Below are positions 1 through 64,000 of a stretch of 64,000 bases of DNA, piece after piece. Origin of the DNA: an uncultured Tateyamaria sp. (lineage in GTDB: Bacteria > Pseudomonadota > Alphaproteobacteria > Rhodobacterales > Rhodobacteraceae); NCBI RefSeq assembly GCF_947503465.1, contig NZ_CANNDN010000001.1, positions 434,001 through 498,000 on the forward strand, in the 5' to 3' direction. Numbering within the stretch: position 1 is the stretch's first letter; the number at the start of each line of letters is the position of its first letter. Under the pieces are notes generated by a model. The model had not been told where the DNA came from, searched no databases, and saw nothing but the letters and a program-made list of their open reading frames with translations. Position numbers and translations under genes: made by a program.

Positions 1-340
1 CCGACATCTCGAAATGATCGCGCAGAAGGGCCACGTTGCGTGTGTTTGCCTTCCAGCCGATGTCGAACAGATCACCGACCAAGGGTATCGACCCGATCAG
101 GGCGTCAATGCCGATATTGGCAAGCATTCTTCCCTTTACCGACGCGGGCGCGCCCATCCGATGCGCCGTGAGGACGATGTATCCGGCAGGGCCAAGCGTT
201 AACGCGTCTCCGATGCCCGGGATCAGACCCAGGATGCTGTCCCAGCCCACCTGCACGCCCACAACGGGCAATCGCATCGCCCGGTCCATGGTCCGGGCGA
301 TGCGGTCAAGATGTTCAAGCTGTTGTGCCTGATCAGGCAT
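1..340 (-). CDS. DUF4112 family membrane protein, partial (3' end beyond window)
   Basis: The frame is open from an ATG at 340 down to the window edge (113 codons visible), so the C-terminus is missing. The protein starts MPDQAQQLEHLDRIARTMD and continues with Gly/Pro-rich hydrophobic stretches (VGWDSILGLIPGIGDALTLG, then IDALIGSIPLVGDLFDIGWK). This pattern is typical of DUF4112, a family of small inner-membrane proteins of unknown function. Its first 8 bases overlap the end of the upstream YqaE-like gene on the same strand, so translational coupling is likely. The family assignment comes from recognising the repeated GLIPGIGD/IPLVGDLFD motif; no biochemical role can be given. Confidence 0.85.
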   Translation of the reverse strand, partial: MPDQAQQLEHLDRIARTMDRAMRLPVVGVQVGWDSILGLIPGIGDALTLGPAGYIVLTAHRMGAPASVKGRMLANIGIDALIGSIPLVGDLFDIGWKANTRNVALLRDHFEMS

Positions 341-503
341 GTTCGGGGGTGCGCGCAATGACCCACACGGCGTGCACGATGCCGGGGATGTAGCCCAGCA
401 GGGTCAGCAGGATGTTCAGCCAGAAATGTTTGCCGATGCCCACCTGCAGAAAGACGCCCAGCGGGGGCAGGATAACGGAAAGAATGATGCGGATCAGGTC
501 CAT
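333..503 (-). CDS. YqaE/Pmp3 family small membrane protein
   Basis: A 56-residue protein starting MDLIRIILSVILPPLGVFLQ, with two transmembrane helices separated by a short loop (VGIGKHFWLNILLTLLGYIP) and ending VHAVWVIA. This is the UPF0057/Pmp3 pattern. Family members are small inner-membrane proteins linked to stress and membrane-potential homeostasis. The ATG at 503 is preceded by a GAAAGGA ribosome binding site at good spacing; an in-frame ATG 13 codons upstream lacks such support. The gene overlaps the DUF4112 gene by 8 bases and the two probably form a transcription unit. Confidence 0.9.
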   Translation of the reverse strand: MDLIRIILSVILPPLGVFLQVGIGKHFWLNILLTLLGYIPGIVHAVWVIARTPEHA

Positions 504-572
504 TGGAGTGTCCTTTCGGGTTGTGCGGTCTTGACCTGTCAACCCGGACAGCGCCTGAATTGTTCCGACACA

Positions 573-902
573 TCAGGCCTTGGCGATGACGCCGATCTCG
601 TTCAGGGTCCGCTCAAAATCGCTGAGCCCCTTGTCAAAAGCCTGTGCCTTTATGCTGTCAAAGCGTTTGCGCAGGGCCTTTTTCTCGTCCCCCTTGCAAT
701 CGTTCCAGGGCCGTCCCTGCAATCCCATCACCAGCACGTAGTAGCCGATGAAGTGCGGGCGCAGGCCCGCGCGCAGAAGACGGGTGTAGGTTTCGTCCGC
801 ACCAAGCGCGCGCACCGTGTCTGCATCCGGTATGCCGGCCCTGGCGCAGGCGGCATCCATGGCCGGGCCAAGGTTGCGGATTGAGGAAACAGGGTCGCCC
901 AT
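573..902 (-). CDS. TfoX/Sxy C-terminal domain protein
   Basis: A 109-residue helical protein. The segment SIRNLGPAMDAACARAGI followed by ADTVRALGADETYTRLL matches the TfoX C-terminal domain, a helix-hairpin-helix-like module that begins with a conserved SxxNLGP motif. Here it stands alone without the N-terminal TfoX domain, as is common in Rhodobacteraceae. Full-length TfoX/Sxy regulates competence in gammaproteobacteria, but stand-alone C-terminal proteins have no assigned role. The start ATG has no strong ribosome binding site, so the exact start is uncertain. Confidence 0.8.
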   Translation of the reverse strand: MGDPVSSIRNLGPAMDAACARAGIPDADTVRALGADETYTRLLRAGLRPHFIGYYVLVMGLQGRPWNDCKGDEKKALRKRFDSIKAQAFDKGLSDFERTLNEIGVIAKA

Positions 903-943
903 GGGCGCAGGTTATCCAGCCGCTGGCCCGGTGTCACCCGCGA

Positions 944-1036
944 TCAGATGCTGGCGTAATCCGTGAAGATCGGCGTAGGCTTGGCATCTTTCTTGGGCTG
1001 CGGTTGCGGGGCCTGTGTGCGTTGTGTGCTCGACAT
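944..1036 (-). CDS. Small hypothetical protein, 30 residues
   Basis: A 30-codon frame encoding MSSTQRTQAPQPQPKKDAKP followed by TPIFTDYASI and a TGA stop. The ATG is preceded on the same strand by AAGGTGA, a good ribosome binding site about 9 bases upstream. The protein is hydrophilic and Pro/Gln/Lys-rich with a short hydrophobic tail, and has no recognisable domain. It lies between the TfoX-like gene and the epimerase. It is called because of the strong ribosome binding site and the non-random composition. Conservation in related genomes would be decisive. Confidence 0.5.
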   Translation of the reverse strand: MSSTQRTQAPQPQPKKDAKPTPIFTDYASI

Positions 1037-1062
1037 TTCAATCACCTTTTACCTTTTGCGTT

Positions 1063-1112
1063 GACCGCGCACCTGTGCGGTCTGTTCACCCCAGCACGGA
1101 TCTGTGCCGGGG
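1063..1112. other. Two adjacent stem-loops between the epimerase and the 30-codon gene
   Basis: Two inverted repeats lie head to tail. GACCGC at 1063-1068 pairs with GCGGTC at 1077-1082. CCCC-A-GCAC pairs with GTGC-C-GGGG across 1089-1112. Neither is followed by a T-run, so they are not standard intrinsic terminators. They lie downstream of the leftward epimerase gene and could stabilise its 3' end or form the leader of the small gene. Confidence 0.4.
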
Positions 1113-1132
1113 ACATGGCTGAAATGTGGCGA

Positions 1133-2050
1133 TTATGTGGCGGGTTGCACCCTGTATCGGGTCGTTTGTGAATAGGGGTGATCGGGCGTGCAGATGACGC
1201 TGGGGAAGGTCGGGTGGTTCACCGCATCGGGCCAGCCCTGCGGTTCAAGCGCGATGCCCGACAGCGGGGCGATGTCCGCCTGTGGGATGTGAGGTAAAAA
1301 CGCGCCGCTATAGGCCTGTAGCCCCGGTTCGGTGCTGTAGATGTCCAGCCTGTGCTGACCTGTGGCCAACGTGGCCATGTGCTGCGGCGTGGCGGCAACA
1401 GCCCTGCTGATGCAAAAGTTATGGTCCGTGTCCGCGTGGATGCGCCGCGGCGTGCGGTGGTCGAAAACGGTGTCCGCAACCGGCGTGATCTGGCCGGTGG
1501 GCAGGTTCCTGTCGTCCGTGGGCAGGTAATGTGTGGCGTTGATGTGCAGCAGATGATCCGGCGTGACGCGCCAGTAGGGGTGGTGCGCGATCGAGACCGG
1601 GGTGGGGGTATCGGTGGTCAAGGTGATCCGCAGCATCAGCGTGGTGTCCGTCACCTGCGCCCGGAGGCTGACATCCCGCGCCCCGGGCAGGCCGCCATGA
1701 AAGGCGGGCAGGTGGTGGGTCAGGTGGACGGCGTCAGCGCCATGTGCCGCGACCGTCCAGCGCGCGCGGTCAAGCCCGTCTGGCCCGCTGTGAAGCGCGG
1801 TGATCCCGTTTTCATTGCGGGGCATCTGGTGTGTGACACCGTTGACCGGCGCCTTGCCATCGCGGACGCGGTTGGCCAGGGGCCCCACAATGGCGCCGCC
1901 ATAGCAGTCCCGCAGGGCGGGGGTCGTTGCCTCGTCCACGTCCAGAACAAGGTTGGGGCCATCGTCCAGATGCAGGCGGCGCAGCCGCGCGCCATCGGGG
2001 TCAAACACGGCCGTCAACCGATCGGACCGGAGGGTGAATAGAGTACGCAT
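1133..2050 (-). CDS. Aldose 1-epimerase family protein (galactose mutarotase-like)
   Basis: A 305-residue protein of the aldose 1-epimerase fold, which interconverts alpha and beta anomers of aldoses. The NRVRDG motif lies near residues 60-65. The expected catalytic and substrate-binding residues are visible: a His in GITALHSGPDGLDR (about H87), the SIAHHPYW motif (about H156/H157) and a Glu in IALEPQGWPDAVNH (about E269). There is no signal peptide, so it should be cytoplasmic. No sugar operon adjoins it, so the physiological sugar is not indicated. The predicted ATG has only a weak ribosome binding site. Confidence 0.88.
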   Translation of the reverse strand: MRTLFTLRSDRLTAVFDPDGARLRRLHLDDGPNLVLDVDEATTPALRDCYGGAIVGPLANRVRDGKAPVNGVTHQMPRNENGITALHSGPDGLDRARWTVAAHGADAVHLTHHLPAFHGGLPGARDVSLRAQVTDTTLMLRITLTTDTPTPVSIAHHPYWRVTPDHLLHINATHYLPTDDRNLPTGQITPVADTVFDHRTPRRIHADTDHNFCISRAVAATPQHMATLATGQHRLDIYSTEPGLQAYSGAFLPHIPQADIAPLSGIALEPQGWPDAVNHPTFPSVICTPDHPYSQTTRYRVQPAT

Positions 2051-2110
2051 GCAAGCACCATGGTGCAGGGGCCGGGAGTGTGCAATTCATCTTCACAACG
2101 GAGGGACAGC

Positions 2111-3034
2111 ATGCACGACATACCGATTTCGACACATGACGCGGCCGCAGATGACCGCAACGACCACATCCTGATTTATGTGGATGGTCAGATCGTGCCG
2201 CGCGATCAGGCCGTTGTGTCCGTCTATGACAGCGGTTTCATGCTGGGGGACGGTATCTGGGAGGGGCTGCGCCTTTATGACGGACATATCCCGTTCTTCG
2301 ATGCCCATCTGGACCGGCTGTTCGAGGCGGCGGCCTATACCGAGATCGAGATCGGGTTGGATCGGGATGGGCTTAAGAATGCAGTATGGAAAACGTTGCA
2401 GGCCAATGACATGCACACGGATGTTCATGTGCGTCTGATGGTCACGCGCGGGCGCAAGGCCAAGCCGTTCCAGCACCCCCATCTGAGCCTGTGGGGGTCG
2501 ACCATCGTCATCATTGCCGAGCATTCGAAACCCGATGACCGTGTGGTCGAACGGGGCATTCGCCTTGCGACCGTGCCGCATCATCGCGGGCTGCCCCTGA
2601 CGCAGGATGCAAAGTTGAATTCGCATTCCAAGCTGAATTGCATCATCGCCCTGAACCACGCGGTGCGCGCGGGTGCGGACGAGGCGCTGATGCTCGACCC
2701 GTTTGGCTTTGTGAACACGACGAACGCCTGCAACTTCTTCATCGTGAAGACGGGGGCCGTTTGGACCTCGACCGGCGACTACTGCATGAACGGGATCACG
2801 CGGCAGAAGGTGATCGACCTGTGCCGCGCCGAGGGCATCCCGGTGTTTGAGCGGAATTTCTCGCTGGTCGATACCTACAGCGCCGACGAGGCGTTTCTGA
2901 CCGGTACATTCGGTGCACAAACCCCGGTGTTCGAGATTGACGGCCGCAAGATCGGCGGCGGTGTCGCGGGCCCGGTGTTCCTGCACCTTCGCGCCGCGTA
3001 CAAACGGCTGATCGCCACGGATCGTGATGTCTGA
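2111..3034 (+). CDS. Class IV PLP aminotransferase (BCAT/D-amino-acid transaminase fold)
   Basis: A 307-residue fold-type IV PLP enzyme. Recognisable parts are the N-terminal VYDSGFMLGDGIWEGLRLYDG, the PLP lysine in NSHSKLNCIIALNHA (about K174), and ADEALMLDPFGFVNTTNACN, where BCAT and DAAT enzymes usually have a Glu in the VxE part of this stretch. The missing Glu suggests a substrate different from that of classic branched-chain aminotransferases. The start was set at the ATG preceded by GGAGGGA rather than an upstream in-frame codon. The gene is divergent from the epimerase gene. Amino-donor specificity cannot be predicted. Confidence 0.88.
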   Translation: MHDIPISTHDAAADDRNDHILIYVDGQIVPRDQAVVSVYDSGFMLGDGIWEGLRLYDGHIPFFDAHLDRLFEAAAYTEIEIGLDRDGLKNAVWKTLQANDMHTDVHVRLMVTRGRKAKPFQHPHLSLWGSTIVIIAEHSKPDDRVVERGIRLATVPHHRGLPLTQDAKLNSHSKLNCIIALNHAVRAGADEALMLDPFGFVNTTNACNFFIVKTGAVWTSTGDYCMNGITRQKVIDLCRAEGIPVFERNFSLVDTYSADEAFLTGTFGAQTPVFEIDGRKIGGGVAGPVFLHLRAAYKRLIATDRDV

Positions 3035-3044
3035 GTGGGGGAAT

Positions 3045-3119
3045 TGGCTCCGGCGGTAGGGATCGAACCTACGACCAATTGATTAACAGTCAACTGCTCT
3101 ACCGCTGAGCTACGCCGGA
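3045..3119 (-). tRNA. tRNA-Asn (GTT)
   Basis: The full cloverleaf can be drawn on the minus strand. The acceptor TCCGGCG pairs with CGCCGGA. The anticodon arm is GTTGA-CTGTTAA-TCAAT with anticodon GTT. The T-arm contains GTTCGATCC, and CCA is encoded. It stands alone between convergent protein genes. Confidence 0.97.
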
Positions 3120-3199
3120 ACGGTCTGCGCGATATAGCAAGGGTGATTCAGGTCGTCCAGAGGGATTTGTGCGCCCGGCGACAAAAAGTTCGGTGGGGC

Positions 3200-4111
3200 T
3201 CAGGCGGTTGCAAAACGCGTCTCTGGCCCCAGTGGATCAAGGGCGGTGATCTTTGATTTTCCCATCAGATCAATCAGATGGGCCAGCACATTTCGGGTCG
3301 CTGCTGGCAGCAGTGGAGCAGGCGTATCGGTATACACGGTTTCGGCGATCTGTGCCGCAGTTGCCGGGGCTGCGATCAGTGCCGACAGGATGGCCGCCTC
3401 GCGGGCGCGCCGGTGGGTGATCAGCCAGGACAAACGCGCAGCCGGGTCACGGATCGGGGCGCCATGGCCCGGGTAGAATACCCGCCAGTCGCGCGTCGCC
3501 AGCCGGTCGCAGGAGGCCATGAAATCGGTCAGGTCCCCGTCGGGCGGGGAGACAAGCGAACTGGCCCAGCCCATCACATGATCCGCCGTCAGGCACGCAT
3601 CGCCAAAGCCCAGGCAAATGTGGTTGCCCAGATGCCCGGGCGTGTGCATCACCTCAAGCTGCCAGTCGGCGCCCGGGATCATGTCCCCATCGGCCACGCG
3701 AATGTCGGGGACAAATGCATGATCAATCCCTTCGCCACCCCCCGCAAGGCCTGCCTTGGCCAAATTCTGCATCACGGTGCTGCGTCCGTCGGTGGCGGTG
3801 CCAAAGGCCAGAACGGGTGCGCCGGTTTCCTCGGACAGGCGGCCGGCCAGGGGGGAATGGTCAAGGTGCGCGTGGGTGACAATGATATGCGAGACGGATT
3901 GTCCGGGCGCCAAGGCGGACAGGATGGCGGACAGATGAGCGTCAGATGCCGGGCCGGGATCGACCACGGCCAATGCGGTGTGACCCAGCAGGTATGTGTT
4001 CGTGCCGCGGTAGGTCATCGGCGACGGGTTCGGGGCCACGATCCGGCGCAGGCCCGGCTCCAACATCTCGGCCGTGCCGATGGGTGGATCAAAATCATCT
4101 GGTGGCAGCAT
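3200..4111 (-). CDS. Metallo-beta-lactamase-fold hydrolase with C-terminal winged-helix region (LACTB2-like)
   Basis: A 303-residue metallo-hydrolase. The di-metal motif is VTHAHLDHSPLAG (H80, H82, D84, H85). A later metal His lies in HTPGHLGNHICLG, and LTADHVMGW supplies a bridging Asp. The C-terminal about 70 residues (THRRAREAAILSAL onward) form the winged-helix region seen in LACTB2-type enzymes, which are single-strand nucleases or thioesterases. The opening YRGTNTYLLG is also typical of that group. The gene is divergent from the histidine kinase and no substrate is implied by the neighbours. Confidence 0.88.
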   Translation of the reverse strand: MLPPDDFDPPIGTAEMLEPGLRRIVAPNPSPMTYRGTNTYLLGHTALAVVDPGPASDAHLSAILSALAPGQSVSHIIVTHAHLDHSPLAGRLSEETGAPVLAFGTATDGRSTVMQNLAKAGLAGGGEGIDHAFVPDIRVADGDMIPGADWQLEVMHTPGHLGNHICLGFGDACLTADHVMGWASSLVSPPDGDLTDFMASCDRLATRDWRVFYPGHGAPIRDPAARLSWLITHRRAREAAILSALIAAPATAAQIAETVYTDTPAPLLPAATRNVLAHLIDLMGKSKITALDPLGPETRFATA

Positions 4112-4154
4112 GGTGGTCTTTCGTCCCCGGTCTCGGCTCGCTAGGGTCTAGCCC

Positions 4155-5483
4155 ATGTCCTTTGCCTGGCTCAAACAGTATATGCCGCGAGGTATCTATG
4201 CGCGGGCGGCTTTGATCCTGCTGTTGCCGGTGATCGTTGTGCAACTGGTTGTGTCGGTCGTGTTTGTGCAGCGTCATTTCGAGGAAGTGACCCAGCAGAT
4301 GTCGAGCGCGGCGGCCCGTGAGGTGCGATTGGTCCTGGCCCGGATCGGTACGGCACCGTCCCGCAGCGCGATCGAAGCCGTCACCAGCGACCTGGCCCCC
4401 CTCGCCATCACCGTGACACCGGTCACCGCGCGCATGCTGTCCGAAGACGATCGCCGCGTCTGGTACGACTTTTCGGGTATCGTGATCATCGAACGGCTGA
4501 AACTGGCAGTGCCGCAGATTGCGGTGGTTGACCTGTCGAATGACCGGCGCGTGCGGTTGGTTCTGGATACGGTGCACGGCGCGGTCGAGATCACATTCGA
4601 CCGCAGGCGGGTGTCTGCGGCGGCCCCGCACCAGTTGTTGGTGAACATGGTTTTTTTCAGCATCATCATCACCGTCATCGCGTTTATCTACATGCGCAAC
4701 CAACTGCGTCCGATCAAACGCCTTGCGGCTGCGGCAGAGGCGTTTGGCCGAGGGCGGACCGTTGCCTATGCCCCGGCGGGCGCAACAGAGGTGCGCGCGG
4801 CGGGCACGGCCTTTGTCGATATGCGCAACCGTATCGAACGGCAGATCGAAACACGTACGCTGATGCTGTCTGGGGTCAGCCATGATCTGCGCACGCCGCT
4901 GACACGCATGCGCCTGTCCCTGTCGATGTTGGATGATCAGGATCGCGCCGCATTGGAACAGGATGTCGCGGACATGCAGGGCATGATCGATGCCTTTCTG
5001 GAATTCGCCAAAGGCGAGGGCGAGGGCGAACCGGAGCGCGTTGACCCGATTGCCTTGACCCGCGCGCTGGTGGAAGATGCGCAGCGCGCCGGTCAGTCCG
5101 TGACGTTGGTCGAAAGCGAGGTCGAGGGTGAAGGCGAAGGGACCGTGATGTTGCGTCCCCTGGCCATGCGTCGGGCGCTGGACAACCTTGTGTCCAATGC
5201 GGTGCGGTATGGGGCGCGGGCCGAGGTGACGGTACGGCTGACGGAAAAGTCGCTGCGCTTTCGCGTCGAGGATGACGGCCCAGGTATTCCCGAAGATCAG
5301 CGCGCGGACGCGCAGCGCCCCTTTACCCGTCTGGATCCGGCCCGCAATCAGGACAAGGGGTCGGGCGTTGGTCTGGGCCTTGCCATCGCGACCGATATCG
5401 CCCGGGCGCACGGCGGTACGTTGCGATTGGGGCGCAGCAGCCGCCTGGGGGGGCTGCGTGCCGACATTGTCATCGCCCGGTGA
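4155..5483 (+). CDS. EnvZ-like sensor histidine kinase
   Basis: A 442-residue inner-membrane kinase. TM1 spans about residues 17-38, a periplasmic domain about 40-160, and TM2 about 163-180. A HAMP domain follows (RNQLRPIKRLAAAAEAF). The phosphoacceptor motif VSHDLRTPLTRMR places the His at about 243. The ATPase domain shows the N-box (ALDNLVSNAVRYG), DDGPGIPED, and GSGVGLGLAI. The overall layout matches EnvZ osmosensors. No OmpR-type response regulator lies next to it, so it is an orphan kinase here; the downstream gene is a thioesterase-like protein. Confidence 0.9.
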   Translation: MSFAWLKQYMPRGIYARAALILLLPVIVVQLVVSVVFVQRHFEEVTQQMSSAAAREVRLVLARIGTAPSRSAIEAVTSDLAPLAITVTPVTARMLSEDDRRVWYDFSGIVIIERLKLAVPQIAVVDLSNDRRVRLVLDTVHGAVEITFDRRRVSAAAPHQLLVNMVFFSIIITVIAFIYMRNQLRPIKRLAAAAEAFGRGRTVAYAPAGATEVRAAGTAFVDMRNRIERQIETRTLMLSGVSHDLRTPLTRMRLSLSMLDDQDRAALEQDVADMQGMIDAFLEFAKGEGEGEPERVDPIALTRALVEDAQRAGQSVTLVESEVEGEGEGTVMLRPLAMRRALDNLVSNAVRYGARAEVTVRLTEKSLRFRVEDDGPGIPEDQRADAQRPFTRLDPARNQDKGSGVGLGLAIATDIARAHGGTLRLGRSSRLGGLRADIVIAR

Positions 5484-5558
5484 TCTGCCGCAGCGGCACG
5501 CTTGCCGCGCCGGTGCATTCCGCTTTACTGGCGGCACCGGACTCCAGGAGCAACGCCA

Positions 5559-6005
5559 ATGACACCTTATGACATGATCCGCGACCAGCTTGGCAAGGCG
5601 GTGCCATTTGCAAATCACGTTGGTGTCGAGCTGATCGAAGTGGGCGACGGGCTGGGCATTGCGGCGCTGGATCAGCGGCCAGAGACGTCCAACCATATCC
5701 AGTCCCAGCACGCGGGCGCCATGTTCACCCTGGGCGAAGCGGCCTCGGGCGCGGCCCTTGCCGGAGCCTTTGGTCCGATGATCTTTCAAGCCCGTCCGGT
5801 CGCGTCGGGCGCGCGTATTTCCTATGTGAAAATCGCAAAGGGGCGGCTTGAGGCACATGCCAGGACCGAACGGCCCGGCGCGGATCTGGTCAAGGAACTG
5901 GAAGAGGTGGGAAAAACCGCCTTTGACATCACCGTGGACATTCGCGACGCCGAGGGCGACACGGTCGTCTCCATGACGGTTGGCTGGCACGTGCGCAAAG
6001 CGTAA
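5559..6005 (+). CDS. Hotdog-fold DUF4442/PaaI-like thioesterase
   Basis: A 148-residue single hotdog domain. The segment SNHIQSQHAGAMFTLGEAAS corresponds to the central helix region of PaaI/DUF4442 proteins, followed by the beta strands ARISYVKIAKGRLEAHA. Such proteins hydrolyse acyl-CoA thioesters; the substrate here is unknown. The start is the ATG after CCAGGAG. An upstream in-frame ATG lies in the kinase-proximal spacer and has no binding site. It follows the EnvZ-like gene by 75 bases and may be cotranscribed with it. Confidence 0.8.
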   Translation: MTPYDMIRDQLGKAVPFANHVGVELIEVGDGLGIAALDQRPETSNHIQSQHAGAMFTLGEAASGAALAGAFGPMIFQARPVASGARISYVKIAKGRLEAHARTERPGADLVKELEEVGKTAFDITVDIRDAEGDTVVSMTVGWHVRKA

Positions 6006-6014
6006 CGGGGCGGC

Positions 6015-6091
6015 TGGTAGGCCCGGCAGGACTTGAACCCGCAACCAAAGCGTTATGAGCGCTCTGCTCTAACCAATTGAGCTACAGGCCC
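6015..6091 (-). tRNA. tRNA with CAT anticodon (elongator Met or Ile2)
   Basis: Minus-strand cloverleaf: acceptor GGGCCTG pairs with CGGGCCT (G1 opposite U72), anticodon arm GAGCG-CTCATAA-CGCTT with anticodon CAT, T-arm GCGGG-TTCAAGT-CCTGC, discriminator A, encoded CCA. It is not the initiator tRNA, which lacks this D-arm and acceptor. CAT reads AUG in elongator tRNA-Met, or AUA in tRNA-Ile2 after lysidine modification. The T-arm resembles Ile2, but sequence inspection alone does not settle it. Confidence 0.9.
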
Positions 6092-6143
6092 GCCATGGGT
6101 GTGGGATACCATTGCCCCGCCGGGTGTCAATATGGCCTGCGCT

Positions 6144-7235
6144 TCAGAACCGAAAGCGCGCACCGATAAAGACCGAGTCGATGTCCTGAAACGATTCGGT
6201 TGGTGTCGCGGCATCGAATGTCCGGAAACCTGCGTAGACTTCGGTGTTGATCTTGTCGATTTTCTGCACGGCAAAGATGCTGTAGCTTTCGGAACTGCTT
6301 CCGTTCAATGACTGGTCGCTGCCGTCATAATAGTCGACTGCGATCGATGTGCTGCCCCACGGCACGAGGTCTTTTTGCTGGTAGCCCAGCTTGAGGTAGT
6401 AGTACCCGGGATCATTGCGCCCGGCCACGTTCAGATCGTCCTGCCCTGACGCAAAGGTCAGGTTCAGGCCCGTTGGGTCATGAAAGGCGGAGACCGATCC
6501 TGCAATCCGGTCCGTGTCGTCCAATTGGGCATAGGTGATCCCGCTGCGGACGCGCACGTCGCCCAGTTTCCCGTTGTAGCGCAACGCGATGTCGTTCTGG
6601 TCATCCTCACCAAACGAGACGGAGGCGGTAAAACCGCCACCAAAGGCGGGCGTGTCATAGCGGAATCTTTCAATCCGCGTGATGCCATCGAAGTTGGAAA
6701 AGAAATCGCCCACGTCGTTGCTGCTGAATGCGCCGGATGCCGTGCGGAAAATCTGACCACCCGAGATCAGGCCCACGGCAGAGTTATTGCCGATAAAGGT
6801 GCCGGAGAGGTCGATTTCGGCAATCCCATTCGATGCCGCGTCGCCTTGCCCATACGCGAAGTTGCCAAAGGGTGTTCTGGTGAACAGTTCGAATTTGCGT
6901 TCGTTGGACACTGACGAGCTGATGTCCGAGTTAAGCTGGCTCACGCCATTGGAGGTCGAAAACTCGAATTCGTATTCGATGAGGGCACCAACGACGTAGT
7001 CGCCAAAGTCATAGGCCGCACGGGCCGTAAGACGGGTCGATGAATTGTCATTGTCGACAAAAAACTCGTTCGATTCGACGCCATCATCGGTGAAAAGGAT
7101 CCCCCGGTTGATCTGCCCGCCGAAAGTGAAGGTGAACCCGCCATCCTTGATGTTAACGACCTGCGCGTGCGCGGCTGACATCGAAAGTGCGCCCACCGCA
7201 ACGGGTGAAGCGAGCAATATTTTGCGGAGAAGCAT
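6144..7235 (-). CDS. Outer-membrane porin (Rhodobacter general-porin type)
   Basis: A 363-residue beta-barrel protein. It has a signal peptide (MLLRKILLASPVAVGALS, cleavage after AHA near residue 24), many alternating amphipathic strands (for example NDIALRYNGKLGDVRVRSG), and the C-terminal phenylalanine of barrel proteins (IGARFRF) that is recognised by BamA. This suits the trimeric general porins of Rhodobacter and Roseobacter, which admit small hydrophilic solutes. AAAGG lies 8 bases before the ATG. The gene is monocistronic and divergent from purM. Confidence 0.92.
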   Translation of the reverse strand: MLLRKILLASPVAVGALSMSAAHAQVVNIKDGGFTFTFGGQINRGILFTDDGVESNEFFVDNDNSSTRLTARAAYDFGDYVVGALIEYEFEFSTSNGVSQLNSDISSSVSNERKFELFTRTPFGNFAYGQGDAASNGIAEIDLSGTFIGNNSAVGLISGGQIFRTASGAFSSNDVGDFFSNFDGITRIERFRYDTPAFGGGFTASVSFGEDDQNDIALRYNGKLGDVRVRSGITYAQLDDTDRIAGSVSAFHDPTGLNLTFASGQDDLNVAGRNDPGYYYLKLGYQQKDLVPWGSTSIAVDYYDGSDQSLNGSSSESYSIFAVQKIDKINTEVYAGFRTFDAATPTESFQDIDSVFIGARFRF

Positions 7236-7429
7236 GGAGGGAACCTTTCAAAAGGCGCTGCGGCTACGGTGCCAGTATTACATGAATTTGCATACACGCA
7301 TAACAAGAGCGTGAAGGCCCGTGATCCCGGGGGGGAGGAGGCGGCTTGCATGGCGCACCGGCGGGATTTCCTTTTGCGCCCCACGGGCGTTCACGCTAAG
7401 GGGCGTCCGAGCCCCGGTGGAGTAAACCT

Positions 7430-8476
7430 ATGACCAGCAAACCCAATGGAATGACATATGCCGAGGCCGGCGTTGATATCGACGCGGGCAATGCGCTGGT
7501 CGAACGGATCAAACCTGCCGCTGCGGCCACGAAACGGTCGGGGGTGGCCTCTGGTCTTGGCGGGTTCGGGGGGCTTTTCGATCTGAAGGCCGCGGGGTTT
7601 GTCGATCCGGTTCTGGTTGCGGCCACGGATGGAGTTGGCACCAAGCTGCGCATCGCAATTGACACGGGCCATGTGGATGGCGTGGGCGTTGACCTTGTGG
7701 CCATGTGCGTCAACGATCTGGTGTGCCAAGGCGCGGAGCCATTGTTTTTCCTTGATTATTTCGCAACCGGGACGCTTGATCTGGACCAGGCCGCCCGCAT
7801 CATCGAAGGGATTGCCCGGGGGTGCGAGACGTCGGGCTGCGCGCTGATCGGGGGCGAGACGGCGGAGATGCCGGGCATGTATCCGGCGGGCGATTTCGAC
7901 CTTGCCGGGTTTTCTGTGGGTGCGATGGAGCGGGGCACGGCCCTGCCTGCTGACGTGGCCGAGGGCGACGTCGTGCTGGGCCTTGCCTCGGACGGGGTGC
8001 ATTCGAACGGGTATTCGCTGGTGCGCAAGATTGTTGAGACATCTGGCCTGGGGTGGGACGATGCCTGTCCCTGGGACGCGGGCACACTTGGTGCGGCCCT
8101 GCTTCGTCCGACAAGGTTGTATGTAAAGGCCGCATTGGCTGCGATGAAGGCGGGCGCCGTGCATGGCTTTGCGCACATCACGGGCGGCGGGCTGACGGAA
8201 AACCTGCCCCGCGTTTTGCCAGACGGGCTGGGCGTATCTGTGAACCTTGATGCCTGGGCATTGCCACCGGTGTTCCAATGGTTGGCCAGGCAGGGCGGGA
8301 TGGCCGAGGCCGAGATGCTCAAGACGTTCAACGCAGGTATCGGCATGGTTGTGATTGTCGACCCTCAGGCCGAAAAAGATGTGACATCCGCCCTGGTCGC
8401 AGAAGGGCAGACCGTCACCCGTATCGGCGCCGTGCACGTAGGGCAGGGCGTGACCTATAGCGGGTCGCTTCTTTGA
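7430..8476 (+). CDS. purM: Phosphoribosylformylglycinamidine cyclo-ligase
   Basis: A 348-residue AIR synthetase, which converts FGAM and ATP to aminoimidazole ribonucleotide in purine biosynthesis. Diagnostic segments are [73 protein letters not shown] and [16 protein letters not shown]. Length and motif order are normal. Its stop overlaps the start of purN by 4 bases, so the two genes are translationally coupled. It is divergent from the porin gene. Confidence 0.97.
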
Positions 8477-9063
8477 AAAAACGGGTCGGCATCTTTGTGT
8501 CCGGCGGCGGGTCGAACATGCGTGCGCTGGTCGAGGATATGGATGCACGGCACCCGGCGGAACCTGTTGTCGTGGTATCCAACAATAGCGATGCGGGCGG
8601 CATCGCCTGGGCGCGTGATGCGGGACTTGCCACTGTTGTTGTCGATCATCGGCCCTATGGCCGGGACCGTTCCGCATTCGAGGGCGCCATTTCAAATGCG
8701 CTTGCCCCATTTGAGTTGGACATGATTTGCCTTGCCGGGTTCATGCGCGTTCTGACGGCGGGATTTGTAACCCCGTGGCGCGAAAGGATGCTGAACATTC
8801 ACCCCTCGCTTCTGCCCAAATACCGGGGCCTGCACACCCATGCCCGCGCGTTGGAGGCCGGCGACGCAGAACATGGCTGTACAGTCCATCTGGTGACGCC
8901 GGAATTGGACGAGGGACCGGTGCTGGGCCAGGCACGGGTTCCGTTGCAAGCCGATGATACGCCTGAGGAATTGGCCGCCCGCGTGCTGGTGCAGGAACAC
9001 CGGCTTTATCCTGCAGTGTTGCGCCGTTTCGCCAGCGGAGACCGCAGGCCTCTGATGCTCTAG
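8473..9063 (+). CDS. purN: Phosphoribosylglycinamide formyltransferase
   Basis: A 196-residue GAR transformylase that uses 10-formyl-tetrahydrofolate. It has the [11 protein letters not shown] phosphate-binding loop, the catalytic Asn-His pair in [13 protein letters not shown] (N108, H110) and the Asp in VTPELDEGP (D146). Translation seems to start at a TTG that overlaps the purM stop as TTGA; no in-frame ATG fits the family N-terminus. The purM-purN pair is a common arrangement. Confidence 0.95.
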
Positions 9064-9130
9064 CCAGCGCTTGCGCATTGGTGTAGGACCAGACAACCTG
9101 ACGGTGAAAAGCAACAAAAAGAAGCCGCTT

Positions 9131-10291
9131 ATGAGAACCATCACAACGACGGACGCGTTGGCCGAATTCTGCACTCAGGCCCGGACGCACCCGTATGTGA
9201 CCGTTGATACAGAATTCCTGCGCGAACGGACCTACTATTCGAAACTGTGCCTTGTCCAAGTGGCGATGCCGGGCACGGATGACGGCACTGCGGTGCTGAT
9301 CGACCCGCTGGCCAAGGACCTGTCGCTTGAACCGCTTTATGACCTGTTTCGGGACAGGTCTGTCGTCAAAGTGTTTCACGCGGCGCGACAAGACCTCGAG
9401 ATTTTCTATGTCGATGCGCAGGTCTTTCCCGAGCCATTGTTTGACACTCAAGTGGCGGCCATGGTCTGCGGCTTTGGCGAACAGGTCGGATACGAGACCT
9501 TGGTGCGCAAGATCGCCAAGCAGTCGCTCGACAAGACGTCACGCTTTACCGATTGGTCGCGGCGGCCCCTCACCGATGCACAAAAGACGTATGCGATTGC
9601 GGACGTCACACATCTACGCCAGATCTATGAATTCCTGTCGGCCAAGCTGAATGAAAGTGGCCGCGCACGCTGGGTGTCCGAAGAATTGCAGACACTGCTG
9701 AGCCCCGACACATACATCGTTGATCCCGCGCAGGCGTGGAAACGGGTCAAGACCCGGACAAACTCTTCCCGTTTCTTGGCGGTCGTCAAGGAACTGGCGG
9801 CATTTCGCGAGACACATGCCCAGACCCGCAACATCCCGCGTAACCGGGTGTTCAAAGACGATGCATTGGTCGAGCTGGCAAGCAACAAGCCGAAATCCCA
9901 TGAAGATCTGGGCCGGTCGCGTCTGCTGTTGCGTGAGGCGCGCAAGGGCGACATCGCGGACGGTATCCTTGCGGCGGTCAAGCGGGGGGTGGACATGGAC
10001 CCGGATGCCATGCCGCGCCCGGACCGGTCGCGTGAAAAAATGCAGGTCAACCCGGCGTTGGCGGATCTGCTGCGTGTCTTGCTGAAGGCAAAGACCGAGA
10101 GCGCGGGCGTGGCTGCCAAGCTGATCGCTTCGGCCGCAGACCTTGACGCCCTGGCTGCGGGTATGCGGGACGTGCCCGCCCTCAAAGGGTGGCGTTCCGA
10201 GGTGTTTGGCACCGACGCGTTGCGCTTGTGTGATGGTCAGGTTGCGTTGACGGCCCAGGGCGCGGACGTGAAAATCATTCCGCTGGACTGA
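9131..10291 (+). CDS. rnd: Ribonuclease D
   Basis: A 386-residue DEDD-family 3'-5' exoribonuclease used in tRNA and stable-RNA maturation. Exo I is VTVDTEFLRERTYYSKLC, Exo II is VFHAARQDLEIF, and the DEDDy tyrosine lies in DAQKTYAIADVTHL. The HRDC domain follows (about residues 205-285, with NIPRNRVFKDDALVELA). The start was set at the ATG of MRTITTTDAL, matching family length. The gene is 67 bases after purN and convergent with a lipoprotein gene that begins its stop codon at the next base. Confidence 0.95.
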   Translation: MRTITTTDALAEFCTQARTHPYVTVDTEFLRERTYYSKLCLVQVAMPGTDDGTAVLIDPLAKDLSLEPLYDLFRDRSVVKVFHAARQDLEIFYVDAQVFPEPLFDTQVAAMVCGFGEQVGYETLVRKIAKQSLDKTSRFTDWSRRPLTDAQKTYAIADVTHLRQIYEFLSAKLNESGRARWVSEELQTLLSPDTYIVDPAQAWKRVKTRTNSSRFLAVVKELAAFRETHAQTRNIPRNRVFKDDALVELASNKPKSHEDLGRSRLLLREARKGDIADGILAAVKRGVDMDPDAMPRPDRSREKMQVNPALADLLRVLLKAKTESAGVAAKLIASAADLDALAAGMRDVPALKGWRSEVFGTDALRLCDGQVALTAQGADVKIIPLD

Positions 10292-10825
10292 TCAGCGTCG
10301 CGTTGTGCTTTGTGCATTGCGGCGGCCTTCGACCCGGATCACGCGGATCTCAGACAATTCCTGATCGGTCAGGCGCCGTGCGGCAGTGACGGTTCGTACC
10401 CGCTGGCTGAGCGTGCGTGTGGGGCGGTCCGAATGAACGCCGCGCAGCTGGTACGTCAATACGCCATCCACGGGGATGTTTTCATCGTTGTCGGTGGTCA
10501 GGCGGATGTCATATACGCGGTCCTGATCGACAATCCCTGTCGCGCGCACAATGGCGCCGCCCGGCACGCGTTCGATCACAAGGTCGGTCACCTGGTCCAC
10601 CGGCGTGCCGACATAGATTTCGGCCTGATCGCGGAGGCTGGAAAACAGGCCCGCACGGGTGTTCTGCGGGATCAACGGGTTGGTTTCGGCGCGTGGGTCG
10701 GGACGGATCGGTTCGGACCGGCTGCCGCCAAACCAGTTCAGTGGATTCACGGCGCTGTCGCGCACGGCTGCACAGGCGGACAGGGTCAGGGTGAGAACCA
10801 GAAGGGCAGGAAGGGTCAGGCGCAT
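10292..10825 (-). CDS. Predicted lipoprotein of unknown function
   Basis: A 177-residue protein starting MRLTLPALLVLTLTLSAC, a type II signal peptide whose lipobox LSAC places the lipidated Cys at residue 18. The mature part has one recognisable feature, a compact beta-rich region (VTDLVIERVPGGAIVRATGI, VYDIRLTTDNDENIPVDG). No characterised domain is recognised. It is divergent from sufE and abuts the rnd stop codon. It is likely anchored in the inner or outer membrane facing the periplasm; residues S19-A20-style sorting signals cannot be judged reliably. Confidence 0.85.
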   Translation of the reverse strand: MRLTLPALLVLTLTLSACAAVRDSAVNPLNWFGGSRSEPIRPDPRAETNPLIPQNTRAGLFSSLRDQAEIYVGTPVDQVTDLVIERVPGGAIVRATGIVDQDRVYDIRLTTDNDENIPVDGVLTYQLRGVHSDRPTRTLSQRVRTVTAARRLTDQELSEIRVIRVEGRRNAQSTTRR

Positions 10826-10963
10826 TGTCCGCTCGCATCTTTTGCTTTTGCGCAATGTGGTAACGGATGCAGGCCCGGTTGAAAAGCATCCATTGCCGGG
10901 CTGGACCTTTGACGTGCGCACGCCTAGGTGACGCATAGCGCGACCAGCACCCGGGACGGACCA

Positions 10964-11368
10964 ATGGCAACAGAAAGCTTTGAAGAGATTGTCGAGGATT
11001 TCGAGTTTCTTGAGGATTGGGAAGATCGCTATCGTTACGTGATCGAGCAGGGCAAGGCGATGGACCCGCTGCCGGAAGCGTTGAAAGTGCCGGCAACCAA
11101 GGTCGATGGCTGTGCCAGCCAGGTCTGGCTGCATCCGCAGATTGCCAACGGGGTTTTTCATTTTGACGGTGACAGCGACGCGATGATCGTGAAGGGCCTG
11201 ATTGCTGTTCTGCGCCGCCTTTACAATGGTCTTCCCGTGGCTGAGGTGCGCGCCGTCGATGCGCGGGCCGAAATGGCGCGGCTGGGATTGAATGATCATC
11301 TGTCGGCACAGCGGTCCAATGGCCTGCGGGCCATGATCGAGCGCATTCAAGTGGTGGCGGCCGCCTGA
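10964..11368 (+). CDS. sufE: SufE family cysteine-desulfurase activator
   Basis: A 134-residue SufE-type protein. Family members accept persulfide sulfur from SufS or CsdA for Fe-S cluster assembly. The acceptor Cys lies in ATKVDGCASQVWL (C50), and FLEDWEDRYRYVIEQGK is the characteristic N-terminal segment. The start is the ATG of MATESFEEIV, which agrees with the family N-terminus. No suf operon is nearby. A cysteine desulfurase-like gene lies at 50934 but is far away. Confidence 0.93.
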   Translation: MATESFEEIVEDFEFLEDWEDRYRYVIEQGKAMDPLPEALKVPATKVDGCASQVWLHPQIANGVFHFDGDSDAMIVKGLIAVLRRLYNGLPVAEVRAVDARAEMARLGLNDHLSAQRSNGLRAMIERIQVVAAA

Positions 11369-11410
11369 CCCGAAGGACGCCTTGCGGCGACACGATTCAT
11401 TTTTTTGGAT

Positions 11411-11460
11411 GAGGGGCGCTGCCCCTCATACGCCCCGAAGTATTTCCGGCCAGAAGACGG
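11411..11460 (+). repeat. Hairpin-plus-tail intergenic element, copy 1
   Basis: GAGGGGC (11411-11417) pairs with GCCCCTC (11421-11427) around a 3-base loop. It is followed by CCCCGAAGTATTTCCGGCCA and then GAAG. The same architecture and related tail sequence recur after dmdA (47202-47246) and purC (18954-19005). It lies between the convergent sufE and DUF1638 genes and may act as a terminator or mRNA 3'-end structure. Confidence 0.6.
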
Positions 11461-11461
11461 G

Positions 11462-12106
11462 TCAGAGGCGCCCCAGTGTTTTTTGCAGGTCTCCGTAACC
11501 CGTAAAACGTCGTTCGAAGGCCAGGCCAAGCCGGCCTGCGGCTGCTTGCGCTTTTCTTGTGAGGGCCGGATCGTCTGTTTGTGCCTGATAGACCAGTTTC
11601 TCGTAATTGCCGAAATACATGTCCCGGAGTTCTGGATGCCGGTCGAGACCCATCGGCTTGATGATGAAGGCATCGAACTGTCGGACCAGGAAATCTGTCA
11701 GGTAAAATGTGGTGATTTCACTTTCACTTTGCGCAGCAAATGTCTCGTTTCCTTCAAAAAAACTGTAGCAATGTGGGCCTGCGACCATCTCGACCCCGAG
11801 CTCTTGGCACGCCGCTTTCAACAGGCCGCCGGTGCCGCAATCGGCGTAGACAACAAAGATTGTGTCGTAGTTGCCGCGATGTTTCGCGACCGCGTCGCGC
11901 ACCGCCTCGGTGATCTTGTCAGGGAACAAGTGATACTTGGCAGGCAGGCAGGTCAGGTCCATGTGGTCCCATCCGTTTGCCTGTTTGAGGTCCAGTATCT
12001 CGCGTGCAAGCGCGCCGCATGCAATCAGCAGAATGCGGCCCGCGCCGATGGGCTCCAGTCCGTGATCGGTCAGCTGTGCATCGGTCAGCGCCATTTGATC
12101 GAGCAT
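11462..12106 (-). CDS. DUF1638 family protein
   Basis: A 214-residue protein recognised as DUF1638 from ILLIACGALAREILDL and FVVYADCGTGGLL, with the conserved CGAL and DCGTGG motifs, and HCYSFFEGNE later. Biochemistry is unknown. DUF1638 genes often sit beside corrinoid proteins and B12-dependent methyltransferases, and here one is two genes away from a corrinoid protein. A role supporting corrinoid methyltransfer is an inference from context. Its start overlaps the upstream redoxin gene by 22 bases, so both probably belong to one leftward operon. Confidence 0.85.
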   Translation of the reverse strand: MLDQMALTDAQLTDHGLEPIGAGRILLIACGALAREILDLKQANGWDHMDLTCLPAKYHLFPDKITEAVRDAVAKHRGNYDTIFVVYADCGTGGLLKAACQELGVEMVAGPHCYSFFEGNETFAAQSESEITTFYLTDFLVRQFDAFIIKPMGLDRHPELRDMYFGNYEKLVYQAQTDDPALTRKAQAAAGRLGLAFERRFTGYGDLQKTLGRL

Positions 12107-12630
12107 CCCATGCTTGCCGTTTGATCGCGCGGGCCGGCGCCTGTGTCCGCGATCTGTCGCATGGCGTTCACAAGCTCCGGTACGCGCCGATCCGCATTGC
12201 CCATGCCTGCGTCATCCAGCCGCCCGCGATACTGCAAGGTGCCCGCACCGTTGAAGCCGAAGAAATCAGGTGTGCAGACAGCGCCATAGGCGCGGGCGAC
12301 GGATTGATCTTCGTCTATCAGATAGGGGAACCCGAATGTGAACCGTGCGGCAAAGGCGGGCATTTGGGATGGCGCATCCGCGGGGTAGGCGGTGAAGTCG
12401 TTCGCATTGATCGCAACCACACCGATGCCTGCATCCATCAAGGTCTGCGCATCGGCCGCCAGCCGGTCTGCAAGTGCGACAACATAGGGGCAATGGTTGC
12501 AGATGAAGGCGACAAGCACGCCCTTGGGCCGCAGGTGATCGTTCAGATCATGCATGTGGCCCCGGGCATCCGGTAGACGAAAGGGCGGTGCGGGATCCCC
12601 GAAATTGCATCCGGGCGTTTCAAGCAGCAT
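12085..12630 (-). CDS. Thioredoxin-fold redoxin with CNHCPYV motif
   Basis: A 181-residue AhpC/TSA-like thioredoxin-fold protein. FGDPAPPFRLPDARGHMHDL is the opening typical of the group. The active-site motif is AFICNHCPYVVALADRLA, a CxxC pair, and TPDFFGFNGAGTLQYRG carries the expected cis-Pro region. There is no signal peptide, so it is cytoplasmic. It lies directly between the corrinoid-protein and DUF1638 genes on the same strand, so a redox role linked to the corrinoid system is possible but unproven. Confidence 0.88.
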   Translation of the reverse strand: MLLETPGCNFGDPAPPFRLPDARGHMHDLNDHLRPKGVLVAFICNHCPYVVALADRLAADAQTLMDAGIGVVAINANDFTAYPADAPSQMPAFAARFTFGFPYLIDEDQSVARAYGAVCTPDFFGFNGAGTLQYRGRLDDAGMGNADRRVPELVNAMRQIADTGAGPRDQTASMGCSIKWR

Positions 12631-12663
12631 GTCGTCCTCCGTTTGGCGGGGGCGACAGGGGGG

Positions 12664-13365
12664 TCAGCCTGCCGCCATCTGGTTGTGCTTGCGCGCTACG
12701 AATTCCTTGGCCGTTTCGACCGCCACAGCGGCATCGCGGCAATAGGCGTCAGCACCGATGGCTTTGCCAAACTCTTCGTTCAGCGGCGCACCGCCCACCA
12801 ACACGATATAGTCGTCGCGGATGCCCTGTTCGACCATGGTGTCGATCACGACCTTCATATAGGGCATCGTGGTGGTCAGCAGGGCCGACATGCCGAGGAT
12901 ATCCGGACCTTCCTGTTCGATGGCTTCCAGGTAGTTTTCGACCGGATTGTTGATACCCAGATCGACCACTTCAAAGCCAGCACCTTCCATCATCATGGAC
13001 ACAAGGTTCTTGCCGATGTCGTGGATGTCCCCCTTGACGGTGCCAATGACCATCTTGCCGACGCGCGGGGCGCCCGTTTCCGCCAACAGTGGCTTGAGAA
13101 TGAACATACCGCCCTTCATTGCGTTGGCTGCAAGCAGCACTTCGGGGACGAACAGGATCCCGTCGCGGAAATCGTGGCCCACGATCGTCATGCCGCCCAC
13201 AAGGGCCTTGGTCAGAATGTCGTAAGGCTGCCAGCCCCGTTCAAGCAGGATGTTCACGCCTTCTTCGATCTCTTCCTTGAGACCGTCATAGAGATCGTCG
13301 AACATTTGCTGGACCAGCTCTTCGTCATCCAGTTCCGACAGGATGATTTCGTCTTCGTCTGACAT
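12664..13365 (-). CDS. Corrinoid (B12-binding) protein, likely B12 module of a split methionine synthase
   Basis: A 233-residue MtbC/MetH-type corrinoid protein. The helical cap is residues about 15-95 (ALVGGMTIVGHDFRDG, LFVPEVLLAANAMKGGM). The Rossmann domain carries the cobalamin lower-ligand motif GDIHDIGKNL (H115) and the SALLTTTMP segment. The start was set at the second ATG because GAGGA ends directly before the first ATG, leaving no spacing for it. Stand-alone corrinoid proteins shuttle methyl groups between methyltransferase partners. The nearby homocysteine methyltransferase is the natural partner. This matches my recollection of a three-part methionine synthase defined genetically in Phaeobacter inhibens. 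Confidence 0.92.
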   Translation of the reverse strand: MSDEDEIILSELDDEELVQQMFDDLYDGLKEEIEEGVNILLERGWQPYDILTKALVGGMTIVGHDFRDGILFVPEVLLAANAMKGGMFILKPLLAETGAPRVGKMVIGTVKGDIHDIGKNLVSMMMEGAGFEVVDLGINNPVENYLEAIEQEGPDILGMSALLTTTMPYMKVVIDTMVEQGIRDDYIVLVGGAPLNEEFGKAIGADAYCRDAAVAVETAKEFVARKHNQMAAG

Positions 13366-13381
13366 GGGCATTCCTCGTATG

Positions 13382-13456
13382 CAGGTCCGCGGACCTGGTG
13401 CCTATTTATCGGGTTATCGTTCAGAATGTCGCAGGTGCACTGTCCGAATTGCGACA
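13382..13456. promoter_or_regulatory. Palindrome and inverted repeat upstream of the corrinoid-protein gene
   Basis: A perfect 16-base palindrome, CAGGTCCGCGGACCTG, lies at 13382-13397, 17 bases before the corrinoid-protein start. A second inverted repeat, TGTCGCA (13427-13433) with TGCGACA (13450-13456), lies further upstream. The 16-base palindrome is a plausible operator for a dimeric repressor in the shared region between the corrinoid-protein and radical SAM genes. No known riboswitch was recognised here. Confidence 0.45.
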
Positions 13457-13572
13457 TGGCCCGCTTCTGGTGCGACGCGGCATGTCACTTTTGTGTGCCA
13501 TGGCATGCTGTCCGATGGCTGATTTCGAAGTCTTTTCTGGCATATGTTCTTGATACGTTCTAGTTTGGGATC

Positions 13573-14649
13573 ATGAAACCCGATCTCCAGACGCGTCAGC
13601 CCAAGGCCCGTGGCGCGGTGACCAATGTCGTAAGCCGGTATGATAGCGTCACGCGCCACAGTGATCCCGATGGCTGGGATATCGAAGAGGACCTGCCGAT
13701 CCTTCGGACGGATGTCAGCCTGGAACGCCCTCGCAGCATGATCAGTTACAACCGGTCTCCCGATCTGCCCTTTGATCGGTCGATCAATCCCTACCGCGGC
13801 TGTGAACACGGATGCGTATACTGCTTTGCGCGGCCCAGCCACGCCTATCTGGGTTTGTCGCCGGGGCTTGATTTCGAAACGCGGCTTGTGGCGCGACCAA
13901 CGGCGCCTGACGTTTTGCGGGCCGAGTTGATGCGCAAGAGTTACCGGGTGGCCCCCATGGCCATCGGCACGAACACCGATCCGTATCAGCCCATTGAACG
14001 CGATCATGGGATCATGCGCGCCTGTCTTGAGGTGCTTGAGGCCTGTAACCATCCGGTTGCCATCGTGACCAAGGGCACGTTGATTGAACGCGATATCGAC
14101 ATTCTTGCGCGCATGGCGCGGCGTGGGCTGGCGCGGGTGGGCATATCCGTGACCACATTGGATGCCGATCTGAGCCGCAGGATGGAACCCCGTGCGCCGA
14201 CGCCCAAGCGTCGGTTGACCATGATCCGCCGCTTGTCCGCGGCGGGGATACCTGTTCGTGTCATGGCGTCGCCCATGGTGCCGGCCCTGACCGATCCCGA
14301 GCTTGAGGCTATTCTGACCGCTGGCAAGGAGGCCGGGGCACGGTCGGCCAGTTGGATCATGCTGCGGCTTCCGCGCGAAGTGTCGCCCCTGTGGCAGGAA
14401 TGGCTGGCGGAACACGTGCCCGACAGGGCCAATCGCATCATGTCGCATCTGCGCGACATGCATGGCGGCCGCGATTATGATGCCCGGTGGGGGCACCGCA
14501 TGCGGGGGACGGGGGCCTATGCCGAACTGGTGCACCATCGGTTCAAGGTCGCGATCAAACGTCTGGGGTTGAAGGAAAAGGTGCCGCCGATGCGAACCGA
14601 CTTGTTCCATCCGCCGCAGGAGGACAGCGCGCAACTCACCCTCTTTTAG
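13573..14649 (+). CDS. PA0069 family radical SAM protein (SplB-like)
   Basis: A 358-residue radical SAM enzyme. The cluster-binding motif is CEHGCVYC (C77, C81, C84), a CX3CX2C, followed by FARPSHAYLGLSPG as in PA0069/SplB-like proteins. NPYRG precedes it. GTNTDPYQPIER and ITKGTLIERDIDILA-like segments are present, and the C-terminus (QEDSAQLTLF) is characteristic of the family. The substrate is unknown. The gene sits between the corrinoid-protein and homocysteine-methyltransferase genes and its stop overlaps the latter's stop by 4 bases in convergent orientation. Confidence 0.9.
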   Translation: MKPDLQTRQPKARGAVTNVVSRYDSVTRHSDPDGWDIEEDLPILRTDVSLERPRSMISYNRSPDLPFDRSINPYRGCEHGCVYCFARPSHAYLGLSPGLDFETRLVARPTAPDVLRAELMRKSYRVAPMAIGTNTDPYQPIERDHGIMRACLEVLEACNHPVAIVTKGTLIERDIDILARMARRGLARVGISVTTLDADLSRRMEPRAPTPKRRLTMIRRLSAAGIPVRVMASPMVPALTDPELEAILTAGKEAGARSASWIMLRLPREVSPLWQEWLAEHVPDRANRIMSHLRDMHGGRDYDARWGHRMRGTGAYAELVHHRFKVAIKRLGLKEKVPPMRTDLFHPPQEDSAQLTLF

Positions 14650-15671
14650 GCGGCGGCAGCGCGGCGGCCACGCCGTTTGCGCGCCGGGCGGGTGCTTGCG
14701 TCGTCCCCTGTGCCGTCGCTGGCAGAGGAAAATGCGCCCAAGGCCGCAACGATGGCATCCAGTGTCGGAGCGGGACGCTTTGGGCGCGTGTCCAGTGCAT
14801 CCCGCATCTTTTCCAGGTGCGCAGGGGTGGTACCACAGCAGCCGCCGATGATGCTGGCGCCGCAATCACGCGCAAGGACTGCATAATCCGCCATCAATTC
14901 GGGGGTGCCGTCGTAATGGATGTGGCCATCATGGTATTTGGGTATGCCAGCGTTGCCCTTGGCGATGATCGGCACCTCGGTCCCTGTCGCGGCAAAGCCC
15001 AGGACGGTGCGCAACAGGTCAGACGCGCCCGTACCGCAATTTGCTCCAAACGCGACAGGCGGGAAATCGAGGCTCGCGACCAGCGCAGCCATATCCGTGC
15101 TGGTCACTCCCATCATCGTCCGTCCAGCGGTGTCAAAGCTCATTGTGCCGACCCAAGGCAGTTCGGCCAGCGCAAACCCTTCGGCTGCTGCGGAGAATTC
15201 TTCGGGCGCCGATATCGTTTCGAGCCAGCCGATATCCGCGCCGCCCGCTTTCAGCCCGGCGGCGGTTTCGTGAAACATCTCGACCGCGTCCGCGTGCGTC
15301 AGGCTGCCGACGGGTTCCATGATCTCGCCCGTGGGGCCGACCGACCCGGCAACAAGCACCTTGCGCCCGGCCGCATCCGCCACGTCGCGCCCCAGTTCGG
15401 CGGCCCTCTTGCTCAACTCAAAGGCGCGGTGGCCAGCGTCGTGCAATTTCAGACGCGATGCGTTTGCGCCAAAGGAGTTGGTCAGAAACACGTCACTGCC
15501 CGCGTCGACCGCCCCCTGATACAACGCGCGGACCTTGGCAGGTTCCTGTTCGTTCCACAGTTCCGGCGCATCGCCAGACATCAATCCCATGGCAAACAGA
15601 TTGGTGCCTGTGGCACCGTCGGCCAACAGAACGCCGTTTTCGGCCAGCAGGGTGGTGATGGGATCAGACAT
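14646..15671 (-). CDS. Homocysteine S-methyltransferase domain protein (homocysteine module of split methionine synthase / BHMT-like)
   Basis: A 341-residue Zn-dependent homocysteine methyltransferase barrel. The Zn thiolates are C212 (FGANCGTGAS) and C278/C279 (IIGGCCGTTPAHL). N-terminal features are LLADGATGTNLFAMGL and FLTNSFGANASRL. It lacks the pterin- and B12-binding domains of MetH, whose length would exceed 1000 residues. It could use betaine or a methyl-corrinoid protein as donor; the neighbouring corrinoid protein favours the latter. The start was set at the ATG preceded by AAAGGTG. The C-terminal tail is Arg-rich (RPARKRRGRRAAAA). It lies 36 bases downstream of the MprF-like gene. 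Confidence 0.9.
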   Translation of the reverse strand: MSDPITTLLAENGVLLADGATGTNLFAMGLMSGDAPELWNEQEPAKVRALYQGAVDAGSDVFLTNSFGANASRLKLHDAGHRAFELSKRAAELGRDVADAAGRKVLVAGSVGPTGEIMEPVGSLTHADAVEMFHETAAGLKAGGADIGWLETISAPEEFSAAAEGFALAELPWVGTMSFDTAGRTMMGVTSTDMAALVASLDFPPVAFGANCGTGASDLLRTVLGFAATGTEVPIIAKGNAGIPKYHDGHIHYDGTPELMADYAVLARDCGASIIGGCCGTTPAHLEKMRDALDTRPKRPAPTLDAIVAALGAFSSASDGTGDDASTRPARKRRGRRAAAA

Positions 15672-15707
15672 GAAAGCACCTTTCGCGCGCGTGACTGCCA
15701 CTCTGTC

Positions 15708-17579
15708 TCATGCAGCTTTACGTGAAGCCAGTTCATAATTCTCATCTTCTTGATGAGCGAATTTTGCATCTTCGGTCAGCAAGGGATCCGGCGCGCGTAT
15801 TGTGCGGGCAATGTCGGCAAGACCAAGGACCAACGCGGGCCAGGAGGGTGCGGCGGCATAGCGCGGCACCCAGCGCGGGGCAAAGGCCGATTTGAACTGG
15901 CGCAATCCCGTCCCACCGGCGAACTGTACGGCCTTTTGGCTGGCCCAACGCCATGCGGCAGATGCGGTATCCGGGCACGCGATGATGGATGCAAGACTGA
16001 CGCGCGCCGCACCGGCGGCTTGCGCATCCTGAATGGCCTGATGCACGAGGGCATGCATCGTTCCATCGGGCGCATCATCCCCGTTTCGCATCAGGTCCAG
16101 GCACCAGTCGGTTTCGCCCATGTGGAACGTGGCAAATGCCACCAGGTCTGAGCCTCGAAACGCGCTGACAACCCATTGATTTTGCACATATGCAGGAGTG
16201 TAGCGCCCCATGCTGCCGCCACGCGCACCGCCGTTTTGGACCTGCCACGCCAGATCCAGCGCGCGCGCCGCATCCGGGTCGAGCATTGCTTGGCACTGAA
16301 TGCGAATGCCCGACTTCTCCGCGGCCCTCATTTTGCGCCGCAAGCGGGCGCGTGCAGGGCCTGCGACGGTGTAATCCCGTGTTTCAATGATCGCGTCATC
16401 GGCCAGATGCAGCACCGCCCATCCCGCCCTGCGGGCTGCGTGGGCGAGGCGTGCGCCGGATTTGTAGATCATCGGGCACCGGCCGTGCGACCGCGCAACC
16501 GCGCGCACATGCGTCAGCGTGTCGTGATCTGCGGGGCGCACCGGGTCGGTAAAAAGCGTTACGGTCTGCGCGGTTGGCCACATCGGAGCGCCGTAGTCGG
16601 GGGTAATCCAACCGCGGTTCTGCGTAAGAGCCTGCGCTTCGCTGCGCGGCAAGGCAACCCAGCCGGGACCGGTGCGCAGGACCGCCGTCCTGGCGCGCAA
16701 TGGTCGCAGCATCACAAGTACAGCGATGCAGGCCGGTGCCGCATAATAGACAATGCGAAAGGCCATGATACCAGCCAGCAGAGACGCGTCCGCGTCCTTT
16801 GCCAGCGCCGATACCAGCACCAGTTCGAAGGGGCCCACGCCGCCGGGCGTGTTCGACATCAGACCGCATCCAAGCGCCACCATGAACAGGGGCAGCAATG
16901 TGCCAAAGGGCAGGGTGCCCGCAGGCAAAAGGACCCACAGCGCGGCTGCAGCAAGGATCATGTCCAGGCTGGCCCAAAACAGGATGGCCCCTGCCACACG
17001 CAGGCTGGGAAGAGGCAAGCGATGTCGCCCGATCCGGACGGTCGGCCACCAGAACAAAACGAACCCACAGGCGGGCAACAACACAAACGCCACGACGGAC
17101 AGTGTCGTTGTCCAGGGCGGCGCCGGCAGGAGGGCGGCGACAAACCCAGTCGCGCAGCCCCATGCGACCACAAAGGTCAGGGACACGAGCGCTGACAGCT
17201 TCAGCGCCTTGCCAACGCTCAGGTCCGGCACCATGCGCCACCGGGCCAACGCCCCGGTGAAAAGGCCAAATCCAACAGTTTGGCCGATTGCGATTCCGAC
17301 AGCGCCGGAAATCCGGGCATGCGTATCTGACACGCCGGTGCCCAAAGTGCGATGCGCCTGCACATCATATTGCGCAACGGCAAAGAAGCTGCCTGCAGTC
17401 AAAAGGGCGGCCAATCCCCATTGCAGGGCGGATATCCCTGCCAATTGCTGTGGCAGATTTTCCACCACGTCGGACGGCACCTGTCGACCCAAAAACACCA
17501 CGCATACCCCCAGGATGGCCAATGGCACCCCGAACCGAACCGTCATGCGCGTCACCCACCGCGCCGTCACCCACTGCAT
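15708..17579 (-). CDS. MprF-like membrane protein with DUF2156 (phosphatidylglycerol lysyltransferase C-terminal) domain
   Basis: A 623-residue protein with two parts. The N-terminal about 300 residues form a multi-helix flippase-like region (GLMSNTPGGVGPFELVLVSA is the conserved UPF0104/MprF motif). The C-terminal about 300 residues resemble the GNAT-fold DUF2156 domain of MprF (KSGARLAHAARRAGWAVLHL; LRRKMRAAEKSGIRI; SLASIIACPDTASAA region). MprF aminoacylates phosphatidylglycerol and translocates the product, giving resistance to cationic peptides. Whether this protein uses lysine, alanine or another substrate is unknown. The ATG at 17579 has GAGG upstream. It probably heads an operon with the homocysteine methyltransferase gene. 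Confidence 0.85.
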   Translation of the reverse strand: MQWVTARWVTRMTVRFGVPLAILGVCVVFLGRQVPSDVVENLPQQLAGISALQWGLAALLTAGSFFAVAQYDVQAHRTLGTGVSDTHARISGAVGIAIGQTVGFGLFTGALARWRMVPDLSVGKALKLSALVSLTFVVAWGCATGFVAALLPAPPWTTTLSVVAFVLLPACGFVLFWWPTVRIGRHRLPLPSLRVAGAILFWASLDMILAAAALWVLLPAGTLPFGTLLPLFMVALGCGLMSNTPGGVGPFELVLVSALAKDADASLLAGIMAFRIVYYAAPACIAVLVMLRPLRARTAVLRTGPGWVALPRSEAQALTQNRGWITPDYGAPMWPTAQTVTLFTDPVRPADHDTLTHVRAVARSHGRCPMIYKSGARLAHAARRAGWAVLHLADDAIIETRDYTVAGPARARLRRKMRAAEKSGIRIQCQAMLDPDAARALDLAWQVQNGGARGGSMGRYTPAYVQNQWVVSAFRGSDLVAFATFHMGETDWCLDLMRNGDDAPDGTMHALVHQAIQDAQAAGAARVSLASIIACPDTASAAWRWASQKAVQFAGGTGLRQFKSAFAPRWVPRYAAAPSWPALVLGLADIARTIRAPDPLLTEDAKFAHQEDENYELASRKAA

Positions 17580-17741
17580 GTCAAACCTCTTTCCCGCACA
17601 CCCGACATTTGGGGTAAGGGCGAAGGGTGAGCCAATCCTTAACGGTCGGTGATCAAGTGCAGACAATGCAATGAAAAAGGCGCGCGTTCGACAAAACGCG
17701 CGCCCCAAAATACTTCAAGATTGCCCAGTATACTTCTGGTT

Positions 17742-18059
17742 TTAGTCAACTTCTTTCATGATCTGACCTTTGGCTTCGGCCATCAGTTCAAGCATCTTGG
17801 TGCGAATTGTCACCTCATCCGCCTTGTCGCCCAGATCGCCGGATACCTTGCGATAAACATCTTCGTCACCGGCCTCTTCAAAATCGGATTTCACGACTTC
17901 GCGCGCATAATCTGCTGCGTCGTCGCCGGTCTTGCCCAGCAGCTCCGCCGCCCAAAGGCCCAGCAGCTTGTTGCGGCGCGCCTCCGCCTTGAACTGCATT
18001 TCCGCATCATGGGCGAATTTGTTTTCAAACGCGTTTTCGCGATCGTCAAAGGTGCTCAT
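17742..18059 (-). CDS. ATP synthase zeta subunit (DUF1476, F1-ATPase inhibitor)
   Basis: A 105-residue helical, highly charged protein starting [20 protein letters not shown]. This is the signature of DUF1476, the zeta subunit of alphaproteobacterial F1Fo-ATPase. In Paracoccus the N-terminal segment inserts into F1 and blocks ATP hydrolysis. Conserved parts include [15 protein letters not shown] and [20 protein letters not shown]. The start is the ATG matching the family N-terminus. The gene is unlinked from the atp operon and divergent from purC. Confidence 0.93.
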
Positions 18060-18209
18060 CGGTTGACCCCTCTCTGGCAATGTCCTGCATCAGATAGGCA
18101 GGGCGGGACGGGCCATGCAACCCCATTGCTTGCGGCATTTGGGTCGATTGCTTATGAGGTGCCCAAGCTTGGGCAGACTCATCCGCCCTGCACATGCGAA
18201 AGGACGCCC

Positions 18210-18971
18210 ATGGCGCGACGCAAGAAGATTTATGAGGGCAAGGCCAAAATTCTGTATGAAGGTCCCGAGCCCGGCACGATTGTTCAGTACTTCAAGGACG
18301 ATGCCACCGCCTTCAATGCGCAGAAAAAGGACGTCATCGAAGGCAAAGGCGTGCTGAACAACCGCCTGAGCGAGTTTTTCATGACTGGCCTGGGCCAGAT
18401 CGGCGTGCCCACGCATTTCATGAAGCGCCTGAACATGCGCGAACAGCTGGTGCGCGCCTGCGAAATCGTGCCTTTGGAAGTGATCGTGCGCAACTATGCC
18501 GCCGGCACCATGAGCGAACGACTGGGCATCGAGGAAGGCACGCAATTGCCGCGTCCCATTGTCGAATATTGCTACAAGGACGACAAGCTGGGCGATCCGC
18601 TGGTGACCGAAGAGCATATCGCCGCTTTTGGCTGGGCCAGCCAGCAGGACATGGACGACATTCTGTCCTTGGCCCTGCGCGTGAACGATTTCCTGTCGGG
18701 CGTCATGCTTGCGGTTGGAATCCGCCTGGTCGATTTCAAGATCGAGATTGGCCGCGTATACGACGGCGACTTCATGCGCCTTATCATCGCGGACGAAATC
18801 AGCCCGGACAGCTGCCGCCTGTGGGACATCGAAACCGGCCAGAAACTGGACAAGGATGTGTTCCGCCGCGACCTGGGCAACCTGGCAGACGCCTATACCG
18901 AAGTGGCGCGCCGTTTGGGTGTGATGCCCAAGAACGCCTCGCCCATCACCAAGCCGACGCTCATCAATTGA
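18210..18971 (+). CDS. purC: Phosphoribosylaminoimidazole-succinocarboxamide synthase
   Basis: A 253-residue SAICAR synthetase joining CAIR and aspartate in purine biosynthesis. Motifs: [38 protein letters not shown] ([20 protein letters not shown]), [10 protein letters not shown] and [13 protein letters not shown]. Length is normal. The start is the ATG of [13 protein letters not shown] after a GAAAGGA site. It is followed by purS and purQ on the same strand. A 9-bp perfect hairpin spans its stop codon. Confidence 0.97.
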
Positions 18972-19005
18972 GCGTCGGAGTTTGCATATTTGAAGAACAA
19001 TGAAG
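18954..19005 (+). repeat. Hairpin-plus-tail element over the purC stop, copy 2
   Basis: CCGACGCTC (18954-18962) pairs perfectly with GAGCGTCGG (18970-18978) around a 7-base loop that includes the start of the purC stop codon. The tail GCATATTTGAAGAACAATGA is nearly the same as the tail after dmdA (47226-47246). It ends in the purS leader, and the GAAGGGCAGGG ribosome binding site directly follows, so it could attenuate or process the purC-purS junction. Confidence 0.6.
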
Positions 19006-19013
19006 GGCAGGGC

Positions 19014-19244
19014 ATGAAAGCGACCGTGCATGTGATGCTGAAGACCGGTGTTTTGGATCCACAGGGCGAGGCCGTGCGCCATGCGCTTGGAGCCTTGGGT
19101 TTTGACGGTGTGAACGGTGTGCGTCAGGGCAAGGTGATCGAGCTGGACCTGGCCGACGGCACGACAGAGGCGGATGTGACGGCTATGTGCGAAAAGCTTC
19201 TCGCCAACACGGTGATCGAAAGCTATCGGGTCGAGATGCCATGA
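19014..19244 (+). CDS. purS: Phosphoribosylformylglycinamidine synthase subunit PurS
   Basis: A 76-residue PurS protein, the small structural subunit that holds PurL and PurQ together in FGAM synthetase. [20 protein letters not shown] and [17 protein letters not shown] are diagnostic. The start is the ATG after AGGG, in line with family length. Its last 4 bases overlap purQ, giving coupled synthesis of two partners of one complex. PurL is not in the window. Confidence 0.96.
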
Positions 19245-19909
19245 AGGCGGCTGTTGTCGTCTTTCCCGGCTCAAATTGTGACCGGGACCTTGCCGTTGCG
19301 TTCCGCAATGCCGGAGCCGAGGTCGAGATGGTCTGGCACAAGGACACGGATCTGCCCACAGGCATTGACATGGTGGGCGTGCCGGGCGGGTTTTCCTTTG
19401 GGGACTACCTGCGCTGCGGGGCCATCGCGGCCAATTCACCCATTTGCAGGGCGGTAAAGGCCCATGCGGACAAGGGGGGGTATGTATTCGGGGTGTGCAA
19501 CGGGTTTCAGGTGCTGACCGAAACCGGCATTCTGCCCGGCGCCTTGTTACGGAATGCGGGCCTGAAGTACATTTGCAAGACTGTTGGTCTGCGCGTCGAG
19601 ACGTCGCAATCGGCCTTCACCGAGGGCTTTAACGCGGGAGATGTGGTCGATATTCCCATTGCCCACCATGATGGCAACTATTTTGCAGATGCGGACACGC
19701 TGGACCGTCTTGAAGGCGAAGACCGGGTGGCTTTCAGGTATACCGACAACCCGAACGGATCGCAGCGGAACATTGCGGGCATCCTGTCGGACAATCGCCG
19801 CGTCCTTGGCATGATGCCGCACCCGGAACGGGCAGCGGATGCAGGCCACGGGGGGACGGACGGACAGGCGCTCTTTCGCGCAGTGGTGGGGCAGCTGACG
19901 TCCGCGTGA
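19241..19909 (+). CDS. purQ: Phosphoribosylformylglycinamidine synthase subunit PurQ
   Basis: A 222-residue class I glutamine amidotransferase that supplies ammonia to Pur[17 protein letters not shown] is the PurQ N-terminus. The nucleophile Cys lies in [14 protein letters not shown], and the His-Glu pair in [10 protein letters not shown]. The start is the ATG overlapping the purS stop. Together with purC and purS it forms a purine operon that ends here; dctB follows after 37 bases. Confidence 0.97.
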
Positions 19910-19946
19910 CTTGAGCCGGTCCGGCCGAGGCCGTAGGGTCACCTTC

Positions 19947-21725
19947 ATGTCAGCCGCTCGCACACCAGAACCGCGTACATCCACCACCAGTTGGCGTGTG
20001 CGCGTCGCTGTGGTCATCCTGACCATTGCGGCGGTGGTCACCGTGTTCTTCACCAACCGCCTGCTGACTGACCGCTTTACCGAAACCACGCGCAACCGTG
20101 CCGAACTGCGTCTGGCCCTGTACTCCGGCAACCTGCTGAGCGAATTGCGCCAGAACCAGATTGTGCCGCAGCTTCTGGCGCGTGACCCTACGCTGATTGG
20201 TGCGCTCAACAGCCAGGATTACCAGCAATCCACCCAACGCCTGATCTCTTTCGTGGAAGAGATCGGGGCCGCGAACCTGATCCTGCTGGACAGCGACGGG
20301 CGCGCCGTGGCGGCCACGGATCGCAACCGCTTGGGATCCAATCACCGGACAGAGCCCTATTTCATTGATGCCCTGCGTGCCAACAACACGATCTTTACAG
20401 TGGCTGAACGCGAGGCGGGGGGCTTTACCTTTACCTATTCACGCCGCGTGACGGCCGGCAGCGACGTGCTCGGCGTTATCGCGGTTGAGGTGGACCTGCA
20501 AAAGTTCGAACGCGCCTGGGCCGGGATTTCGGCTGCGGTGCTGGTGACGGACAGCGCAGGGCAAATCATCCTGGCCACCGAACCCCGCTGGCGCGGCCGC
20601 ACGGAAGAGGCGGCGCTTGCGCGGCAAACACCCCAAAGCGCGATCGAACGGGCGATCCGGGCGACAGCCGATTGGACCGCCTTGCCGCCTGACGCCTACC
20701 TGCAGGGCGAAGGCGTGATGCGCCTTGAGGCGCGTATTCCGTTTCGCGGCTGGCGCATGACGTCCTTTACCACCTACGCCTCGGTGCGGGAACGGGTGAA
20801 CGGGGTGCTGGCGCTGGAAATCATGGGATTCGCCATTTTGCTGGCGCTGGCCTTCTATGCGCTCAGCCGTCGGTCAGCGCTGCGTGTGGCACTGTTTGCG
20901 CGTGAGTCGGCAGAGCTTCGCCACTTGAACATCCAGCTACAGCGGGAAATTGCCGAGCGGAAACGGGTACAAGAGGACCTTGCGCAAGCCGAACAAACCC
21001 TTGAGCAGTCATCGAAACTCGCCGCTCTGGGCGAGATGTCAGCCGCGGTCAGCCACGAGTTGAACCAACCCCTGGCGGCGATGAAAACCTATCTGGCGGG
21101 TGCGCGGCTGCTGCTGCGTCGCAATCGCCCGGACGAGGCGTTGGTCAGCTTTGGCCGCATTGACGATCTGATCGAACGCATGGGCGCGATCACGCGGCAG
21201 CTCAAGTCCTATGCCCGCAAGGGTCAGGACGCGCTGAGCCCAGTAAACATGGGCGATGCGCTGGCATCCTCGCTGTCGATGATGGAGCCGCAGCTGCGCC
21301 AGCGTCGGGTGCTGATCAACCGTGTTGTCCCGCCCGAACCCATCGAGGTGATGGGCGACCGGATGCGGATTGAACAAGTGATGGTCAACCTCTTGCGCAA
21401 TGCCATCGACGCCACCAAATCCGAGCGAGAGCCGCAGGTCGACATCATCCTGTCGGCTGGTGAGACGGCCACGCTGACCGTGCGGGACAACGGACCGGGG
21501 ATCGAGGATTTGGACAGCCTGTTCGAGCCGTTCTACACCACCAAACAACCCGGCGACGGCGTCGGGCTGGGCCTTGCCATCTCGTCCGGCATTGTGAACG
21601 ATTTGGGCGGACGGCTCGTGGCCCGCAACGGACAGGCGGGTGGGGCCGTTTTTGAAATGCAGCTTCCGGTGCTCGGTGACGAGGATGCGGAAGATGAGGA
21701 CACCAAGATCAGCGCGGCCGAGTAA
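19947..21725 (+). CDS. dctB: DctB-like C4-dicarboxylate sensor histidine kinase
   Basis: A 592-residue membrane kinase. TM1 is about residues 20-40 (VAVVILTIAAVVTVFF). A periplasmic double-PAS/Cache region follows (NHRTEPYFIDALRANNTIFT; GFTFTYSRRVTAGSDVLGVI), then TM2 about 287-307. A coiled coil (IQLQREIAERKRVQEDLAQA) leads to the phosphoacceptor MSAAVSHELNQPLAAMKTY and the ATPase motifs LLRNAIDA, DNGPGIED and GVGLGLAI. DctB senses succinate, malate or fumarate. A TTG in frame 12 codons upstream is an alternative start. It pairs with the response-regulator gene 17 bases downstream. No dctPQM transporter adjoins. Confidence 0.88.
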   Translation: MSAARTPEPRTSTTSWRVRVAVVILTIAAVVTVFFTNRLLTDRFTETTRNRAELRLALYSGNLLSELRQNQIVPQLLARDPTLIGALNSQDYQQSTQRLISFVEEIGAANLILLDSDGRAVAATDRNRLGSNHRTEPYFIDALRANNTIFTVAEREAGGFTFTYSRRVTAGSDVLGVIAVEVDLQKFERAWAGISAAVLVTDSAGQIILATEPRWRGRTEEAALARQTPQSAIERAIRATADWTALPPDAYLQGEGVMRLEARIPFRGWRMTSFTTYASVRERVNGVLALEIMGFAILLALAFYALSRRSALRVALFARESAELRHLNIQLQREIAERKRVQEDLAQAEQTLEQSSKLAALGEMSAAVSHELNQPLAAMKTYLAGARLLLRRNRPDEALVSFGRIDDLIERMGAITRQLKSYARKGQDALSPVNMGDALASSLSMMEPQLRQRRVLINRVVPPEPIEVMGDRMRIEQVMVNLLRNAIDATKSEREPQVDIILSAGETATLTVRDNGPGIEDLDSLFEPFYTTKQPGDGVGLGLAISSGIVNDLGGRLVARNGQAGGAVFEMQLPVLGDEDAEDEDTKISAAE

Positions 21726-21742
21726 CCCCGCGGGGAGCAGAC

Positions 21743-23077
21743 ATGACCCAAGCCATGAAAATCGCCATTGTCGATGACGAACAGGACATGCGCCAATCCA
21801 TCAGCCAATGGCTGGCCTTGTCGGGCTATGACACCGAAACTTTCGCCAGTGCCGAGGATGCACTGAAAGTGCTGGGCCCCGAATATCCCGGTATCGTCAT
21901 ATCCGACATCAAGATGCCCGGCATGGACGGGATGCAGTTCCTGAAGAAGCTGATGGGCAATGACAGCGCGCTGCCGGTGATCATGATCACCGGCCACGGC
22001 GACGTGCCCATGGCGGTCGAGGCGATGCGGGTGGGGGCGTTCGATTTTCTTGAAAAGCCGTTCAACCCCGACCGGATGAGCGAACTTGCAAAGCGTGCCA
22101 CCGGTGCCCGAAGGCTGACCATGGACAACCGGGCCTTGCGCCGCGAGTTGTCGGACGGAGGTCAGTTGATGAAAAAGCTGATCGGCCAGTCGCCGGTCAT
22201 GGAGCGGCTGCGCGAGGACATCCTTGATCTGGGCCAGGCCGACGGTCACGTCCTGATCGACGGCGAAACGGGCACGGGCAAGACGCTGGTCGCACACGCC
22301 TTGCACGCGGTTGGCAGCCGCGCAGGCAAGAAGTTCGTGCTGGTCAGCTGTTCCGCCTGGGAAGAAGAGGCGCTGACCAAGCGTCTGTTTGGCCCCATGC
22401 TGCCCGAAGACAGTGCACTGCCCGCAGTGGAAGAGGCCCGTGGCGGAACCCTGGTCCTCGAAGATATCGAGGCGCTGAGTGAAGGGCTTCAGGCGCGCCT
22501 TCTGTCTGTCATAAATGAACAGGGCACGCCGGCCGAGACCCGCATCGTGGGCATCTGCAACATGCAAGAAGCGGGCAAGACCTGCGAAGACGCGCTGCGT
22601 CCTGATCTGTATTACCGGCTTGCGGCTCTCAAGATCACCGTTCCGCCGTTGCGCCAACGGGGCGAAGACATCCTGACCCTGTTCACGCGGCTGAGTGACC
22701 AGTTTGCCGACGAATATGGTTGCGAGGCGCCCAAGGTGTCGGCACAAGAGGCCGCGCAGCTGTTGCAGGCCCCATGGCCCGGCAATGTGCGCCAGCTGAT
22801 CAACATCGCCGAACGTGCCGTTTTGCAGGCCCGTCGTGGCACGGGGTCCATCGCGTCCCTGCTGATGAACGATCACGAGGAAATGCAACCCGTGATGACG
22901 ACCGAAGGCAAACCCCTCAAGGAATATGTCGAGGCGTTTGAACGTATGCTGATCGACAACACCATGCGCCGCCACAAGGGGTCCATCGCATCGGTGATGG
23001 AAGAGCTGTGCCTGCCGCGCCGGACCTTGAACGAAAAGATGGCGAAATACGGGTTGCAACGGTCGGACTATCTCTGA
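21743..23077 (+). CDS. dctD: DctD-like response regulator lacking the GAFTGA loop
   Basis: A 444-residue response regulator: receiver domain with D55 (VISDIKMPGMDG), AAA+ domain with Walker A GETGTGKT (174-181), and a Fis-type HTH at the end (NTMRRHKGSIASVMEELCLP). In sigma-54 activators the GAFTGA loop follows the LFG motif; here RLFGPMLPEDSALPAVEEAR goes straight to GGTLVLEDIE, so GAFTGA and several flanking residues are missing. The Walker B is also altered (VLED instead of FLDE). Rhodobacter capsulatus NtrC also lacks GAFTGA and acts with sigma-70, so this regulator may do the same. It pairs with dctB. Confidence 0.87.
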   Translation: MTQAMKIAIVDDEQDMRQSISQWLALSGYDTETFASAEDALKVLGPEYPGIVISDIKMPGMDGMQFLKKLMGNDSALPVIMITGHGDVPMAVEAMRVGAFDFLEKPFNPDRMSELAKRATGARRLTMDNRALRRELSDGGQLMKKLIGQSPVMERLREDILDLGQADGHVLIDGETGTGKTLVAHALHAVGSRAGKKFVLVSCSAWEEEALTKRLFGPMLPEDSALPAVEEARGGTLVLEDIEALSEGLQARLLSVINEQGTPAETRIVGICNMQEAGKTCEDALRPDLYYRLAALKITVPPLRQRGEDILTLFTRLSDQFADEYGCEAPKVSAQEAAQLLQAPWPGNVRQLINIAERAVLQARRGTGSIASLLMNDHEEMQPVMTTEGKPLKEYVEAFERMLIDNTMRRHKGSIASVMEELCLPRRTLNEKMAKYGLQRSDYL

Positions 23078-23106
23078 CCTGCCTGTAACAGCCTGTTGGA
23101 ACATGT

Positions 23107-23134
23107 GACCGTCGGCCTGTCCGGCGGTCATTTC
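23107..23134 (+). terminator. Possible terminator after dctD
   Basis: GACCGTCGG (23107-23115) pairs with CCGGCGGTC (23121-23129) with one G-T wobble and a 5-base loop, followed by ATTTC. The T-run is weak. It lies 30 bases after the dctD stop and before the HAD gene. Confidence 0.4.
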
Positions 23135-23188
23135 ATGTGCCGGTGTATCGTGTCATGACGGGGCCAAAGCAAATCAAGGTCCATCTCC

Positions 23189-23866
23189 ATGCCGCCACAT
23201 GCCTTCTTGTTCGACATGGATGGTCTCCTGATTGACAGTGAGCGTGTGTATGCTGCGGTGGCGCGCGACATTCTTGTTCCGCAGGGCCACGCGGCCGACA
23301 GCGTCTCCGCGTTTTTTCTGACATTGGTTGGTGTCTCGGGTGCCGAGAGTGTGCAGATGTTGACGACGTTTCTGGGCGATCCGGCCAAGGCCGCAGCGTT
23401 CAACGCAGATTGGCATGCCGGGGTGGCGCAGCGCTTGCAGCAGGATGTCCCGCTGCGTCCCACGGTACGCGACGCCCTAGCAACGTTAGGCGGGCAGGGC
23501 GCGCGAATGGCCGTCGTGACGTCCACAAATGGCGACAGTGCCCGCAGGTACCTTGAACAGGTCGGCCTGTTGCCGCTGTTCGAGGTTGTGCTGGGTGGCG
23601 ATGAGGTCAGCGCGCGCAAGCCGGATCCCGCGCCATATATCGAAGCGGCGGCGGCCCTTGGCCTTGATCCCGGCCTGTGCGCCGCTTTTGAAGACAGCGA
23701 TCACGGAATTACGGCAGCTGCGCGCGCCGGATGCCGCGCGGTGCAGGTGCCCGACATGCGCCCCCCTGGCGTGCCACTGCCGGACCTGGGTCAGGGCGTT
23801 GCTGGTGATCTGTCGACCGCCATCAAGATGGTCGGAGGGTTCGCCGCAGAGATCCGCGCGGAGTGA
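23189..23866 (+). CDS. HAD-superfamily phosphatase (beta-phosphoglucomutase-like)
   Basis: A 225-residue HAD subfamily IA hydrolase. Motif I is FLFDMDGLLIDSERVY (D9, D11). Motif II is AVVTSTNGDSARRY, motif III the Lys in SARKPDPAPYIEAA, and motif IV AFEDSDHGITAAARAGC. The cap is helical, as in phosphoglycolate phosphatase, GPP and beta-phosphoglucomutase. The substrate cannot be deduced. It stands between dctD and an endonuclease-fold gene on the same strand. Confidence 0.88.
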   Translation: MPPHAFLFDMDGLLIDSERVYAAVARDILVPQGHAADSVSAFFLTLVGVSGAESVQMLTTFLGDPAKAAAFNADWHAGVAQRLQQDVPLRPTVRDALATLGGQGARMAVVTSTNGDSARRYLEQVGLLPLFEVVLGGDEVSARKPDPAPYIEAAAALGLDPGLCAAFEDSDHGITAAARAGCRAVQVPDMRPPGVPLPDLGQGVAGDLSTAIKMVGGFAAEIRAE

Positions 23867-23952
23867 CACAGACACGCCGAAACACGATTGCGATGCCATC
23901 ATCGGGATGAAACCATGCATGGCGCGTTTGATCATCGTTCCGGAGGTCTCCA

Positions 23953-24756
23953 GTGAAAATCGTCAGTCTGAATGCCTGGGGTGGGCAGGTCTGGGACACC
24001 TTGGCCCCCTGGATCGGCGCGGTCCAGGCGGACGTCCTGTGCTTGCAGGAAGTCACCCGCGCGCCGGTACCAAGCCCGGACTGGTTGCGCTGTGTCGACC
24101 CTTATCGCGATCTATCCCAGCGGGCCGACCTGTTTGGTGATGTGTCCCGTCTCCTGCCAGACCATCAGTCGTTTTTTGCGCCTGCGACCCGCGGGACGCT
24201 GACGGACGCGAAGGACCGGGCGGTTGCGTCAGAACATGGTTTGGGTCTTTGGGTGCGCCGTGGTCTTGCCGTGACACACATGGCGCAAGGCTTCATTCAC
24301 GGGGCTTTTCGTGCAGACGGGTGGGGCGCTGAACCGGTGCCGCGTACCATGCAGGTGGCAGGAATTGTGAACCCGGACAGGGGCACCAGGATATGCGTTG
24401 GGCACTTCCACGGGCTCCGGGACCCCGATGGCAAAGGCGACACGCCGGCAAGGGCCCGGCAAACCGACCGTGCCATGGATCTGTTTCAACGGGTCTGGTC
24501 GGGCGATGGCCCCGCGATCCTGGCCGGTGACTTCAACCTGTTGCCAGACAGCGCCGCCTTTCCCCGGTTTCGTGAGAGCGGGTTACACGATTTGATCACC
24601 CGTCATGGTATCAGTGATACGCGCACCGCATTGTACACCAAGAGCCAACGGTTCGCGGATTACATGCTGGTGTCGGATGACCTGCTGACCGCCCGATTTG
24701 ATGTTCCGGCCGCGCCTGTGGTGTCCGATCACCGGGCCCTGATTCTGGACATTTGA
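23953..24756 (+). CDS. Endonuclease/exonuclease/phosphatase family protein
   Basis: A 267-residue EEP-fold enzyme. The conserved metal and catalytic residues are visible in KIVSLNAWGG, VLCLQEVTRAP, ILAGDFNLLPDSA and VVSDHRALILDI. Family members include exonuclease III, sphingomyelinases and inositol phosphatases; the substrate here is unknown. Translation starts at GTG after CGGAGGT. There is no signal peptide. It precedes the long rne leader. Confidence 0.85.
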   Translation: MKIVSLNAWGGQVWDTLAPWIGAVQADVLCLQEVTRAPVPSPDWLRCVDPYRDLSQRADLFGDVSRLLPDHQSFFAPATRGTLTDAKDRAVASEHGLGLWVRRGLAVTHMAQGFIHGAFRADGWGAEPVPRTMQVAGIVNPDRGTRICVGHFHGLRDPDGKGDTPARARQTDRAMDLFQRVWSGDGPAILAGDFNLLPDSAAFPRFRESGLHDLITRHGISDTRTALYTKSQRFADYMLVSDDLLTARFDVPAAPVVSDHRALILDI

Positions 24757-25145
24757 CGGTTCCTGCGATTGCCCATTGTCATTTGCCCCGCCTTCCTCTT
24801 ATCTAAGGGCAGAAGCCAGACGCCATAGCGCGTCGCTTTTATGAGTTTCGCTGTTGGACGAGACGGGCAGGACACGCCTGCTGCATTCGACAGACCGATT
24901 GGGCCAGAGATGGCCACGAGTTGCTGACGCGGACCGAGGTTTGGCGCAGCGTATGAACGGACACCGCGCGATCTGCGTGTGTGTCGGAGAAGAACCGCGA
25001 TGACGCGCGTGAGGACAGTAACGAACCCGGCAGATGGCCCAACCGGCCAGATCTGCGGCGCGTCCCTTATCGCTCAGACAAGACACGCCCCCAATGCACT
25101 TGCGCCACCAGGCGCGGGACGATTGCGGGCGCGCAATGGACTTTC
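24757..25145 (+). promoter_or_regulatory. 389-base rne leader, probable autoregulatory 5' UTR
   Basis: No convincing gene is seen in this stretch, although the rne frame stays open upstream of its start. A weak promoter-like pair TTGTCA (24776-24781) and TTATCT (24799-24804), 17 bases apart, would give a leader of about 340 nucleotides. Long rne leaders that RNase E cleaves to control its own level are established in enterobacteria and suspected in alphaproteobacteria. No specific Rfam structure was verified here. Confidence 0.45.
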
Positions 25146-27845
25146 ATGGCAAAGAAAATGCTTATTGATGCCACCCACGCGGAAGAGACCCGCGTCGTGG
25201 TGGTCGACGGAAACAAGGTCGAGGAGTTCGACTTTGAATCCGAAAACAAACGCCAGCTTGCTGGCAACATCTATCTCGCAAAAGTAACACGGGTCGAACC
25301 GTCGCTCCAGGCGGCGTTTGTGGATTATGGCGGCAATCGCCATGGGTTCCTTGCGTTCTCGGAAATCCACCCGGATTACTACCAGATCCCCGTCGCCGAC
25401 CGCGAGGCGCTGATGGAGGAAGAACGCGCCTATGCCGAGGCAATGAAGGCGCGCGACGAGGAAGAGGACAGACCCAAGCCCAAGCGCAGCCGGTCGCGCT
25501 CCAAATCCAAGGCATCGAAAGCAGCGGACACCGACGCCAAGGCCACGGCCGAGATCGAAGGTATGGAGACCATCGATCTTGATACCGATGCTGAGGCCGA
25601 GGCCGACGTCGCCGTTCCCGAGGACGAAGCCGCGTCGCCCATGGAAACGGTGAAGGACACCCCGGTCGAAACCCCGGAAGCGGGCGAGGACGATGCCGGT
25701 GACGAGGGTGAAGCGACCGCGGACACCGTTGAAGCGGACGCCGACGCCAAGCCTGCCGACGACGCAAGTGACGACGGCGACGACGAAGATGACACCGCAA
25801 CAGCGGCCGATGCCACGTCCAAGGATGACAGCATCGAATCCGTGGCCGATGAGGACGACAGCGAAGACATCCGCCCCCCACGCAAACCGCGCCCGAAACG
25901 CTACAAGATCCAGGAGGTCGTCAAAGTCCGTCAGATCCTGCTGGTGCAGGTCGTCAAGGAAGAACGCGGCAACAAGGGGGCCGCGCTGACCACATACCTG
26001 TCGCTGGCTGGCCGGTATTGCGTCCTGATGCCGAACACGGCCCGTGGTGGCGGTATCTCCCGCAAGATCACCAACGCGGCCGACCGCAAGAAGTTGAAGG
26101 AAATCGCCAATGAGATCGAAGTGCCCCAGGGCGCCGGTCTGATCGTGCGCACCGCAGGGGCCAAGCGGACCAAGGCCGAGATCAAGCGCGACTATGAATA
26201 CCTGCAACGCCTGTGGGAGCAGATCCGCGAGTTGACGCTGAAATCCATCGCGCCTGCAAAGATCTACGAAGAAGGCGACCTGATCAAACGGTCGATCCGC
26301 GATCTCTATAACCGCGAGATCGACGAAGTGTTTGTCGAAGGTGAACGCGGCTATCGCATCGCCAAGGACTTCATGAAGATGATCATGCCGTCCCACGCCA
26401 AAAACGTGAAACTCTATGGCGAGAGCCTGCCGTTGTTCGCGCGCTATCAAGTGGAAACGTATCTGGGTGGCATGTTCAACCCGACCGTTCAGCTGAAATC
26501 GGGTGGCTACATCGTCATCGGTATCACCGAGGCGCTTGTCGCCATCGACGTGAACTCGGGCCGGTCGACCAAGGAAGGGTCGATCGAGGAGACTGCCCTC
26601 AAGACCAACCTGGAGGCTGCGGACGAGGTGGCCCGCCAGTTGCGTCTGCGCGATCTTGCCGGCCTGATCGTCATCGACTTCATCGACATGGACGAGCGCA
26701 AGAACAACGCGGCAGTCGAAAAGCGCATGAAGGATCGACTGAAAACCGACCGGGCGCGCATTCAGGTGGGTCGCATCTCTGGCTTTGGTCTGATGGAAAT
26801 GTCGCGCCAGCGACTGCGCCCCGGCATGATCGAGGCGACGACACAGCCTTGTCAGGCGTGCCACGGCACCGGCCTGATCCGGTCGGACGACAACCTGGCC
26901 CTGTCCATCCTGCGCCAGATCGAAGAGGAAGGCACACGTCGCCGGTCGCGCGAAGTGCTGGTGAAATGCCCTGTCGGCATCGCCAACTTCCTGATGAACC
27001 AGAAACGCGAACATATCGCGCATATCGAAGGCCGCTATGGCCTGTCGGTGCGGATCGAAGGGGAACCGCATCTGGTCAGCCCCGACTTCTCGCTTGAAAA
27101 GTTCAAGACGGCGACACGTGTCGTGAAGGCAGTGGAAGCGCCTGTCGTCTCGGTCGATACGTCGATCATGGATCAAGTGGACGAAGACGAAGACGCCGTC
27201 ACCGACGAGGCACCCGAAACGCCCGTAACCGACGACGGAGAGGCAAAGCCCAAGCGCCGCCGTCGCCGTCGCCGCAGCCGGGGCCGGGGCAAGTCATCCG
27301 GGGATCAGGCCGAGGGTACCGAGGCGTCAAACGGTGACGCCGAAGCGTCGGACACATCCGAAGCTGAGCCCGTCGAGGCGCAGGTCGAAGCCACCGATAC
27401 CGCAGAGGTATCGGAGCCCGTGGCCGAGGCCCCGCCGGAGGGTGCCGAAAAAGACGCGCCCAAGAAGCCCACGCGCACCCGCCGGTCGCGTAGTTCCAAG
27501 TCCAAGTCGACAGACGCGACGGACGACGATGTGCAGGCAGAAGGCGCAGACACGTCCGCAGAGGGTGTTGAGGCACCTGCGGAGGCCAAGGAAGACGCGC
27601 CCAAGAAGACGCGGTCGCGCAGCACGCGGTCAAAGGCACCCAAGGCGGCCGAAGCGGCGGCGCGTGCGCCGGCACAGGAAGACGTGGTTGTGTCGGCACC
27701 CGAGGTCGAAGTCGTCGCTGATCCCGCACCGTCAGCACCCGAGCCGACACCGGAGCCTGTGGTCGAGACTGCGGAACCGGTCGCGCAAGCGCCAGACGAG
27801 CCGCCCAAGCCCAAACGGCGCGGGTGGTGGTCCCTGGGTAAGTGA
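25146..27845 (+). CDS. rne: Ribonuclease E
   Basis: An 899-residue RNase E/G endonuclease, core of mRNA decay and rRNA/tRNA processing. MAKKMLIDATHAEETRVVVV is the alphaproteobacterial start. The S1 domain (from about residue 35, NIYLAKVTRVEPSLQAAFVD) is interrupted by an acidic, low-complexity insertion at about 90-250. The catalytic core includes GLIVIDFIDMDERKNN, and the Zn-link is CQACHGTG (C569, C572). The C-terminal about 230 residues are disordered, with an Arg-rich patch (KPKRRRRRRRSRGRGKSSG) and two repeated Lys/Arg segments (APKKPTRTRRSRSSK and APKKTRSRSTRSK), ending RRGWWSLGK. These probably bind RNA and degradosome partners. Confidence 0.96.
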   Translation: MAKKMLIDATHAEETRVVVVDGNKVEEFDFESENKRQLAGNIYLAKVTRVEPSLQAAFVDYGGNRHGFLAFSEIHPDYYQIPVADREALMEEERAYAEAMKARDEEEDRPKPKRSRSRSKSKASKAADTDAKATAEIEGMETIDLDTDAEAEADVAVPEDEAASPMETVKDTPVETPEAGEDDAGDEGEATADTVEADADAKPADDASDDGDDEDDTATAADATSKDDSIESVADEDDSEDIRPPRKPRPKRYKIQEVVKVRQILLVQVVKEERGNKGAALTTYLSLAGRYCVLMPNTARGGGISRKITNAADRKKLKEIANEIEVPQGAGLIVRTAGAKRTKAEIKRDYEYLQRLWEQIRELTLKSIAPAKIYEEGDLIKRSIRDLYNREIDEVFVEGERGYRIAKDFMKMIMPSHAKNVKLYGESLPLFARYQVETYLGGMFNPTVQLKSGGYIVIGITEALVAIDVNSGRSTKEGSIEETALKTNLEAADEVARQLRLRDLAGLIVIDFIDMDERKNNAAVEKRMKDRLKTDRARIQVGRISGFGLMEMSRQRLRPGMIEATTQPCQACHGTGLIRSDDNLALSILRQIEEEGTRRRSREVLVKCPVGIANFLMNQKREHIAHIEGRYGLSVRIEGEPHLVSPDFSLEKFKTATRVVKAVEAPVVSVDTSIMDQVDEDEDAVTDEAPETPVTDDGEAKPKRRRRRRRSRGRGKSSGDQAEGTEASNGDAEASDTSEAEPVEAQVEATDTAEVSEPVAEAPPEGAEKDAPKKPTRTRRSRSSKSKSTDATDDDVQAEGADTSAEGVEAPAEAKEDAPKKTRSRSTRSKAPKAAEAAARAPAQEDVVVSAPEVEVVADPAPSAPEPTPEPVVETAEPVAQAPDEPPKPKRRGWWSLGK

Positions 27846-27855
27846 TACGTGATGG

Positions 27856-27886
27856 GGGCGTGCCAGTGGCGCGCCCTTATCCTTTT
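27856..27886. terminator. Intrinsic terminator between rne and the tusA-like gene
   Basis: GGGCGTGCC (27856-27864) pairs with GGCGCGCCC (27868-27876) with one G-U wobble and a 3-base loop, followed by TTATCCTTTT. It starts 11 bases after the rne stop and its tail contains the stop codon of the convergent tusA-like gene, so it could serve rne. Confidence 0.7.
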
Positions 27887-28104
27887 CGGATGGCGTAACG
27901 CTGGATCGGGCCGTCGGTATCGGCGGACACCAGCGTATGCCCTGCCTCTGCGCAGAAATGCGGAACATCCACGACCGCGGCCGGATCATCGGCCGACACG
28001 ATCAGAACGTCACCCGGGGCCAGCGCCTGCAATCGCTTGCGGGCCTTGAGGACGGGCAGGGGGCACAGCAGGCCCACCGCATCGAGTTCATGTGCATTGT
28101 CCAT
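27877..28104 (-). CDS. TusA-family sulfur carrier
   Basis: A 75-residue SirA/TusA-fold protein. The sulfur-carrying Cys lies in the CPxP motif of DAVGLLCPLPVLKARKRL (C14). PGDVLIVSADDPAAVVDVP is the second conserved segment. TusA proteins relay persulfide sulfur to tRNA thiolation, molybdenum cofactor synthesis or sulfur oxidation. No tus or sox gene is nearby, so the acceptor is unknown. It is divergent from ccdA. Confidence 0.93.
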   Translation of the reverse strand: MDNAHELDAVGLLCPLPVLKARKRLQALAPGDVLIVSADDPAAVVDVPHFCAEAGHTLVSADTDGPIQRYAIRKG

Positions 28105-28197
28105 GACCGCTCAGATAGGGATGATGTTACACCCTGTCCACAGACATGTGACCTCAGGGTACGTGACGCGGGCGTCAATGGCCGCTAGGTGGGATAT

Positions 28198-28950
28198 ATG
28201 TTTGGAATCGATATCATCGACGCAAGCCTGATCCCGGCCATGAGCGTCGCGCTGCTGGCGGGCATCATCAGCTTTCTCAGCCCTTGCGTGCTGCCCATCG
28301 TACCGCCCTATCTGGCGTATATGTCGGGCATGACCGTGGGCGAGATGTCCGAAGGTCGTTCGGGCCGCAGCCGCGCCACTGTAACCGCACTGTTCTTCGT
28401 GTTGGGGCTGTCGACGGTGTTCATCATCCTCGGCTTTGCCGCGTCGGCCTTCGGCGCGTTTTTCCTGCAGAACCAGATCCTGTTCGCACAGATTTCTGGC
28501 GCAGTGATCATGATCTTTGGCCTGCATTTCCTGGGCGTGTTCCGGATCCCCTTTCTGGACCGCGAGGCGCGGATGGAAGCGGGCGATCAGGGCGGATCAT
28601 CCTTCGGCGCGTATATCCTTGGTCTCGCGTTCGCCTTCGGCTGGACGCCGTGCATCGGTCCGCAATTGGGTGCAATCCTGACACTTGCCGCGTCCGAGGC
28701 GTCGGTGACCCGTGGCACCTTCCTGCTGGGGGTCTATGCGGCGGGCTTGGGCATTCCATTTCTCTTGGCCGCGATGTTCATGAGCCGGGCCATGGGCCTG
28801 ATGAACCGGATCAAGCGACATATGGCGCTGATCGAGAAGATCATGGGCGGGCTGCTGGTTCTCGTCGGGGCCGCCATGCTCTTTGGCCTCTTTACCCGGT
28901 TCTCATTCTGGTTGCTGGAACAGTTTCCGGCTTTGGCAACGCTCGGCTAA
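28198..28950 (+). CDS. ccdA: Cytochrome c biogenesis protein CcdA
   Basis: A 250-residue inner-membrane thiol-disulfide transporter with six predicted helices. The redox Cys pair lies in SFLSPCVLPIVPPYL and FGWTPCIGPQLGAIL, the CcdA/DsbD-beta signature. It passes electrons from cytoplasmic thioredoxin to the periplasm for apocytochrome c reduction. The start is the ATG of MFGIDIIDASL with AGGTGGG upstream; a GTG three codons earlier is less likely. The gene stands alone here. Confidence 0.93.
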   Translation: MFGIDIIDASLIPAMSVALLAGIISFLSPCVLPIVPPYLAYMSGMTVGEMSEGRSGRSRATVTALFFVLGLSTVFIILGFAASAFGAFFLQNQILFAQISGAVIMIFGLHFLGVFRIPFLDREARMEAGDQGGSSFGAYILGLAFAFGWTPCIGPQLGAILTLAASEASVTRGTFLLGVYAAGLGIPFLLAAMFMSRAMGLMNRIKRHMALIEKIMGGLLVLVGAAMLFGLFTRFSFWLLEQFPALATLG

Positions 28951-29010
28951 TCGGCCGCCGCCTTACTTTGGCCGCAGAACCACGCTAGACTGCACCCAAG
29001 AGGTGCATGA

Positions 29011-30231
29011 ATGAGCAGGTCGCATCCACATACCGTATCGCGCCGCCGGGTCTTCTATATTCCCGGCTATGACCCGATCCATCCGCGTCGCTACCGCGAA
29101 CTCTACCGCAAGGAGGGCGCGGACCAGGCTCGCGTGTCCGGTTATGAGATCCGCCTTAGCCCGGCGCCCAAGTCGGAGCATTTTGGCTGGCATGTCGACG
29201 CAACGGTAGATGGCCAATCAGTCCGCGCAAATGTCGAGGTTCTGGTCTGGTCCGATATCGTCAAGGGCAGCATGGAGGCGTCGATACCTGGCACGTATCT
29301 GCAACTTGTACGCACGGCGTGGACCTACATCGCGTCGGGTGCCCTGCGCCGCCTGATGCGGTTGCGCAAGGGGCCGGTTATCGCGGCGCTGTATCCTGTC
29401 GGGATGTTGCTGGGGCAGGCGCTGCTGGCAATGGCGCTGTGGTATGCGCTGTGGCGGGCCGGCAGCGGTTTTGGATCATTGGCCGGGTGGGGCGGTGCCG
29501 CACTTGGAGCGATTGCATGCGTGGCCCTGCTGCGGTGGTTCAAGGACAAGGATGGCAAGTTCTTTGCCTATTACCTGATGCACGATTATGCCTATTCGGC
29601 AGCATCCAAAGGGGCGAACCCGCCCGCGCTTGAAGAACGGATGACGCAATTTCAGGATGCCATTGCCGCGGCACTGACATCCGAAGTGGAAGAGGTTCTT
29701 GTGGTGGGCCATTCATCCGGCGCGCATCTTGCGGTTTCGGTCCTGTCTGACCTCATCCGGGCAGGACGCGTGCCTGCCAACGGTCCGGCCCTTGCGTTTC
29801 TGTCGTTGGGACAGGTGGTGCCGATGGTGTCCTTCTTGCCCGACGCGCACCGCCTGCGGGCGGATTTGCAATTCCTGTCGGCCCGGCACGAATTGACATG
29901 GGTGGATGTGACGGCCCCGGGTGACGGCTGTGCCTTTGCCTTGTGCGATCCGGTGTCTGTGTCCGGCGTCGCACCTGCCGACAAACGCTGGCCGCTTGTG
30001 TTTTCGGCGGCCTTCACGCAAACGCTCAGCCCCGCACGGTGGAAGGAACTGCGCTGGCGCTTCTTCCGGCTGCATTTCCAGTACCTGTGTGCCTTTGACC
30101 GGCCAAAGGACTATGATTACTTCCTGATTACCGCCGGTCCGGTGACGCTGGCAGATCGCTATGCGGATCGCCCACCATCGAAGTCTCGCATTGACGTGCC
30201 CGTGTCGAAATACACATCCGTCGCCGCATGA
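29011..30231 (+). CDS. Predicted alpha/beta-hydrolase-like membrane-associated protein
   Basis: A 406-residue protein with a lipase-type nucleophile elbow, VLVVGHSSGAHLAVSVL (GHSSG, Ser at about 234). Two hydrophobic segments lie before it (AALYPVGMLLGQALLAMALW and GWGGAALGAIACVALL, about residues 125-175), so it is probably membrane-anchored. The N-terminus RRRVFYIPGYDP resembles the oxyanion-hole region of hydrolases. The precise family is not recognised. Its stop overlaps the P450 start by 4 bases (ATGA), implying a joint role. Confidence 0.75.
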   Translation: MSRSHPHTVSRRRVFYIPGYDPIHPRRYRELYRKEGADQARVSGYEIRLSPAPKSEHFGWHVDATVDGQSVRANVEVLVWSDIVKGSMEASIPGTYLQLVRTAWTYIASGALRRLMRLRKGPVIAALYPVGMLLGQALLAMALWYALWRAGSGFGSLAGWGGAALGAIACVALLRWFKDKDGKFFAYYLMHDYAYSAASKGANPPALEERMTQFQDAIAAALTSEVEEVLVVGHSSGAHLAVSVLSDLIRAGRVPANGPALAFLSLGQVVPMVSFLPDAHRLRADLQFLSARHELTWVDVTAPGDGCAFALCDPVSVSGVAPADKRWPLVFSAAFTQTLSPARWKELRWRFFRLHFQYLCAFDRPKDYDYFLITAGPVTLADRYADRPPSKSRIDVPVSKYTSVAA

Positions 30232-31568
30232 TCCCGCCCAAACCTCCCAGTCGCCCGGACCGGGTGTCCTTGTGCCGCTACATGCAGCTTTTCCGCCAGG
30301 ACATCCTGTCGGCACAGCCCGCACGGCTGTACCGCGCGTGGATGGCCGAATTTCGGACGCCATTCTTCCGCAGCTACCTGATGAACCAGCCCGATCTGGT
30401 GAAAACCGTGCTGAAGGACCGCCCCGACGATTTTCCGAAATCTGACCGGGTCAGCGAAGGGTTGCGTCCTCTGCTGGGCAACTCCGTCTTTTTGACAAAC
30501 GGCGAGACCTGGAAGCGCCAGCGCCGGATCATTGACCCGGCTTTTGAGGGGGGCCGGTTGCGCGAGACCTTTCCGGCAATGTGGGACGCATCCGAAGCAG
30601 CAGCGCAGCGTCTGCCAGAGGGTCTGGTCGAAATCGAAGAACAGACCAGCCATGCTGCCGCGGACGTGATTTTTCGCACGCTGTTTTCCATCCCGATCGA
30701 AGACACGCTGGCCACAGCCGTGTTTCACGAATTCCGCGCCTATCAACGCAGCCAACCCATTCTGAACGTCGCCGCCTTTGTGCCGCTGCCGCGCTGGGTG
30801 CCGCGCATGTTCCGCCGCGACACAAAGGCCAGCGCCGCCCGCATCAGGTCACTGATCGGGCAGTTGGTCAACCGCCGCGCACAAGAGATCGCCGACGGTC
30901 GTGCGCCCCATGATCTGGCGACCAAGATCATGACAACACGCGACCCTGAAACCGGTGATACGTTCTCACCCGGGGAAATGGTGGATCAGGTCGCGATCTT
31001 CTTTTTGGCAGGCCATGAAACCAGCGCGTCGGCGCTGGCGTGGGCGCTCTACCTGATGGCGCTGTACCCCGAATGGCAGGACCGCGTCGCGGCAGAGGCC
31101 TCGGCGCTTGAGACCTGCGATTTCAGCGCCATGTCCAAGCTGCCCGTCACGCGTGACGTCTTTCGCGAAACCTTGCGCCTCTATCCGCCCGTGCCGATGA
31201 TGGTACGCGAAGCGTCATGCCCCGAGCGGTTTCGCGACCGGGACGTGGCAAAGGGCAGCCAGCTGGTGCTGAGCCCCTGGCACCTGCACCGACACTCGCG
31301 ACTGTGGGAGCGTCCTGATGAATTTGACCCCGGACGCTGGCATACGGAAAACGGCCGCACATGTGGACGGGACGCCTATATCCCGTTTTCCGCCGGGGCA
31401 CGGGTCTGTACGGGCGCAGGTTTTGCCATGGTCGAAGGGCCGCTGATTCTCGCGCGCCTGTTGCGGGATATGTCGGTTGCGCCGATGGCAGACCGGGTGC
31501 CGGTGCCCGTCGCACATCTGACCGTGCGGGCCAAGGACGGCATTTGGCTGAATTTGCGCAAACGGTAG
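30228..31568 (+). CDS. Cytochrome P450
   Basis: A 446-residue P450. The I-helix oxygen-binding motif is FFLAGHETSASAL. The K-helix ExxR is FRETLRLYPPVP. The haem-thiolate loop is FSAGARVCTGAGFAM, with the axial Cys at about 394. There is no N-terminal anchor helix, so it is soluble. The redox partner (ferredoxin and reductase) is not adjacent. It is coupled to the hydrolase-like gene upstream. Similarity of the motif spacing to CYP102/CYP4-type fatty-acid hydroxylases suggests a lipid-like substrate, which is only an inference. Confidence 0.93.
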   Translation: MIPPKPPSRPDRVSLCRYMQLFRQDILSAQPARLYRAWMAEFRTPFFRSYLMNQPDLVKTVLKDRPDDFPKSDRVSEGLRPLLGNSVFLTNGETWKRQRRIIDPAFEGGRLRETFPAMWDASEAAAQRLPEGLVEIEEQTSHAAADVIFRTLFSIPIEDTLATAVFHEFRAYQRSQPILNVAAFVPLPRWVPRMFRRDTKASAARIRSLIGQLVNRRAQEIADGRAPHDLATKIMTTRDPETGDTFSPGEMVDQVAIFFLAGHETSASALAWALYLMALYPEWQDRVAAEASALETCDFSAMSKLPVTRDVFRETLRLYPPVPMMVREASCPERFRDRDVAKGSQLVLSPWHLHRHSRLWERPDEFDPGRWHTENGRTCGRDAYIPFSAGARVCTGAGFAMVEGPLILARLLRDMSVAPMADRVPVPVAHLTVRAKDGIWLNLRKR

Positions 31569-31652
31569 CGCAAACAGCGGCTTGCCGGGGTTCGCCCAGG
31601 CCTGCGAATGCGGTAGACGGGTGTCAACGACGGCACGAGCTTGGAGCATGCG

Positions 31653-32546
31653 ATGACCGATTTCGCCAAAATGCGCGACCAGATGGAAAACGGGGCAGGT
31701 TTTATCGCCGCGTTGGATCAGTCCGGGGGGTCGACGCCCAAGGCGCTGGCGCTTTATGGTGTGGATGCGTCGGATTACGGGTCCGAAGACGAAATGTTCG
31801 CCGAAATTCAGAAGATGCGGGCGCGCATCATCCTGAGCCCGGATTTCACCAGCAAAAAGGTGATTGGCGCGATCCTGTTTGAAAAGACACTGCACGAGCA
31901 GATCGAGGGCCAGCCGGTGCCGTCCTACCTGTGGGACAAGCGGGGCGTCGTGCCTTTTCTCAAAATCGACAAGGGCCTGCAGGACGAGGCGGAGGGCGTT
32001 CAGCTTTTGAAACCGATCCCCGCACTGGCCGACACGTTGGCCGCAGCCAAGGGCATGGGCATCTACGGAACCAAGGAACGCTCGGTCGTGCATCAGGCCA
32101 ATGCGGCAGGCATCTCGGCCATCGTCGACAACCAGTTCGATGTGGCGCACGAGGTGATTGCCGCCGGGATGGTGCCGATCATCGAACCCGAAGTGAACAT
32201 CCACTCCGAAACCAAGGCCGAGGCCGAAGCGATGCTGGCCGACGCGCTCATGGCGCAGACCGAGACGCTTGGCGACGGGCAGGACATCATGCTGAAACTG
32301 ACGCTGCCCGACACGCCGGGCATCTATGACGCGCTGGCGGATCATCCACGGGTGCAGCGGGTTGTGGCCTTGTCTGGCGGGTATTCGACGCAGGATGCAA
32401 GTGCCCGCCTTGCGCAAAACCACAAGATGATCGCCAGCTTCAGCCGGGCCTTGACCGAAGGGTTACAGCGCGACATGAGCGACGAAGGGTTCCATGCGGC
32501 CCTGGGCAGCAACATCGATCAGATTTACCGCGCGTCCATCGCCTGA
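31653..32546 (+). CDS. Class I fructose-bisphosphate aldolase (bacterial type)
   Basis: A 297-residue class I aldolase using a Schiff-base lysine. GFIAALDQSGGSTPKALALYG is the family opening (given in part), and VPFLKIDKGLQDEAEGV and PIIEPEVNIHSE supply active-site residues; the Lys of LMLKLTLP-type strand (IMLKLTLPD) is the Schiff-base candidate. It cleaves fructose-1,6-bisphosphate. The start was set at the ATG of MTDFAKMRDQM. It is convergent with a small gene whose end overlaps it by 22 bases. Confidence 0.92.
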   Translation: MTDFAKMRDQMENGAGFIAALDQSGGSTPKALALYGVDASDYGSEDEMFAEIQKMRARIILSPDFTSKKVIGAILFEKTLHEQIEGQPVPSYLWDKRGVVPFLKIDKGLQDEAEGVQLLKPIPALADTLAAAKGMGIYGTKERSVVHQANAAGISAIVDNQFDVAHEVIAAGMVPIIEPEVNIHSETKAEAEAMLADALMAQTETLGDGQDIMLKLTLPDTPGIYDALADHPRVQRVVALSGGYSTQDASARLAQNHKMIASFSRALTEGLQRDMSDEGFHAALGSNIDQIYRASIA

Positions 32547-32833
32547 GACCTGTTGCCGGAAACCTGCAAGGTTTCCCGTCCGCTTTCTTCCAAAGACAGC
32601 GGCTGCAGGTGGGCAAAGATACGCACACGTTCATGGTCGCAAAACGCGATGATCTGACCCGCGTTTTTGATTGCGCGACATCCGCGTCGCGGTAGTTCGT
32701 CCGGGCAGCGGGCCTTCCCGATGTATTTTCCTGTGTCTCGTAACGTGTGGCGGTTCACGCCGTCTGTGCGTGCCGTCCCGGACCTGAAAAGTTCAAGAAG
32801 CCAGTTATCCGGCGTCAACGGGGCGCGTGTCAT
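32525..32833 (-). CDS. Conserved hypothetical protein, 102 residues
   Basis: A frame with a coherent folded core: NWLLELFRSGTARTDGVNRH, then ELPRRGCRAIKNAGQIIAFC and HERVRIFAH. This layout resembles small Roseobacter proteins sometimes annotated as phosphoribosylanthranilate isomerase-like, with a conserved RRG...GGQ...CN pattern, here RRG...AGQ...CD. That annotation is doubtful and no enzyme activity is proposed. It is 18 bases downstream of the ribbon-helix-helix gene on the same strand and overlaps the aldolase 3' end by 22 bases. Confidence 0.6.
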   Translation of the reverse strand: MTRAPLTPDNWLLELFRSGTARTDGVNRHTLRDTGKYIGKARCPDELPRRGCRAIKNAGQIIAFCDHERVRIFAHLQPLSLEESGRETLQVSGNRSQAMDAR

Positions 32834-32851
32834 GCCCGCATCACGGAGCGA

Positions 32852-33076
32852 TCAGAGTTGGCGGGTCATGAAATGCTGAAGCACAAACACGCGGATCGCT
32901 GAAGCAAGACCGATATCTGCGCCGCGCGCCGCATCAATTTCGGCGGCCAAGTCATTGATAGGACGATCCTCTGCCGCTGCGATCTTCCGAAAGGCGTCCC
33001 AGAATTCAGGTTCCAGCGACACGCTTGTCCGGTGCCCTTTCAGGGTGAGTGAGTGCTTTTGCGGCCGTTGGCTCAC
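32852..33076 (-). CDS. Ribbon-helix-helix domain protein
   Basis: A 74-residue protein with the ribbon-helix-helix pattern: a short strand HRTSVSLEPEFWDAFRKIAA and helices with the core RPINDLAAEIDAARG and LASAIRVFVLQHF. It resembles the RHH_4 group common in alphaproteobacteria. It may bind DNA as a dimer. Translation starts at a GTG that overlaps the TGA of the preceding 53-codon gene as GTGA. No toxin-like partner is evident, so it is not called an antitoxin. Confidence 0.85.
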   Translation of the reverse strand: MSQRPQKHSLTLKGHRTSVSLEPEFWDAFRKIAAAEDRPINDLAAEIDAARGADIGLASAIRVFVLQHFMTRQL

Positions 33077-33234
33077 TGCTCGGCCCAGAACCGCCGGGCC
33101 GGGTCAAGCTGCGCAATCCGCTCATACGTATTGATGACGCGGGCCAGCGTGCCTTCGTTGGCACGTATGTACCGACGCGCGCGGCGCAAGGCGCGGATCT
33201 TGTCACGCGTGGCGATGTTGTCTGTCGGGCTCAT
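33073..33234 (-). CDS. Small basic hypothetical protein, 53 residues
   Basis: A frame encoding MSPTDNIATRDKIRALRRAR, then RYIRANEGTLARVINTYERI and AQLDPARRFWAEQ. It is helical and Arg-rich at the N-terminus. The stop overlaps the GTG start of the ribbon-helix-helix gene in the GTGA pattern, and the gene follows DUF4169 by 42 bases, so it fits an operon running leftward from fumC. No domain is recognised. Confidence 0.65.
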   Translation of the reverse strand: MSPTDNIATRDKIRALRRARRYIRANEGTLARVINTYERIAQLDPARRFWAEQ

Positions 33235-33276
33235 GGGAACACCTATACCTCATAACAGATGCAATTTGCCCCGTAT

Positions 33277-33489
33277 TTATGGCTTTTTGTCGTTCCCATT
33301 CGCAACATACGGGGACGTTTCGGCGGCTTTGCCATCCAAATCTCGCGCTATTCGCGCATTTTCCCGCTTTGCGCGATCTTTTTCGACCTTCGTCAGACCG
33401 AACGCCACCGTATTGGCCTCCGCACGCGCCTTCTTGTCGGCGCGTGCGCGGGCCTTTCGGACCTTGTTCAGGTTGACGGGCGTGCTCAC
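33277..33489 (-). CDS. DUF4169 family protein
   Basis: A 70-residue highly charged helical protein: [20 protein letters not shown] then [20 protein letters not shown]. This is the DUF4169 pattern, a small alphaproteobacterial family usually found next to fumC. Its function is unknown. Its start overlaps the fumC stop by 4 bases. Confidence 0.88.
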
Positions 33490-34877
33490 TTGGGTCCGAT
33501 CATGTTTTCAGGGCGCACCACCTCGTTGAACCGCTCTTCGGTGACAAAGCCCAGCTTGACCGCTTCTTCAATCAGGGTGGTGCCGTTCTTGTGGGCCGTC
33601 TTGGCAACCTTGGTGGCGTTGTCATACCCGATTTCCGGAGCGAGCGCAGTCACAAGCATCAGCGACTCGCGCATCAGCTTGTCGATGCGCACCTCATCAG
33701 CCTGTAATCCGGCGACCAGGTTGTCGGTAAAGGCAGAACAGGCATCTCCCATCAATTGCATCGATTGCAGCACGTTATAGGCCATCATCGGCTTGTAGAC
33801 GTTCAGCTCGAAATGCCCCTGCGATCCGGCAAAGCCCACGGCGGCATCATTGCCCATCACATGGGCACAGACCTGCGTCAGCGCCTCGCATTGTGTGGGG
33901 TTCACTTTGCCCGGCATGATAGAGGACCCCGGCTCGTTCTCGGGCAGCACCAATTCGCCCAGACCACACCGGGGGCCGGATCCCAGCAGACGGATGTCAT
34001 TGGCAATCTTGAACAGCGACACGGCAACGGTTTTCAACGCACCTGACATCTCGACCATGGCATCATGGGCGGCCAGTGCCTCGAACTTGTTGGGTGCGGT
34101 GACAAAAGGCAGGTCGGTGATGTCGGCCATATGGCCTGCAACCGCCTCGGCCCAACCGACCTTGGTGTTCAGGCCGGTGCCGACAGCGGTGCCACCTTGC
34201 GCCAATTCATAGATGCGGCCCAATGCATCCTTGACGCGCTGGATGCCCATGGCAACCTGATGGGTGTATCCGGAAAACTCCTGACTCAGCGTCAAAGGCG
34301 TCGCATCCTGCGTATGCGTGCGCCCGATCTTGATGATGCCGTCGAACTGGGCGACCTTCGCTTCAAGGGCCGCGTGCAGCTTTTCCAGACCCGGCAGCAA
34401 CACGTCCCGCGCAGTCATCGCGGTTGAAATATGCATGGCGGTCGGGAACGTGTCATTTGACGACTGTCCCATGTTGCAATGGTCATTCGGGTGAACAGGG
34501 TCTTTTGACCCGATGACACCACCCAGGATTTCAATGGCGCGGTTTGCGATCACCTCATTGGCGTTCATGTTGGACTGGGTGCCCGAGCCGGTTTGCCAGA
34601 CGACAAGAGGAAAATTGTCGTCCAGCTTGCCGTCCACAACTTCGCCGGCGGCTGCGATGATCGCATCGGCCAATCTGGCGTCAAGCGCACCTTGCGCCTT
34701 GTTCTGCATCGCGCAGGCTTTCTTGATCACGCCCAGCGCCCGCACCACGGCCACGGGCTGTTTTTCCCAACCAATCGGGAAATTCATGATCGAGCGTTGC
34801 GTCTGCGCGCCCCAATACTTGTCGGCGGGGACCTCCAGCGGGCCAAAGCTGTCGGATTCGGTGCGGGTGTCGGCCAT
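33486..34877 (-). CDS. fumC: Class II fumarate hydratase
   Basis: A 463-residue oxygen-stable fumarase of the TCA cycle. Signature [20 protein letters not shown] is the fumarate-lyase loop. Other motifs are [44 protein letters not shown] and [16 protein letters not shown]. Start at the ATG of [19 protein letters not shown] with AAGGAG upstream. It heads a leftward operon: fumC, DUF4169, a 53-residue protein, the ribbon-helix-helix protein and a 102-residue protein. Confidence 0.97.
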
Positions 34878-35050
34878 CTGGCGGCTCCTTGTTGCGCGTG
34901 TCGTCGTGCTTTGCATCTACCGGGCGGGGCGCAGTCAGACAAGCGGGCGGCACATTTGTCGCCGTCATGTGATCACACGCCGCAGTCCCAAGGGTGCATC
35001 GGCGGTGAATGCCACCTATATTGAAAGGTGGAAGCGCAGTGAGGACCGCC

Positions 35051-35620
35051 ATGATCAGAACACGCACGTTGTTTCGCGCATCGCCGCTTGGTATCGCAAA
35101 TGCCCTGTTTGCCCTGGGATGCGCCTTGCTTTTGCTGGCCGGGCAAGCTCGGGCCGAGATTGCGCCCTTTGTCGGCTCCTACACCGGCAATGCCGAAGTG
35201 ACACAAATCGACGGGAAGAAAATCCCGCGCGACATGAGCGTGATGATCAGCGAAAACAAGCAGGGCTTTACCGTCACCTGGACGTCCGTCACCTACAAGG
35301 CGTCCGGCAAAGTGTCAGAGAAATCCTACTCGATCGACTTTGTGCCCAGCGGGCGGGGCAACGTCTATGCCGCCGCCCAGAAGAAGAACGTATTTGGCCA
35401 CGAGGTGCAACTCGACCCGATGAAGGGCGAACCCTATGTCTGGTCCCGCATCGACGATCAGACGCTCACCGTTTATTCGTTGTTTGTTGACGTCGATGGC
35501 GGCTACAGCTTGCAGCAATATGACCGCACGCTGACCGAGGGCGGTCTGAACCTGCGGTTCCAGAACATCCGGGACGGAGAGATTTTGCGCGCGGTCGAGA
35601 CGTTCCTGGCGCGCAAGTGA
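35051..35620 (+). CDS. Secreted hypothetical protein
   Basis: A 189-residue protein with an N-terminal signal peptide (hydrophobic core LGIANALFALGCALLLLAG, cleavage after ARA near residue 36). The mature part is beta-rich with repeated short strands (IAPFVGSYTGNAEVT; GFTVTWTSVTYKASGKVSEK; GGYSLQQYDRTLTEGGLNL), a lipocalin-like pattern. No family is recognised. GAGG lies upstream of the ATG. It is divergent from fumC and convergent with the sspB-like gene, whose end lies 3 bases away. Confidence 0.75.
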   Translation: MIRTRTLFRASPLGIANALFALGCALLLLAGQARAEIAPFVGSYTGNAEVTQIDGKKIPRDMSVMISENKQGFTVTWTSVTYKASGKVSEKSYSIDFVPSGRGNVYAAAQKKNVFGHEVQLDPMKGEPYVWSRIDDQTLTVYSLFVDVDGGYSLQQYDRTLTEGGLNLRFQNIRDGEILRAVETFLARK

Positions 35621-35623
35621 TCC

Positions 35624-36127
35624 CTATTTCCTGAAGCTGTCGAGGGATACGATCTCGGCATCCTTGCCATCGCCATCTTCGGCGGCCGGCTCGTCTGCGG
35701 CCTTGGGGGCTGCGGGTGCGCGGCTTGGCAGGATTTCGGGCGGTGTCGCAGGCGACGCGGTGTCCTCGTCATCGCCCTGCGTTTCAAAGCGCAAGCCGAA
35801 TTCGACGGACGGGTCCACAAAGGTCTTGATCGCGTCATAGGGGATGTACAGCGGCTCGGGCGCGTCGCCGAAATTGAGCGTCACGGCGAACCCTTCGGCA
35901 CCCACATCCAGATTGTCGTACCAGTGCTGCATGACGACCGTCATCTCGCCCGGATACCGGTCACTCAGCCAATCGGCCAGTTCCGCATCGGGATGGCTGG
36001 TGTCAAAGGTGATGAAGAAGTGATGCGCGCCGGGCAGCCCATTCTGGGACACATCGGTCAAAACCTTGCGGATCAGCCCCCGCATGGCTTCGTGCATCAA
36101 GTTGCCGTAATCGATGTTGCGGCTCAT
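35624..36127 (-). CDS. sspB: SspB-family ClpXP adaptor (alpha type)
   Basis: A 167-residue SspB-alpha protein. The N-terminal domain holds HHFFITFDTSHPDAELADWL, GEMTVVMQHWYDNLDV and FAVTLNFGDAPEPLYIPYDA, the substrate-binding fold. A linker (DDEDTASPATPPEILPSRAP) leads to a C-terminal ClpX-tethering tail ending EIVSLDSFRK. SspB delivers ssrA-tagged proteins to ClpXP. The ssrA RNA itself lies about 3 kb away at 39100-39415. The start was set at the ATG of MSRNIDYGNLMHEA, matching the family. Confidence 0.92.
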   Translation of the reverse strand: MSRNIDYGNLMHEAMRGLIRKVLTDVSQNGLPGAHHFFITFDTSHPDAELADWLSDRYPGEMTVVMQHWYDNLDVGAEGFAVTLNFGDAPEPLYIPYDAIKTFVDPSVEFGLRFETQGDDEDTASPATPPEILPSRAPAAPKAADEPAAEDGDGKDAEIVSLDSFRK

Positions 36128-36203
36128 GGCGATCCTCGTTTGTGTCGCCCAACCATATCCCAATTTGACGCAGAGGGAAGGGGCGGCGCGCGTCCTGCGT
36201 ACC

Positions 36204-37457
36204 TTAAACTGCGCCGGCAAGTGCCAGCGCGCATCCCGCCGCTGCCATAAGTGCCAAGGTCACAAGCAGATCCACCCGCAAACGCAGCATCAGGTAGGCC
36301 GCAGCCGCCGTCAAAAGGACTGCCCACAGGTTCAGCGTGGCAAGGTCCGGCATGGGCAAGGCAAGGTGCGGAACCGCGCCGACATCGCCAAACAGCACAT
36401 GCAGTGCGAACCAGATGGACAGGTTCAGGATAACCCCCACCACCGCAGCCGTAATGGCGCTGAGCGCCGCTGACAGGCGCGGGCGGGCAGCAATATGATC
36501 CAGGTACGGACCGGCGGCAAAGATCCACAGGAAACACGGGACAAACGTGACCCAAAGCGTCAGCGCACCTGCCGCGAGCGCAAGGCCCAGCCCGCCCTGG
36601 GCATACCCGGCCAACAGGGCCACGAATTCCGTCACAAGGATCAGCGGGCCCGGCGTTGTTTCAGCAAGACCCAGCGCGTCGATCATCTGTCCCGTCGTGA
36701 TCCAGCCGTGCTCCTGCACGACGTCCTGTGTCATGTAGGCCAGGACGGCATAGGCACCGCCAAAGGTGACGACCGCCAGCTTGGAAAAGAAAAGCCCGAT
36801 CTCGAGCAGGAAGTCGCGCCCGGTCAGCCAGAGCAGGGCCAGCGGTGCGGCCCATAGTGCGGCAAGGCCCGCCACCGGGCCAAGGATGCGGGCTTGCACA
36901 GGTGCTGCCACCGGTGCGTCTGGCATGGGGCTGGCGGTCGCGGCCCCATAAAGGCCCGCCATGACAACGACGATGGGAAACGGGATGCCAAAGACAAACA
37001 GGGCGACAAAGGCAAGGCCCGCCAAGGCCCATGCAGCTGACCCGTGCAGCGCCTTTTGCCCCAGACGCATAAGCGCCTGCAAAACAACGATGATCACAGC
37101 GGCCTTGATGCCCAGGAATGCGGCCTGGACCAACGGAACGTCGCCAAACCGGACATAGGCAAGCGCCAGACCAAGGATGATCATCGCGCCCGGGATCACG
37201 AACAGCGCACCCGCCAGCAGGCCCCCGGTGATGCCGCGCAGGCGCCAACCTGCATAGGTGGCAAGCTGCATCGCTTCGGGTCCGGGCAACAACATGCACA
37301 GGGACAGCGCCCGCAAATACTGGTCTTCGGTCAGCCACTTTTCGCGGCGTACCAGCGCATCATGCATCAGGGCGATCTGTGCTGCGGGCCCGCCAAAGGA
37401 CATCAGGCCGATCCGGCCAAACACGCGCGTCAATTCCGACCAATTGTGCACCATCAT
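36204..37457 (-). CDS. chrA: Chromate transporter ChrA
   Basis: A 417-residue CHR-family membrane protein with two homologous halves. The family motif appears as FGRIGLMSFGGPAAQIALMH in the N-half and FSKLAVVTFGGAYAVLAYM in the C-half. ALSLCMLLPGPEAMQLATY and LGLAETTPGPLILVTEFVA are the paired proline-rich segments. It exports chromate. Its ATG overlaps the stop of the upstream rhodanese-ChrB gene as ATGA, so they are coupled. Confidence 0.93.
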   Translation of the reverse strand: MMVHNWSELTRVFGRIGLMSFGGPAAQIALMHDALVRREKWLTEDQYLRALSLCMLLPGPEAMQLATYAGWRLRGITGGLLAGALFVIPGAMIILGLALAYVRFGDVPLVQAAFLGIKAAVIIVVLQALMRLGQKALHGSAAWALAGLAFVALFVFGIPFPIVVVMAGLYGAATASPMPDAPVAAPVQARILGPVAGLAALWAAPLALLWLTGRDFLLEIGLFFSKLAVVTFGGAYAVLAYMTQDVVQEHGWITTGQMIDALGLAETTPGPLILVTEFVALLAGYAQGGLGLALAAGALTLWVTFVPCFLWIFAAGPYLDHIAARPRLSAALSAITAAVVGVILNLSIWFALHVLFGDVGAVPHLALPMPDLATLNLWAVLLTAAAAYLMLRLRVDLLVTLALMAAAGCALALAGAV

Positions 37458-38182
37458 CCGGCCTCCTGACCACTTGACCGGCAGAACGCGGTCCACGCCG
37501 CATCCAGAAACGGAAGGCCTGCTGTCGCACAGTCTTCATCACGAACGTGAAGATCAGGCAACATGTCCATCAACACGGTCCCGGGCGCGGTTCCATCCTC
37601 AACCCTGTCCAGAAACACGACAAGGGCAGGGTGGATCAGCCCTCGCGCGGCGAAGTTCGTCGTCAACGATGTGTCAGGATCATGTAGGGTCGCGCCAAAT
37701 CGGTCCGCAACGGCACTGACATGATCTGGCGCAACCCACATCACACGCGCGTTGCGGTCAAACCAGCGCATGACGGTCCATGCAGCCGCCAGCGCACCGC
37801 GGTCGCGGGTGGCGGGAAGCACCCAGGCTGTCCCCATATCCGGGGCCAGATCGCAGGCGAGCCGCGGGTGATCGGCCGCCTGCCACGCAAGGTTTCCGCC
37901 CTGCAACGCGCGGGCACCGATGCCCGCAGCGCGCAACAGCGCCGCCGCACCTTGCGACAGTTTGAGCCCCTTCTGACAGACCGTGACGACAGGTCTGCCT
38001 GGGTCCAGAAACGGCACCGCGTCAAGGACATCGCGGTGGTGCACCGGCATGGCCGTGGGCAGGCGCCACGGATCGGCGGCGACATCTTCGGGAAGGGTGA
38101 CGTCGATGATGTGCGGCCCATGAGCGGTGCCCAAAAGCGCGTACATTTCATCAGCAGGGATTACATGAAGAGGGTGGTCCAT
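37454..38182 (-). CDS. Rhodanese domain fused to ChrB C-terminal domain, chromate-resistance protein
   Basis: A 242-residue two-domain protein. Residues about 5-95 form a rhodanese fold with the active Cys in PVVTVCQKGLKLSQGAAALL. Residues about 105-235 match the ChrB C-terminal domain (WTVMRWFDRNARVMWVAPDH and VADRFGATLHDPD). Bacterial ChrB proteins act with ChrA in chromate resistance. The rhodanese part could supply a thiol or reduction function, which is an inference. The start is the ATG after AAAGGATGC. That site lies in the right arm of a 9-bp hairpin. It is translationally coupled to chrA. Confidence 0.85.
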   Translation of the reverse strand: MDHPLHVIPADEMYALLGTAHGPHIIDVTLPEDVAADPWRLPTAMPVHHRDVLDAVPFLDPGRPVVTVCQKGLKLSQGAAALLRAAGIGARALQGGNLAWQAADHPRLACDLAPDMGTAWVLPATRDRGALAAAWTVMRWFDRNARVMWVAPDHVSAVADRFGATLHDPDTSLTTNFAARGLIHPALVVFLDRVEDGTAPGTVLMDMLPDLHVRDEDCATAGLPFLDAAWTAFCRSSGQEAG

Positions 38183-38186
38183 CGTG

Positions 38187-38214
38187 GCATCCTTTGAGCA
38201 CAACAAAAGGATGC
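38187..38214. promoter_or_regulatory. Perfect 9-bp inverted repeat containing the chrB-like ribosome binding site
   Basis: GCATCCTTT (38187-38195) and AAAGGATGC (38206-38214) are exact complements with a 10-base loop. On the mRNA strand the arm nearest the gene, AAAGGATGC, contains the ribosome binding site for the rhodanese-ChrB protein. It may be a repressor operator or a hairpin that limits translation initiation. Confidence 0.6.
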
Positions 38215-38539
38215 GACATTTGGGCCAGCGTTGTTCAAGCCTGATGGGGCAGTCGCGTTCGCCCCTGTGCTTGAGTAGCGGCGCGCCGTGGCTTGCGTCA
38301 ACCCTTGCTTTGAACGCTGGGCATCAGGAGTAGCGCGCCGCACCGGGTTATCAGACCAGCCAACTGCCAGCATTCGCGGGCAGACGCTGCTGCCGCGCAA
38401 TCGACGGATTTTGCCGGAAAACGCAGTCGGGCGTTTCGGGAACAGATTTCACCGGATGTGCCACCGGGCCATTGCGCGTTGATCGACCGATAGGATGCGA
38501 ATGATGTGTGACAGGTGTGGGCCAAAGACGACTGCCCTG
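38215..38539. other. Gene-free stretch upstream of the chromate genes
   Basis: Both strands carry short open frames, but none has a credible ribosome binding site or recognisable protein. The promoter of the leftward chromate operon should lie here. No repeat, tRNA or insertion sequence was recognised. Confidence 0.4.
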
Positions 38540-38968
38540 TCAGCGCAGGCGCGTGCCGCCCAACATCACGGCCATCGCATTTTCAGGCAGCAGACCCAGT
38601 TGTTCGAACAGGGAAAGAGAGTCGGTGTTGTTGTAAATCTCGACCATCTGCGTGCCCTCAAAGCGGGCGATGACCTGGGTAAAGATGTGCACCGGGTCAC
38701 CGGTATCAGCACTGTGGCTTTTAATCTCAATCAGCGCCGACAGCCAATCATCCTGTTCCATCGTGATCGGCAGACTGATTTCGATCGGACCCAGCAACTC
38801 GCGCACCATTGTCACCAGTTCGGTCAGATCATCTTTGGAAAAGGGCATGTCGCCCATGATCCCCCGCGATCGTGCGTTGGGGGCCAGGAATTTCGGGATG
38901 GCGCCGGTGTCGCCCTTAACCCACACCTCGTCGTACCAGCCTTGGAGGGTTTTGACCTTGTGCGGCAT
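38540..38968 (-). CDS. NTF2-like (SnoaL-type) protein
   Basis: A 142-residue protein of the NTF2-like cone fold. LQGWYDEVWVKGDTGAIPKF, then MGDMPFSKDDLTELVTMVRE and VARFEGTQMVEIYNNTDSL follow the SnoaL pattern (N-terminal helix, Asp/His-bearing strands, final NNTD-SLFEQLG tail). Members bind or isomerise small hydrophobic substrates. The substrate is unknown. The gene is monocistronic and adjacent to the tmRNA. Confidence 0.8.
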   Translation of the reverse strand: MPHKVKTLQGWYDEVWVKGDTGAIPKFLAPNARSRGIMGDMPFSKDDLTELVTMVRELLGPIEISLPITMEQDDWLSALIEIKSHSADTGDPVHIFTQVIARFEGTQMVEIYNNTDSLSLFEQLGLLPENAMAVMLGGTRLR

Positions 38969-39099
38969 GCGCGCCTCATTCTGAATGGACCTCTATCCCG
39001 TTCAGGACTAGCTGCGGCGCGTTAACATTCCTTAAAGTTGTGGAGAAAACCGGCGTTTCTTTGCAGTTTCCCGTTCTCAGCGTATCTTCATGTGATGGA

Positions 39100-39415
39100 A
39101 AGTGCAGGCTTCTGTTGCCAGGTGCCTGCGAACCCCGCCTTACGCGGCTAGGCGCAAGGGCTTAAAGTCGGTTCGACTAGGACTGCTTACGCAGCCATAG
39201 CAACCGGAGCACGATTGTCGTTTGCAATTGTACTGTTTTCGCCGGTAACGGTGGCAGACAGCCGAGACAAAGCAAACCCCTTTAGACGTCCGTCGATCCT
39301 GTTTCGGCCCCATGATCCCGCAAACGACAGGATGTTTGGTGGAGCCGCCGGGTACCGCCCCCGGGTCCGATCCGCTTATTACGAGCGCGTTTATGTCCAT
39401 AGTCCCGAAGGACAC
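39100..39415 (-). ncRNA. ssrA: Permuted two-piece transfer-messenger RNA
   Basis: On the minus strand the acceptor piece comes first: an upstream hairpin GTCC-TTCG-GGAC (39413-39402), then the T-arm region, ending in CGGCTCC-A-CCA (39347-39337). A 25-base spacer follows, and then the coding piece opens GGGGCCG (39311-39305), which pairs with CGGCTCC to form the alanine-type acceptor stem. The tag frame at 39225-39187 encodes ANDNRAPVAMAA and ends in TAA. The final stem GCAGGC/GCCTGC (39129-39104) marks the 3' end. This permuted layout is the known alphaproteobacterial form, processed to two RNAs. Outer ends are approximate. Confidence 0.95.
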
Positions 39416-39419
39416 CCCA

Positions 39420-39448
39420 TACATAGGCGACGGGCGCGCCTATTGCAA
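39420..39448 (-). promoter_or_regulatory. Promoter of the tmRNA gene
   Basis: On the minus strand TTGCAA (39448-39443) and TATGTA (39425-39420) are separated by exactly 17 bases. This fits the alphaproteobacterial housekeeping pattern. Transcription would start at about 39413, at the first stem of the tmRNA precursor. Confidence 0.65.
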
Positions 39449-39528
39449 TCTGCGCGCGCGCCCTGCCGCGTTTTTTGGAACAGAGAAGCAAGCATTCTTA
39501 CATGAAGATCGAGCCATAACACTCTGAT

Positions 39529-39921
39529 TTACAGTGCACCCATCGCAATTCGGGTTGCTGCAATGGCGCCCAGGTTGATCGACAGCGCCACGATGGCCAC
39601 CACAAGTTCAGAGCCGAAGAAGATCCATTTCAACCGGGTCGTGCCGTCGGCGATCAGGGATGTGATCCGACCCAGCGCGCCGCCGGCCCAGATGAATCCC
39701 AGCATGGCATAGGCCACAGGGCTTGCAAGCCACAGCGCGCCCGCGCCAGCCACCACAAACAGCGCGCCCGAGGCTGCGCGCACTTCGGACCGGCCCATGG
39801 TCGACCCTCCGTCGCGCAGGTCGACCGTTTGCATCGTGTAACGCGGTGCCAACCATCCCAACGCACCGAAAAAGATAGTGAGCACGGCGATGCCGATATT
39901 GATAAATGTGATCCAGTCCAT
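39529..39921 (-). CDS. DUF4345 family membrane protein, tandem copy 1
   Basis: A 130-residue protein with four predicted helices. GALGWLAPRYTMQTVDLRDG, STMGRSEVRAASGALFVVAG and AYAMLGFIWAGGALGRITSL are conserved with the neighbouring copy at 39974-40324. The family has no known function. It likely arose by local duplication. It ends at a TAA 5' of the tmRNA promoter region and belongs to a leftward gene row. Confidence 0.85.
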   Translation of the reverse strand: MDWITFINIGIAVLTIFFGALGWLAPRYTMQTVDLRDGGSTMGRSEVRAASGALFVVAGAGALWLASPVAYAMLGFIWAGGALGRITSLIADGTTRLKWIFFGSELVVAIVALSINLGAIAATRIAMGAL

Positions 39922-39973
39922 GAGCGCCTCGTTTCAATGGTTTGAAAGAGGAACCCGGAAGGGGCCATTTTGT

Positions 39974-40324
39974 TCATATGTTCGCTGCGATGAACCAGAC
40001 GGCCAGGGCTGCCTCTATGCCACCGAACAGGATCACCTTGCGGCGAGGTGGGTTGTCCAGCGCTAGCGACAGGCAGCGGCCAAGCGCAGCACCTGCAAAG
40101 GCAAAGCCGATCATCGCATAGGCGACCGGCGCGTCGATCCAGATGGCGGCCAGGCCTGCCACGACAAAAAGCCCACCGACAGAAGCGCGCATTTCGCTCA
40201 GCCCCATGGTGCTGCTGGTCGGCTCCAGATCAAGCGCTGCCGCCGTATAGCGCGGTGCCAGAAATCCAAACAGGCCGAAGGCGATGGTCAACGCGGCGGC
40301 CAGGATGTTGAGGCTGTCAATCAT
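39974..40324 (-). CDS. DUF4345 family membrane protein, tandem copy 2
   Basis: A 116-residue paralogue of the preceding gene: FGLFGFLAPRYTAAALDLEP, STMGLSEMRASVGGLFVVAG and AYAMIGFAFAGAALGRCLSL align throughout. Four predicted helices and no catalytic motif. The ATG was chosen to match the paralogue; it overlaps the end of the upstream acyltransferase gene by 8 bases, so the two are probably cotranscribed. Confidence 0.85.
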   Translation of the reverse strand: MIDSLNILAAALTIAFGLFGFLAPRYTAAALDLEPTSSTMGLSEMRASVGGLFVVAGLAAIWIDAPVAYAMIGFAFAGAALGRCLSLALDNPPRRKVILFGGIEAALAVWFIAANI

Positions 40325-41054
40325 GCGCCGCAGGTAGGGCAGGATTATCTGTCCGGCAAGCGCCAAATGTCTCGGCGATCGGGGTGTTCAGCCGATCTTC
40401 CAGCCTCTGGTTGAAGGTCGCAAGGTCCATGTTCGGGTCCAGATCATCCACCCGCCGCAGATCGACCGAGATATGCCGCCGCCCGCGTTTGATGCCGATG
40501 AACGTCCAGAAGTAATCATAGCGCGCGGGCTGGAACTTGCCCAAGCCATCCAGTCGTAGAACCAACACGGGCCGCTCTGGATTTGTTTGCAGGATATCAC
40601 GCGCGCCGGACAGATGCGGCGCTATCACTTCGGCCGGTTGCTGGCGCGTGTGCCCGGCGGGGAACAGCAGAATACTCTCGTCGCGATCAAGCGCTGCGAG
40701 GATCAGCGACATCGCTTTCTTCTTTTGGGCCTCGCGCCGTTCGGGGCTCCAGGTCCTGGGGGAACTGACGGGAATGGCGCGGGCCACGAACAATGGAAAC
40801 CACTGCATCCAGTTGTTGTATTCGTTGTAATGCACCACAGGGCGAATGCGTTGCGTGGTGTACAGGATCGCAGCAATCAATGGACCGTCAAAGCGGCTGA
40901 CATGGGTTGCGAGGATCAACGCGCCTTGCAGGTCCTGCAAAAGATGCTTGTTCGAACAACTGACATTGTAGAACAGCCCGAAATAGGTGCGCACGATCGC
41001 AAAGAAGAAATGGCGCAGCCATTTGCCGATGGTGCCATCAATAAATCGGAACAT
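40317..41054 (-). CDS. PlsC-like 1-acyl-glycerol-phosphate acyltransferase family protein
   Basis: A 245-residue acyltransferase fold. The catalytic HX4D motif lies in ILATHVSRFDGPLIAA (H51, D56), and FPAGHTRQQPAE matches motif III. YNEYNNWMQWFPLFVARAIP is motif II-like. An N-terminal hydrophobic segment (FFFAIVRTYFGLFYN) suggests peripheral inner-membrane location. It could acylate lysophosphatidic acid or an ornithine-lipid precursor; the substrate is uncertain. It follows the small membrane protein gene by 73 bases. Confidence 0.82.
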   Translation of the reverse strand: MFRFIDGTIGKWLRHFFFAIVRTYFGLFYNVSCSNKHLLQDLQGALILATHVSRFDGPLIAAILYTTQRIRPVVHYNEYNNWMQWFPLFVARAIPVSSPRTWSPERREAQKKKAMSLILAALDRDESILLFPAGHTRQQPAEVIAPHLSGARDILQTNPERPVLVLRLDGLGKFQPARYDYFWTFIGIKRGRRHISVDLRRVDDLDPNMDLATFNQRLEDRLNTPIAETFGACRTDNPALPAAHD

Positions 41055-41127
41055 ATCTGTGCTGCTCGCGCCTCGGTCTCTTTGGCCCGACAGTCGTGGG
41101 CGGACGCAACGACGTCAAATAAAATCC

Positions 41128-41781
41128 TCAGAGAGCGGTCCAGAGACCAACACCGCCCACAAGGATCAGGCTCAGTGCCCAGCCAAGTTCAAGATCAAAC
41201 CAGCCGCGTTTGAGAAAGTTGAGACCAAGCCAGCGGTGTACCGCATAAGCCACGGCGCCGCCGGATCCCATCATGGCGACGGTATGCAGAACGGCCACGC
41301 CCAGTGCCAGGGCCGTTGTCGCCATCAGTGCGGACGCGGCGCGGTGCCCTGCGTCCAGTTCTTCGATGGCGCAAAGGCCCAGGTAAATCGGCACGAGCAT
41401 GAGCGCAGCACCGTGGGCCAGCGCAACGAGAAAGGACCAAAGGGTCAGTTTGTGCGGCGGAATGCGCGCCAAGAACCGCGGGTGCTTGCGTGTTATCGCC
41501 AGGTACAGTCCCATCCCGATGACCAGAAGGCCCGCGCCGATGCGGATTTCGTTCTCGAAATCAATCAGCAACGTCATCATGGAGAAGGGCAGAAGAATAC
41601 CCAGCATCGCCGCGAAATGGCCCAGCGACAGCGCCCCAAGCGCGGGCCACAGCGCGCTGCGCCGCCGTTCGAACAACGCGGAGGACACGGCCAGTGGCCA
41701 GCCCATGCCGGGGTTCAGGCCGTGATACAGGCCAGAGAGGATCACGGCGAGCCACAGGCCCGCCGCAGTTGTCAACTCCAT
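41128..41781 (-). CDS. Membrane protein linked to the SBP56 gene, possible metal transporter
   Basis: A 217-residue protein with about six predicted helices. LSGLYHGLNPGMGWPLAVSS places a His in the first helix, as in HupE/NiCoT-like carriers, and VALAHGAALMLVP and VAVLHTVAMMGSGG add two more membrane His. It begins 3 bases after the SBP56 stop, so it is cotranscribed with the methanethiol oxidase homologue. The family is not firmly recognised. Copper or another metal is a guess from the His placement and context. Confidence 0.65.
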   Translation of the reverse strand: MELTTAAGLWLAVILSGLYHGLNPGMGWPLAVSSALFERRRSALWPALGALSLGHFAAMLGILLPFSMMTLLIDFENEIRIGAGLLVIGMGLYLAITRKHPRFLARIPPHKLTLWSFLVALAHGAALMLVPIYLGLCAIEELDAGHRAASALMATTALALGVAVLHTVAMMGSGGAVAYAVHRWLGLNFLKRGWFDLELGWALSLILVGGVGLWTAL

Positions 41782-41784
41782 GCT

Positions 41785-43188
41785 CTAACCCACTGAAGGA
41801 TAGCAGAAACTGTCCGTCGAACAGTCGCCGCCCTCAAGCCGGATCTGGTGGCTGCGGTAGCCTTCGGGGAATGTGGTCCAGAACTTTTCGTCCAGCGTCA
41901 GTCCGCCGTTCTCGCCCACATGCGCCATCACCATCGCCGCCCCACGCTCACCCGGATAGAACTGGTCGTCCCATGTGGAATAAAGCGAGTTGGTCCAGTA
42001 GACGCGCTTGCCGTCGCGGCTGATCTCGACCATCTGCGGGCCATAGCCAAAGTCCTGGCCGTTGGGGTGCTTGTGCTTGGCGACGATGCCCCCAATCTCG
42101 ACCTTGCCGGCCAGAACCGGGTTCATCGGGTCGGACACATCGTATTGGTGCATCTCGCCCAGTCCCCAACACGCGACATACAGGTATTTGTCATCCAGGC
42201 TCAGGTCGATGTCCGTCACCAGCGGCGGCACGGCACCGAACCCTTTCAGCAAGTCGGGCAAGTCGTCCGCGTCCGCAGGCACCGGATCAATGGTGATTGT
42301 CTTCTTGGCCTGCCATTCACCATCCTCGTCCCGCCACCAGGTAAAGATCGCGCCTTGCAGGTTGGTGGTGTCCACGACCACACCGCAAAACCCGTATTCC
42401 TTGACCGGATCGTGGGCCGGTCGGATCTCCAGCGCCATCTGGTGGTTCTCGCCCAGGTCGATGGATTTGGTCACCTTGCGCCCGCGCAGATCCCAGAAGT
42501 GGATCGTATGGCCGTATTTGTTGCTCAGCAGATCTTCGGGCACCACACCGTTTTCAAACTGTGGCGGCAGGCCCCATTCGGAACTGACCATGTAGTCGCG
42601 CGGCAGGTTCCACCAGAAATCATAGTGCTTGTCCTGAATGCCCCGGTCCATCTCGTACCGGCCCAGGATGTCGAAGCTCTCGCAATCCATGATGAAGATG
42701 CCAGGAGGGCCGTCGGTCCCATCCTCGCCGCCGCCGCCAAGGGTCGAGACATAGATACCCTCAGGACCGCAATGGATCGTGTGCGGGCGCGAATAGCCCG
42801 TCTTGGCAAACAGTTCTTCGGGTTCGATGATCTTGTGGATCTTGGCGTCCAGAGGGTCCTTGACGTCGATGATATAGATGCGCGACGACCGGATGCCGGG
42901 GATGATCAGGTAACGGCGCTCCAGAAAGGCGTGGCCGGTCAGGGGCGACAGGGCCGACGAACAGGCGTTCCACCCAAAATGGTGAAATTCGTCGCCCAGG
43001 TTCGGCACATAAAGTTCGTGAACAATCTGGCTGTAGGTGTCGCTGGTCGGATCGACATCCACAACTGCAAGGCCGTCCGGTCTGGTCCCATCGGGGCTAA
43101 GCATCAGCGTAAAGGCCAGCTTTTCTACCGGTGCCTGCATGGCATCGTTGGGCGAAGGATAAAATGTGGGATCTGGTCTTAAATTCAT
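41785..43188 (-). CDS. mtoX: SBP56-family methanethiol oxidase homologue
   Basis: A 467-residue beta-propeller protein of the selenium-binding-protein/methanethiol-oxidase family, clearly similar in layout to human SELENBP1: LAVVDVDPTSDTYSQIVHEL, DEFHHFGWNACSSALSPLTG, RSSRIYIIDVKDPLDAKIHK and WTNSLYSTWDDQFYPG. The family oxidises methanethiol to formaldehyde, sulfide and peroxide and is copper-dependent. His69/His70 and Cys76 are retained; the second Cys of the human CSSC is absent (CSSA). There is no signal peptide, unlike periplasmic relatives. AGGGAGG precedes the chosen ATG. It lies between the GntR and membrane-protein genes in one leftward unit, so a methanethiol role is likely here, though not proven. 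Confidence 0.9.
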   Translation of the reverse strand: MNLRPDPTFYPSPNDAMQAPVEKLAFTLMLSPDGTRPDGLAVVDVDPTSDTYSQIVHELYVPNLGDEFHHFGWNACSSALSPLTGHAFLERRYLIIPGIRSSRIYIIDVKDPLDAKIHKIIEPEELFAKTGYSRPHTIHCGPEGIYVSTLGGGGEDGTDGPPGIFIMDCESFDILGRYEMDRGIQDKHYDFWWNLPRDYMVSSEWGLPPQFENGVVPEDLLSNKYGHTIHFWDLRGRKVTKSIDLGENHQMALEIRPAHDPVKEYGFCGVVVDTTNLQGAIFTWWRDEDGEWQAKKTITIDPVPADADDLPDLLKGFGAVPPLVTDIDLSLDDKYLYVACWGLGEMHQYDVSDPMNPVLAGKVEIGGIVAKHKHPNGQDFGYGPQMVEISRDGKRVYWTNSLYSTWDDQFYPGERGAAMVMAHVGENGGLTLDEKFWTTFPEGYRSHQIRLEGGDCSTDSFCYPSVG

Positions 43189-43261
43189 GGCTTCCTCCCT
43201 GAAAGCGTGTGTCTGTCTGTGCCCGGCCCCTTCAATGTATTTGCGACTTGTGACAAAGGGA

Positions 43262-44017
43262 TCAGGCGGTCTTGTGCTCCTTTTCGGCGGCCCGTTTTGC
43301 ACGGGCGGTGACCACAGAATGGGCCAGTTCCCGTGTGTAGGCTTCTAGTTTCACAAGTGTGGCGTCGACCTTGTGCGCGTCCTGCGCATCGATCGCGTCG
43401 GCAATATCGGTGTGCAAGGCCACGATCTCTTCGCGCGACCGCGCCGTGAACGTGATCATGTTCATCAGGGGCTGCATGGCCTCGACCGCACCGGCAAGCT
43501 GATAACTCAGCACCTTGTTGCCCGCGCCATCCACCAAGGCCCGGTGAAAGGTGACGTCAGAAGCGCAGAACGCTTCATCCGTCAATCCAGGCTGACCCTG
43601 GCGATGAATTTCGGCGCGCATCGTGGCCAGCTGATCCGGTGTGCGGCGCTGTGCCGACAGGGGCGCGCAGGCACGCTCCAACGCATAGCGCGCTTCACAA
43701 GCGACATCGAAACTGACCGCGTTCATGGACAAAAGCAGGGTCGACGTGGTGACCTGCTGGGCATAGGCATCCTCAAAGCGCAGACGGTTCACAAACGCGC
43801 CGCCCGACGCGCCGCGCTGGGTGCGGATCAGCGATTGCGCCGCCAGCCGCTTCAGGGCCTCGCGCACCGTGGGACGGGACACGTCAAAATGATCCGCAAG
43901 CTCCGCCTCGCTTGGCAGGCGCTGATCGACAATCAAATCGCCCGCAATGATCGCATCCCGGATCGCCTTGGCAATCTGGGCGGACAAATCCACGGTGCTG
44001 TCAGGATCAATTTTCAT
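43262..44017 (-). CDS. FadR-type GntR transcriptional regulator (candidate regulator of the DMSP divergon)
   Basis: A 251-residue repressor. The winged helix is residues about 10-75 (RLPSEAELADHFDVSRPTVR) and the FCD effector domain about 90-235, with its metal-ligand His and Asp residues in VTFHRALVDGAGN and ALHTDIADAID. FadR-group regulators bind GTxxxAC operators; two such sites lie directly between it and DUF2182. It is the first gene of the mtoX unit and divergent from the dmdA unit, so it probably controls both. A GntR regulator beside dmdA in Ruegeria has been described, as I recall; orthology is not shown here. Confidence 0.9.
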   Translation of the reverse strand: MKIDPDSTVDLSAQIAKAIRDAIIAGDLIVDQRLPSEAELADHFDVSRPTVREALKRLAAQSLIRTQRGASGGAFVNRLRFEDAYAQQVTTSTLLLSMNAVSFDVACEARYALERACAPLSAQRRTPDQLATMRAEIHRQGQPGLTDEAFCASDVTFHRALVDGAGNKVLSYQLAGAVEAMQPLMNMITFTARSREEIVALHTDIADAIDAQDAHKVDATLVKLEAYTRELAHSVVTARAKRAAEKEHKTA

Positions 44018-44044
44018 TTGTCTTACATTTTAATGTCTGACATT
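44018..44044. promoter_or_regulatory. Paired GntR-type operator sites
   Basis: Two GTNNNAC cores lie 15 bases apart: TTGTCTTACA (44018-44027) and AATGTCTGACATT (44032-44044, a perfect 13-base palindrome). They sit between the GntR start codon and the DUF2182 leader. The first site touches the regulator's own start codon, which suggests autoregulation. A regulator bound here could control both divergent units. Confidence 0.65.
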
Positions 44045-44086
44045 TAATCTGGCAAGCATTGAGTCGTATGCGTTCAGGGAGGACAC

Positions 44087-44875
44087 ATGCCGCATCTTGT
44101 TCGTTCAACCCTGTGGCTTGGGTTCTTCGGCGCGATCCTCGCGGCGTGGTGGGTGATGTATTCCATGTCGCTGTCCATGGACGTGGACCTGTTCGGACGG
44201 CCCGGAGAGATGGGCGCGCGCATGGCCGCGATGGACCCGCGCATGCCCATGTACATGCCGATGGCGCATTTCGGCCCGCTGTTCGCGATGTGGGCGATCA
44301 TGATGGCGGCGATGATGCTGCCGACTCTGGTGCCGACACTGCGCAGCTACGAAGACCTGATGGTCAGCGCGGACGGCACGCGGGCAGGGTGGCTGGGGGT
44401 CCTTCTGGGCTACTTCGTTGTCTGGGTCGCTTTTGCCGCGCTGATCACGGGCGTGCAGCTTGCCTTGCTTTTCGGCGGCATCATCGACATGCTGGGCATA
44501 TCCAAGACCACCACATTTGCGGGCCTGCTGCTGCTGGCCGTTGGTCTGTTCCAATTCACCCGAGCAAAGGAACTCTGCCATGGCGTCTGCCATAGCCCGA
44601 TGATGTACTTCCTTGGCCACTGGCGCACCGGCTTTCAGGGCGGGCTGCGCATGGGCCTCGGCCTTGGCGCGTTTTGCGTGGGCTGCTGCTGGGGCTTCAT
44701 GGCGCTTGGCTTTGTCGGCGGCGTGATGAGCCTGCTGTGGATGGGCCTCGCGACGCTGTTTATGGTGATCGAAAAATTGCCCCAGATCGGGCATGTTGTC
44801 ACGAAACCCATGGGGGGTCTGTTGACCCTTGCAGGGCTGACCGTACTGGTCTGGCCCTTTGTAACCGGAGGATAA
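44087..44875 (+). CDS. DUF2182 membrane protein with Met-rich loop, candidate copper handler
   Basis: A 262-residue polytopic protein, COG5486, described as a predicted metal-binding membrane protein. The N-terminal helix is followed by a Met-rich stretch, residues about 42-59, with Met at 42, 46, 49, 53, 55, 57 and 59. Conserved blocks include FAMWAIMMAAMMLPT, ELCHGVCHSPMMYFLGHW and FCVGCCWGFMALG. Met-rich loops of this type bind Cu(I). GGGAGGAC precedes the ATG. It is the first gene of the dmdA operon, with 1 base before DUF1326. Function is inferred. Confidence 0.85.
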   Translation: MPHLVRSTLWLGFFGAILAAWWVMYSMSLSMDVDLFGRPGEMGARMAAMDPRMPMYMPMAHFGPLFAMWAIMMAAMMLPTLVPTLRSYEDLMVSADGTRAGWLGVLLGYFVVWVAFAALITGVQLALLFGGIIDMLGISKTTTFAGLLLLAVGLFQFTRAKELCHGVCHSPMMYFLGHWRTGFQGGLRMGLGLGAFCVGCCWGFMALGFVGGVMSLLWMGLATLFMVIEKLPQIGHVVTKPMGGLLTLAGLTVLVWPFVTGG

Positions 44876-44876
44876 G

Positions 44877-45584
44877 ATGGCCGTCAAAAAACGCGCGCAA
44901 GCGGACAAGCTGCCGATCAGCCAACGTATCGACAGCCGGATGCCGAACCCCGGCAGGCGCCAGATGTCGCCCACCGAATGGGCCATCAAGGGCGAACTGT
45001 TCCTCAACTGCTCGTGCGAGCTGTTTTGCCCCTGCGTGGTGTCGCTGGGCGCGCATCCGCCGACCGAGGGGCACTGCCACGCCTGGATGGCGATCGCCAT
45101 CGACGAGGGGCATTTCGAGGGCGAGGACCTGTCAGGCCTGAACGTGGGCCTCATGGTCGACATCCCGGGCCGCATGGGCGAAGGGGGCTGGCGCGTTGCG
45201 GCCTATGTGGACGAACGGGCAAGCGGCAAGGCCTATAACGGCATTCTGCAAGTCTTCTCGGGGGCTGCGGGCGGCACCACGGGCCTTTTCACCATGCTGG
45301 TCAGCGACATTGTGGGCGCCGAACGCGAGAAGGTCGAGATCGTCCGCGAAGGCACGAAGCGCGGCCTCTATATCGGGCGCAAGATCCAGGGCGAGATCGA
45401 GATGATCACCGGCAAGTCCGAAGATCACCCGGTCATGATCACCAATTCCAAATACTGGATGGGCCCCGACATCATCGCGGCGCGCGGGCTGAAGTCCAAG
45501 GTACGCGATTATGGCCGCATCTGGGACTTCGGCGGCAAGTCCGCCGAAATCTGCCCGATCGACTGGAAAGGCCCCAAACCGTGA
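44877..45584 (+). CDS. DUF1326 protein with Cys-rich motif
   Basis: A 235-residue DUF1326 protein. Near the N-terminus LNCSCELFCPCVVSLGAHPP carries C45, C47, C51 and C53, followed by GHCHAW (C67, flanking His). These residues could bind copper or an iron-sulfur centre. The rest of the protein (SGLNVGLMVDIPGRMGEGG and TGLFTMLVSDIVGAEREKV) is a beta-rich fold with no known enzyme activity. DUF1326 genes usually pair with DUF2182 genes, as here. It starts 1 base after DUF2182 and overlaps the DinB gene by 4 bases. Confidence 0.85.
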   Translation: MAVKKRAQADKLPISQRIDSRMPNPGRRQMSPTEWAIKGELFLNCSCELFCPCVVSLGAHPPTEGHCHAWMAIAIDEGHFEGEDLSGLNVGLMVDIPGRMGEGGWRVAAYVDERASGKAYNGILQVFSGAAGGTTGLFTMLVSDIVGAEREKVEIVREGTKRGLYIGRKIQGEIEMITGKSEDHPVMITNSKYWMGPDIIAARGLKSKVRDYGRIWDFGGKSAEICPIDWKGPKP

Positions 45585-46090
45585 TCGAGGCAGGCTATGT
45601 ACGGACCATGGCCCGTTACAACGCCTGGCAGAACCGCCAGTTGACGGAGATGCTGACCGGCGTGCCGGACGACGAGTTGCGCAAGGATCGTGGCGCGTTC
45701 TTCGGCTCGATCATGGCGACGCTAAACCATATCCTTTGGGGCGACACGATGTGGATGAGCCGGTTCAACCCGGACATACCCGCACCTGCCGTGCCGCCAG
45801 AGCAGCACAAGGACTTCACACCCACCTTCGCGGTCTGGAGCGCCGAACGCTTTCGTATGGACGGCACGATCCGGCTGTGGGGTGACACCCTCAACACCGT
45901 CGACCTCAAGGGCGACCTGTCGTGGTATTCCGGCACGCTCAAGCAAGACTTCCAGATGCCGCTTGAGACATGTGTGACCCACCTTTTCACCCACCAGACC
46001 CACCACAGGGGTCAGGTGCACGCCATGATGACCGCGGCGGGCCTGTCCGCACCGGTTACCGATATCGTATTCATGCCAAAGGACGAGTGA
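45581..46090 (+). CDS. DinB family protein
   Basis: A 169-residue four-helix DinB-fold protein. Its metal-binding His residues lie in ATLNHILWGDTMW and THQTHHRGQVHAMM (typical HxxxH region near residue 145). DinB relatives are thiol-dependent metalloenzymes, such as bacillithiol or mycothiol transferases, but the specific role here is unknown. Translation starts at GTG overlapping the DUF1326 stop as GTGA, and its stop overlaps the dmdA ATG, so it is embedded in the operon. Confidence 0.9.
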   Translation: MIEAGYVRTMARYNAWQNRQLTEMLTGVPDDELRKDRGAFFGSIMATLNHILWGDTMWMSRFNPDIPAPAVPPEQHKDFTPTFAVWSAERFRMDGTIRLWGDTLNTVDLKGDLSWYSGTLKQDFQMPLETCVTHLFTHQTHHRGQVHAMMTAAGLSAPVTDIVFMPKDE

Positions 46091-47193
46091 TGGCCGTTAT
46101 CTCTCCATCGCGCCGCCTGCGCCGCACACCCTTTTCCGACGGGGTCGAGGCCGCAGGGGTCAAAGCCTATACCATCTACAACCGGATGCTGCTGCCCACC
46201 GTGTTCGACAGTGTCGAGGCGGACTATCGCCATCTCAAGGACCATGTGCAGGTCTGGGACGTGTCCGTCGAACGGCAGGTCGAATTGCGCGGTCCCGATG
46301 CGGGCCGCCTGATGCAGATGCTGACACCTCGCGATCTGCGCCGCATGCTGCCCGGTCAGTGCTATTATGTGCCCATCGTGGACGAGACGGGGGGCATGCT
46401 GAACGACCCCGTGGCCGTGAAGCTGAGTGAAGATCGCTGGTGGATATCCATTGCCGACAGCGATTTGCTGCTGTGGGTCAAGGGGATCGCAAACGGGTAC
46501 CGGCTGGATGTCCTGGTGGACGAACCTGACGTATCACCGCTTGCGGTGCAGGGCCCCAAGGCTGACCAGCTGATGGAACGGGTCTTTGGTGAACGGGTCC
46601 GCGACATCCGGTTTTTCCGCTTCGACATGTTCCAGTTCGAAGGATGCGACCTGGCGATCGCGCGCTCGGGCTACTCCAAGCAGGGCGGGTTCGAGATTTA
46701 CGTGCCCGACAGCGCGCAGGGCATGCCCCTGTGGAACGCGCTGTTTGCGGCAGGTGAAGACCTGCAGGTCCGCGCCGGTTGTCCCAACGGCATCGAACGG
46801 GTCGAGGCCGGGTTGCTGTCCTATGGCAACGACATGACCGATGACAACACGCCCCATGAATGTGGGCTGGGACGGTTCTGCGACACGCAGACGGCGATTG
46901 GCTGTATCGGGCGCGACGCGCTGTTGCGGGTGTCCAAGGAAGGGCCCGTGCAACAGATCAGGCCCATCGCCATTCATGGTGATGCCGTGCCCACCTGTGA
47001 CCGGCCCTGGCCGCTGTATGCCGGGGGCAAGCGCGTGGGGCAAGTCACGTCCGCCGCGTGGTCGCCGGACTTCAAGACCAACGTGTCTATTGGTATGGTG
47101 CGCATGACCCATTGGGATGCGGGCACCGCGTTGGAAGTCGAGACGCTGGACGGCATGCGCCGCGCAACGGTGCAAGAGGCGTTCTGGTTGTAA
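46090..47193 (+). CDS. dmdA: DMSP demethylase DmdA
   Basis: A 367-residue GcvT-like methyltransferase. DmdA transfers a methyl from DMSP to tetrahydrofolate, giving methylmercaptopropionate and 5-methyl-THF. The N-terminus (RRLRRTPFSDGVEAAGVKAY) and VQVWDVSVERQVELRGPDAG, GQCYYVPIVDETGGMLNDPV, LSYGNDMTDDNTPHECGLGR and CIGRDALL follow Roseobacter DmdA proteins rather than glycine cleavage T-proteins. The ATG shares a base with the DinB stop. It is followed by acuI, the same pairing as in Ruegeria pomeroyi. The CoA-pathway genes dmdBCD are outside the window. Confidence 0.9.
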   Translation: MAVISPSRRLRRTPFSDGVEAAGVKAYTIYNRMLLPTVFDSVEADYRHLKDHVQVWDVSVERQVELRGPDAGRLMQMLTPRDLRRMLPGQCYYVPIVDETGGMLNDPVAVKLSEDRWWISIADSDLLLWVKGIANGYRLDVLVDEPDVSPLAVQGPKADQLMERVFGERVRDIRFFRFDMFQFEGCDLAIARSGYSKQGGFEIYVPDSAQGMPLWNALFAAGEDLQVRAGCPNGIERVEAGLLSYGNDMTDDNTPHECGLGRFCDTQTAIGCIGRDALLRVSKEGPVQQIRPIAIHGDAVPTCDRPWPLYAGGKRVGQVTSAAWSPDFKTNVSIGMVRMTHWDAGTALEVETLDGMRRATVQEAFWL

Positions 47194-47201
47194 CCGCCGG
47201 A

Positions 47202-47246
47202 CCGGGGCGCTGCCCCGGACCCCGGCATATTTTTCGAACAATGAAG
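47202..47246 (+). repeat. Hairpin-plus-tail element after dmdA, copy 3
   Basis: CCGGGGC (47202-47208) pairs with GCCCCGG (47212-47218) with a 3-base loop. The tail CCCGGCATATTTTTCGAACA then ATGAAGG resembles the tails at 18980-19005 and 11431-11460. It lies between dmdA and acuI, so it may cause partial termination or protect the dmdA mRNA 3' end. Confidence 0.65.
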
Positions 47247-47276
47247 GGGTGGTCCCTTCGATGAATGGAGAGCGAT

Positions 47277-48263
47277 ATGTTCAATGCACTTGTGGTCAAC
47301 AAGGATGAGGACAGCGGCAAGACCTCTGCTGCGGTGCAAGAGCTGTCGCTGGATGACCTGCCCGAAGCCGACGTGACGGTTGCAATCGAGTATTCGACGG
47401 TGAACTACAAGGACGGTCTGTGCATCGGGCCGGGTGGTGGTTTGGTCCGCAAATACCCGCATGTGCCCGGCATCGACTTTGCCGGGACGGTCGAGGCGTC
47501 GGATGATGACCGCTACACGCCGGGCGACAAGGTTGTGCTGACCGGCTGGCGTGTCGGCGAGGCGCATTGGGGCGGCTATGCGCAGAAAGCACGGGTCAAG
47601 GCCGATTGGCTGGTACCGCTGCCGGAGGGTCTGGACACCCGCCAGGCCATGGCCGTGGGCACGGCCGGTTTCACCGCGATGCTGGCGGTGATGGCGCTGG
47701 AAGATCACGGGATCAAGTCCGGCCCGGTGCTGGTCACCGGTGCCGCGGGCGGTGTGGGCTCGGTGGCCACCGCCATTCTGGCCAACCTTGGTCACAGCGT
47801 TGCCGGTGTGACGGGGCGCCCGGAAACGGCCGATTACCTGACATCCCTGGGCGCCAGCCAGATCGTGGCCCGCGAAGAGATCAACGAGACCACCAAGCGC
47901 CCGCTTGAGGGCGAAACCTGGGGCGGATGTGTCGACGCCGTGGGCGGCGCGATGCTGGCCCGCGTGCTGGGGCAGATGGAATACGGTGCCTCGGTGGCTG
48001 CGGTCGGCCTGGCCGGGGGCGCGGGCCTGCCCGCCACCGTCATTCCGTTCCTGCTGCGCGGCGTGAACCTTCTGGGCATCGACAGTGTCATGCAGCCCTA
48101 TGACAACCGCGTCCGCGCCTGGCAGCGCATCGCCAAGGACCTGCCCATGGACAAGCTCGAGGCCATGGTCCAGCCCGCGACCCTGTCCGATCTGCCGCAC
48201 TTGGGCGCAGACATCCTCAAGGGGCAGGTCAAGGGCCGCGTCGTGGTCGACGTGAACGCCTGA
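47277..48263 (+). CDS. acuI: Acryloyl-CoA reductase AcuI
   Basis: A 328-residue MDR-family NADPH-dependent reductase that converts acryloyl-CoA to propionyl-CoA and relieves acrylate toxicity from DMSP metabolism. YSTVNYKDGLCIGPGGGLVR, PHVPGIDFAGTVEASDDDRY, LTGWRVGEAHWGGYAQKARV and LVTGAAGGVGSVATAILANL are typical of AcuI/YhdH. The glycine-rich loop binds NADPH. Start at the ATG after GGAG. It lies 83 bases after dmdA, behind the hairpin element. Confidence 0.95.
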   Translation: MFNALVVNKDEDSGKTSAAVQELSLDDLPEADVTVAIEYSTVNYKDGLCIGPGGGLVRKYPHVPGIDFAGTVEASDDDRYTPGDKVVLTGWRVGEAHWGGYAQKARVKADWLVPLPEGLDTRQAMAVGTAGFTAMLAVMALEDHGIKSGPVLVTGAAGGVGSVATAILANLGHSVAGVTGRPETADYLTSLGASQIVAREEINETTKRPLEGETWGGCVDAVGGAMLARVLGQMEYGASVAAVGLAGGAGLPATVIPFLLRGVNLLGIDSVMQPYDNRVRAWQRIAKDLPMDKLEAMVQPATLSDLPHLGADILKGQVKGRVVVDVNA

Positions 48264-48273
48264 TCGGTCTAAA

Positions 48274-48301
48274 CGGGTCTTCGAACCATCTCGGAGACCC
48301 G
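48274..48301 (+). promoter_or_regulatory. Hairpin directly before the HIT gene start
   Basis: CGGGTCT (48274-48280) pairs perfectly with AGACCCG (48295-48301), loop 14 bases. The GGAG ribosome binding site of the HIT gene overlaps the right arm, and the ATG follows at 48303. It is too T-poor for a terminator and may limit HIT translation in the acuI transcript. Confidence 0.5.
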
Positions 48302-48302
48302 C

Positions 48303-48719
48303 ATGACCGCCTATGACGACACCAACATCTTCGCCCAGATCCTGCGGGGCGAAATCCCGTGTTTCAAAGTCTATGAAGACGATGACACCTTGTGCTTCAT
48401 GGACATCATGCCCCGTACGGATGGGCATTGCCTGGTCATCCCCAAGACGCCCTGCCGCAATGTCCTCGATGCATCGGACGCGCAACTTGCGGCGGTGATG
48501 TCGACGGTCAGGAAAGTGGCAAATGCGGCCAAGGCGGCGTTTGACGCAGACGGCATCACCTTGCAGCAGTTCAACGAGACGGCCGGCGGACAAGAGGTGT
48601 TTCACCTGCATTTCCACATACACCCGAGGCATGAGGGCGTGTCGATGCGCCCGCCGGGCAAAATGGGCGACACGGATGTGATCAAGGGCTACGCCGAACG
48701 GATCAGCGCGGCGCTTTAG
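48303..48719 (+). CDS. HIT family nucleotide hydrolase
   Basis: A 138-residue HIT-fold protein. The catalytic triad motif is HLHFHIHPRHEG (HxHxHxx), with the opening NIFAQILRGEIPCFKVYEDD and HCLVIPKTPCRNV. Members hydrolyse adenosine 5'-monophosphoramidate, AppppA or similar. It lies 39 bases after acuI and may be read from the same transcript. A role in DMSP metabolism is not evident; it could be a housekeeping enzyme. Confidence 0.92.
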   Translation: MTAYDDTNIFAQILRGEIPCFKVYEDDDTLCFMDIMPRTDGHCLVIPKTPCRNVLDASDAQLAAVMSTVRKVANAAKAAFDADGITLQQFNETAGGQEVFHLHFHIHPRHEGVSMRPPGKMGDTDVIKGYAERISAAL

Positions 48720-49117
48720 GGTACGCGTTTCAAATCCGCCGGTTGGCCGATCCGTGGGTGCGCGCTTGGTCCCCATGCCACCGCGTCCGCGCGCGTATCG
48801 CACAAGAAGGGCAGCCTGGTTTTGGGCAAGGAGTGGTGAAATCCAGCCAGCGCGCAGGGACGATGTGACGGTTTTGAACGGCTCCCGCGCCGGATGGACC
48901 CGACCGGATACCACCCATGACGCGTGGAGATCGGTCCGAATCTTTGAATAATGAGACGGTTTCTTGCGCGGCGGGTGCGTCGAAAAGGCCGGTTCAGACC
49001 GCTGTTTCTGAAATTCCACAGGCAAATTTCATATCGGACACAGAAACGGCGGTTCATGGCACAAAGCGACCCCAAAAACCGGATTTTACCCTTCGTTAAT
49101 CACCTAAGCCGTGTTTT
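48720..49117. other. Gene-free stretch before the BCCT transporter
   Basis: No credible protein gene is seen on either strand. The segment around 48937-48960 (GGTCCGAATCTTTGAATAAT then GAGACGG) weakly resembles the tail of the hairpin-plus-tail element. The AT-richer part at 49000-49117 should hold the promoter of the transporter gene. Confidence 0.4.
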
Positions 49118-49143
49118 CCTGCTGTCATAAAAATGACAACAGG
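49118..49143 (+). promoter_or_regulatory. Inverted repeat before the BCCT transporter start
   Basis: CCTGCTGTCAT (49118-49128) pairs with ATGACAACAGG (49133-49143), 11 bp with one G-U wobble, loop AAAA. The right arm runs into the AGGAAGG ribosome binding site, 9 bases before the ATG. It is either an operator or a leader hairpin that could gate translation of the transporter. Confidence 0.55.
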
Positions 49144-49152
49144 AAGGTAACC

Positions 49153-50844
49153 ATGTCAATTCAACCTCCATTGACGGAGCTGCCGATCAAGACCGCGGAC
49201 TCGGGGTTTTATCGGGGCTTTAGCGTCAACGTTGCGGTGATCAGCAAGATCATCATCAGCATGCTTGTCGTCTGGTGCATCGTTTGGCCGACCGAGGCGG
49301 GCACCGTCTTGGGCGACTGGAACAGCGTCATTCTCGCCAACTTCGCCGCTTGGTACATCTGGGTCGTCACGTTCTTCGTGATCGTCTGCCTGGGCCTCGC
49401 CATCTGGCCAACTGCGGGTCGCCTGAACCTGGGCCAGCCCGGGGAAAAACCCGAATTCAGCAACTTTTCCTGGTTCTCGATGATGTTCGGTGCCGGGATC
49501 GGGGTCGGCATGCTGACCTGGGCCGTGGCCGAACCGGTGGCGCATTTCAAGAACAACCCCTCCGTCATTCAGGGCGCAACCACCACGCTTAGCGCAGACA
49601 ACGTGCGTGAGGCCTATGTCTGGTCCTTCCTGCACTGGGGCCTGGGGGCCTGGGCCTGCTATGCTGTTGCAGGTCTTGCTCTGGCATTCTTCAGCTATCG
49701 TCGTGGTCTCCCGCTGACGATCCGGTCGTCACTGACGCCACTGTTCGGCAAAACGCTGTCCGGATTTCTGGGCAACCTGATCGACATCGTCGCAGTGGTG
49801 GCAACCATTCTGGGGGTTGCGCAAACGCTTGGCTTTGGCGTGGAACAGTTCGTGGCCGGTCTGACCCGGATCGGAATCGGAGGCCTTGTCCTGGATGACG
49901 GTTCCGCCACGACGCTCGGCATTGTCGTGGCGCTTCTGGTCATCATGGGCGCGTCGACGCTCTCGGCCCTGTCGGGCGTGGGCAAAGGCATCAAATGGCT
50001 GTCGAACATCAACATGGTGCTGTCGATTGTCCTGCTGGGCTTCTTCATCATCTTCGGGGCGACCTTCTTTGGTGCGGCGGCTTTCTTTGTGGGCATCTGG
50101 GACTACCTGGTCGCGCTTCCATGGCTCAGCTTCAATGTCTACGCCTCTGACGGCGTTGACGGGTCCGAAGCGTTCCTGCTGGCACAGTGGCAGGGCTGGT
50201 GGCCCGTGTTCTACTGGGCCTGGTGGATCGCCTTTGCACCTTTCGTGGGGCTGTTCCTGGCGCGTATATCGCGGGGCCGAAGCATCCGCGAGTTCGTGCT
50301 GGGCGCCATGATCGTGCCGTCGCTGATGTGCTTTGTCTGGTTCTCTTGGGCCGGTGGCACCGCCATCGATCTGGAACTGAACGGCGACGCAAACGGTGTC
50401 ATTCTGGACGCGGCCAATGGTGACAAGATTTTTGCCATGACCGAATTCATGCTGGCACCCATCGCACAGGTCCTCGCCTGGGGCATGGCGGTTCTGATCG
50501 TTGTGCTGCTGATGACCTTCCTTGTGACATCGGCTGACTCCGCTGTGCTGATCGTGAACACGATCAACGCCGCCGGTGACGAAGGTCCCAAGGCGCGCCC
50601 GCACATCCTGTTCTGGGGCTCGGCCCTTGGGCTTGTCGTGGCCGGTCTGCTGATTTCCGGCGGGACGGGGGCCATTCAGACCGCCATGGTGATCGGGGCA
50701 TTGCCGTTCTCGATCGTGATGGCGCTGATGTGCATCGCGCTGATCAAGGCGATCTACAACGATGGACGCCGCGAAGCGGCTGGCGTGCCCGCCGTGCACT
50801 CGGAAATTCCGGGGGCCACCGGCAACGGCCTGCCTGCCGAGTAA
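49153..50844 (+). CDS. BCCT family transporter, probable DMSP/betaine uptake
   Basis: A 563-residue twelve-helix betaine-carnitine-choline-type transporter. The GIGVGMLTWAVAEPVAHF motif gives the sodium and substrate site, and VFYWAWWIAFAPFVGLFLAR with ISRGRSIREF is the Trp-box of the quaternary-ammonium site. BCCT carriers import glycine betaine, choline, carnitine or DMSP. Its place behind dmdA-acuI suggests DMSP, but betaine is equally possible from sequence. Start at the ATG after AGGAAGG. A strong terminator follows. Confidence 0.92.
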   Translation: MSIQPPLTELPIKTADSGFYRGFSVNVAVISKIIISMLVVWCIVWPTEAGTVLGDWNSVILANFAAWYIWVVTFFVIVCLGLAIWPTAGRLNLGQPGEKPEFSNFSWFSMMFGAGIGVGMLTWAVAEPVAHFKNNPSVIQGATTTLSADNVREAYVWSFLHWGLGAWACYAVAGLALAFFSYRRGLPLTIRSSLTPLFGKTLSGFLGNLIDIVAVVATILGVAQTLGFGVEQFVAGLTRIGIGGLVLDDGSATTLGIVVALLVIMGASTLSALSGVGKGIKWLSNINMVLSIVLLGFFIIFGATFFGAAAFFVGIWDYLVALPWLSFNVYASDGVDGSEAFLLAQWQGWWPVFYWAWWIAFAPFVGLFLARISRGRSIREFVLGAMIVPSLMCFVWFSWAGGTAIDLELNGDANGVILDAANGDKIFAMTEFMLAPIAQVLAWGMAVLIVVLLMTFLVTSADSAVLIVNTINAAGDEGPKARPHILFWGSALGLVVAGLLISGGTGAIQTAMVIGALPFSIVMALMCIALIKAIYNDGRREAAGVPAVHSEIPGATGNGLPAE

Positions 50845-50865
50845 ACCGATCTGCAAAACGCACTG

Positions 50866-50900
50866 AAAGGGCCCTGGCGCTTGCGCGCCGGGGCCTTTTT
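50866..50900 (+). terminator. Intrinsic terminator of the BCCT gene
   Basis: AAAGGGCCCTGGCGC pairs with GCGCCGGGGCCTTTTT around a TTGC loop. This is a GC-rich stem with a T-run, 21 bases after the transporter stop. It should end the transporter transcript before the cysteine desulfurase-like gene. Confidence 0.85.
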
Positions 50901-50933
50901 CTTAATCTGGGGGCAATTGCAGAAGGTGCGCCC

Positions 50934-52160
50934 ATGTCCCTCGATATTGAATTTGTCCGGGCCCAGTTCCCGGCCTTTGCCGAACCGTCCTTGCAGGGGC
51001 AGGCGTTTTTCGAAAACGCGGGCGGCAGCTATACCTGCAGGCAGGTCATTGACCGGTTGTTCCGCTTCTACACGCAGCGCAAGGTGCAGCCCTATGCCGA
51101 CTATGACGCCTCGCGCCTGGGCGGCGAGGAGATGGACGAGGCGCGCATGCGCATGGCAGCCCTCTTGGGTGTTGACACGGACGAGCTGAGCTTTGGCCCT
51201 TCGACGACCCAGAACACCTATGTTCTGGCACAGGCCTTTGCCCAGATGATGCAGCCCGGCGAAGCCATCGTCGTGACCAATCAGGACCACGAAGCCAACA
51301 CAGGCCCGTGGCGCCGTCTGGCGGAACGCGGATTCGAGATACGCGAATGGCAGGTGGACCCCGGCACCGGCCATCTGGATCCCGGAGCGCTGGAAGACAT
51401 CCTCGATGAAAAGGTGCGGCTTGTCTGCTTCCCGCACTGTTCAAACGTGATCGGAGAGATCAATCCGGTGACCGAGATCACGGCCCTGGCCCATGCTGCC
51501 GGTGCATTTGTCTGCGTGGATGGCGTCAGCTATGCGCCGCATGGCTTTCCTGATGTGGGAACGTTGGGACCGGATGTGTACCTGTTTTCCGCCTACAAGA
51601 CCTATGGCCCCCATCAGGGTCTGATGGTGATCCGCCGCACGCTTGGAGAGTTGTTGCCGAACCAGGGGCACTACTTCAACGCGGGCAGCCTGTACAAACG
51701 GTTCACGCCCGCCGGGCCCGACCATGCGCAGGTTGCCGCCTGTGCGGGTATGGCAGATTATGTAGACGCCCTTTACGATCACCATATGGGTGGGGGTGGC
51801 ACACAAGTGTCCCCGCGGGGACAAACCGTACACGACCTGATGCGCACCCGCGAAATCGAAGCGCTAACCCGCGTGATGGACGCCCTCAGGGACCGCAACG
51901 ACGTCCGCGTGATCGGCCCGACCGACGCCGCGGTGCGTGCGCCCACCGTGGCGCTTGATCTCGGCCGCGACCCGGTGGCCGTGGCGGCCGAGCTGGCGCG
52001 GCAAGGGATCATGGCAGGGGGCGGAGACTTCTATGCCGTGCGGGCCTTGCAGGCCATGGGGGTGGACCCGGACCGGGGTGTTCTGCGACTGAGTTTCACG
52101 CATTACACGAATGATGCCGAAATCGATCAACTCCTTTCCGCCCTCGACGCTGTTCTTTGA
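50934..52160 (+). CDS. Class V PLP enzyme, cysteine desulfurase-like
   Basis: A 408-residue class V aminotransferase-fold enzyme. The PLP lysine lies in VYLFSAYKTYGPHQGLMVI. QAFFENAGGSYTCRQVIDRL, LSFGPSTTQNTYVLAQAFA and ITALAHAAGAFVCVDGVSY are typical of the cysteine-desulfurase-like subgroup TIGR01976. No obvious sulfur-acceptor loop Cys matches IscS/SufS, so desulfurase activity is unproven. AGAAGG lies before the ATG. It is separated from the transporter by the terminator and may have its own promoter. Confidence 0.85.
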   Translation: MSLDIEFVRAQFPAFAEPSLQGQAFFENAGGSYTCRQVIDRLFRFYTQRKVQPYADYDASRLGGEEMDEARMRMAALLGVDTDELSFGPSTTQNTYVLAQAFAQMMQPGEAIVVTNQDHEANTGPWRRLAERGFEIREWQVDPGTGHLDPGALEDILDEKVRLVCFPHCSNVIGEINPVTEITALAHAAGAFVCVDGVSYAPHGFPDVGTLGPDVYLFSAYKTYGPHQGLMVIRRTLGELLPNQGHYFNAGSLYKRFTPAGPDHAQVAACAGMADYVDALYDHHMGGGGTQVSPRGQTVHDLMRTREIEALTRVMDALRDRNDVRVIGPTDAAVRAPTVALDLGRDPVAVAAELARQGIMAGGGDFYAVRALQAMGVDPDRGVLRLSFTHYTNDAEIDQLLSALDAVL

Positions 52161-52183
52161 CGCAAGGGCAGCCTGCGACAGCT

Positions 52184-52210
52184 TGATCCAAGCCGCCTCG
52201 CGCTACGTAA
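52184..52210 (+). promoter_or_regulatory. RpoE/ChrR-type promoter upstream of photolyase
   Basis: TGATCC (52184-52189) and TAA (52208-52210) are separated by exactly 18 bases, as in the sigma-E promoters controlled by ChrR in Rhodobacter (TGATC-N18-TAA). It lies 28 bases before the photolyase start. In R. sphaeroides phrA and a cfa gene are members of this singlet-oxygen regulon, and the same two genes follow here. Confidence 0.75.
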
Positions 52211-52238
52211 TCTCTGAACAAGAAAAGAGGGCGGGGCG

Positions 52239-53654
52239 TTGAGCAGCACACCGATTATCATGTGGTTTCGCCGCGACCTGCGGCTGAGCGACCATCCGGC
52301 GTTAAAGGCGGCTTGCGACAGCGGTCGCCCCGTTATCCCTTTGGTTATACGAGATCAGAGCGTGGATGACCTGGGCGCTGCACCGAAATGGCGTTGGGGC
52401 CTTGGGGTGGAACACCTGGCGCAAGCGCTGGAAGGCAAGGGCAGCCGGCTGATCTTCCGGTCGGGTCAGGCGCTGACCGTCTTGCAAAAGCTGATCGACG
52501 AGACTGGGGCAGGGGCCGTGTACTGGTCGCGGCTTTATGATCCGCAGGCCGTCGACCGCGATAGCACGATCAAGGCGACGCTCAAGGACCAGGGCGTGGA
52601 TGCGCGCAGCTATGGCGGGCACCTGATGTTCGAACCCTGGACAACCGAGACCAAGACCGGCGGGTTCTACAAGGTCTACACGCCCTTCTGGCGATCCGTG
52701 AAAAACCGCGAGGTGGACGCGCCGTTGTCCACGCCGGGCGGGTTTTCTGCCCCGGACACCTGGCCCGCAAGCGAAGACCCGGGCGACTGGAACCTGCGGG
52801 CCGGGATGAACCGTGGGGCCGAGGTCGTGAGGCCCTATGTGCGTCTGGGTGAAAGCGCCGCGCAGTCGCGGCTGGGGGCGTTCATGGCGTCCAAGGTGGC
52901 CACCTATGATGCGGGGCGCGATATCCCCGCAGAAGACCGCACATCGAACCTGTCCGAGAACCTGGCACTTGGCGAAATCAGCCCGCATCAATGCTGGCAT
53001 GCGGGCGTGCGCGCCCTGAACGAAGGCAAGGCCGGCGCGGGGACCTTTCTGAAGGAACTGGTCTGGCGCGAGTTTGCCTATCACCTCATGCACCACACCC
53101 CGCGCATCCTCGACCAGAACTGGAAAGAGGACTGGGACAGCTTTCCCTGGAACACGGACGAAACCGCGCAGGTGACTGCGTGGAAACAGGGGCGCACCGG
53201 CATTCAGTTCGTGGATGCCGCCATGCGCGAGATGTATGTGACGGGGCGGATGCACAACCGGGGGCGGATGATCGTGGCCTCGTATCTGTGCAAACACCTG
53301 ATGACCCATTGGAAGGTCGGGCAGGCCTGGTTTGACGATTGCCTGATCGACTGGGACCCGGCTGCCAACGCGATGGGCTGGCAATGGTCGGCGGGGTCGG
53401 GGCCGGATGCGACGCCCTATTTTCGCGTGTTCAACCCGGTGACGCAACTCGACAAGTTTGACAAGAACCGGGACTATGTCAGCCAGTGGATCGCCGAAGA
53501 CCGCCGCAACCCGGCAGATGCCGCGTTGTCCTATTTCAAAGCCATCCCGCGCGCCTGGAACCTGTCACCGGATGACACGTACCCACATCCGATCGTGCCG
53601 GCGGACGCGGGCCGCAAACGGGCGCTAAGTGCTTATGAAAACCGCGATTTCTGA
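52239..53654 (+). CDS. phr: Deoxyribodipyrimidine photolyase
   Basis: A 471-residue cryptochrome/photolyase family enzyme that repairs cyclobutane pyrimidine dimers with FAD and light. The N-terminal antenna domain starts IIMWFRRDLRLSDHPALKAA. The FAD-binding region includes TSNLSENLALGEISPHQCWH, WREFAYHLMHHTPRI, GRTGIQFVDAAMREMYVTGR and WDPAANAMGWQWSAGSG. Translation appears to begin at TTG because no upstream ATG fits. It follows a sigma-E-like promoter and is followed 76 bases later by the cfa-like gene. Confidence 0.94.
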   Translation: MSSTPIIMWFRRDLRLSDHPALKAACDSGRPVIPLVIRDQSVDDLGAAPKWRWGLGVEHLAQALEGKGSRLIFRSGQALTVLQKLIDETGAGAVYWSRLYDPQAVDRDSTIKATLKDQGVDARSYGGHLMFEPWTTETKTGGFYKVYTPFWRSVKNREVDAPLSTPGGFSAPDTWPASEDPGDWNLRAGMNRGAEVVRPYVRLGESAAQSRLGAFMASKVATYDAGRDIPAEDRTSNLSENLALGEISPHQCWHAGVRALNEGKAGAGTFLKELVWREFAYHLMHHTPRILDQNWKEDWDSFPWNTDETAQVTAWKQGRTGIQFVDAAMREMYVTGRMHNRGRMIVASYLCKHLMTHWKVGQAWFDDCLIDWDPAANAMGWQWSAGSGPDATPYFRVFNPVTQLDKFDKNRDYVSQWIAEDRRNPADAALSYFKAIPRAWNLSPDDTYPHPIVPADAGRKRALSAYENRDF

Positions 53655-53689
53655 TAACAAGCGCGTGCGCATGGTTGCACGACGCACAC

Positions 53690-53707
53690 TGTCAAGCTAA
53701 CTTGACA
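53690..53707. promoter_or_regulatory. Perfect inverted repeat upstream of the cfa-like gene
   Basis: TGTCAAG (53690-53696) and CTTGACA (53701-53707) are exact complements with a 4-base CTAA spacer. It lies 23 bases before the cfa-like ATG. The symmetrical spacing suits a dimeric regulator; TTGACA in the right arm could also be a -35 box, but no good -10 follows. Confidence 0.5.
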
Positions 53708-53730
53708 CAAATGCGAAACGGGGAAACCGC

Positions 53731-54939
53731 ATGATCCTGACAACGACTGACGGCCAGACGGGCTTGCCACGCTATTTTGCCCGTGTCTTTGACATGGCGC
53801 AGGGGATGAATACTGGCCGCGTGGACTTTGTTCTGCCGGACGGACGGCAGTTTCGGGCCGAGGGACCGAACCCCGGACCGGTGGCCGAAGTCCATATCCA
53901 CAATGACGATCTGTTTGCCCGACTGATCCGCGAGGGCGATCTGGGCTTTTGTGATGCCTACCTGGACGAGTGGTGGAGCACGCCGGACTTGCAGGCCTTC
54001 ATGGATTGGGTGCATGCGGACAATGACGACATCTATGACGGGTTTCCCGGCATGGGCCTGGTGCGCAAGTTCGAAAAGTTCCGGTTCTGGTTGCAACGCA
54101 ACCACCGCGAACAGGCGCGCAAGAACATCAGCTATCACTATGACCTGGGGAATGATTTTTACGGCCTGTGGCTGGACGACACGATGACCTATTCGTCCGC
54201 CCTGTTCGAGACGGGACAGGAAAGCCACGAGGCTGCGCAAATTGCCAAATATGCCAGCATGGTGGACCAGATGGGCGCGCAACCGGGTGACCATATTCTG
54301 GAAATCGGCTGTGGCTGGGGCGGGTTTGCCGAATACGCGGCCAAGGAACGCGGGCTGAAGGTCACCGGGCTGACCATCAGCGAGGAACAGTTCAAGTTCG
54401 CCCAGGACCGCATTGAAAAGGCAGGGCTTTCCGATCTTGTCGATTTCAAGTTGCAGGACTACCGCGACGAGCGTGGCACCTATGACGGCATTGCGTCCAT
54501 CGAGATGTTCGAGGCCGTGGGCGAAAAGTACTGGCCCGTGTATTTCGAGACGGTCAAGGAACGACTGAAGCCGGGCAAGAACGCCACCTTGCAGATCATC
54601 ACGGTGCAGGACCGGCGCTGGAAGGTGTACAAGCGCGGTGTCGACTTTATCCAGAAATACATCTTTCCCGGCGGCATGCTGCCCAGCCCCTCTGTGTTGC
54701 GCCAGCAGATCACCAAGGCCGGTCTGGGCATCGAACGGTCCGTCGAGTTTGGCCAAAGCTACAACATCTCGCTACGGCGCTGGCATGAGACATTCAACCA
54801 GAAGTGGGATCAGATCGCTGCCATGGGGTTTGACGACCGATTCCGCCGGATGTGGAATTTTTACCTGACCTCTTGCGCGGCAACGTTCGAAAGTGCCAAC
54901 TGCGATGTAACGCAGATCACCATCAAACGACCTGGATAG
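53731..54939 (+). CDS. cfa: Cyclopropane-fatty-acyl-phospholipid synthase family protein
   Basis: A 402-residue SAM-dependent lipid methyltransferase. The SAM motif is ILEIGCGWGGFAEYAAKERG. YHYDLGNDFYGLWLDDTMTY, MFEAVGEKYWPVYFETVKER and HETFNQKWDQI are family-typical, as is the product pocket near IQKYIFPGGMLPS. CFA enzymes add a methylene bridge to unsaturated phospholipid acyl chains. Together with phr it matches the singlet-oxygen regulon pair of Rhodobacter. trgA follows after 18 bases. Confidence 0.93.
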   Translation: MILTTTDGQTGLPRYFARVFDMAQGMNTGRVDFVLPDGRQFRAEGPNPGPVAEVHIHNDDLFARLIREGDLGFCDAYLDEWWSTPDLQAFMDWVHADNDDIYDGFPGMGLVRKFEKFRFWLQRNHREQARKNISYHYDLGNDFYGLWLDDTMTYSSALFETGQESHEAAQIAKYASMVDQMGAQPGDHILEIGCGWGGFAEYAAKERGLKVTGLTISEEQFKFAQDRIEKAGLSDLVDFKLQDYRDERGTYDGIASIEMFEAVGEKYWPVYFETVKERLKPGKNATLQIITVQDRRWKVYKRGVDFIQKYIFPGGMLPSPSVLRQQITKAGLGIERSVEFGQSYNISLRRWHETFNQKWDQIAAMGFDDRFRRMWNFYLTSCAATFESANCDVTQITIKRPG

Positions 54940-54957
54940 ATATGACGGACCTTTCCT

Positions 54958-55398
54958 ATGCCTGACGCAGCCAAACTGGTGGCCGCTGTGGGCCTTGGGC
55001 TTTTGGCCTTTATCGTGTCCGGCATGATCATGCCCCTGTTCGAGGAAGACACCAATTTCGGCTGGTTTACCTATGTGAATGTGGCTGTGGGTGCGATTGC
55101 CGGGTGGATGGTCATCGGCACGCGGGCCGGGCGGGGAATGACGTCAGCCATCAATGTCGGTCTGACGGGACCGGTGGTGATGGTGTTCTGGTGCCTGTTC
55201 ATTCAGTCCTGCAACGAGATGGTCCGCATCGCCATGAAGAACCGGTATGACGGCGCGTTCGAGGCGTTGGTGGATATCTTTCAGATCGGGGCCGAATGGG
55301 CGCTGCTGATGGCCACGATCCCGATCTGGGCAACGCTTTTGATTGGCGGGGTGATCACCGGCGTGGTGACGGAAATCGCCTGGCGCAACTGGCGGTAG
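54958..55398 (+). CDS. trgA: TrgA family tellurite-resistance membrane protein
   Basis: A 146-residue membrane protein with four predicted helices. LGLLAFIVSGMIMPLFEEDT and GWFTYVNVAVGAIAGWMVIG are the TrgA pattern. In Rhodobacter sphaeroides trgAB and cysK together support high-level tellurite resistance; the same trgA-trgB-cysK order occurs here. Molecular action is unknown. It is immediately downstream of cfa, and trgB starts 6 bases after it. Confidence 0.9.
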   Translation: MPDAAKLVAAVGLGLLAFIVSGMIMPLFEEDTNFGWFTYVNVAVGAIAGWMVIGTRAGRGMTSAINVGLTGPVVMVFWCLFIQSCNEMVRIAMKNRYDGAFEALVDIFQIGAEWALLMATIPIWATLLIGGVITGVVTEIAWRNWR

Positions 55399-55404
55399 GG
55401 CCCG

Positions 55405-56526
55405 ATGGACACCTTGTTTTTCTATGGCACGCTGCGGCATGTGCCCTTGCTGGACTGCGTGCTGGGCCGCCCGGGTGACGTGGATGTGGTGGCGGATGTC
55501 CTTCGCGGCTATGCGGTGTTGTCGTCGCCTGATGGGCTGTACCCGGTGTTGACGCCGGATGCCGACGATGAAGTGCATGGTGTTCTGGTGCGCGGCCTTG
55601 GACCAGAGGATATCGCCCGCCTGAACTATTACGAGGGTGGGTTCGACTATGATCTGGAGCCTGTGACCCTGGACTCCGGGGCCGTGAGCCGTGTCTATGT
55701 GCCGGGTCCATCGGTATCGCGGGTGCAATCCAGGTGGGATTTCGATGCGTGGGAAGACCGCTGGGCCGAGATGAACCTGTTTGCCGCGCAAGAGGTCATG
55801 GCGGGCTATGGCCGTGTGTCGGTTGCGGATTTGGCCGCCCGGTTCCCCCGCATTCGGGCCCGCGCCTGGAGCAAGGTTCTGGCGCGGCGTGGACGCCATG
55901 GGCAGGACGTGTTGAACGGGCGTGTCGACATGACTGCCCGCACCAAGGCGTACAGCGACTTCTTCACCATTGAGGACATGGTGCTACGCCACGAAATCTT
56001 CGGGGGCGGGATGTCAGGGCCGTTGCGGCGGGCCGTCTTTGTGTCCAGCGATGCGTCTATCGTGTTGCCCTACGATCCGGTGCGGGACCGTGTCCTGCTG
56101 GTCGAACAGGTTCGGATGGGCCCGATTGGCCGCAACGACCCGGTGTGCTGGCAGATGGAGCCGGTGGCGGGTCTGATTGATCCGGGCGAGACGCCGGAAG
56201 AGGCTGCCCGCCGCGAAGGGGCGGAGGAGGCGGGCCTGACCTTTGACCGGCTGGAGCCTGCAGGCGAATGCTATGCCTCGCCGGGGGCGGCGACGGATTT
56301 TTTCCACCTGTTCGTTGGGCTGTGCGATCTGCCCGATGATGCGACAGGCATTGGCGGAGAAGAGGCGGAGGGGGAGAACATCCGAAGTCACCTCATGGCG
56401 TTTGATGACTTGCTGGCGCTGGCCGATGACCGGCGGGTCGCCAATACGCCGCTGGCCATGCTGACCTATTGGCTGGCGCACCACCGTGCACGCGTGCAGG
56501 GTGCGCGCGCGCCGGACGTGGCTTGA
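55405..56526 (+). CDS. trgB: TrgB: gamma-glutamylcyclotransferase-like domain fused to NUDIX hydrolase
   Basis: A 373-residue two-domain protein. Residues about 1-135 form a gamma-glutamylcyclotransferase-like fold (MDTLFFYGTLRHVPLLDCVL; LNYYEGGFDYDLEPVTL). Residues about 190-345 form a NUDIX domain with a complete box, starting GLIDPGETPEEAARR and ending EEAGL, near residues 255-277. The NUDIX half resembles ADP-sugar pyrophosphatases. The homologous TrgB contributes to tellurite resistance in Rhodobacter. The fusion links glutathione-like and nucleotide-sugar chemistry, but a combined reaction is not known. Confidence 0.9.
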   Translation: MDTLFFYGTLRHVPLLDCVLGRPGDVDVVADVLRGYAVLSSPDGLYPVLTPDADDEVHGVLVRGLGPEDIARLNYYEGGFDYDLEPVTLDSGAVSRVYVPGPSVSRVQSRWDFDAWEDRWAEMNLFAAQEVMAGYGRVSVADLAARFPRIRARAWSKVLARRGRHGQDVLNGRVDMTARTKAYSDFFTIEDMVLRHEIFGGGMSGPLRRAVFVSSDASIVLPYDPVRDRVLLVEQVRMGPIGRNDPVCWQMEPVAGLIDPGETPEEAARREGAEEAGLTFDRLEPAGECYASPGAATDFFHLFVGLCDLPDDATGIGGEEAEGENIRSHLMAFDDLLALADDRRVANTPLAMLTYWLAHHRARVQGARAPDVA

Positions 56527-56580
56527 GGTCGGATACGCGCACCGTTACATCTGCGGGTAACTTGGAAAAGGAATGCCCCC

Positions 56581-57615
56581 ATGCGCTATGCGTCTGATTT
56601 GGCTGCGGCCATCGGAAACACGCCCCTGATCAAGCTGCGACAGGCGAGCGAAGAGACGGGGTGCACCATCCTGGGCAAGGCGGAGTTCATGAACCCGGGC
56701 CAGTCCGTCAAGGACCGCGCCGCGCTGTCGATCATTCAGGACGCCGTTGCCAGTGGCGCGCTGCGTCCCGGCGGCACGATTGTCGAAGGCACCGCAGGCA
56801 ATACCGGTATCGGGCTGGCCTTGGTCGGCGCGTCCATGGGCTTCAAGACGGTCATCGTGATCCCGGAAACCCAAAGCCAGGAAAAGAAGGACATGCTGCG
56901 CCTTGCCGGGGCGGAACTGGTGCAGGTGCCCGCCGCCCCCTATCGCAATCCCAACAATTTCGTGCGCTATTCCGGACGTCTGGCCGAGGCGCTTGCCAAG
57001 ACGGAGCCGAATGGCGCGATCTGGGCCAACCAGTTCGACAACGTCGCCAACCGCAAGGCCCATATCGAAACCACCGGGCCCGAGATCTGGGAACAGACCG
57101 ATGGCAAGGTTGATGGCTTTATCTGTGCGGTGGGCTCTGGTGGGACCTTGGCGGGCGTGGCCGACGTGTTGCAGCCCAAGGGCGTCAAGATCGGGCTGGC
57201 CGATCCCGATGGGGCGGGCCTGTTCAGCTATTACACCACGGGCGAGATCGCGATGGAAGGTTCGTCCATCGCCGAAGGTATCGGGCAGGTGCGCATCACG
57301 CGGAACCTGGAAGGGTTCACGCCCGATTTCAGCTACAACATCCCGGATGCCGAGGCGTTGCCGCTTGTTTTTGACATGCTTGAGCACGAAGGGCTGTGCC
57401 TTGGCGCATCGTCCGGCGTGAACGTGGCGGGCGCCATCCGGCTGGCGCGGGACCTTGGGCCCGGCCATACCATCGTCACCATCCTGTGTGACTTTGGCAC
57501 GCGCTACCAGTCCAAGCTGTTCAACCCCGACTTCCTCAGAGAGAAAGGCCTGCCCGTGCCCGAGTGGCTGGATCAGGCCCCGTCCAGCATCCCGGGCGTG
57601 TTCGAGGACGTATGA
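56581..57615 (+). CDS. cysK: Cysteine synthase A
   Basis: A 344-residue O-acetylserine sulfhydrylase. The PLP lysine is in MNPGQSVKDRAALSII (K44). GTAGNTGIGLALVGASMGFK is the phosphate loop, and FICAVGSGGTLAGVADVLQP the second glycine loop. A C-terminal extension makes it longer than the common about 310 residues. It condenses O-acetylserine with sulfide; sulfide would be available if the mtoX homologue oxidises methanethiol. As in Rhodobacter, it is next to trgAB. Its stop overlaps the MscS gene. Confidence 0.95.
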   Translation: MRYASDLAAAIGNTPLIKLRQASEETGCTILGKAEFMNPGQSVKDRAALSIIQDAVASGALRPGGTIVEGTAGNTGIGLALVGASMGFKTVIVIPETQSQEKKDMLRLAGAELVQVPAAPYRNPNNFVRYSGRLAEALAKTEPNGAIWANQFDNVANRKAHIETTGPEIWEQTDGKVDGFICAVGSGGTLAGVADVLQPKGVKIGLADPDGAGLFSYYTTGEIAMEGSSIAEGIGQVRITRNLEGFTPDFSYNIPDAEALPLVFDMLEHEGLCLGASSGVNVAGAIRLARDLGPGHTIVTILCDFGTRYQSKLFNPDFLREKGLPVPEWLDQAPSSIPGVFEDV

Positions 57616-60032
57616 TGCGTCTGTCCTGGCTGCGTGCGGCATTCCTTGCGGTCTGTCTGGCGCTTTTTGCAACACTCGGTGCCGCACAGAACGGCGGCCC
57701 CGATTACGAGCAATGGCAAAACACGGCGACCCGTGCGGAAACGGCGGTCGAAGCCGCGCAGGCATCTGATCCGGCGTTCGAAACATTGCGGGCCGAGGTG
57801 GCCGAGTGGCGATTGCAGTTTCAGGCGCAACTGAACGCGAATGACAGCCGCCTGCAAACCTTGCGCGATCAGATTGCAGCCCTTGGACCCGCGCCCGAAG
57901 AGGGGCAGTCCGAGGCCACGGAAATCGCTGCGCGGCGTGCAGAGCTGAATTCACAGCTGGAACGGCTGAGCACACCGCGCAGAACAGCCGAAGAAGCGTT
58001 CAGCCGGGCCAATGGTATCATCGCAGAGATTGACGGGATTCTGCGCGCGCGGCAGACCGATGCACTGTTGAACATGGGGCCGTGGCCGGTCAATCCGGCC
58101 CATTGGTCCGAAGCGTGGCGGCACATGCAGGAATCGATTGTGGGCGTGGCCGCAGGCGCACGGCAGTCCTGGGGCAACCCGTCGCGACGGGCCAACGCCA
58201 GCGACAACCTGCCGCTGATCATGGTGCTGTTGGCGGTCGGTGTCGTGCTGTTGGCGCGGTCGCGGTACTGGTCGGAACTGCTGGCGGCGCGCATTCAGCG
58301 CAACGACAACAGCGCCAGCGCGCGTGTTGCCAGCTTTTTCGTGTCCTTGGGCCAGATCGTTCTACCCATGCTTGGCCTCTTTGCCTTTATCCGGGCCATT
58401 CGCGCGTCTGAACTGTTGGGCGCGCGCGGTGATATGCTGCTCGATTCACTGGAGATTGCCGGGCTTGTCCTGTTCTTTGCGCGGTGGTTGGCGGGGCGTC
58501 TGTTTCCCAAGGAAGACGGGCTTTATGCCCCCCTTGCCATTCCGGATGATCGCCGGGCCGAGGGGCGTCTTTACGCCATCATTCTGGCCCTTGTGTTTGG
58601 CGTGTACCAGGTGTTGCGCGCGTTTTCGGATTTCGACCGGTATGACGTTGCTTCGGACGCGGTTCTGAATTTTCCGCTGATCTGCGTCGCCTCGCTGATC
58701 CTGATGCGCCTGGGGTGGCTGTTGCGGCGCCGCATGCGCGAACGGGCAGAAGAGAGCGAGGATGATACGTCATATGGCAACCGGATAGTCGGCACCATCG
58801 GGCGGATTATCATTGCCGTCGGCCTTGTTGCCCCGATCCTGGCGGCCCTGGGTTTCGGGACCGCTGCCAAGTTCCTGACCTATCCGATGATCCTGACCCT
58901 GGCCCTGATCGGCACGGTTGTGTTGCTGCAAGGGCTGGTGCGCGACGTCTATGCATCGCTCAGCCAGGCAGAGGGCGCACGCGATAGTCTGATCCCGACC
59001 TTGATCAGTTTCCTGATCGTGCTGATTGCGCTGATCCCCCTGTCGCTGATCTGGGGCGCGCGGGTGACCGACCTGACCGAGGTCTGGGCCACACTGCGCA
59101 GCGGATTGACCATTGGCGACATGACGATCTCGCCCGGCAGCTTCTTCACCCTGATCATCGTTTTCACCATTGGCTATGTCATCACGCGTGCCGTTCAAAA
59201 CGCGCTGAAGACATCCGTCCTGCCGAAGACGCGCATCGATCCCGGTGGTCAGGTCGCGATTGTGTCCGGCCTTGGTTATGTCGGTATCTTCCTGGCCGCA
59301 TTGCTGGCCATCACGTCGGCCGGAATAGATTTGTCGAGCCTGGCCATCGTGGCGGGCGCGCTGTCCGTTGGCATCGGATTTGGCCTGCAAACCATCGTGT
59401 CGAATTTCGTGTCTGGTATCATCCTGTTGATCGAGCGCCCCATTTCCGAAGGCGACTGGATCGAGGTTGGCGGGCAGATGGGTTATGTCCGGTCCATCTC
59501 GGTCCGGTCGACGCGGATCGAGACCTTTGACCGGACGGACGTGATCGTGCCCAATGCCGATCTGATTTCGGGCACCGTCACCAACTATACCCGTGGCAAC
59601 ACCGTGGGGCGCGTGATCGTGCCGGTGGGTGTCGCCTATGGCACGGACACCCGCCGGGTGGAACGTATCCTTAAAGAGATTGCGGATGCCCATCCCATGG
59701 CACTGGCAAACCCGCCGCCCGCGGTGCTGTTCATGGGGTTTGGCGCCGACAGTCTGGATTTCGAGATCCGGATCATCCTGCGCGATGTGAACTGGATGCT
59801 TGCGGTCAAGAACGAGATCAACCACCAGATCGCCGAGCGGTTCGAGCAGGAAGGCATCGAGATCCCGTTCGCCCAACGCGATGTCTGGCTGCGCAATCCC
59901 GAGGTGCTGCACGCCACCCAGGCCGCGCCTGCTGCATCCGCGCCTGCGGCCACGCAGGCCCACATGGATCACGGCGACATGGAGCGGGATGATCCGACCG
60001 ACGACGGTGAGGGTGATGGAGATGGACGATGA
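57612..60032 (+). CDS. Mechanosensitive channel of the MscS family with DUF3772 N-terminal domain
   Basis: An 806-residue inner-membrane channel. A signal peptide (MMRLSWLRAAFLAVCLALFA) leads to a periplasmic DUF3772 coiled-coil region (about 30-170). About eleven predicted helices follow. The MscS pore and beta domain carry GIGFGLQTIVSNFVSGIILL and IERPISEGDWIEVGGQMGYV. The C-terminus is Asp/Glu-rich (MERDDPTDDGEGDGDG). It releases solutes on hypoosmotic shock. The ATG overlaps the cysK stop by 4 bases; it overlaps alaX by 4 bases as well. Confidence 0.92.
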   Translation: MMRLSWLRAAFLAVCLALFATLGAAQNGGPDYEQWQNTATRAETAVEAAQASDPAFETLRAEVAEWRLQFQAQLNANDSRLQTLRDQIAALGPAPEEGQSEATEIAARRAELNSQLERLSTPRRTAEEAFSRANGIIAEIDGILRARQTDALLNMGPWPVNPAHWSEAWRHMQESIVGVAAGARQSWGNPSRRANASDNLPLIMVLLAVGVVLLARSRYWSELLAARIQRNDNSASARVASFFVSLGQIVLPMLGLFAFIRAIRASELLGARGDMLLDSLEIAGLVLFFARWLAGRLFPKEDGLYAPLAIPDDRRAEGRLYAIILALVFGVYQVLRAFSDFDRYDVASDAVLNFPLICVASLILMRLGWLLRRRMRERAEESEDDTSYGNRIVGTIGRIIIAVGLVAPILAALGFGTAAKFLTYPMILTLALIGTVVLLQGLVRDVYASLSQAEGARDSLIPTLISFLIVLIALIPLSLIWGARVTDLTEVWATLRSGLTIGDMTISPGSFFTLIIVFTIGYVITRAVQNALKTSVLPKTRIDPGGQVAIVSGLGYVGIFLAALLAITSAGIDLSSLAIVAGALSVGIGFGLQTIVSNFVSGIILLIERPISEGDWIEVGGQMGYVRSISVRSTRIETFDRTDVIVPNADLISGTVTNYTRGNTVGRVIVPVGVAYGTDTRRVERILKEIADAHPMALANPPPAVLFMGFGADSLDFEIRIILRDVNWMLAVKNEINHQIAERFEQEGIEIPFAQRDVWLRNPEVLHATQAAPAASAPAATQAHMDHGDMERDDPTDDGEGDGDGR

Positions 60033-60748
60033 CGACCCCCTTGTTTCGCGATGACGCCTATATGCGCGATGCGACCGGCGTGGTGACAGGTCATACGCAA
60101 GAAGGCGGGATTGTTCTGGATCAGACCATCTTTTACCCGACCGGTGGCGGCCAACCCGGCGACAGCGGCACACTTGGCTGGTCGGGCGGTGCATTGCAGA
60201 TTGCAACCGCCGTCAAGGGGCAGGGCGACGAGGTCGTTCTTGTGCCGGCAGAGCCACGTGCGCTGCCACCCATCGGCACCGAGGTGGCGCAATCACTGGA
60301 TTGGGAACGGCGGTATGCCCACATGCGCGTGCATACGGCGTTGCATCTTCTGTCTGTGGCGTTGCCTTTTGGTGTGACGGGCGGGTCGATTGGTGCGGGC
60401 CGTGGGCGGCTGGATTTCGACATGGCGGATGCGCCCGACGATCGCGACGGGATCGAGGCCGCATTGAACGGTTTCGTCTCGGATGACACACGCGTCAGTG
60501 CCGAGTGGATCACCGAGGCCGACCTTGCGTCCAACCCCTCTTTGGTCAAGACGCTGTCGGTCAAGCCGCCCCGCGGCACCGGGCGGGTCCGATTGATCCG
60601 GATTGGTACGGGGGCCGAGACGGTGGACCTGCAACCCTGCGGGGGCACCCATGTCGCCCGCACAGGTGAGATTGGCGCGCTGCGCATCGGCAAGATCGAA
60701 AAGAAGGGGCGCATGAACCGCCGCGTCTATCTGCATCTTCAGAGCTGA
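60029..60748 (+). CDS. alaX: Alanyl-tRNA editing protein (AlaX type)
   Basis: A 239-residue trans-editing deacylase that clears Ser- or Gly-tRNA-Ala. The Zn ligands are HMRVHTALHLLSVA (HxxxH) and DLQPCGGTHVARTGEI (Cys and His). FYPTGGGQPGDSGTLGW is a conserved N-terminal segment, so this is the longer AlaX-L type. The ATG overlaps the MscS stop by 4 bases. It ends a five-gene row cfa-trgA-trgB-cysK-mscS-alaX with tight spacing. Confidence 0.93.
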   Translation: MTTPLFRDDAYMRDATGVVTGHTQEGGIVLDQTIFYPTGGGQPGDSGTLGWSGGALQIATAVKGQGDEVVLVPAEPRALPPIGTEVAQSLDWERRYAHMRVHTALHLLSVALPFGVTGGSIGAGRGRLDFDMADAPDDRDGIEAALNGFVSDDTRVSAEWITEADLASNPSLVKTLSVKPPRGTGRVRLIRIGTGAETVDLQPCGGTHVARTGEIGALRIGKIEKKGRMNRRVYLHLQS

Positions 60749-60805
60749 AAAATTTGCACGCTACCCGCTTGCACTCCCGTGCCTTCATTCGATAGAGACG
60801 GCGGT

Positions 60806-60895
60806 GGACAGGTGGCCGAGTGGTCGAAGGCGCGCGCCTGGAAAGTGCGTAGGCGGGAGACCGTCTCGAGGGTTCGAATCCCTTCCTGTCCGCCA
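60806..60895 (+). tRNA. tRNA-Ser (GGA)
   Basis: A 90-base class II tRNA. The acceptor GGACAGG pairs with CCTGTCC, the anticodon loop is CTGGAAA with anticodon GGA, a long variable arm follows (TAGGCGGGAGACCGTCT region), the T-loop is TTCGAATC, and CCA is encoded. Confidence 0.97.
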
Positions 60896-61087
60896 TACTT
60901 TTTATTGCGCGACCGCCTCGGGCTACTTGAGCGCGATGGCTTGAGTTCGAACTTTGTCCGAACGTCTCCGCCACCTCACCCCGGTTTGACTTGATGCTCG
61001 CATATGTCGCGGAACCGTGCTGTGCATGCGATTGATTTCGCGGCCGCGCCGCTTAGCTTGTGCCGCAGGCAAGGACGTACGAGGCGC

Positions 61088-62419
61088 ATGACCGATCATT
61101 CCCACCTGTCCCGCCCGGTTGCGGTGCCCGCACGGCGCGTGTCGCGGATGGGGCGTATGGGCGTGCTGGCCGCAGGGGTGGCCGGGCGCATGGCCGTCGA
61201 CGGGGTGCGACAGTTGGGGCAGGGCGTGCGCCCGGTGCCCCGAGATTTGTTGCTGACACCCGACAACATGCGCCGCATCGCGGACGAACTTGCGCGCATG
61301 CGCGGTGCAGCGATGAAGGTTGGGCAACTGGTATCCATGGACACCGGTGACGTGCTGCCGCCCGCGCTCGCCGACATCATGGCCCGATTGCGGGCGGATG
61401 CGGATTTCATGCCGCCGCGCCAGTTGCGTGATGTGCTGGACGCGGCCTGGGGCCCGGGGTGGCGCGCCCGTTTTGATCACTTCGATGTGCGCCCCATCGC
61501 GGCTGCATCGATCGGGCAGGTGCATGCTGCACGACTCCCTGACGGGACCGCATTGGCGATCAAGGTGCAGTATCCCGGCATTGCCCGCAGCATCGACAGC
61601 GATGTTGCCAATATCGGCCGCCTGATCCGCTTGTCGGGGCTGATGCCTGCGGGGTTTGACCTTGGCCCCTACCTGGACGAGGCCCGCGCGCAACTGCATG
61701 AAGAGGCGGATTACGTCGTCGAGGCGCGTCATCTGGAACATTTTGCCGACCTGTTGCGCGATGATCCGCGGTTCGTGGTGCCTGCGCTGCATGCGCCGCT
61801 CAGCACCGACAAGGTTCTGGCGATGACCTTTGTGCCGTCCGACCCCATCGAAACCCTGACCACAGCCAGCCAAGAGAGCCGCGACGCCGCGGCCCATGCG
61901 CTGTGTACCCTGGTGCTGCGCGAGTTGTTCGAGTTTGGGATCATGCAGACCGATCCGAACTTTGCCAACTACCGGTACGACGCAGATACGGGGCGCATCG
62001 TGCTGTTGGATTTCGGGGCGACCCGTGCTGTGCCACCGGGTCTTGCGCAAGACTTTCGGGCCTTGATGCGGGCGGGTATGTCCGGGACGCGCGCTGATGT
62101 TGACTTGCGTCTGGCGGCTATGGGTCTGGTGCCCGAAACACTCAGCGCCGCGTTCCGGTCCCGCATCGCTGATATGACCATGATGGTCTTCGACACGGTG
62201 CGCCACGCGCCTTTTCTTGACCTGCGGACCTCGGACCTGTCGCGCCGGTTGCAGCATGCGGGCGAGGCACTGGCACGGGACGGGTTTGTGCCGCCGCCGG
62301 TGCCCATGGACCTGCTGTTTGTGCAGCGCAAGCTTGCAGGCATGTTCCTTTTGGCCACGCGTCTTGGCGCGCGGGTTCCGGTCGCCGACGTGCTGGCCCC
62401 CTATCTGGAGGCGGAATGA
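61088..62419 (+). CDS. ABC1/UbiB-family atypical kinase
   Basis: A 443-residue ABC1-kinase-like protein. The KxGQ motif is AAMKVGQLVSMD, the A-rich loop is AAASIGQVHAARLPDG with Lys in LAIKVQYPGI, and the catalytic-type motifs are FGIMQTDPNFANYR and IVLLDFGATRAV. UbiB-type proteins support ubiquinone biosynthesis and lipid homeostasis and may have ATPase rather than kinase activity. The start was set at the ATG of MTDHSHLSRPV to match family length. It is coupled to the ABC exporter genes by 4-base overlap, an unusual partnership. Confidence 0.88.
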   Translation: MTDHSHLSRPVAVPARRVSRMGRMGVLAAGVAGRMAVDGVRQLGQGVRPVPRDLLLTPDNMRRIADELARMRGAAMKVGQLVSMDTGDVLPPALADIMARLRADADFMPPRQLRDVLDAAWGPGWRARFDHFDVRPIAAASIGQVHAARLPDGTALAIKVQYPGIARSIDSDVANIGRLIRLSGLMPAGFDLGPYLDEARAQLHEEADYVVEARHLEHFADLLRDDPRFVVPALHAPLSTDKVLAMTFVPSDPIETLTTASQESRDAAAHALCTLVLRELFEFGIMQTDPNFANYRYDADTGRIVLLDFGATRAVPPGLAQDFRALMRAGMSGTRADVDLRLAAMGLVPETLSAAFRSRIADMTMMVFDTVRHAPFLDLRTSDLSRRLQHAGEALARDGFVPPPVPMDLLFVQRKLAGMFLLATRLGARVPVADVLAPYLEAE

Positions 62420-63087
62420 CCGACGCCGACCCTGTGCTGGACCTGCGGGGCGTCCAGAAATCCTTTGCCAGCGCGGATGGTCCAGTGCCGGTCCTGCGGG
62501 GCGTGGATCTGAGCCTTGAGGCGGGTGAAACGCTTGCGCTGACCGGCGAATCCGGCAGCGGCAAAAGCACGCTCTTGCATATCGCAGGCGGATTGGAAAA
62601 CGCGGATGCGGGTCAGGTCCGCGTTGCGGGGCAAGACATCACGACCCTGAGCGATGCCGCGCGCGCCGCCGTGCGCTGTACGGACGTGGCCGTGGTGTTT
62701 CAACAGTTCAACCTCATCCCGTCGCTGAACGTGGCCGACAATATCGGCTTTCAGGCGCGGTTGGCGGGTCGGCTTGACCCCGCTGTCACGGACAGGCTGG
62801 TGCAGCATCTGGGCCTGACGGACCAGTTGCGCAAGTATCCCGAGGCGCTGTCGGGCGGTCAACAGCAACGGGTGGCGATTGCCCGGGCCTTGGCCGCGCG
62901 TCCCAGGGTTTTGTTGGCGGATGAACCCACGGGCAACCTGGATGAAGGTACGGCTGCGGATGTTCTGGACCAGCTGCTTGGTCTTGTGGCCGAGACAGGC
63001 GCGGGGCTGTTGCTGGTCACCCATTCCCCGACCATTGCCGCCCGGATGGACCGGCGTCTGCACCTGAGCCAGGGGCGTGTGGCATGA
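62416..63087 (+). CDS. LolD/MacB-type ABC transporter ATP-binding protein
   Basis: A 223-residue ATPase. Walker A is LTGESGSGKSTLLHIAG, the Q-loop is FQQFNLIPSLNV, the signature is ALSGGQQQRVAIARAL, and Walker B is VLLADEPTGNLDEGTA. The LolD/MacB group drives lipoprotein sorting or substrate export with FtsX-like permeases. The ATG overlaps the ABC1-kinase stop by 4 bases and the permease ATG overlaps its stop by 4 bases. Confidence 0.93.
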   Translation: MTDADPVLDLRGVQKSFASADGPVPVLRGVDLSLEAGETLALTGESGSGKSTLLHIAGGLENADAGQVRVAGQDITTLSDAARAAVRCTDVAVVFQQFNLIPSLNVADNIGFQARLAGRLDPAVTDRLVQHLGLTDQLRKYPEALSGGQQQRVAIARALAARPRVLLADEPTGNLDEGTAADVLDQLLGLVAETGAGLLLVTHSPTIAARMDRRLHLSQGRVA

Positions 63088-64000
63088 ACCGCGCCTGCAT
63101 GGGGGCGCTGCTGTCGCATTGGCGGCGCACGCCGCTGCAACTGTTTGCGTTTCTGGCCGGGTTGGCGCTGGCGACGGCGCTTTGGTCCGGTGTTCAGGCT
63201 ATCAATACCGAAGCGCGCGCCAGCTATGACGCCGCCGCCGCGACCCTGGGTGACGGGCAGTTTGACCAGATTGTGCCGGAAGCAGGGGACAGTATCGCGC
63301 AACAGGATTTCGTGTCGCTACGCCGCGCGGGCTGGATCGTGTCACCAGTGATCGAAGGGCGTGTGGGCGATGTGCGCCTTTTGGGGCTGGACCCCTTGTC
63401 CTCACCCGCCGGCTTTGGCGGGGTGCAGATGGGCGGGCAAGGACAGTTGAGCGACGTGCTGAGCGGTAGAGCGCTGTTTGCAAATGCCGAAACGGCGGCT
63501 GCGCTGCCCCGGGACACCGCCGTGTCTGTGACCCCGTCCGTCGCGCCGGGCCTGGCTGTCGGAGATATCGGCACCGTGCAACAGCTGTTGGGGCGTGACG
63601 ACCTGTCCCGCCTTCTGGTGTCGCCGGACCAACCGATACGCCAACCCGATCTGGCCGAAATCGCGCCCCGTCTGCGGCTGCAATCCGCAAGCCAGACAGC
63701 GGATCTGGGTGAACTGACGCAAAGCTTTCACCTGAACCTGACCGCCTTTGGATTGCTCAGCTTTGCGGTTGGGCTGTTCATTGTCTACAGCACCATCGGC
63801 CTGGCCTTTGAACAGCGGCGCAGTGTCGTGCGTACGTTGAGGGCCCTTGGTGTGTCGTTGCCGCGCCTTATCGTGTTGATGCTGGTCGAGGTGTTAATCC
63901 TTGCACTTATCGGCGCGGGGCTGGGCATTGTGCTGGGCTATGTCATGGCGGCCGCCCTGCTGCCGGATGTCGCGGTCACGTTGCGGGGGCTTTACGGGGC
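63084..64000 (+). CDS. FtsX-like ABC transporter permease, partial (3' end beyond window)
   Basis: The frame from the ATG at 63084 is open to the window edge (305 codons). TM1 is about residues 20-40 (LQLFAFLAGLALATALWSGV), followed by a periplasmic domain to about 215, and TM2 about 219-240 (LTAFGLLSFAVGLFIVYSTI). The cytoplasmic coupling segment LAFEQRRSVVRTLRALGVSL is typical of FtsX/MacB permeases. Partner of the upstream ATPase. The substrate is unknown, and its link to the ABC1 kinase suggests a lipid. Confidence 0.9.
   Translation, partial: MNRACMGALLSHWRRTPLQLFAFLAGLALATALWSGVQAINTEARASYDAAAATLGDGQFDQIVPEAGDSIAQQDFVSLRRAGWIVSPVIEGRVGDVRLLGLDPLSSPAGFGGVQMGGQGQLSDVLSGRALFANAETAAALPRDTAVSVTPSVAPGLAVGDIGTVQQLLGRDDLSRLLVSPDQPIRQPDLAEIAPRLRLQSASQTADLGELTQSFHLNLTAFGLLSFAVGLFIVYSTIGLAFEQRRSVVRTLRALGVSLPRLIVLMLVEVLILALIGAGLGIVLGYVMAAALLPDVAVTLRGLYG

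Follow-up and report, generated by a model that had tools for sequence, protein, structure and literature searches.

The divergent genes at positions 41128–48263 of the window (the whole 64,000-nucleotide stretch of DNA analysed here) are, judging from gene order across genomes, two modules behind one GntR promoter. By the same comparison the right arm, DUF2182-DUF1326-DinB-dmdA-acuI, is a long-kept part of the dmdA operon in the roseobacter loci examined, and the SBP56-family gene of the left arm, with a gene for an undescribed membrane protein (MEM), is in these loci an occasional add-on to the dmdA locus. We give an even chance to the fuller interpretation, in which the two modules would form a DMSP/acrylate-responsive, GntR-controlled catabolic unit, with the DUF2182-DUF1326 pair most likely engaged in copper handling.

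An earlier note on this DNA listed eight genes in this order and region, all of which we found in place. Three lie on the reverse strand: MEM (41128..41781; 217 aa, with five His residues invariant in the alignment), the SBP56-family gene (41785..43188, the ATG at 43188 being chosen as the start over a longer GTG frame) and gntR, for a GntR/FCD regulator (43262..44017). Across an intergenic stretch of 69 bp between the divergent starts (44018–44086), the forward strand carries DUF2182 (44087..44875), the cysteine-rich DUF1326 (44877..45584), a DinB-family gene (45581..46090), dmdA for DMSP demethylase (46090..47193) and acuI of the acryloyl-CoA reductase family (47265..48263). The stop/start overlaps that the note had claimed are real, at 4 nt for DUF1326/DinB and 1 nt for DinB/dmdA. 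DmdA scored 691.7 bits on the NF009133 equivalog model (cut-off 410); AcuI reached 417 on the NF051456 equivalog, 23 short of its cut-off of 440, and matched the broader acrylyl-CoA reductase family TIGR02823 with 443.8 bits (over 297).

The linkage of the three "unassigned" genes to dmdA-acuI proved to be conserved. Among the best 80 of 587 relatives, a set weighted to close kin because of that choice, tblastn found DUF2182 and DUF1326 at 73 of the 80 roseobacter loci, where they stand upstream of dmdA-acuI (73/80 for each gene), with DinB present at 54/80, GntR at 77/80 and acuI at 79/80; a contig end near dmdA cuts two of the loci (L046 and L076). Neighbour counts here and below rest on tblastn, antisense frames having outcompeted the true ones among called ORFs of GC-rich loci; histidine kinase/response regulator and Lrp-like neighbours were called by eye from the reading frames. 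In a sample of 150 genomes of the family, DUF1326 stood within 5 kb of 47 of the 66 dmdA genes, and the genome co-occurrence that supports the linkage (52/10/25/63) gave a Fisher value of 1e-11, uncorrected for relatedness. Six loci without dmdA also keep the pair upstream of acuI (L152, L156, L159, L160, L162 and L166), and in the DUF1326 tree the DUF1326 proteins of the operon pair fall into a separate group of 55 rows (97/91); L155 is labelled there as acuI-linked, yet has no acuI match in its stretch. Outside the family, a GntR gene at locus L219 faces DUF2182-DUF1326-dmdA-CoA ligase-acuI. DUF1326 is absent beside 19 of the 66 dmdA genes of the family sample, and in the class sample 17 of the 20 dmdA genes that passed the cut-off have no such neighbour; therefore, DmdA is not dependent on the pair. 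The position of dmdA directly upstream of acuI, in a DMSP/acrylate setting, is likewise that of the roseobacter dmdA-acuI operon, which in R. pomeroyi is induced by DMSP and acrylate, but not by MMPA (PMC3338564); the accessible part of that paper covers dmdA and acuI and leaves DUF2182, DUF1326, DinB and GntR unnamed ("gntr" with 0 occurrences).

The first three genes of the operon had been regarded as having no assigned role in DMSP metabolism. Their linkage stands, but DUF2182 now belongs to a named family (PpoB2, "Copper chaperone"): its product passed the PF09948 cut-off of 28.7 with 197.1 bits and has conserved Met and Cys residues. PpoB2 of Marinomonas mediterranea, from the same COG5486/PF09948 membrane family, is described in the accessible text of PMC2855505 as handing copper to a tyrosinase, whereas in the window the partner of DUF2182 is DUF1326, within a DMSP operon. 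DUF1326 passed the PF07040 cut-off of 25 with 163.2 bits, and five of its cysteines are conserved in the alignment. An acetoacetate-decarboxylase-like fold is predicted from its structural model, which matches members of that superfamily (4zbt, MppR and ADC) at ~10–14% identity; a search of solved structures with the DUF1326 sequence gave no match, and the conserved cysteine motif distinguishes DUF1326 from the superfamily. Since the modelled fold is enzyme-like, it fits poorly with a plain chaperone. DUF1326 might instead be an enzyme, of acetoacetate-decarboxylase or aldolase-dehydratase fold, whose substrate is a small acid or a CoA ester from the acrylate or MMPA pathways; DUF2182 would then load its metal or be its partner in the membrane, and copper handling would be beside the point. 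We are rather doubtful of this, as metal or redox chemistry would account for the five cysteines no less well, and likeness of fold alone reveals no function. Proteins of the DinB family have a triad of conserved histidines, and in the DinB protein of the operon (PF05163, 84.9 bits against a cut-off of 23) His50 is invariant and His138 and His142 are conserved in at least 90% of 30 proteins.

On the left arm, the SBP56 protein matched PF05694 with 575 bits and PDB 2ece_A with 559 bits. The earlier name mtoX had to be given up, as the protein is not a strict MtoX: it gained 111.6 bits on the MtoX model NF052453, whose cut-off is 650, and its gene adjoins GntR and MEM in place of SCO1/SenC and mauG. 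The window and the mtoX-SCO1-mauG operon have in common the SBP56 superfamily and, for the window putatively, methanethiol oxidation in DMSP degraders; MtoX, however, is periplasmic according to the accessible text of PMC5739008, with SCO1 and MauG as neighbours and an IclR regulator in R. pomeroyi. The cysteine set assigns the window protein to the cluster-1 (RlMTO-like) type of methanethiol oxidase: the motifs GWNACS, HTV(I)HC and GGDCS(T) are present, and all 43 window-type proteins in the alignment have Cys76, Cys140 and Cys456 (those with a match coverage below 60% were excluded). RlMTO and RdMTO, which have the same three-cysteine motifs, are the only two for which methanethiol consumption yielding sulfane sulfur has been published, RlMTO having been tested as a purified enzyme (PMC10936201). 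The numbers 76, 140 and 456 are also those of RlMTO, compared by its published numbering and outside our alignment. The words dmdA and locus have 0 occurrences each in that paper, which thus covers neither MEM nor the GntR unit. Selenocysteine in SBP56 was considered and rejected: the TGA in L146, L148, L149 and L231 is the ordinary C-terminal stop, overrun by the alignment, and that of L008 (Ruegeria sp. EL01) sits at Trp73 and therefore points to a broken gene or a sequencing error. The SBP56 genes of L143 and L227 (genomes G004 and G028) have no stop within the aligned part; fragmentary matches (G013 and G032) were left out of this re-check.

MEM has no Pfam or NCBIfam match, and profile and fold comparison, including HupE/UreJ, CcdA and other LysE-clan proteins, gave no reliable match for its fold. 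Its gene follows the window-type SBP56 gene in 32/32 fetched loci, and all eight MEM genes (8/8) in 192 alphaproteobacteria adjoin SBP56. At dmdA loci the pair is found in only 10/80 (best 80 of 587 relatives), and what the earlier note had taken for one whole unit is thus a composite, in which only the right arm is a general feature of the examined roseobacter loci. A DmdA homologue is found no more than 10 kb from 10 of 57 SBP56 genes, versus 0.46 expected (some partial SBP56 matches being left out of the 57, and gene positions being transferred by hand for this count as for the family-sample and operator counts), and this proximity, together with cysteines matching those of a methanethiol oxidase type that has been tested, argues for a DMSP link. 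If SBP56-MEM had been carried in next to gntR as a passenger that has nothing functionally to do with DMSP, its scarcity at dmdA loci would be expected, as would the finding that the fetched stretch contains no true dmdA and no acuI at 29 of the 32 window-type SBP56-MEM loci. We hold this to be unlikely, since the association is repeated in several gene layouts: behind gntR (the window and L128), right after dmdA (L120/L178), near GntR and acuI (L141), and, in seven more genomes, together with DmdA-like genes. The operators discussed below also precede unlinked SBP56 genes in two genomes (G113 and G066). At L134, the pair ends a cluster of DmdA-like, enoyl-CoA hydratase, CoA ligase, SBP56 and MEM genes.

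The PpoB2 family is tied to copper, both arms share a promoter in the window, and at L192 DUF2182-DUF1326-CoA ligase-SBP56 stand on one strand, all of which would suit DUF2182-DUF1326 as the copper-loading system of SBP56, the part that SCO1 and MauG are thought to play for MtoX. Such a service is nonetheless improbable: among dmdA genomes, the pair at dmdA fails to predict SBP56 (21/26 vs 4/11, P 0.25 for the window type; 0.55 for any type), 22 of 79 searched genomes, counted by eye and including some incomplete MAGs, have the pair without SBP56, and in the family sample 31/33 window-type SBP56 genes have no DUF1326 within 10 kb. Nothing therefore ties the pair to the pathway's one known copper enzyme in most genomes, and this co-occurrence pattern speaks against service to SBP56 alone. 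As for the CoA ligase of L192, it was tried as DmdB and is not called so because the 3-(methylthio)propionyl-CoA ligase model, with a cut-off of 822, gave it a score of 332; it matched PRK08162 "acyl-CoA synthetase" with 877 (cut-off 677). The ligases of L219 and L223 match PDB 6ihk and 6ijb, which we take to be DmdB structures, at ~242–249 bits.

The 69-bp control region with GntR operators, as previously claimed, has conserved sites of the GntR type. The operator TGTNNNACA occurs in 77/77 gntR promoters, with 104 sites vs 2.7 per shuffle; 76 of the 80 loci (best 80 of 587 relatives) entered this count, the others being L006, with gntR more than 500 bp from the next gene, and L046, L068 and L076, with no GntR match. 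Operators of this type are typical of the FCD subfamily of GntR, and the gntR product is, by operator type and by both domains (PF07729 and PF00392, over cut-off), a member of it. The 14-base operator pattern is matched just twice in the whole 4.1-Mb genome, by site 1, TGTCTTACA (44019..44027), ending 1 nt from the gntR start codon, and site 2, TGTCTGACA (44034..44042). Across the family, 67 of 124 operator sites are near none of the three genes examined (overlapping forward and reverse matches were merged by hand; control matches were unmerged). A promoter-like TTGCCA-17-TAAAAT for gntR (44027..44055, reverse strand) overlaps the operators and is a consensus match only, sites of this kind numbering 4 in 7.8 kb vs 2.0 expected. 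A Shine-Dalgarno sequence is missing upstream of gntR, which is probably leaderless and self-controlled. The AcuR system resembles it, as there too a self-controlled regulator gene has the operator in its promoter and lacks a Shine-Dalgarno, acuI follows and acrylate is the inducer, self-control and inducer being presumed for the window; AcuR, however, is of the TetR family, whereas the window regulator is a GntR/FCD protein, divergent from acuI and with a start site that is only predicted.

In the genome comparison, a gntR promoter with TGTCWGACA-type operators faces a conserved DUF2182-DUF1326-(DinB)-(dmdA)-acuI operon, with a portable SBP56 and MEM pair behind gntR in some lineages. GntR on its tandem operators would control both arms and may be released by a CoA ester or by acrylate derived from DMSP. 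DmdA would begin demethylation and AcuI would clear acryloyl-CoA; DmdB-D, encoded elsewhere, would free methanethiol, which SBP56 may oxidise to sulfane sulfur and formaldehyde in the cytoplasm, with the His-rich MEM supplying metal or moving substrate or product. The DUF2182-DUF1326 pair, which this scheme ties to the acuI/dmdA operon and not to SBP56, would most likely provide copper handling needed as DMSP-derived thiols and acrylates form; DinB may conjugate thiol to electrophile, the weakest step. A more specific version is put forward tentatively: the DMSP-clade pair could be an as yet undescribed biochemical system on which roseobacters depend for DMSP/acrylate catabolism, made of a membrane Cu(I) chaperone and, coupled to it, a cysteine-rich decarboxylase-fold protein, and SBP56-MEM could be a new kind of methanethiol oxidase with two proteins, with MEM in place of SCO1/MauG, which closes a demethiolation cluster (DmdA-like, enoyl-CoA hydratase, CoA ligase, SBP56 and MEM) in some lineages.

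No description of the unit was found in the open-licence literature searched. DMSP is an abundant marine sulfur compound, and dmdA is the marker gene for its demethylation fate in the sea. If the pathway involves DUF2182 and DUF1326, judging demethylation by dmdA only would overlook something that it requires, possibly copper. The operator offers a handle on the GntR regulon, and the SBP56-MEM pairing, a candidate marker, makes methanethiol removal by roseobacters without MtoX directly testable.

The layout described in the earlier note was borne out in full: eight genes at window positions 41128–48263, with MEM-SBP56-gntR on the reverse strand facing DUF2182-DUF1326-DinB-dmdA-acuI on the forward strand across 69 bp of divergent control region, and neighboring genes sharing the stop/start overlaps reported. 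Profile searches identified the regulator as a GntR protein with an FCD domain and matched DUF2182 (197 bits; present Pfam name PpoB2 ‘Copper chaperone’), DUF1326 (163 bits) and DinB (85 bits). DmdA (NF009133, 691.7 bits; cut-off 410) and AcuI (TIGR02823, 443.8 bits; cut-off 297) scored over their cut-offs, AcuI falling under that of the AcuI equivalog (417 vs. 440 bits). The presumed mtoX gene belongs to the SBP56 superfamily (PF05694, 575 bits), and this part of its naming stands; its assignment to MtoX does not, given 111.6 bits on the MtoX equivalog against a cut-off of 650. MEM, a 217-aa membrane gene (41128..41781, reverse strand), had no family match in these searches. The closest dmdA genes (89–95% identity) are found in five Tateyamaria genomes.

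The survey of dmdA loci, made by tblastn with the window proteins, covered the best 80 of 587 relatives from GTDB genomes, named mostly as roseobacters. The linkage of DUF2182 and DUF1326 to dmdA proposed earlier was retained in 73/80 loci for each gene, with acuI present in 79, GntR in 77 and DinB in 54. Seven loci lacked the pair: L046 and L076 are broken off by the contig end, L024, L027, L030 and L035 are without it, and L056 keeps DinB alone. SBP56 did not prove to be a general neighbor of dmdA; SBP56-MEM occurred at 10/80 loci (Tateyamaria and some Ruegeria), always behind gntR, with gaps of 10–135 bp. Flanking genes also recurred among the 80 loci. The HIT-family gene, BCCT transporter and class-V aminotransferase look-alike 3′ of acuI (48303–52160) have relatives in 17, 29 and 51 of them, respectively, and, of two DUF4345-like membrane genes outside the unit (39529–40366), the one at 39974–40366 has relatives in 29.

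In a sample of 150 Rhodobacteraceae genomes, one per genus going by genus labels, 66 dmdA genes in 62 genomes scored over the cut-off, and DUF1326 lay within 5 kb of 47 of them. Both genes occurred in 52 genomes, dmdA alone in 10, DUF1326 alone in 25 and neither in 63 (Fisher 1e-11, kinship ignored). The sample held 91 DUF1326 genes, 44 of them away from dmdA, and 22 fetched stretches covered 24 of these. Six dmdA-less loci (L152, L156, L159, L160, L162, L166) keep the order DUF2182-DUF1326-(DinB)-acuI; genome G115 has the pair with acuI in one place (L156) and dmdA in another (L174). In L168 GntR-DUF2182-DUF1326 is faced by acuI, L155 has the pair and DinB with no acuI match, and in L169 the pair lies 5′ of a crotonyl-CoA carboxylase/reductase (TIGR01751, 544.8 bits; cut-off 378.55), while L154, L164 and L171 stop close to the pair. 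The remaining loci (L153, L157, L158, L161, L163, L165, L167, L170, L190, L191) carry a DUF1326 only 23–40% identical, in different surroundings. Two of these, L158 and L191 (G031), show a second DUF1326-DUF2182 pair type at this identity, adjoining a quinone-reductase-like gene and near a protein weakly resembling glutathione-dependent formaldehyde-activating enzyme (23 bits, far below cut-off).

A tree of 67 DUF1326 proteins, whose deep joins are unsure owing to long branches, placed every dmdA-, acuI- and ligase-linked row in one 55-row group (97/91, branch 1.86); a second group (100/100) was made up of nine rows with different gene surroundings, and three long-branch rows fell outside both. 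The dmdA label requires eight changes on this tree, so gain, loss or relocation of dmdA occurred repeatedly around a persisting pair.

Among 192 genomes across the Alphaproteobacteria, 20 had dmdA over the cut-off; DUF1326 adjoined it in all three same-family genomes and in 0/17 outside the family. Among 376 class genomes, DUF1326 at 50–61% identity occurred in eight outside the family: L219 has GntR facing DUF2182-DUF1326-dmdA-CoA ligase-acuI, L192 has DUF2182-DUF1326-CoA ligase-SBP56, L220–L223 have DUF2182-DUF1326-CoA ligase, L224 has DUF1326 with no DUF2182 match, and L225 has both with no other window gene. Among the matches listed, relatives of the CoA ligase adjoin dmdA also in L015, L046, L068, L176 and L181. 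Judging by these predicted neighbors, the company of the pair is the activation and reduction of short acids.

The GntR operators claimed for the control region were confirmed as conserved sites: TGTNNNACA (consensus TGTCWGACA, in an A/T-rich setting) occurred in 77/77 gntR-to-next-gene regions (the window and 76 of the 80 loci), with 104 sites vs. 2.7 per shuffle. The longer pattern AWWTGTCWKACAWT has two matches in the genome that contains the window, both at window 44016–44045. In the family sample it gave 124 merged sites in 73/150 genomes, against 20 matches for the reversed control pattern (totals summed by hand). DUF1326, dmdA or SBP56 is close by for 57 of the 124, and two sites immediately precede unlinked SBP56 genes (G113, G066); the 67 near none of the three genes perhaps mark other members of the GntR regulon. 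The latter include sites in G003, G012, G059, G062, G070, G081 and G149, several of the 67 being in genomes without dmdA over the cut-off. Neither TGTNNNACA upstream of DUF2182 nor a GntR match was found in dmdA-less L152, L155, L156, L159, L160, L162 and L166; therefore, these copies of the pair are under other control.

The gntR ATG lies 9 nt past the end of a promoter-like TTGCCA-17-TAAAAT, a kind of site found 4 times in the region (expectation 2.0). At window 44017–44055, this promoter-like site and the operator reach up to the ATG, with no Shine-Dalgarno sequence. An SD-like 4-mer is absent at 66/77 gntR starts and present at 37/73 DUF2182, 68/73 DUF1326, 62/80 dmdA and 65/79 acuI starts; at 37/77 gntR starts an operator-like 9-mer ends 0–3 nt ahead (relaxed pattern, relatives’ start codons guessed). 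These features suggest that gntR is likely leaderless and self-controlled, resembling acuR of R. sphaeroides, for which both properties are shown in an excerpt of PMC3017554. Since R. pomeroyi dmdA-acuI was induced by DMSP and acrylate and not by MMPA, according to an excerpt of PMC3338564, the GntR signal is, by analogy, likely to be acrylate or a CoA ester.

Cys76, Cys140 and Cys456 of SBP56 correspond to the three cluster-1 methanethiol oxidase motifs and are present in 43/43 aligned window-type proteins. The purified RlMTO of Ruegeria lacuscaerulensis consumed methanethiol and formed sulfane sulfur, and Cys456 is its binding site; compared via its published numbering, its cysteines carry equal numbers (PMC10936201). 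In Ruegeria sp. EL01 the SBP56 gene (L008, 4646–6043) has TGA at the Trp73 codon, indicating a broken gene or a sequencing error. Within 10 kb of SBP56 in the family sample, true dmdA was found in 3/57 cases (0.26 expected) and a DmdA-like gene (261–384 bits) in 7/57 (0.20 expected), both expectations assuming uniform placement and ignoring kinship. DmdA-like, CoA ligase and SBP56 genes are clustered in L134 (G006, 8395–14687), L229 (G142, 7251–13462), L227 (G028) and L145 (G031), with DmdA-like proteins of about 380 bits, below the DmdA cut-off. In L134 and L229 the order is DmdA-like-CoA ligase-SBP56-MEM on a single strand, L134 having an enoyl-CoA hydratase (PRK08139, 393.7 bits; cut-off 313) between the first two. 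All four clusters may serve the demethiolation of a DMSP-like compound. This linkage with DmdA homologues points more clearly than any other independent sign to a role of the SBP56 clade in handling methanethiol from demethiolation.

MEM lay directly downstream of window-type SBP56 in 32/32 fetched loci elsewhere (31 at 77–91% and one at 57% identity) and in 0/8 loci of the 40–43%-identity SBP56 type. Among the 192 class genomes it occurred in eight, in each within 28–164 bp of an SBP56 scoring 573–659 bits, and was absent from four SBP56 of 676–731 bits and from MtoX-like ones. Five histidines are invariant in an alignment of 68 close relatives; a fold search with the predicted model (pLDDT 76.8) gave no reliable match.

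Overall, the observation of the earlier note holds and its interpretation holds in part; the functions given for DUF2182, DUF1326, DinB and MEM are those that we infer. Neither the place of the pair in the dmdA operon nor the regular partner of SBP56 was met in the literature searched. The notable results are that the dmdA operon contains a conserved gene pair and that one methanethiol oxidase clade has a regular partner.
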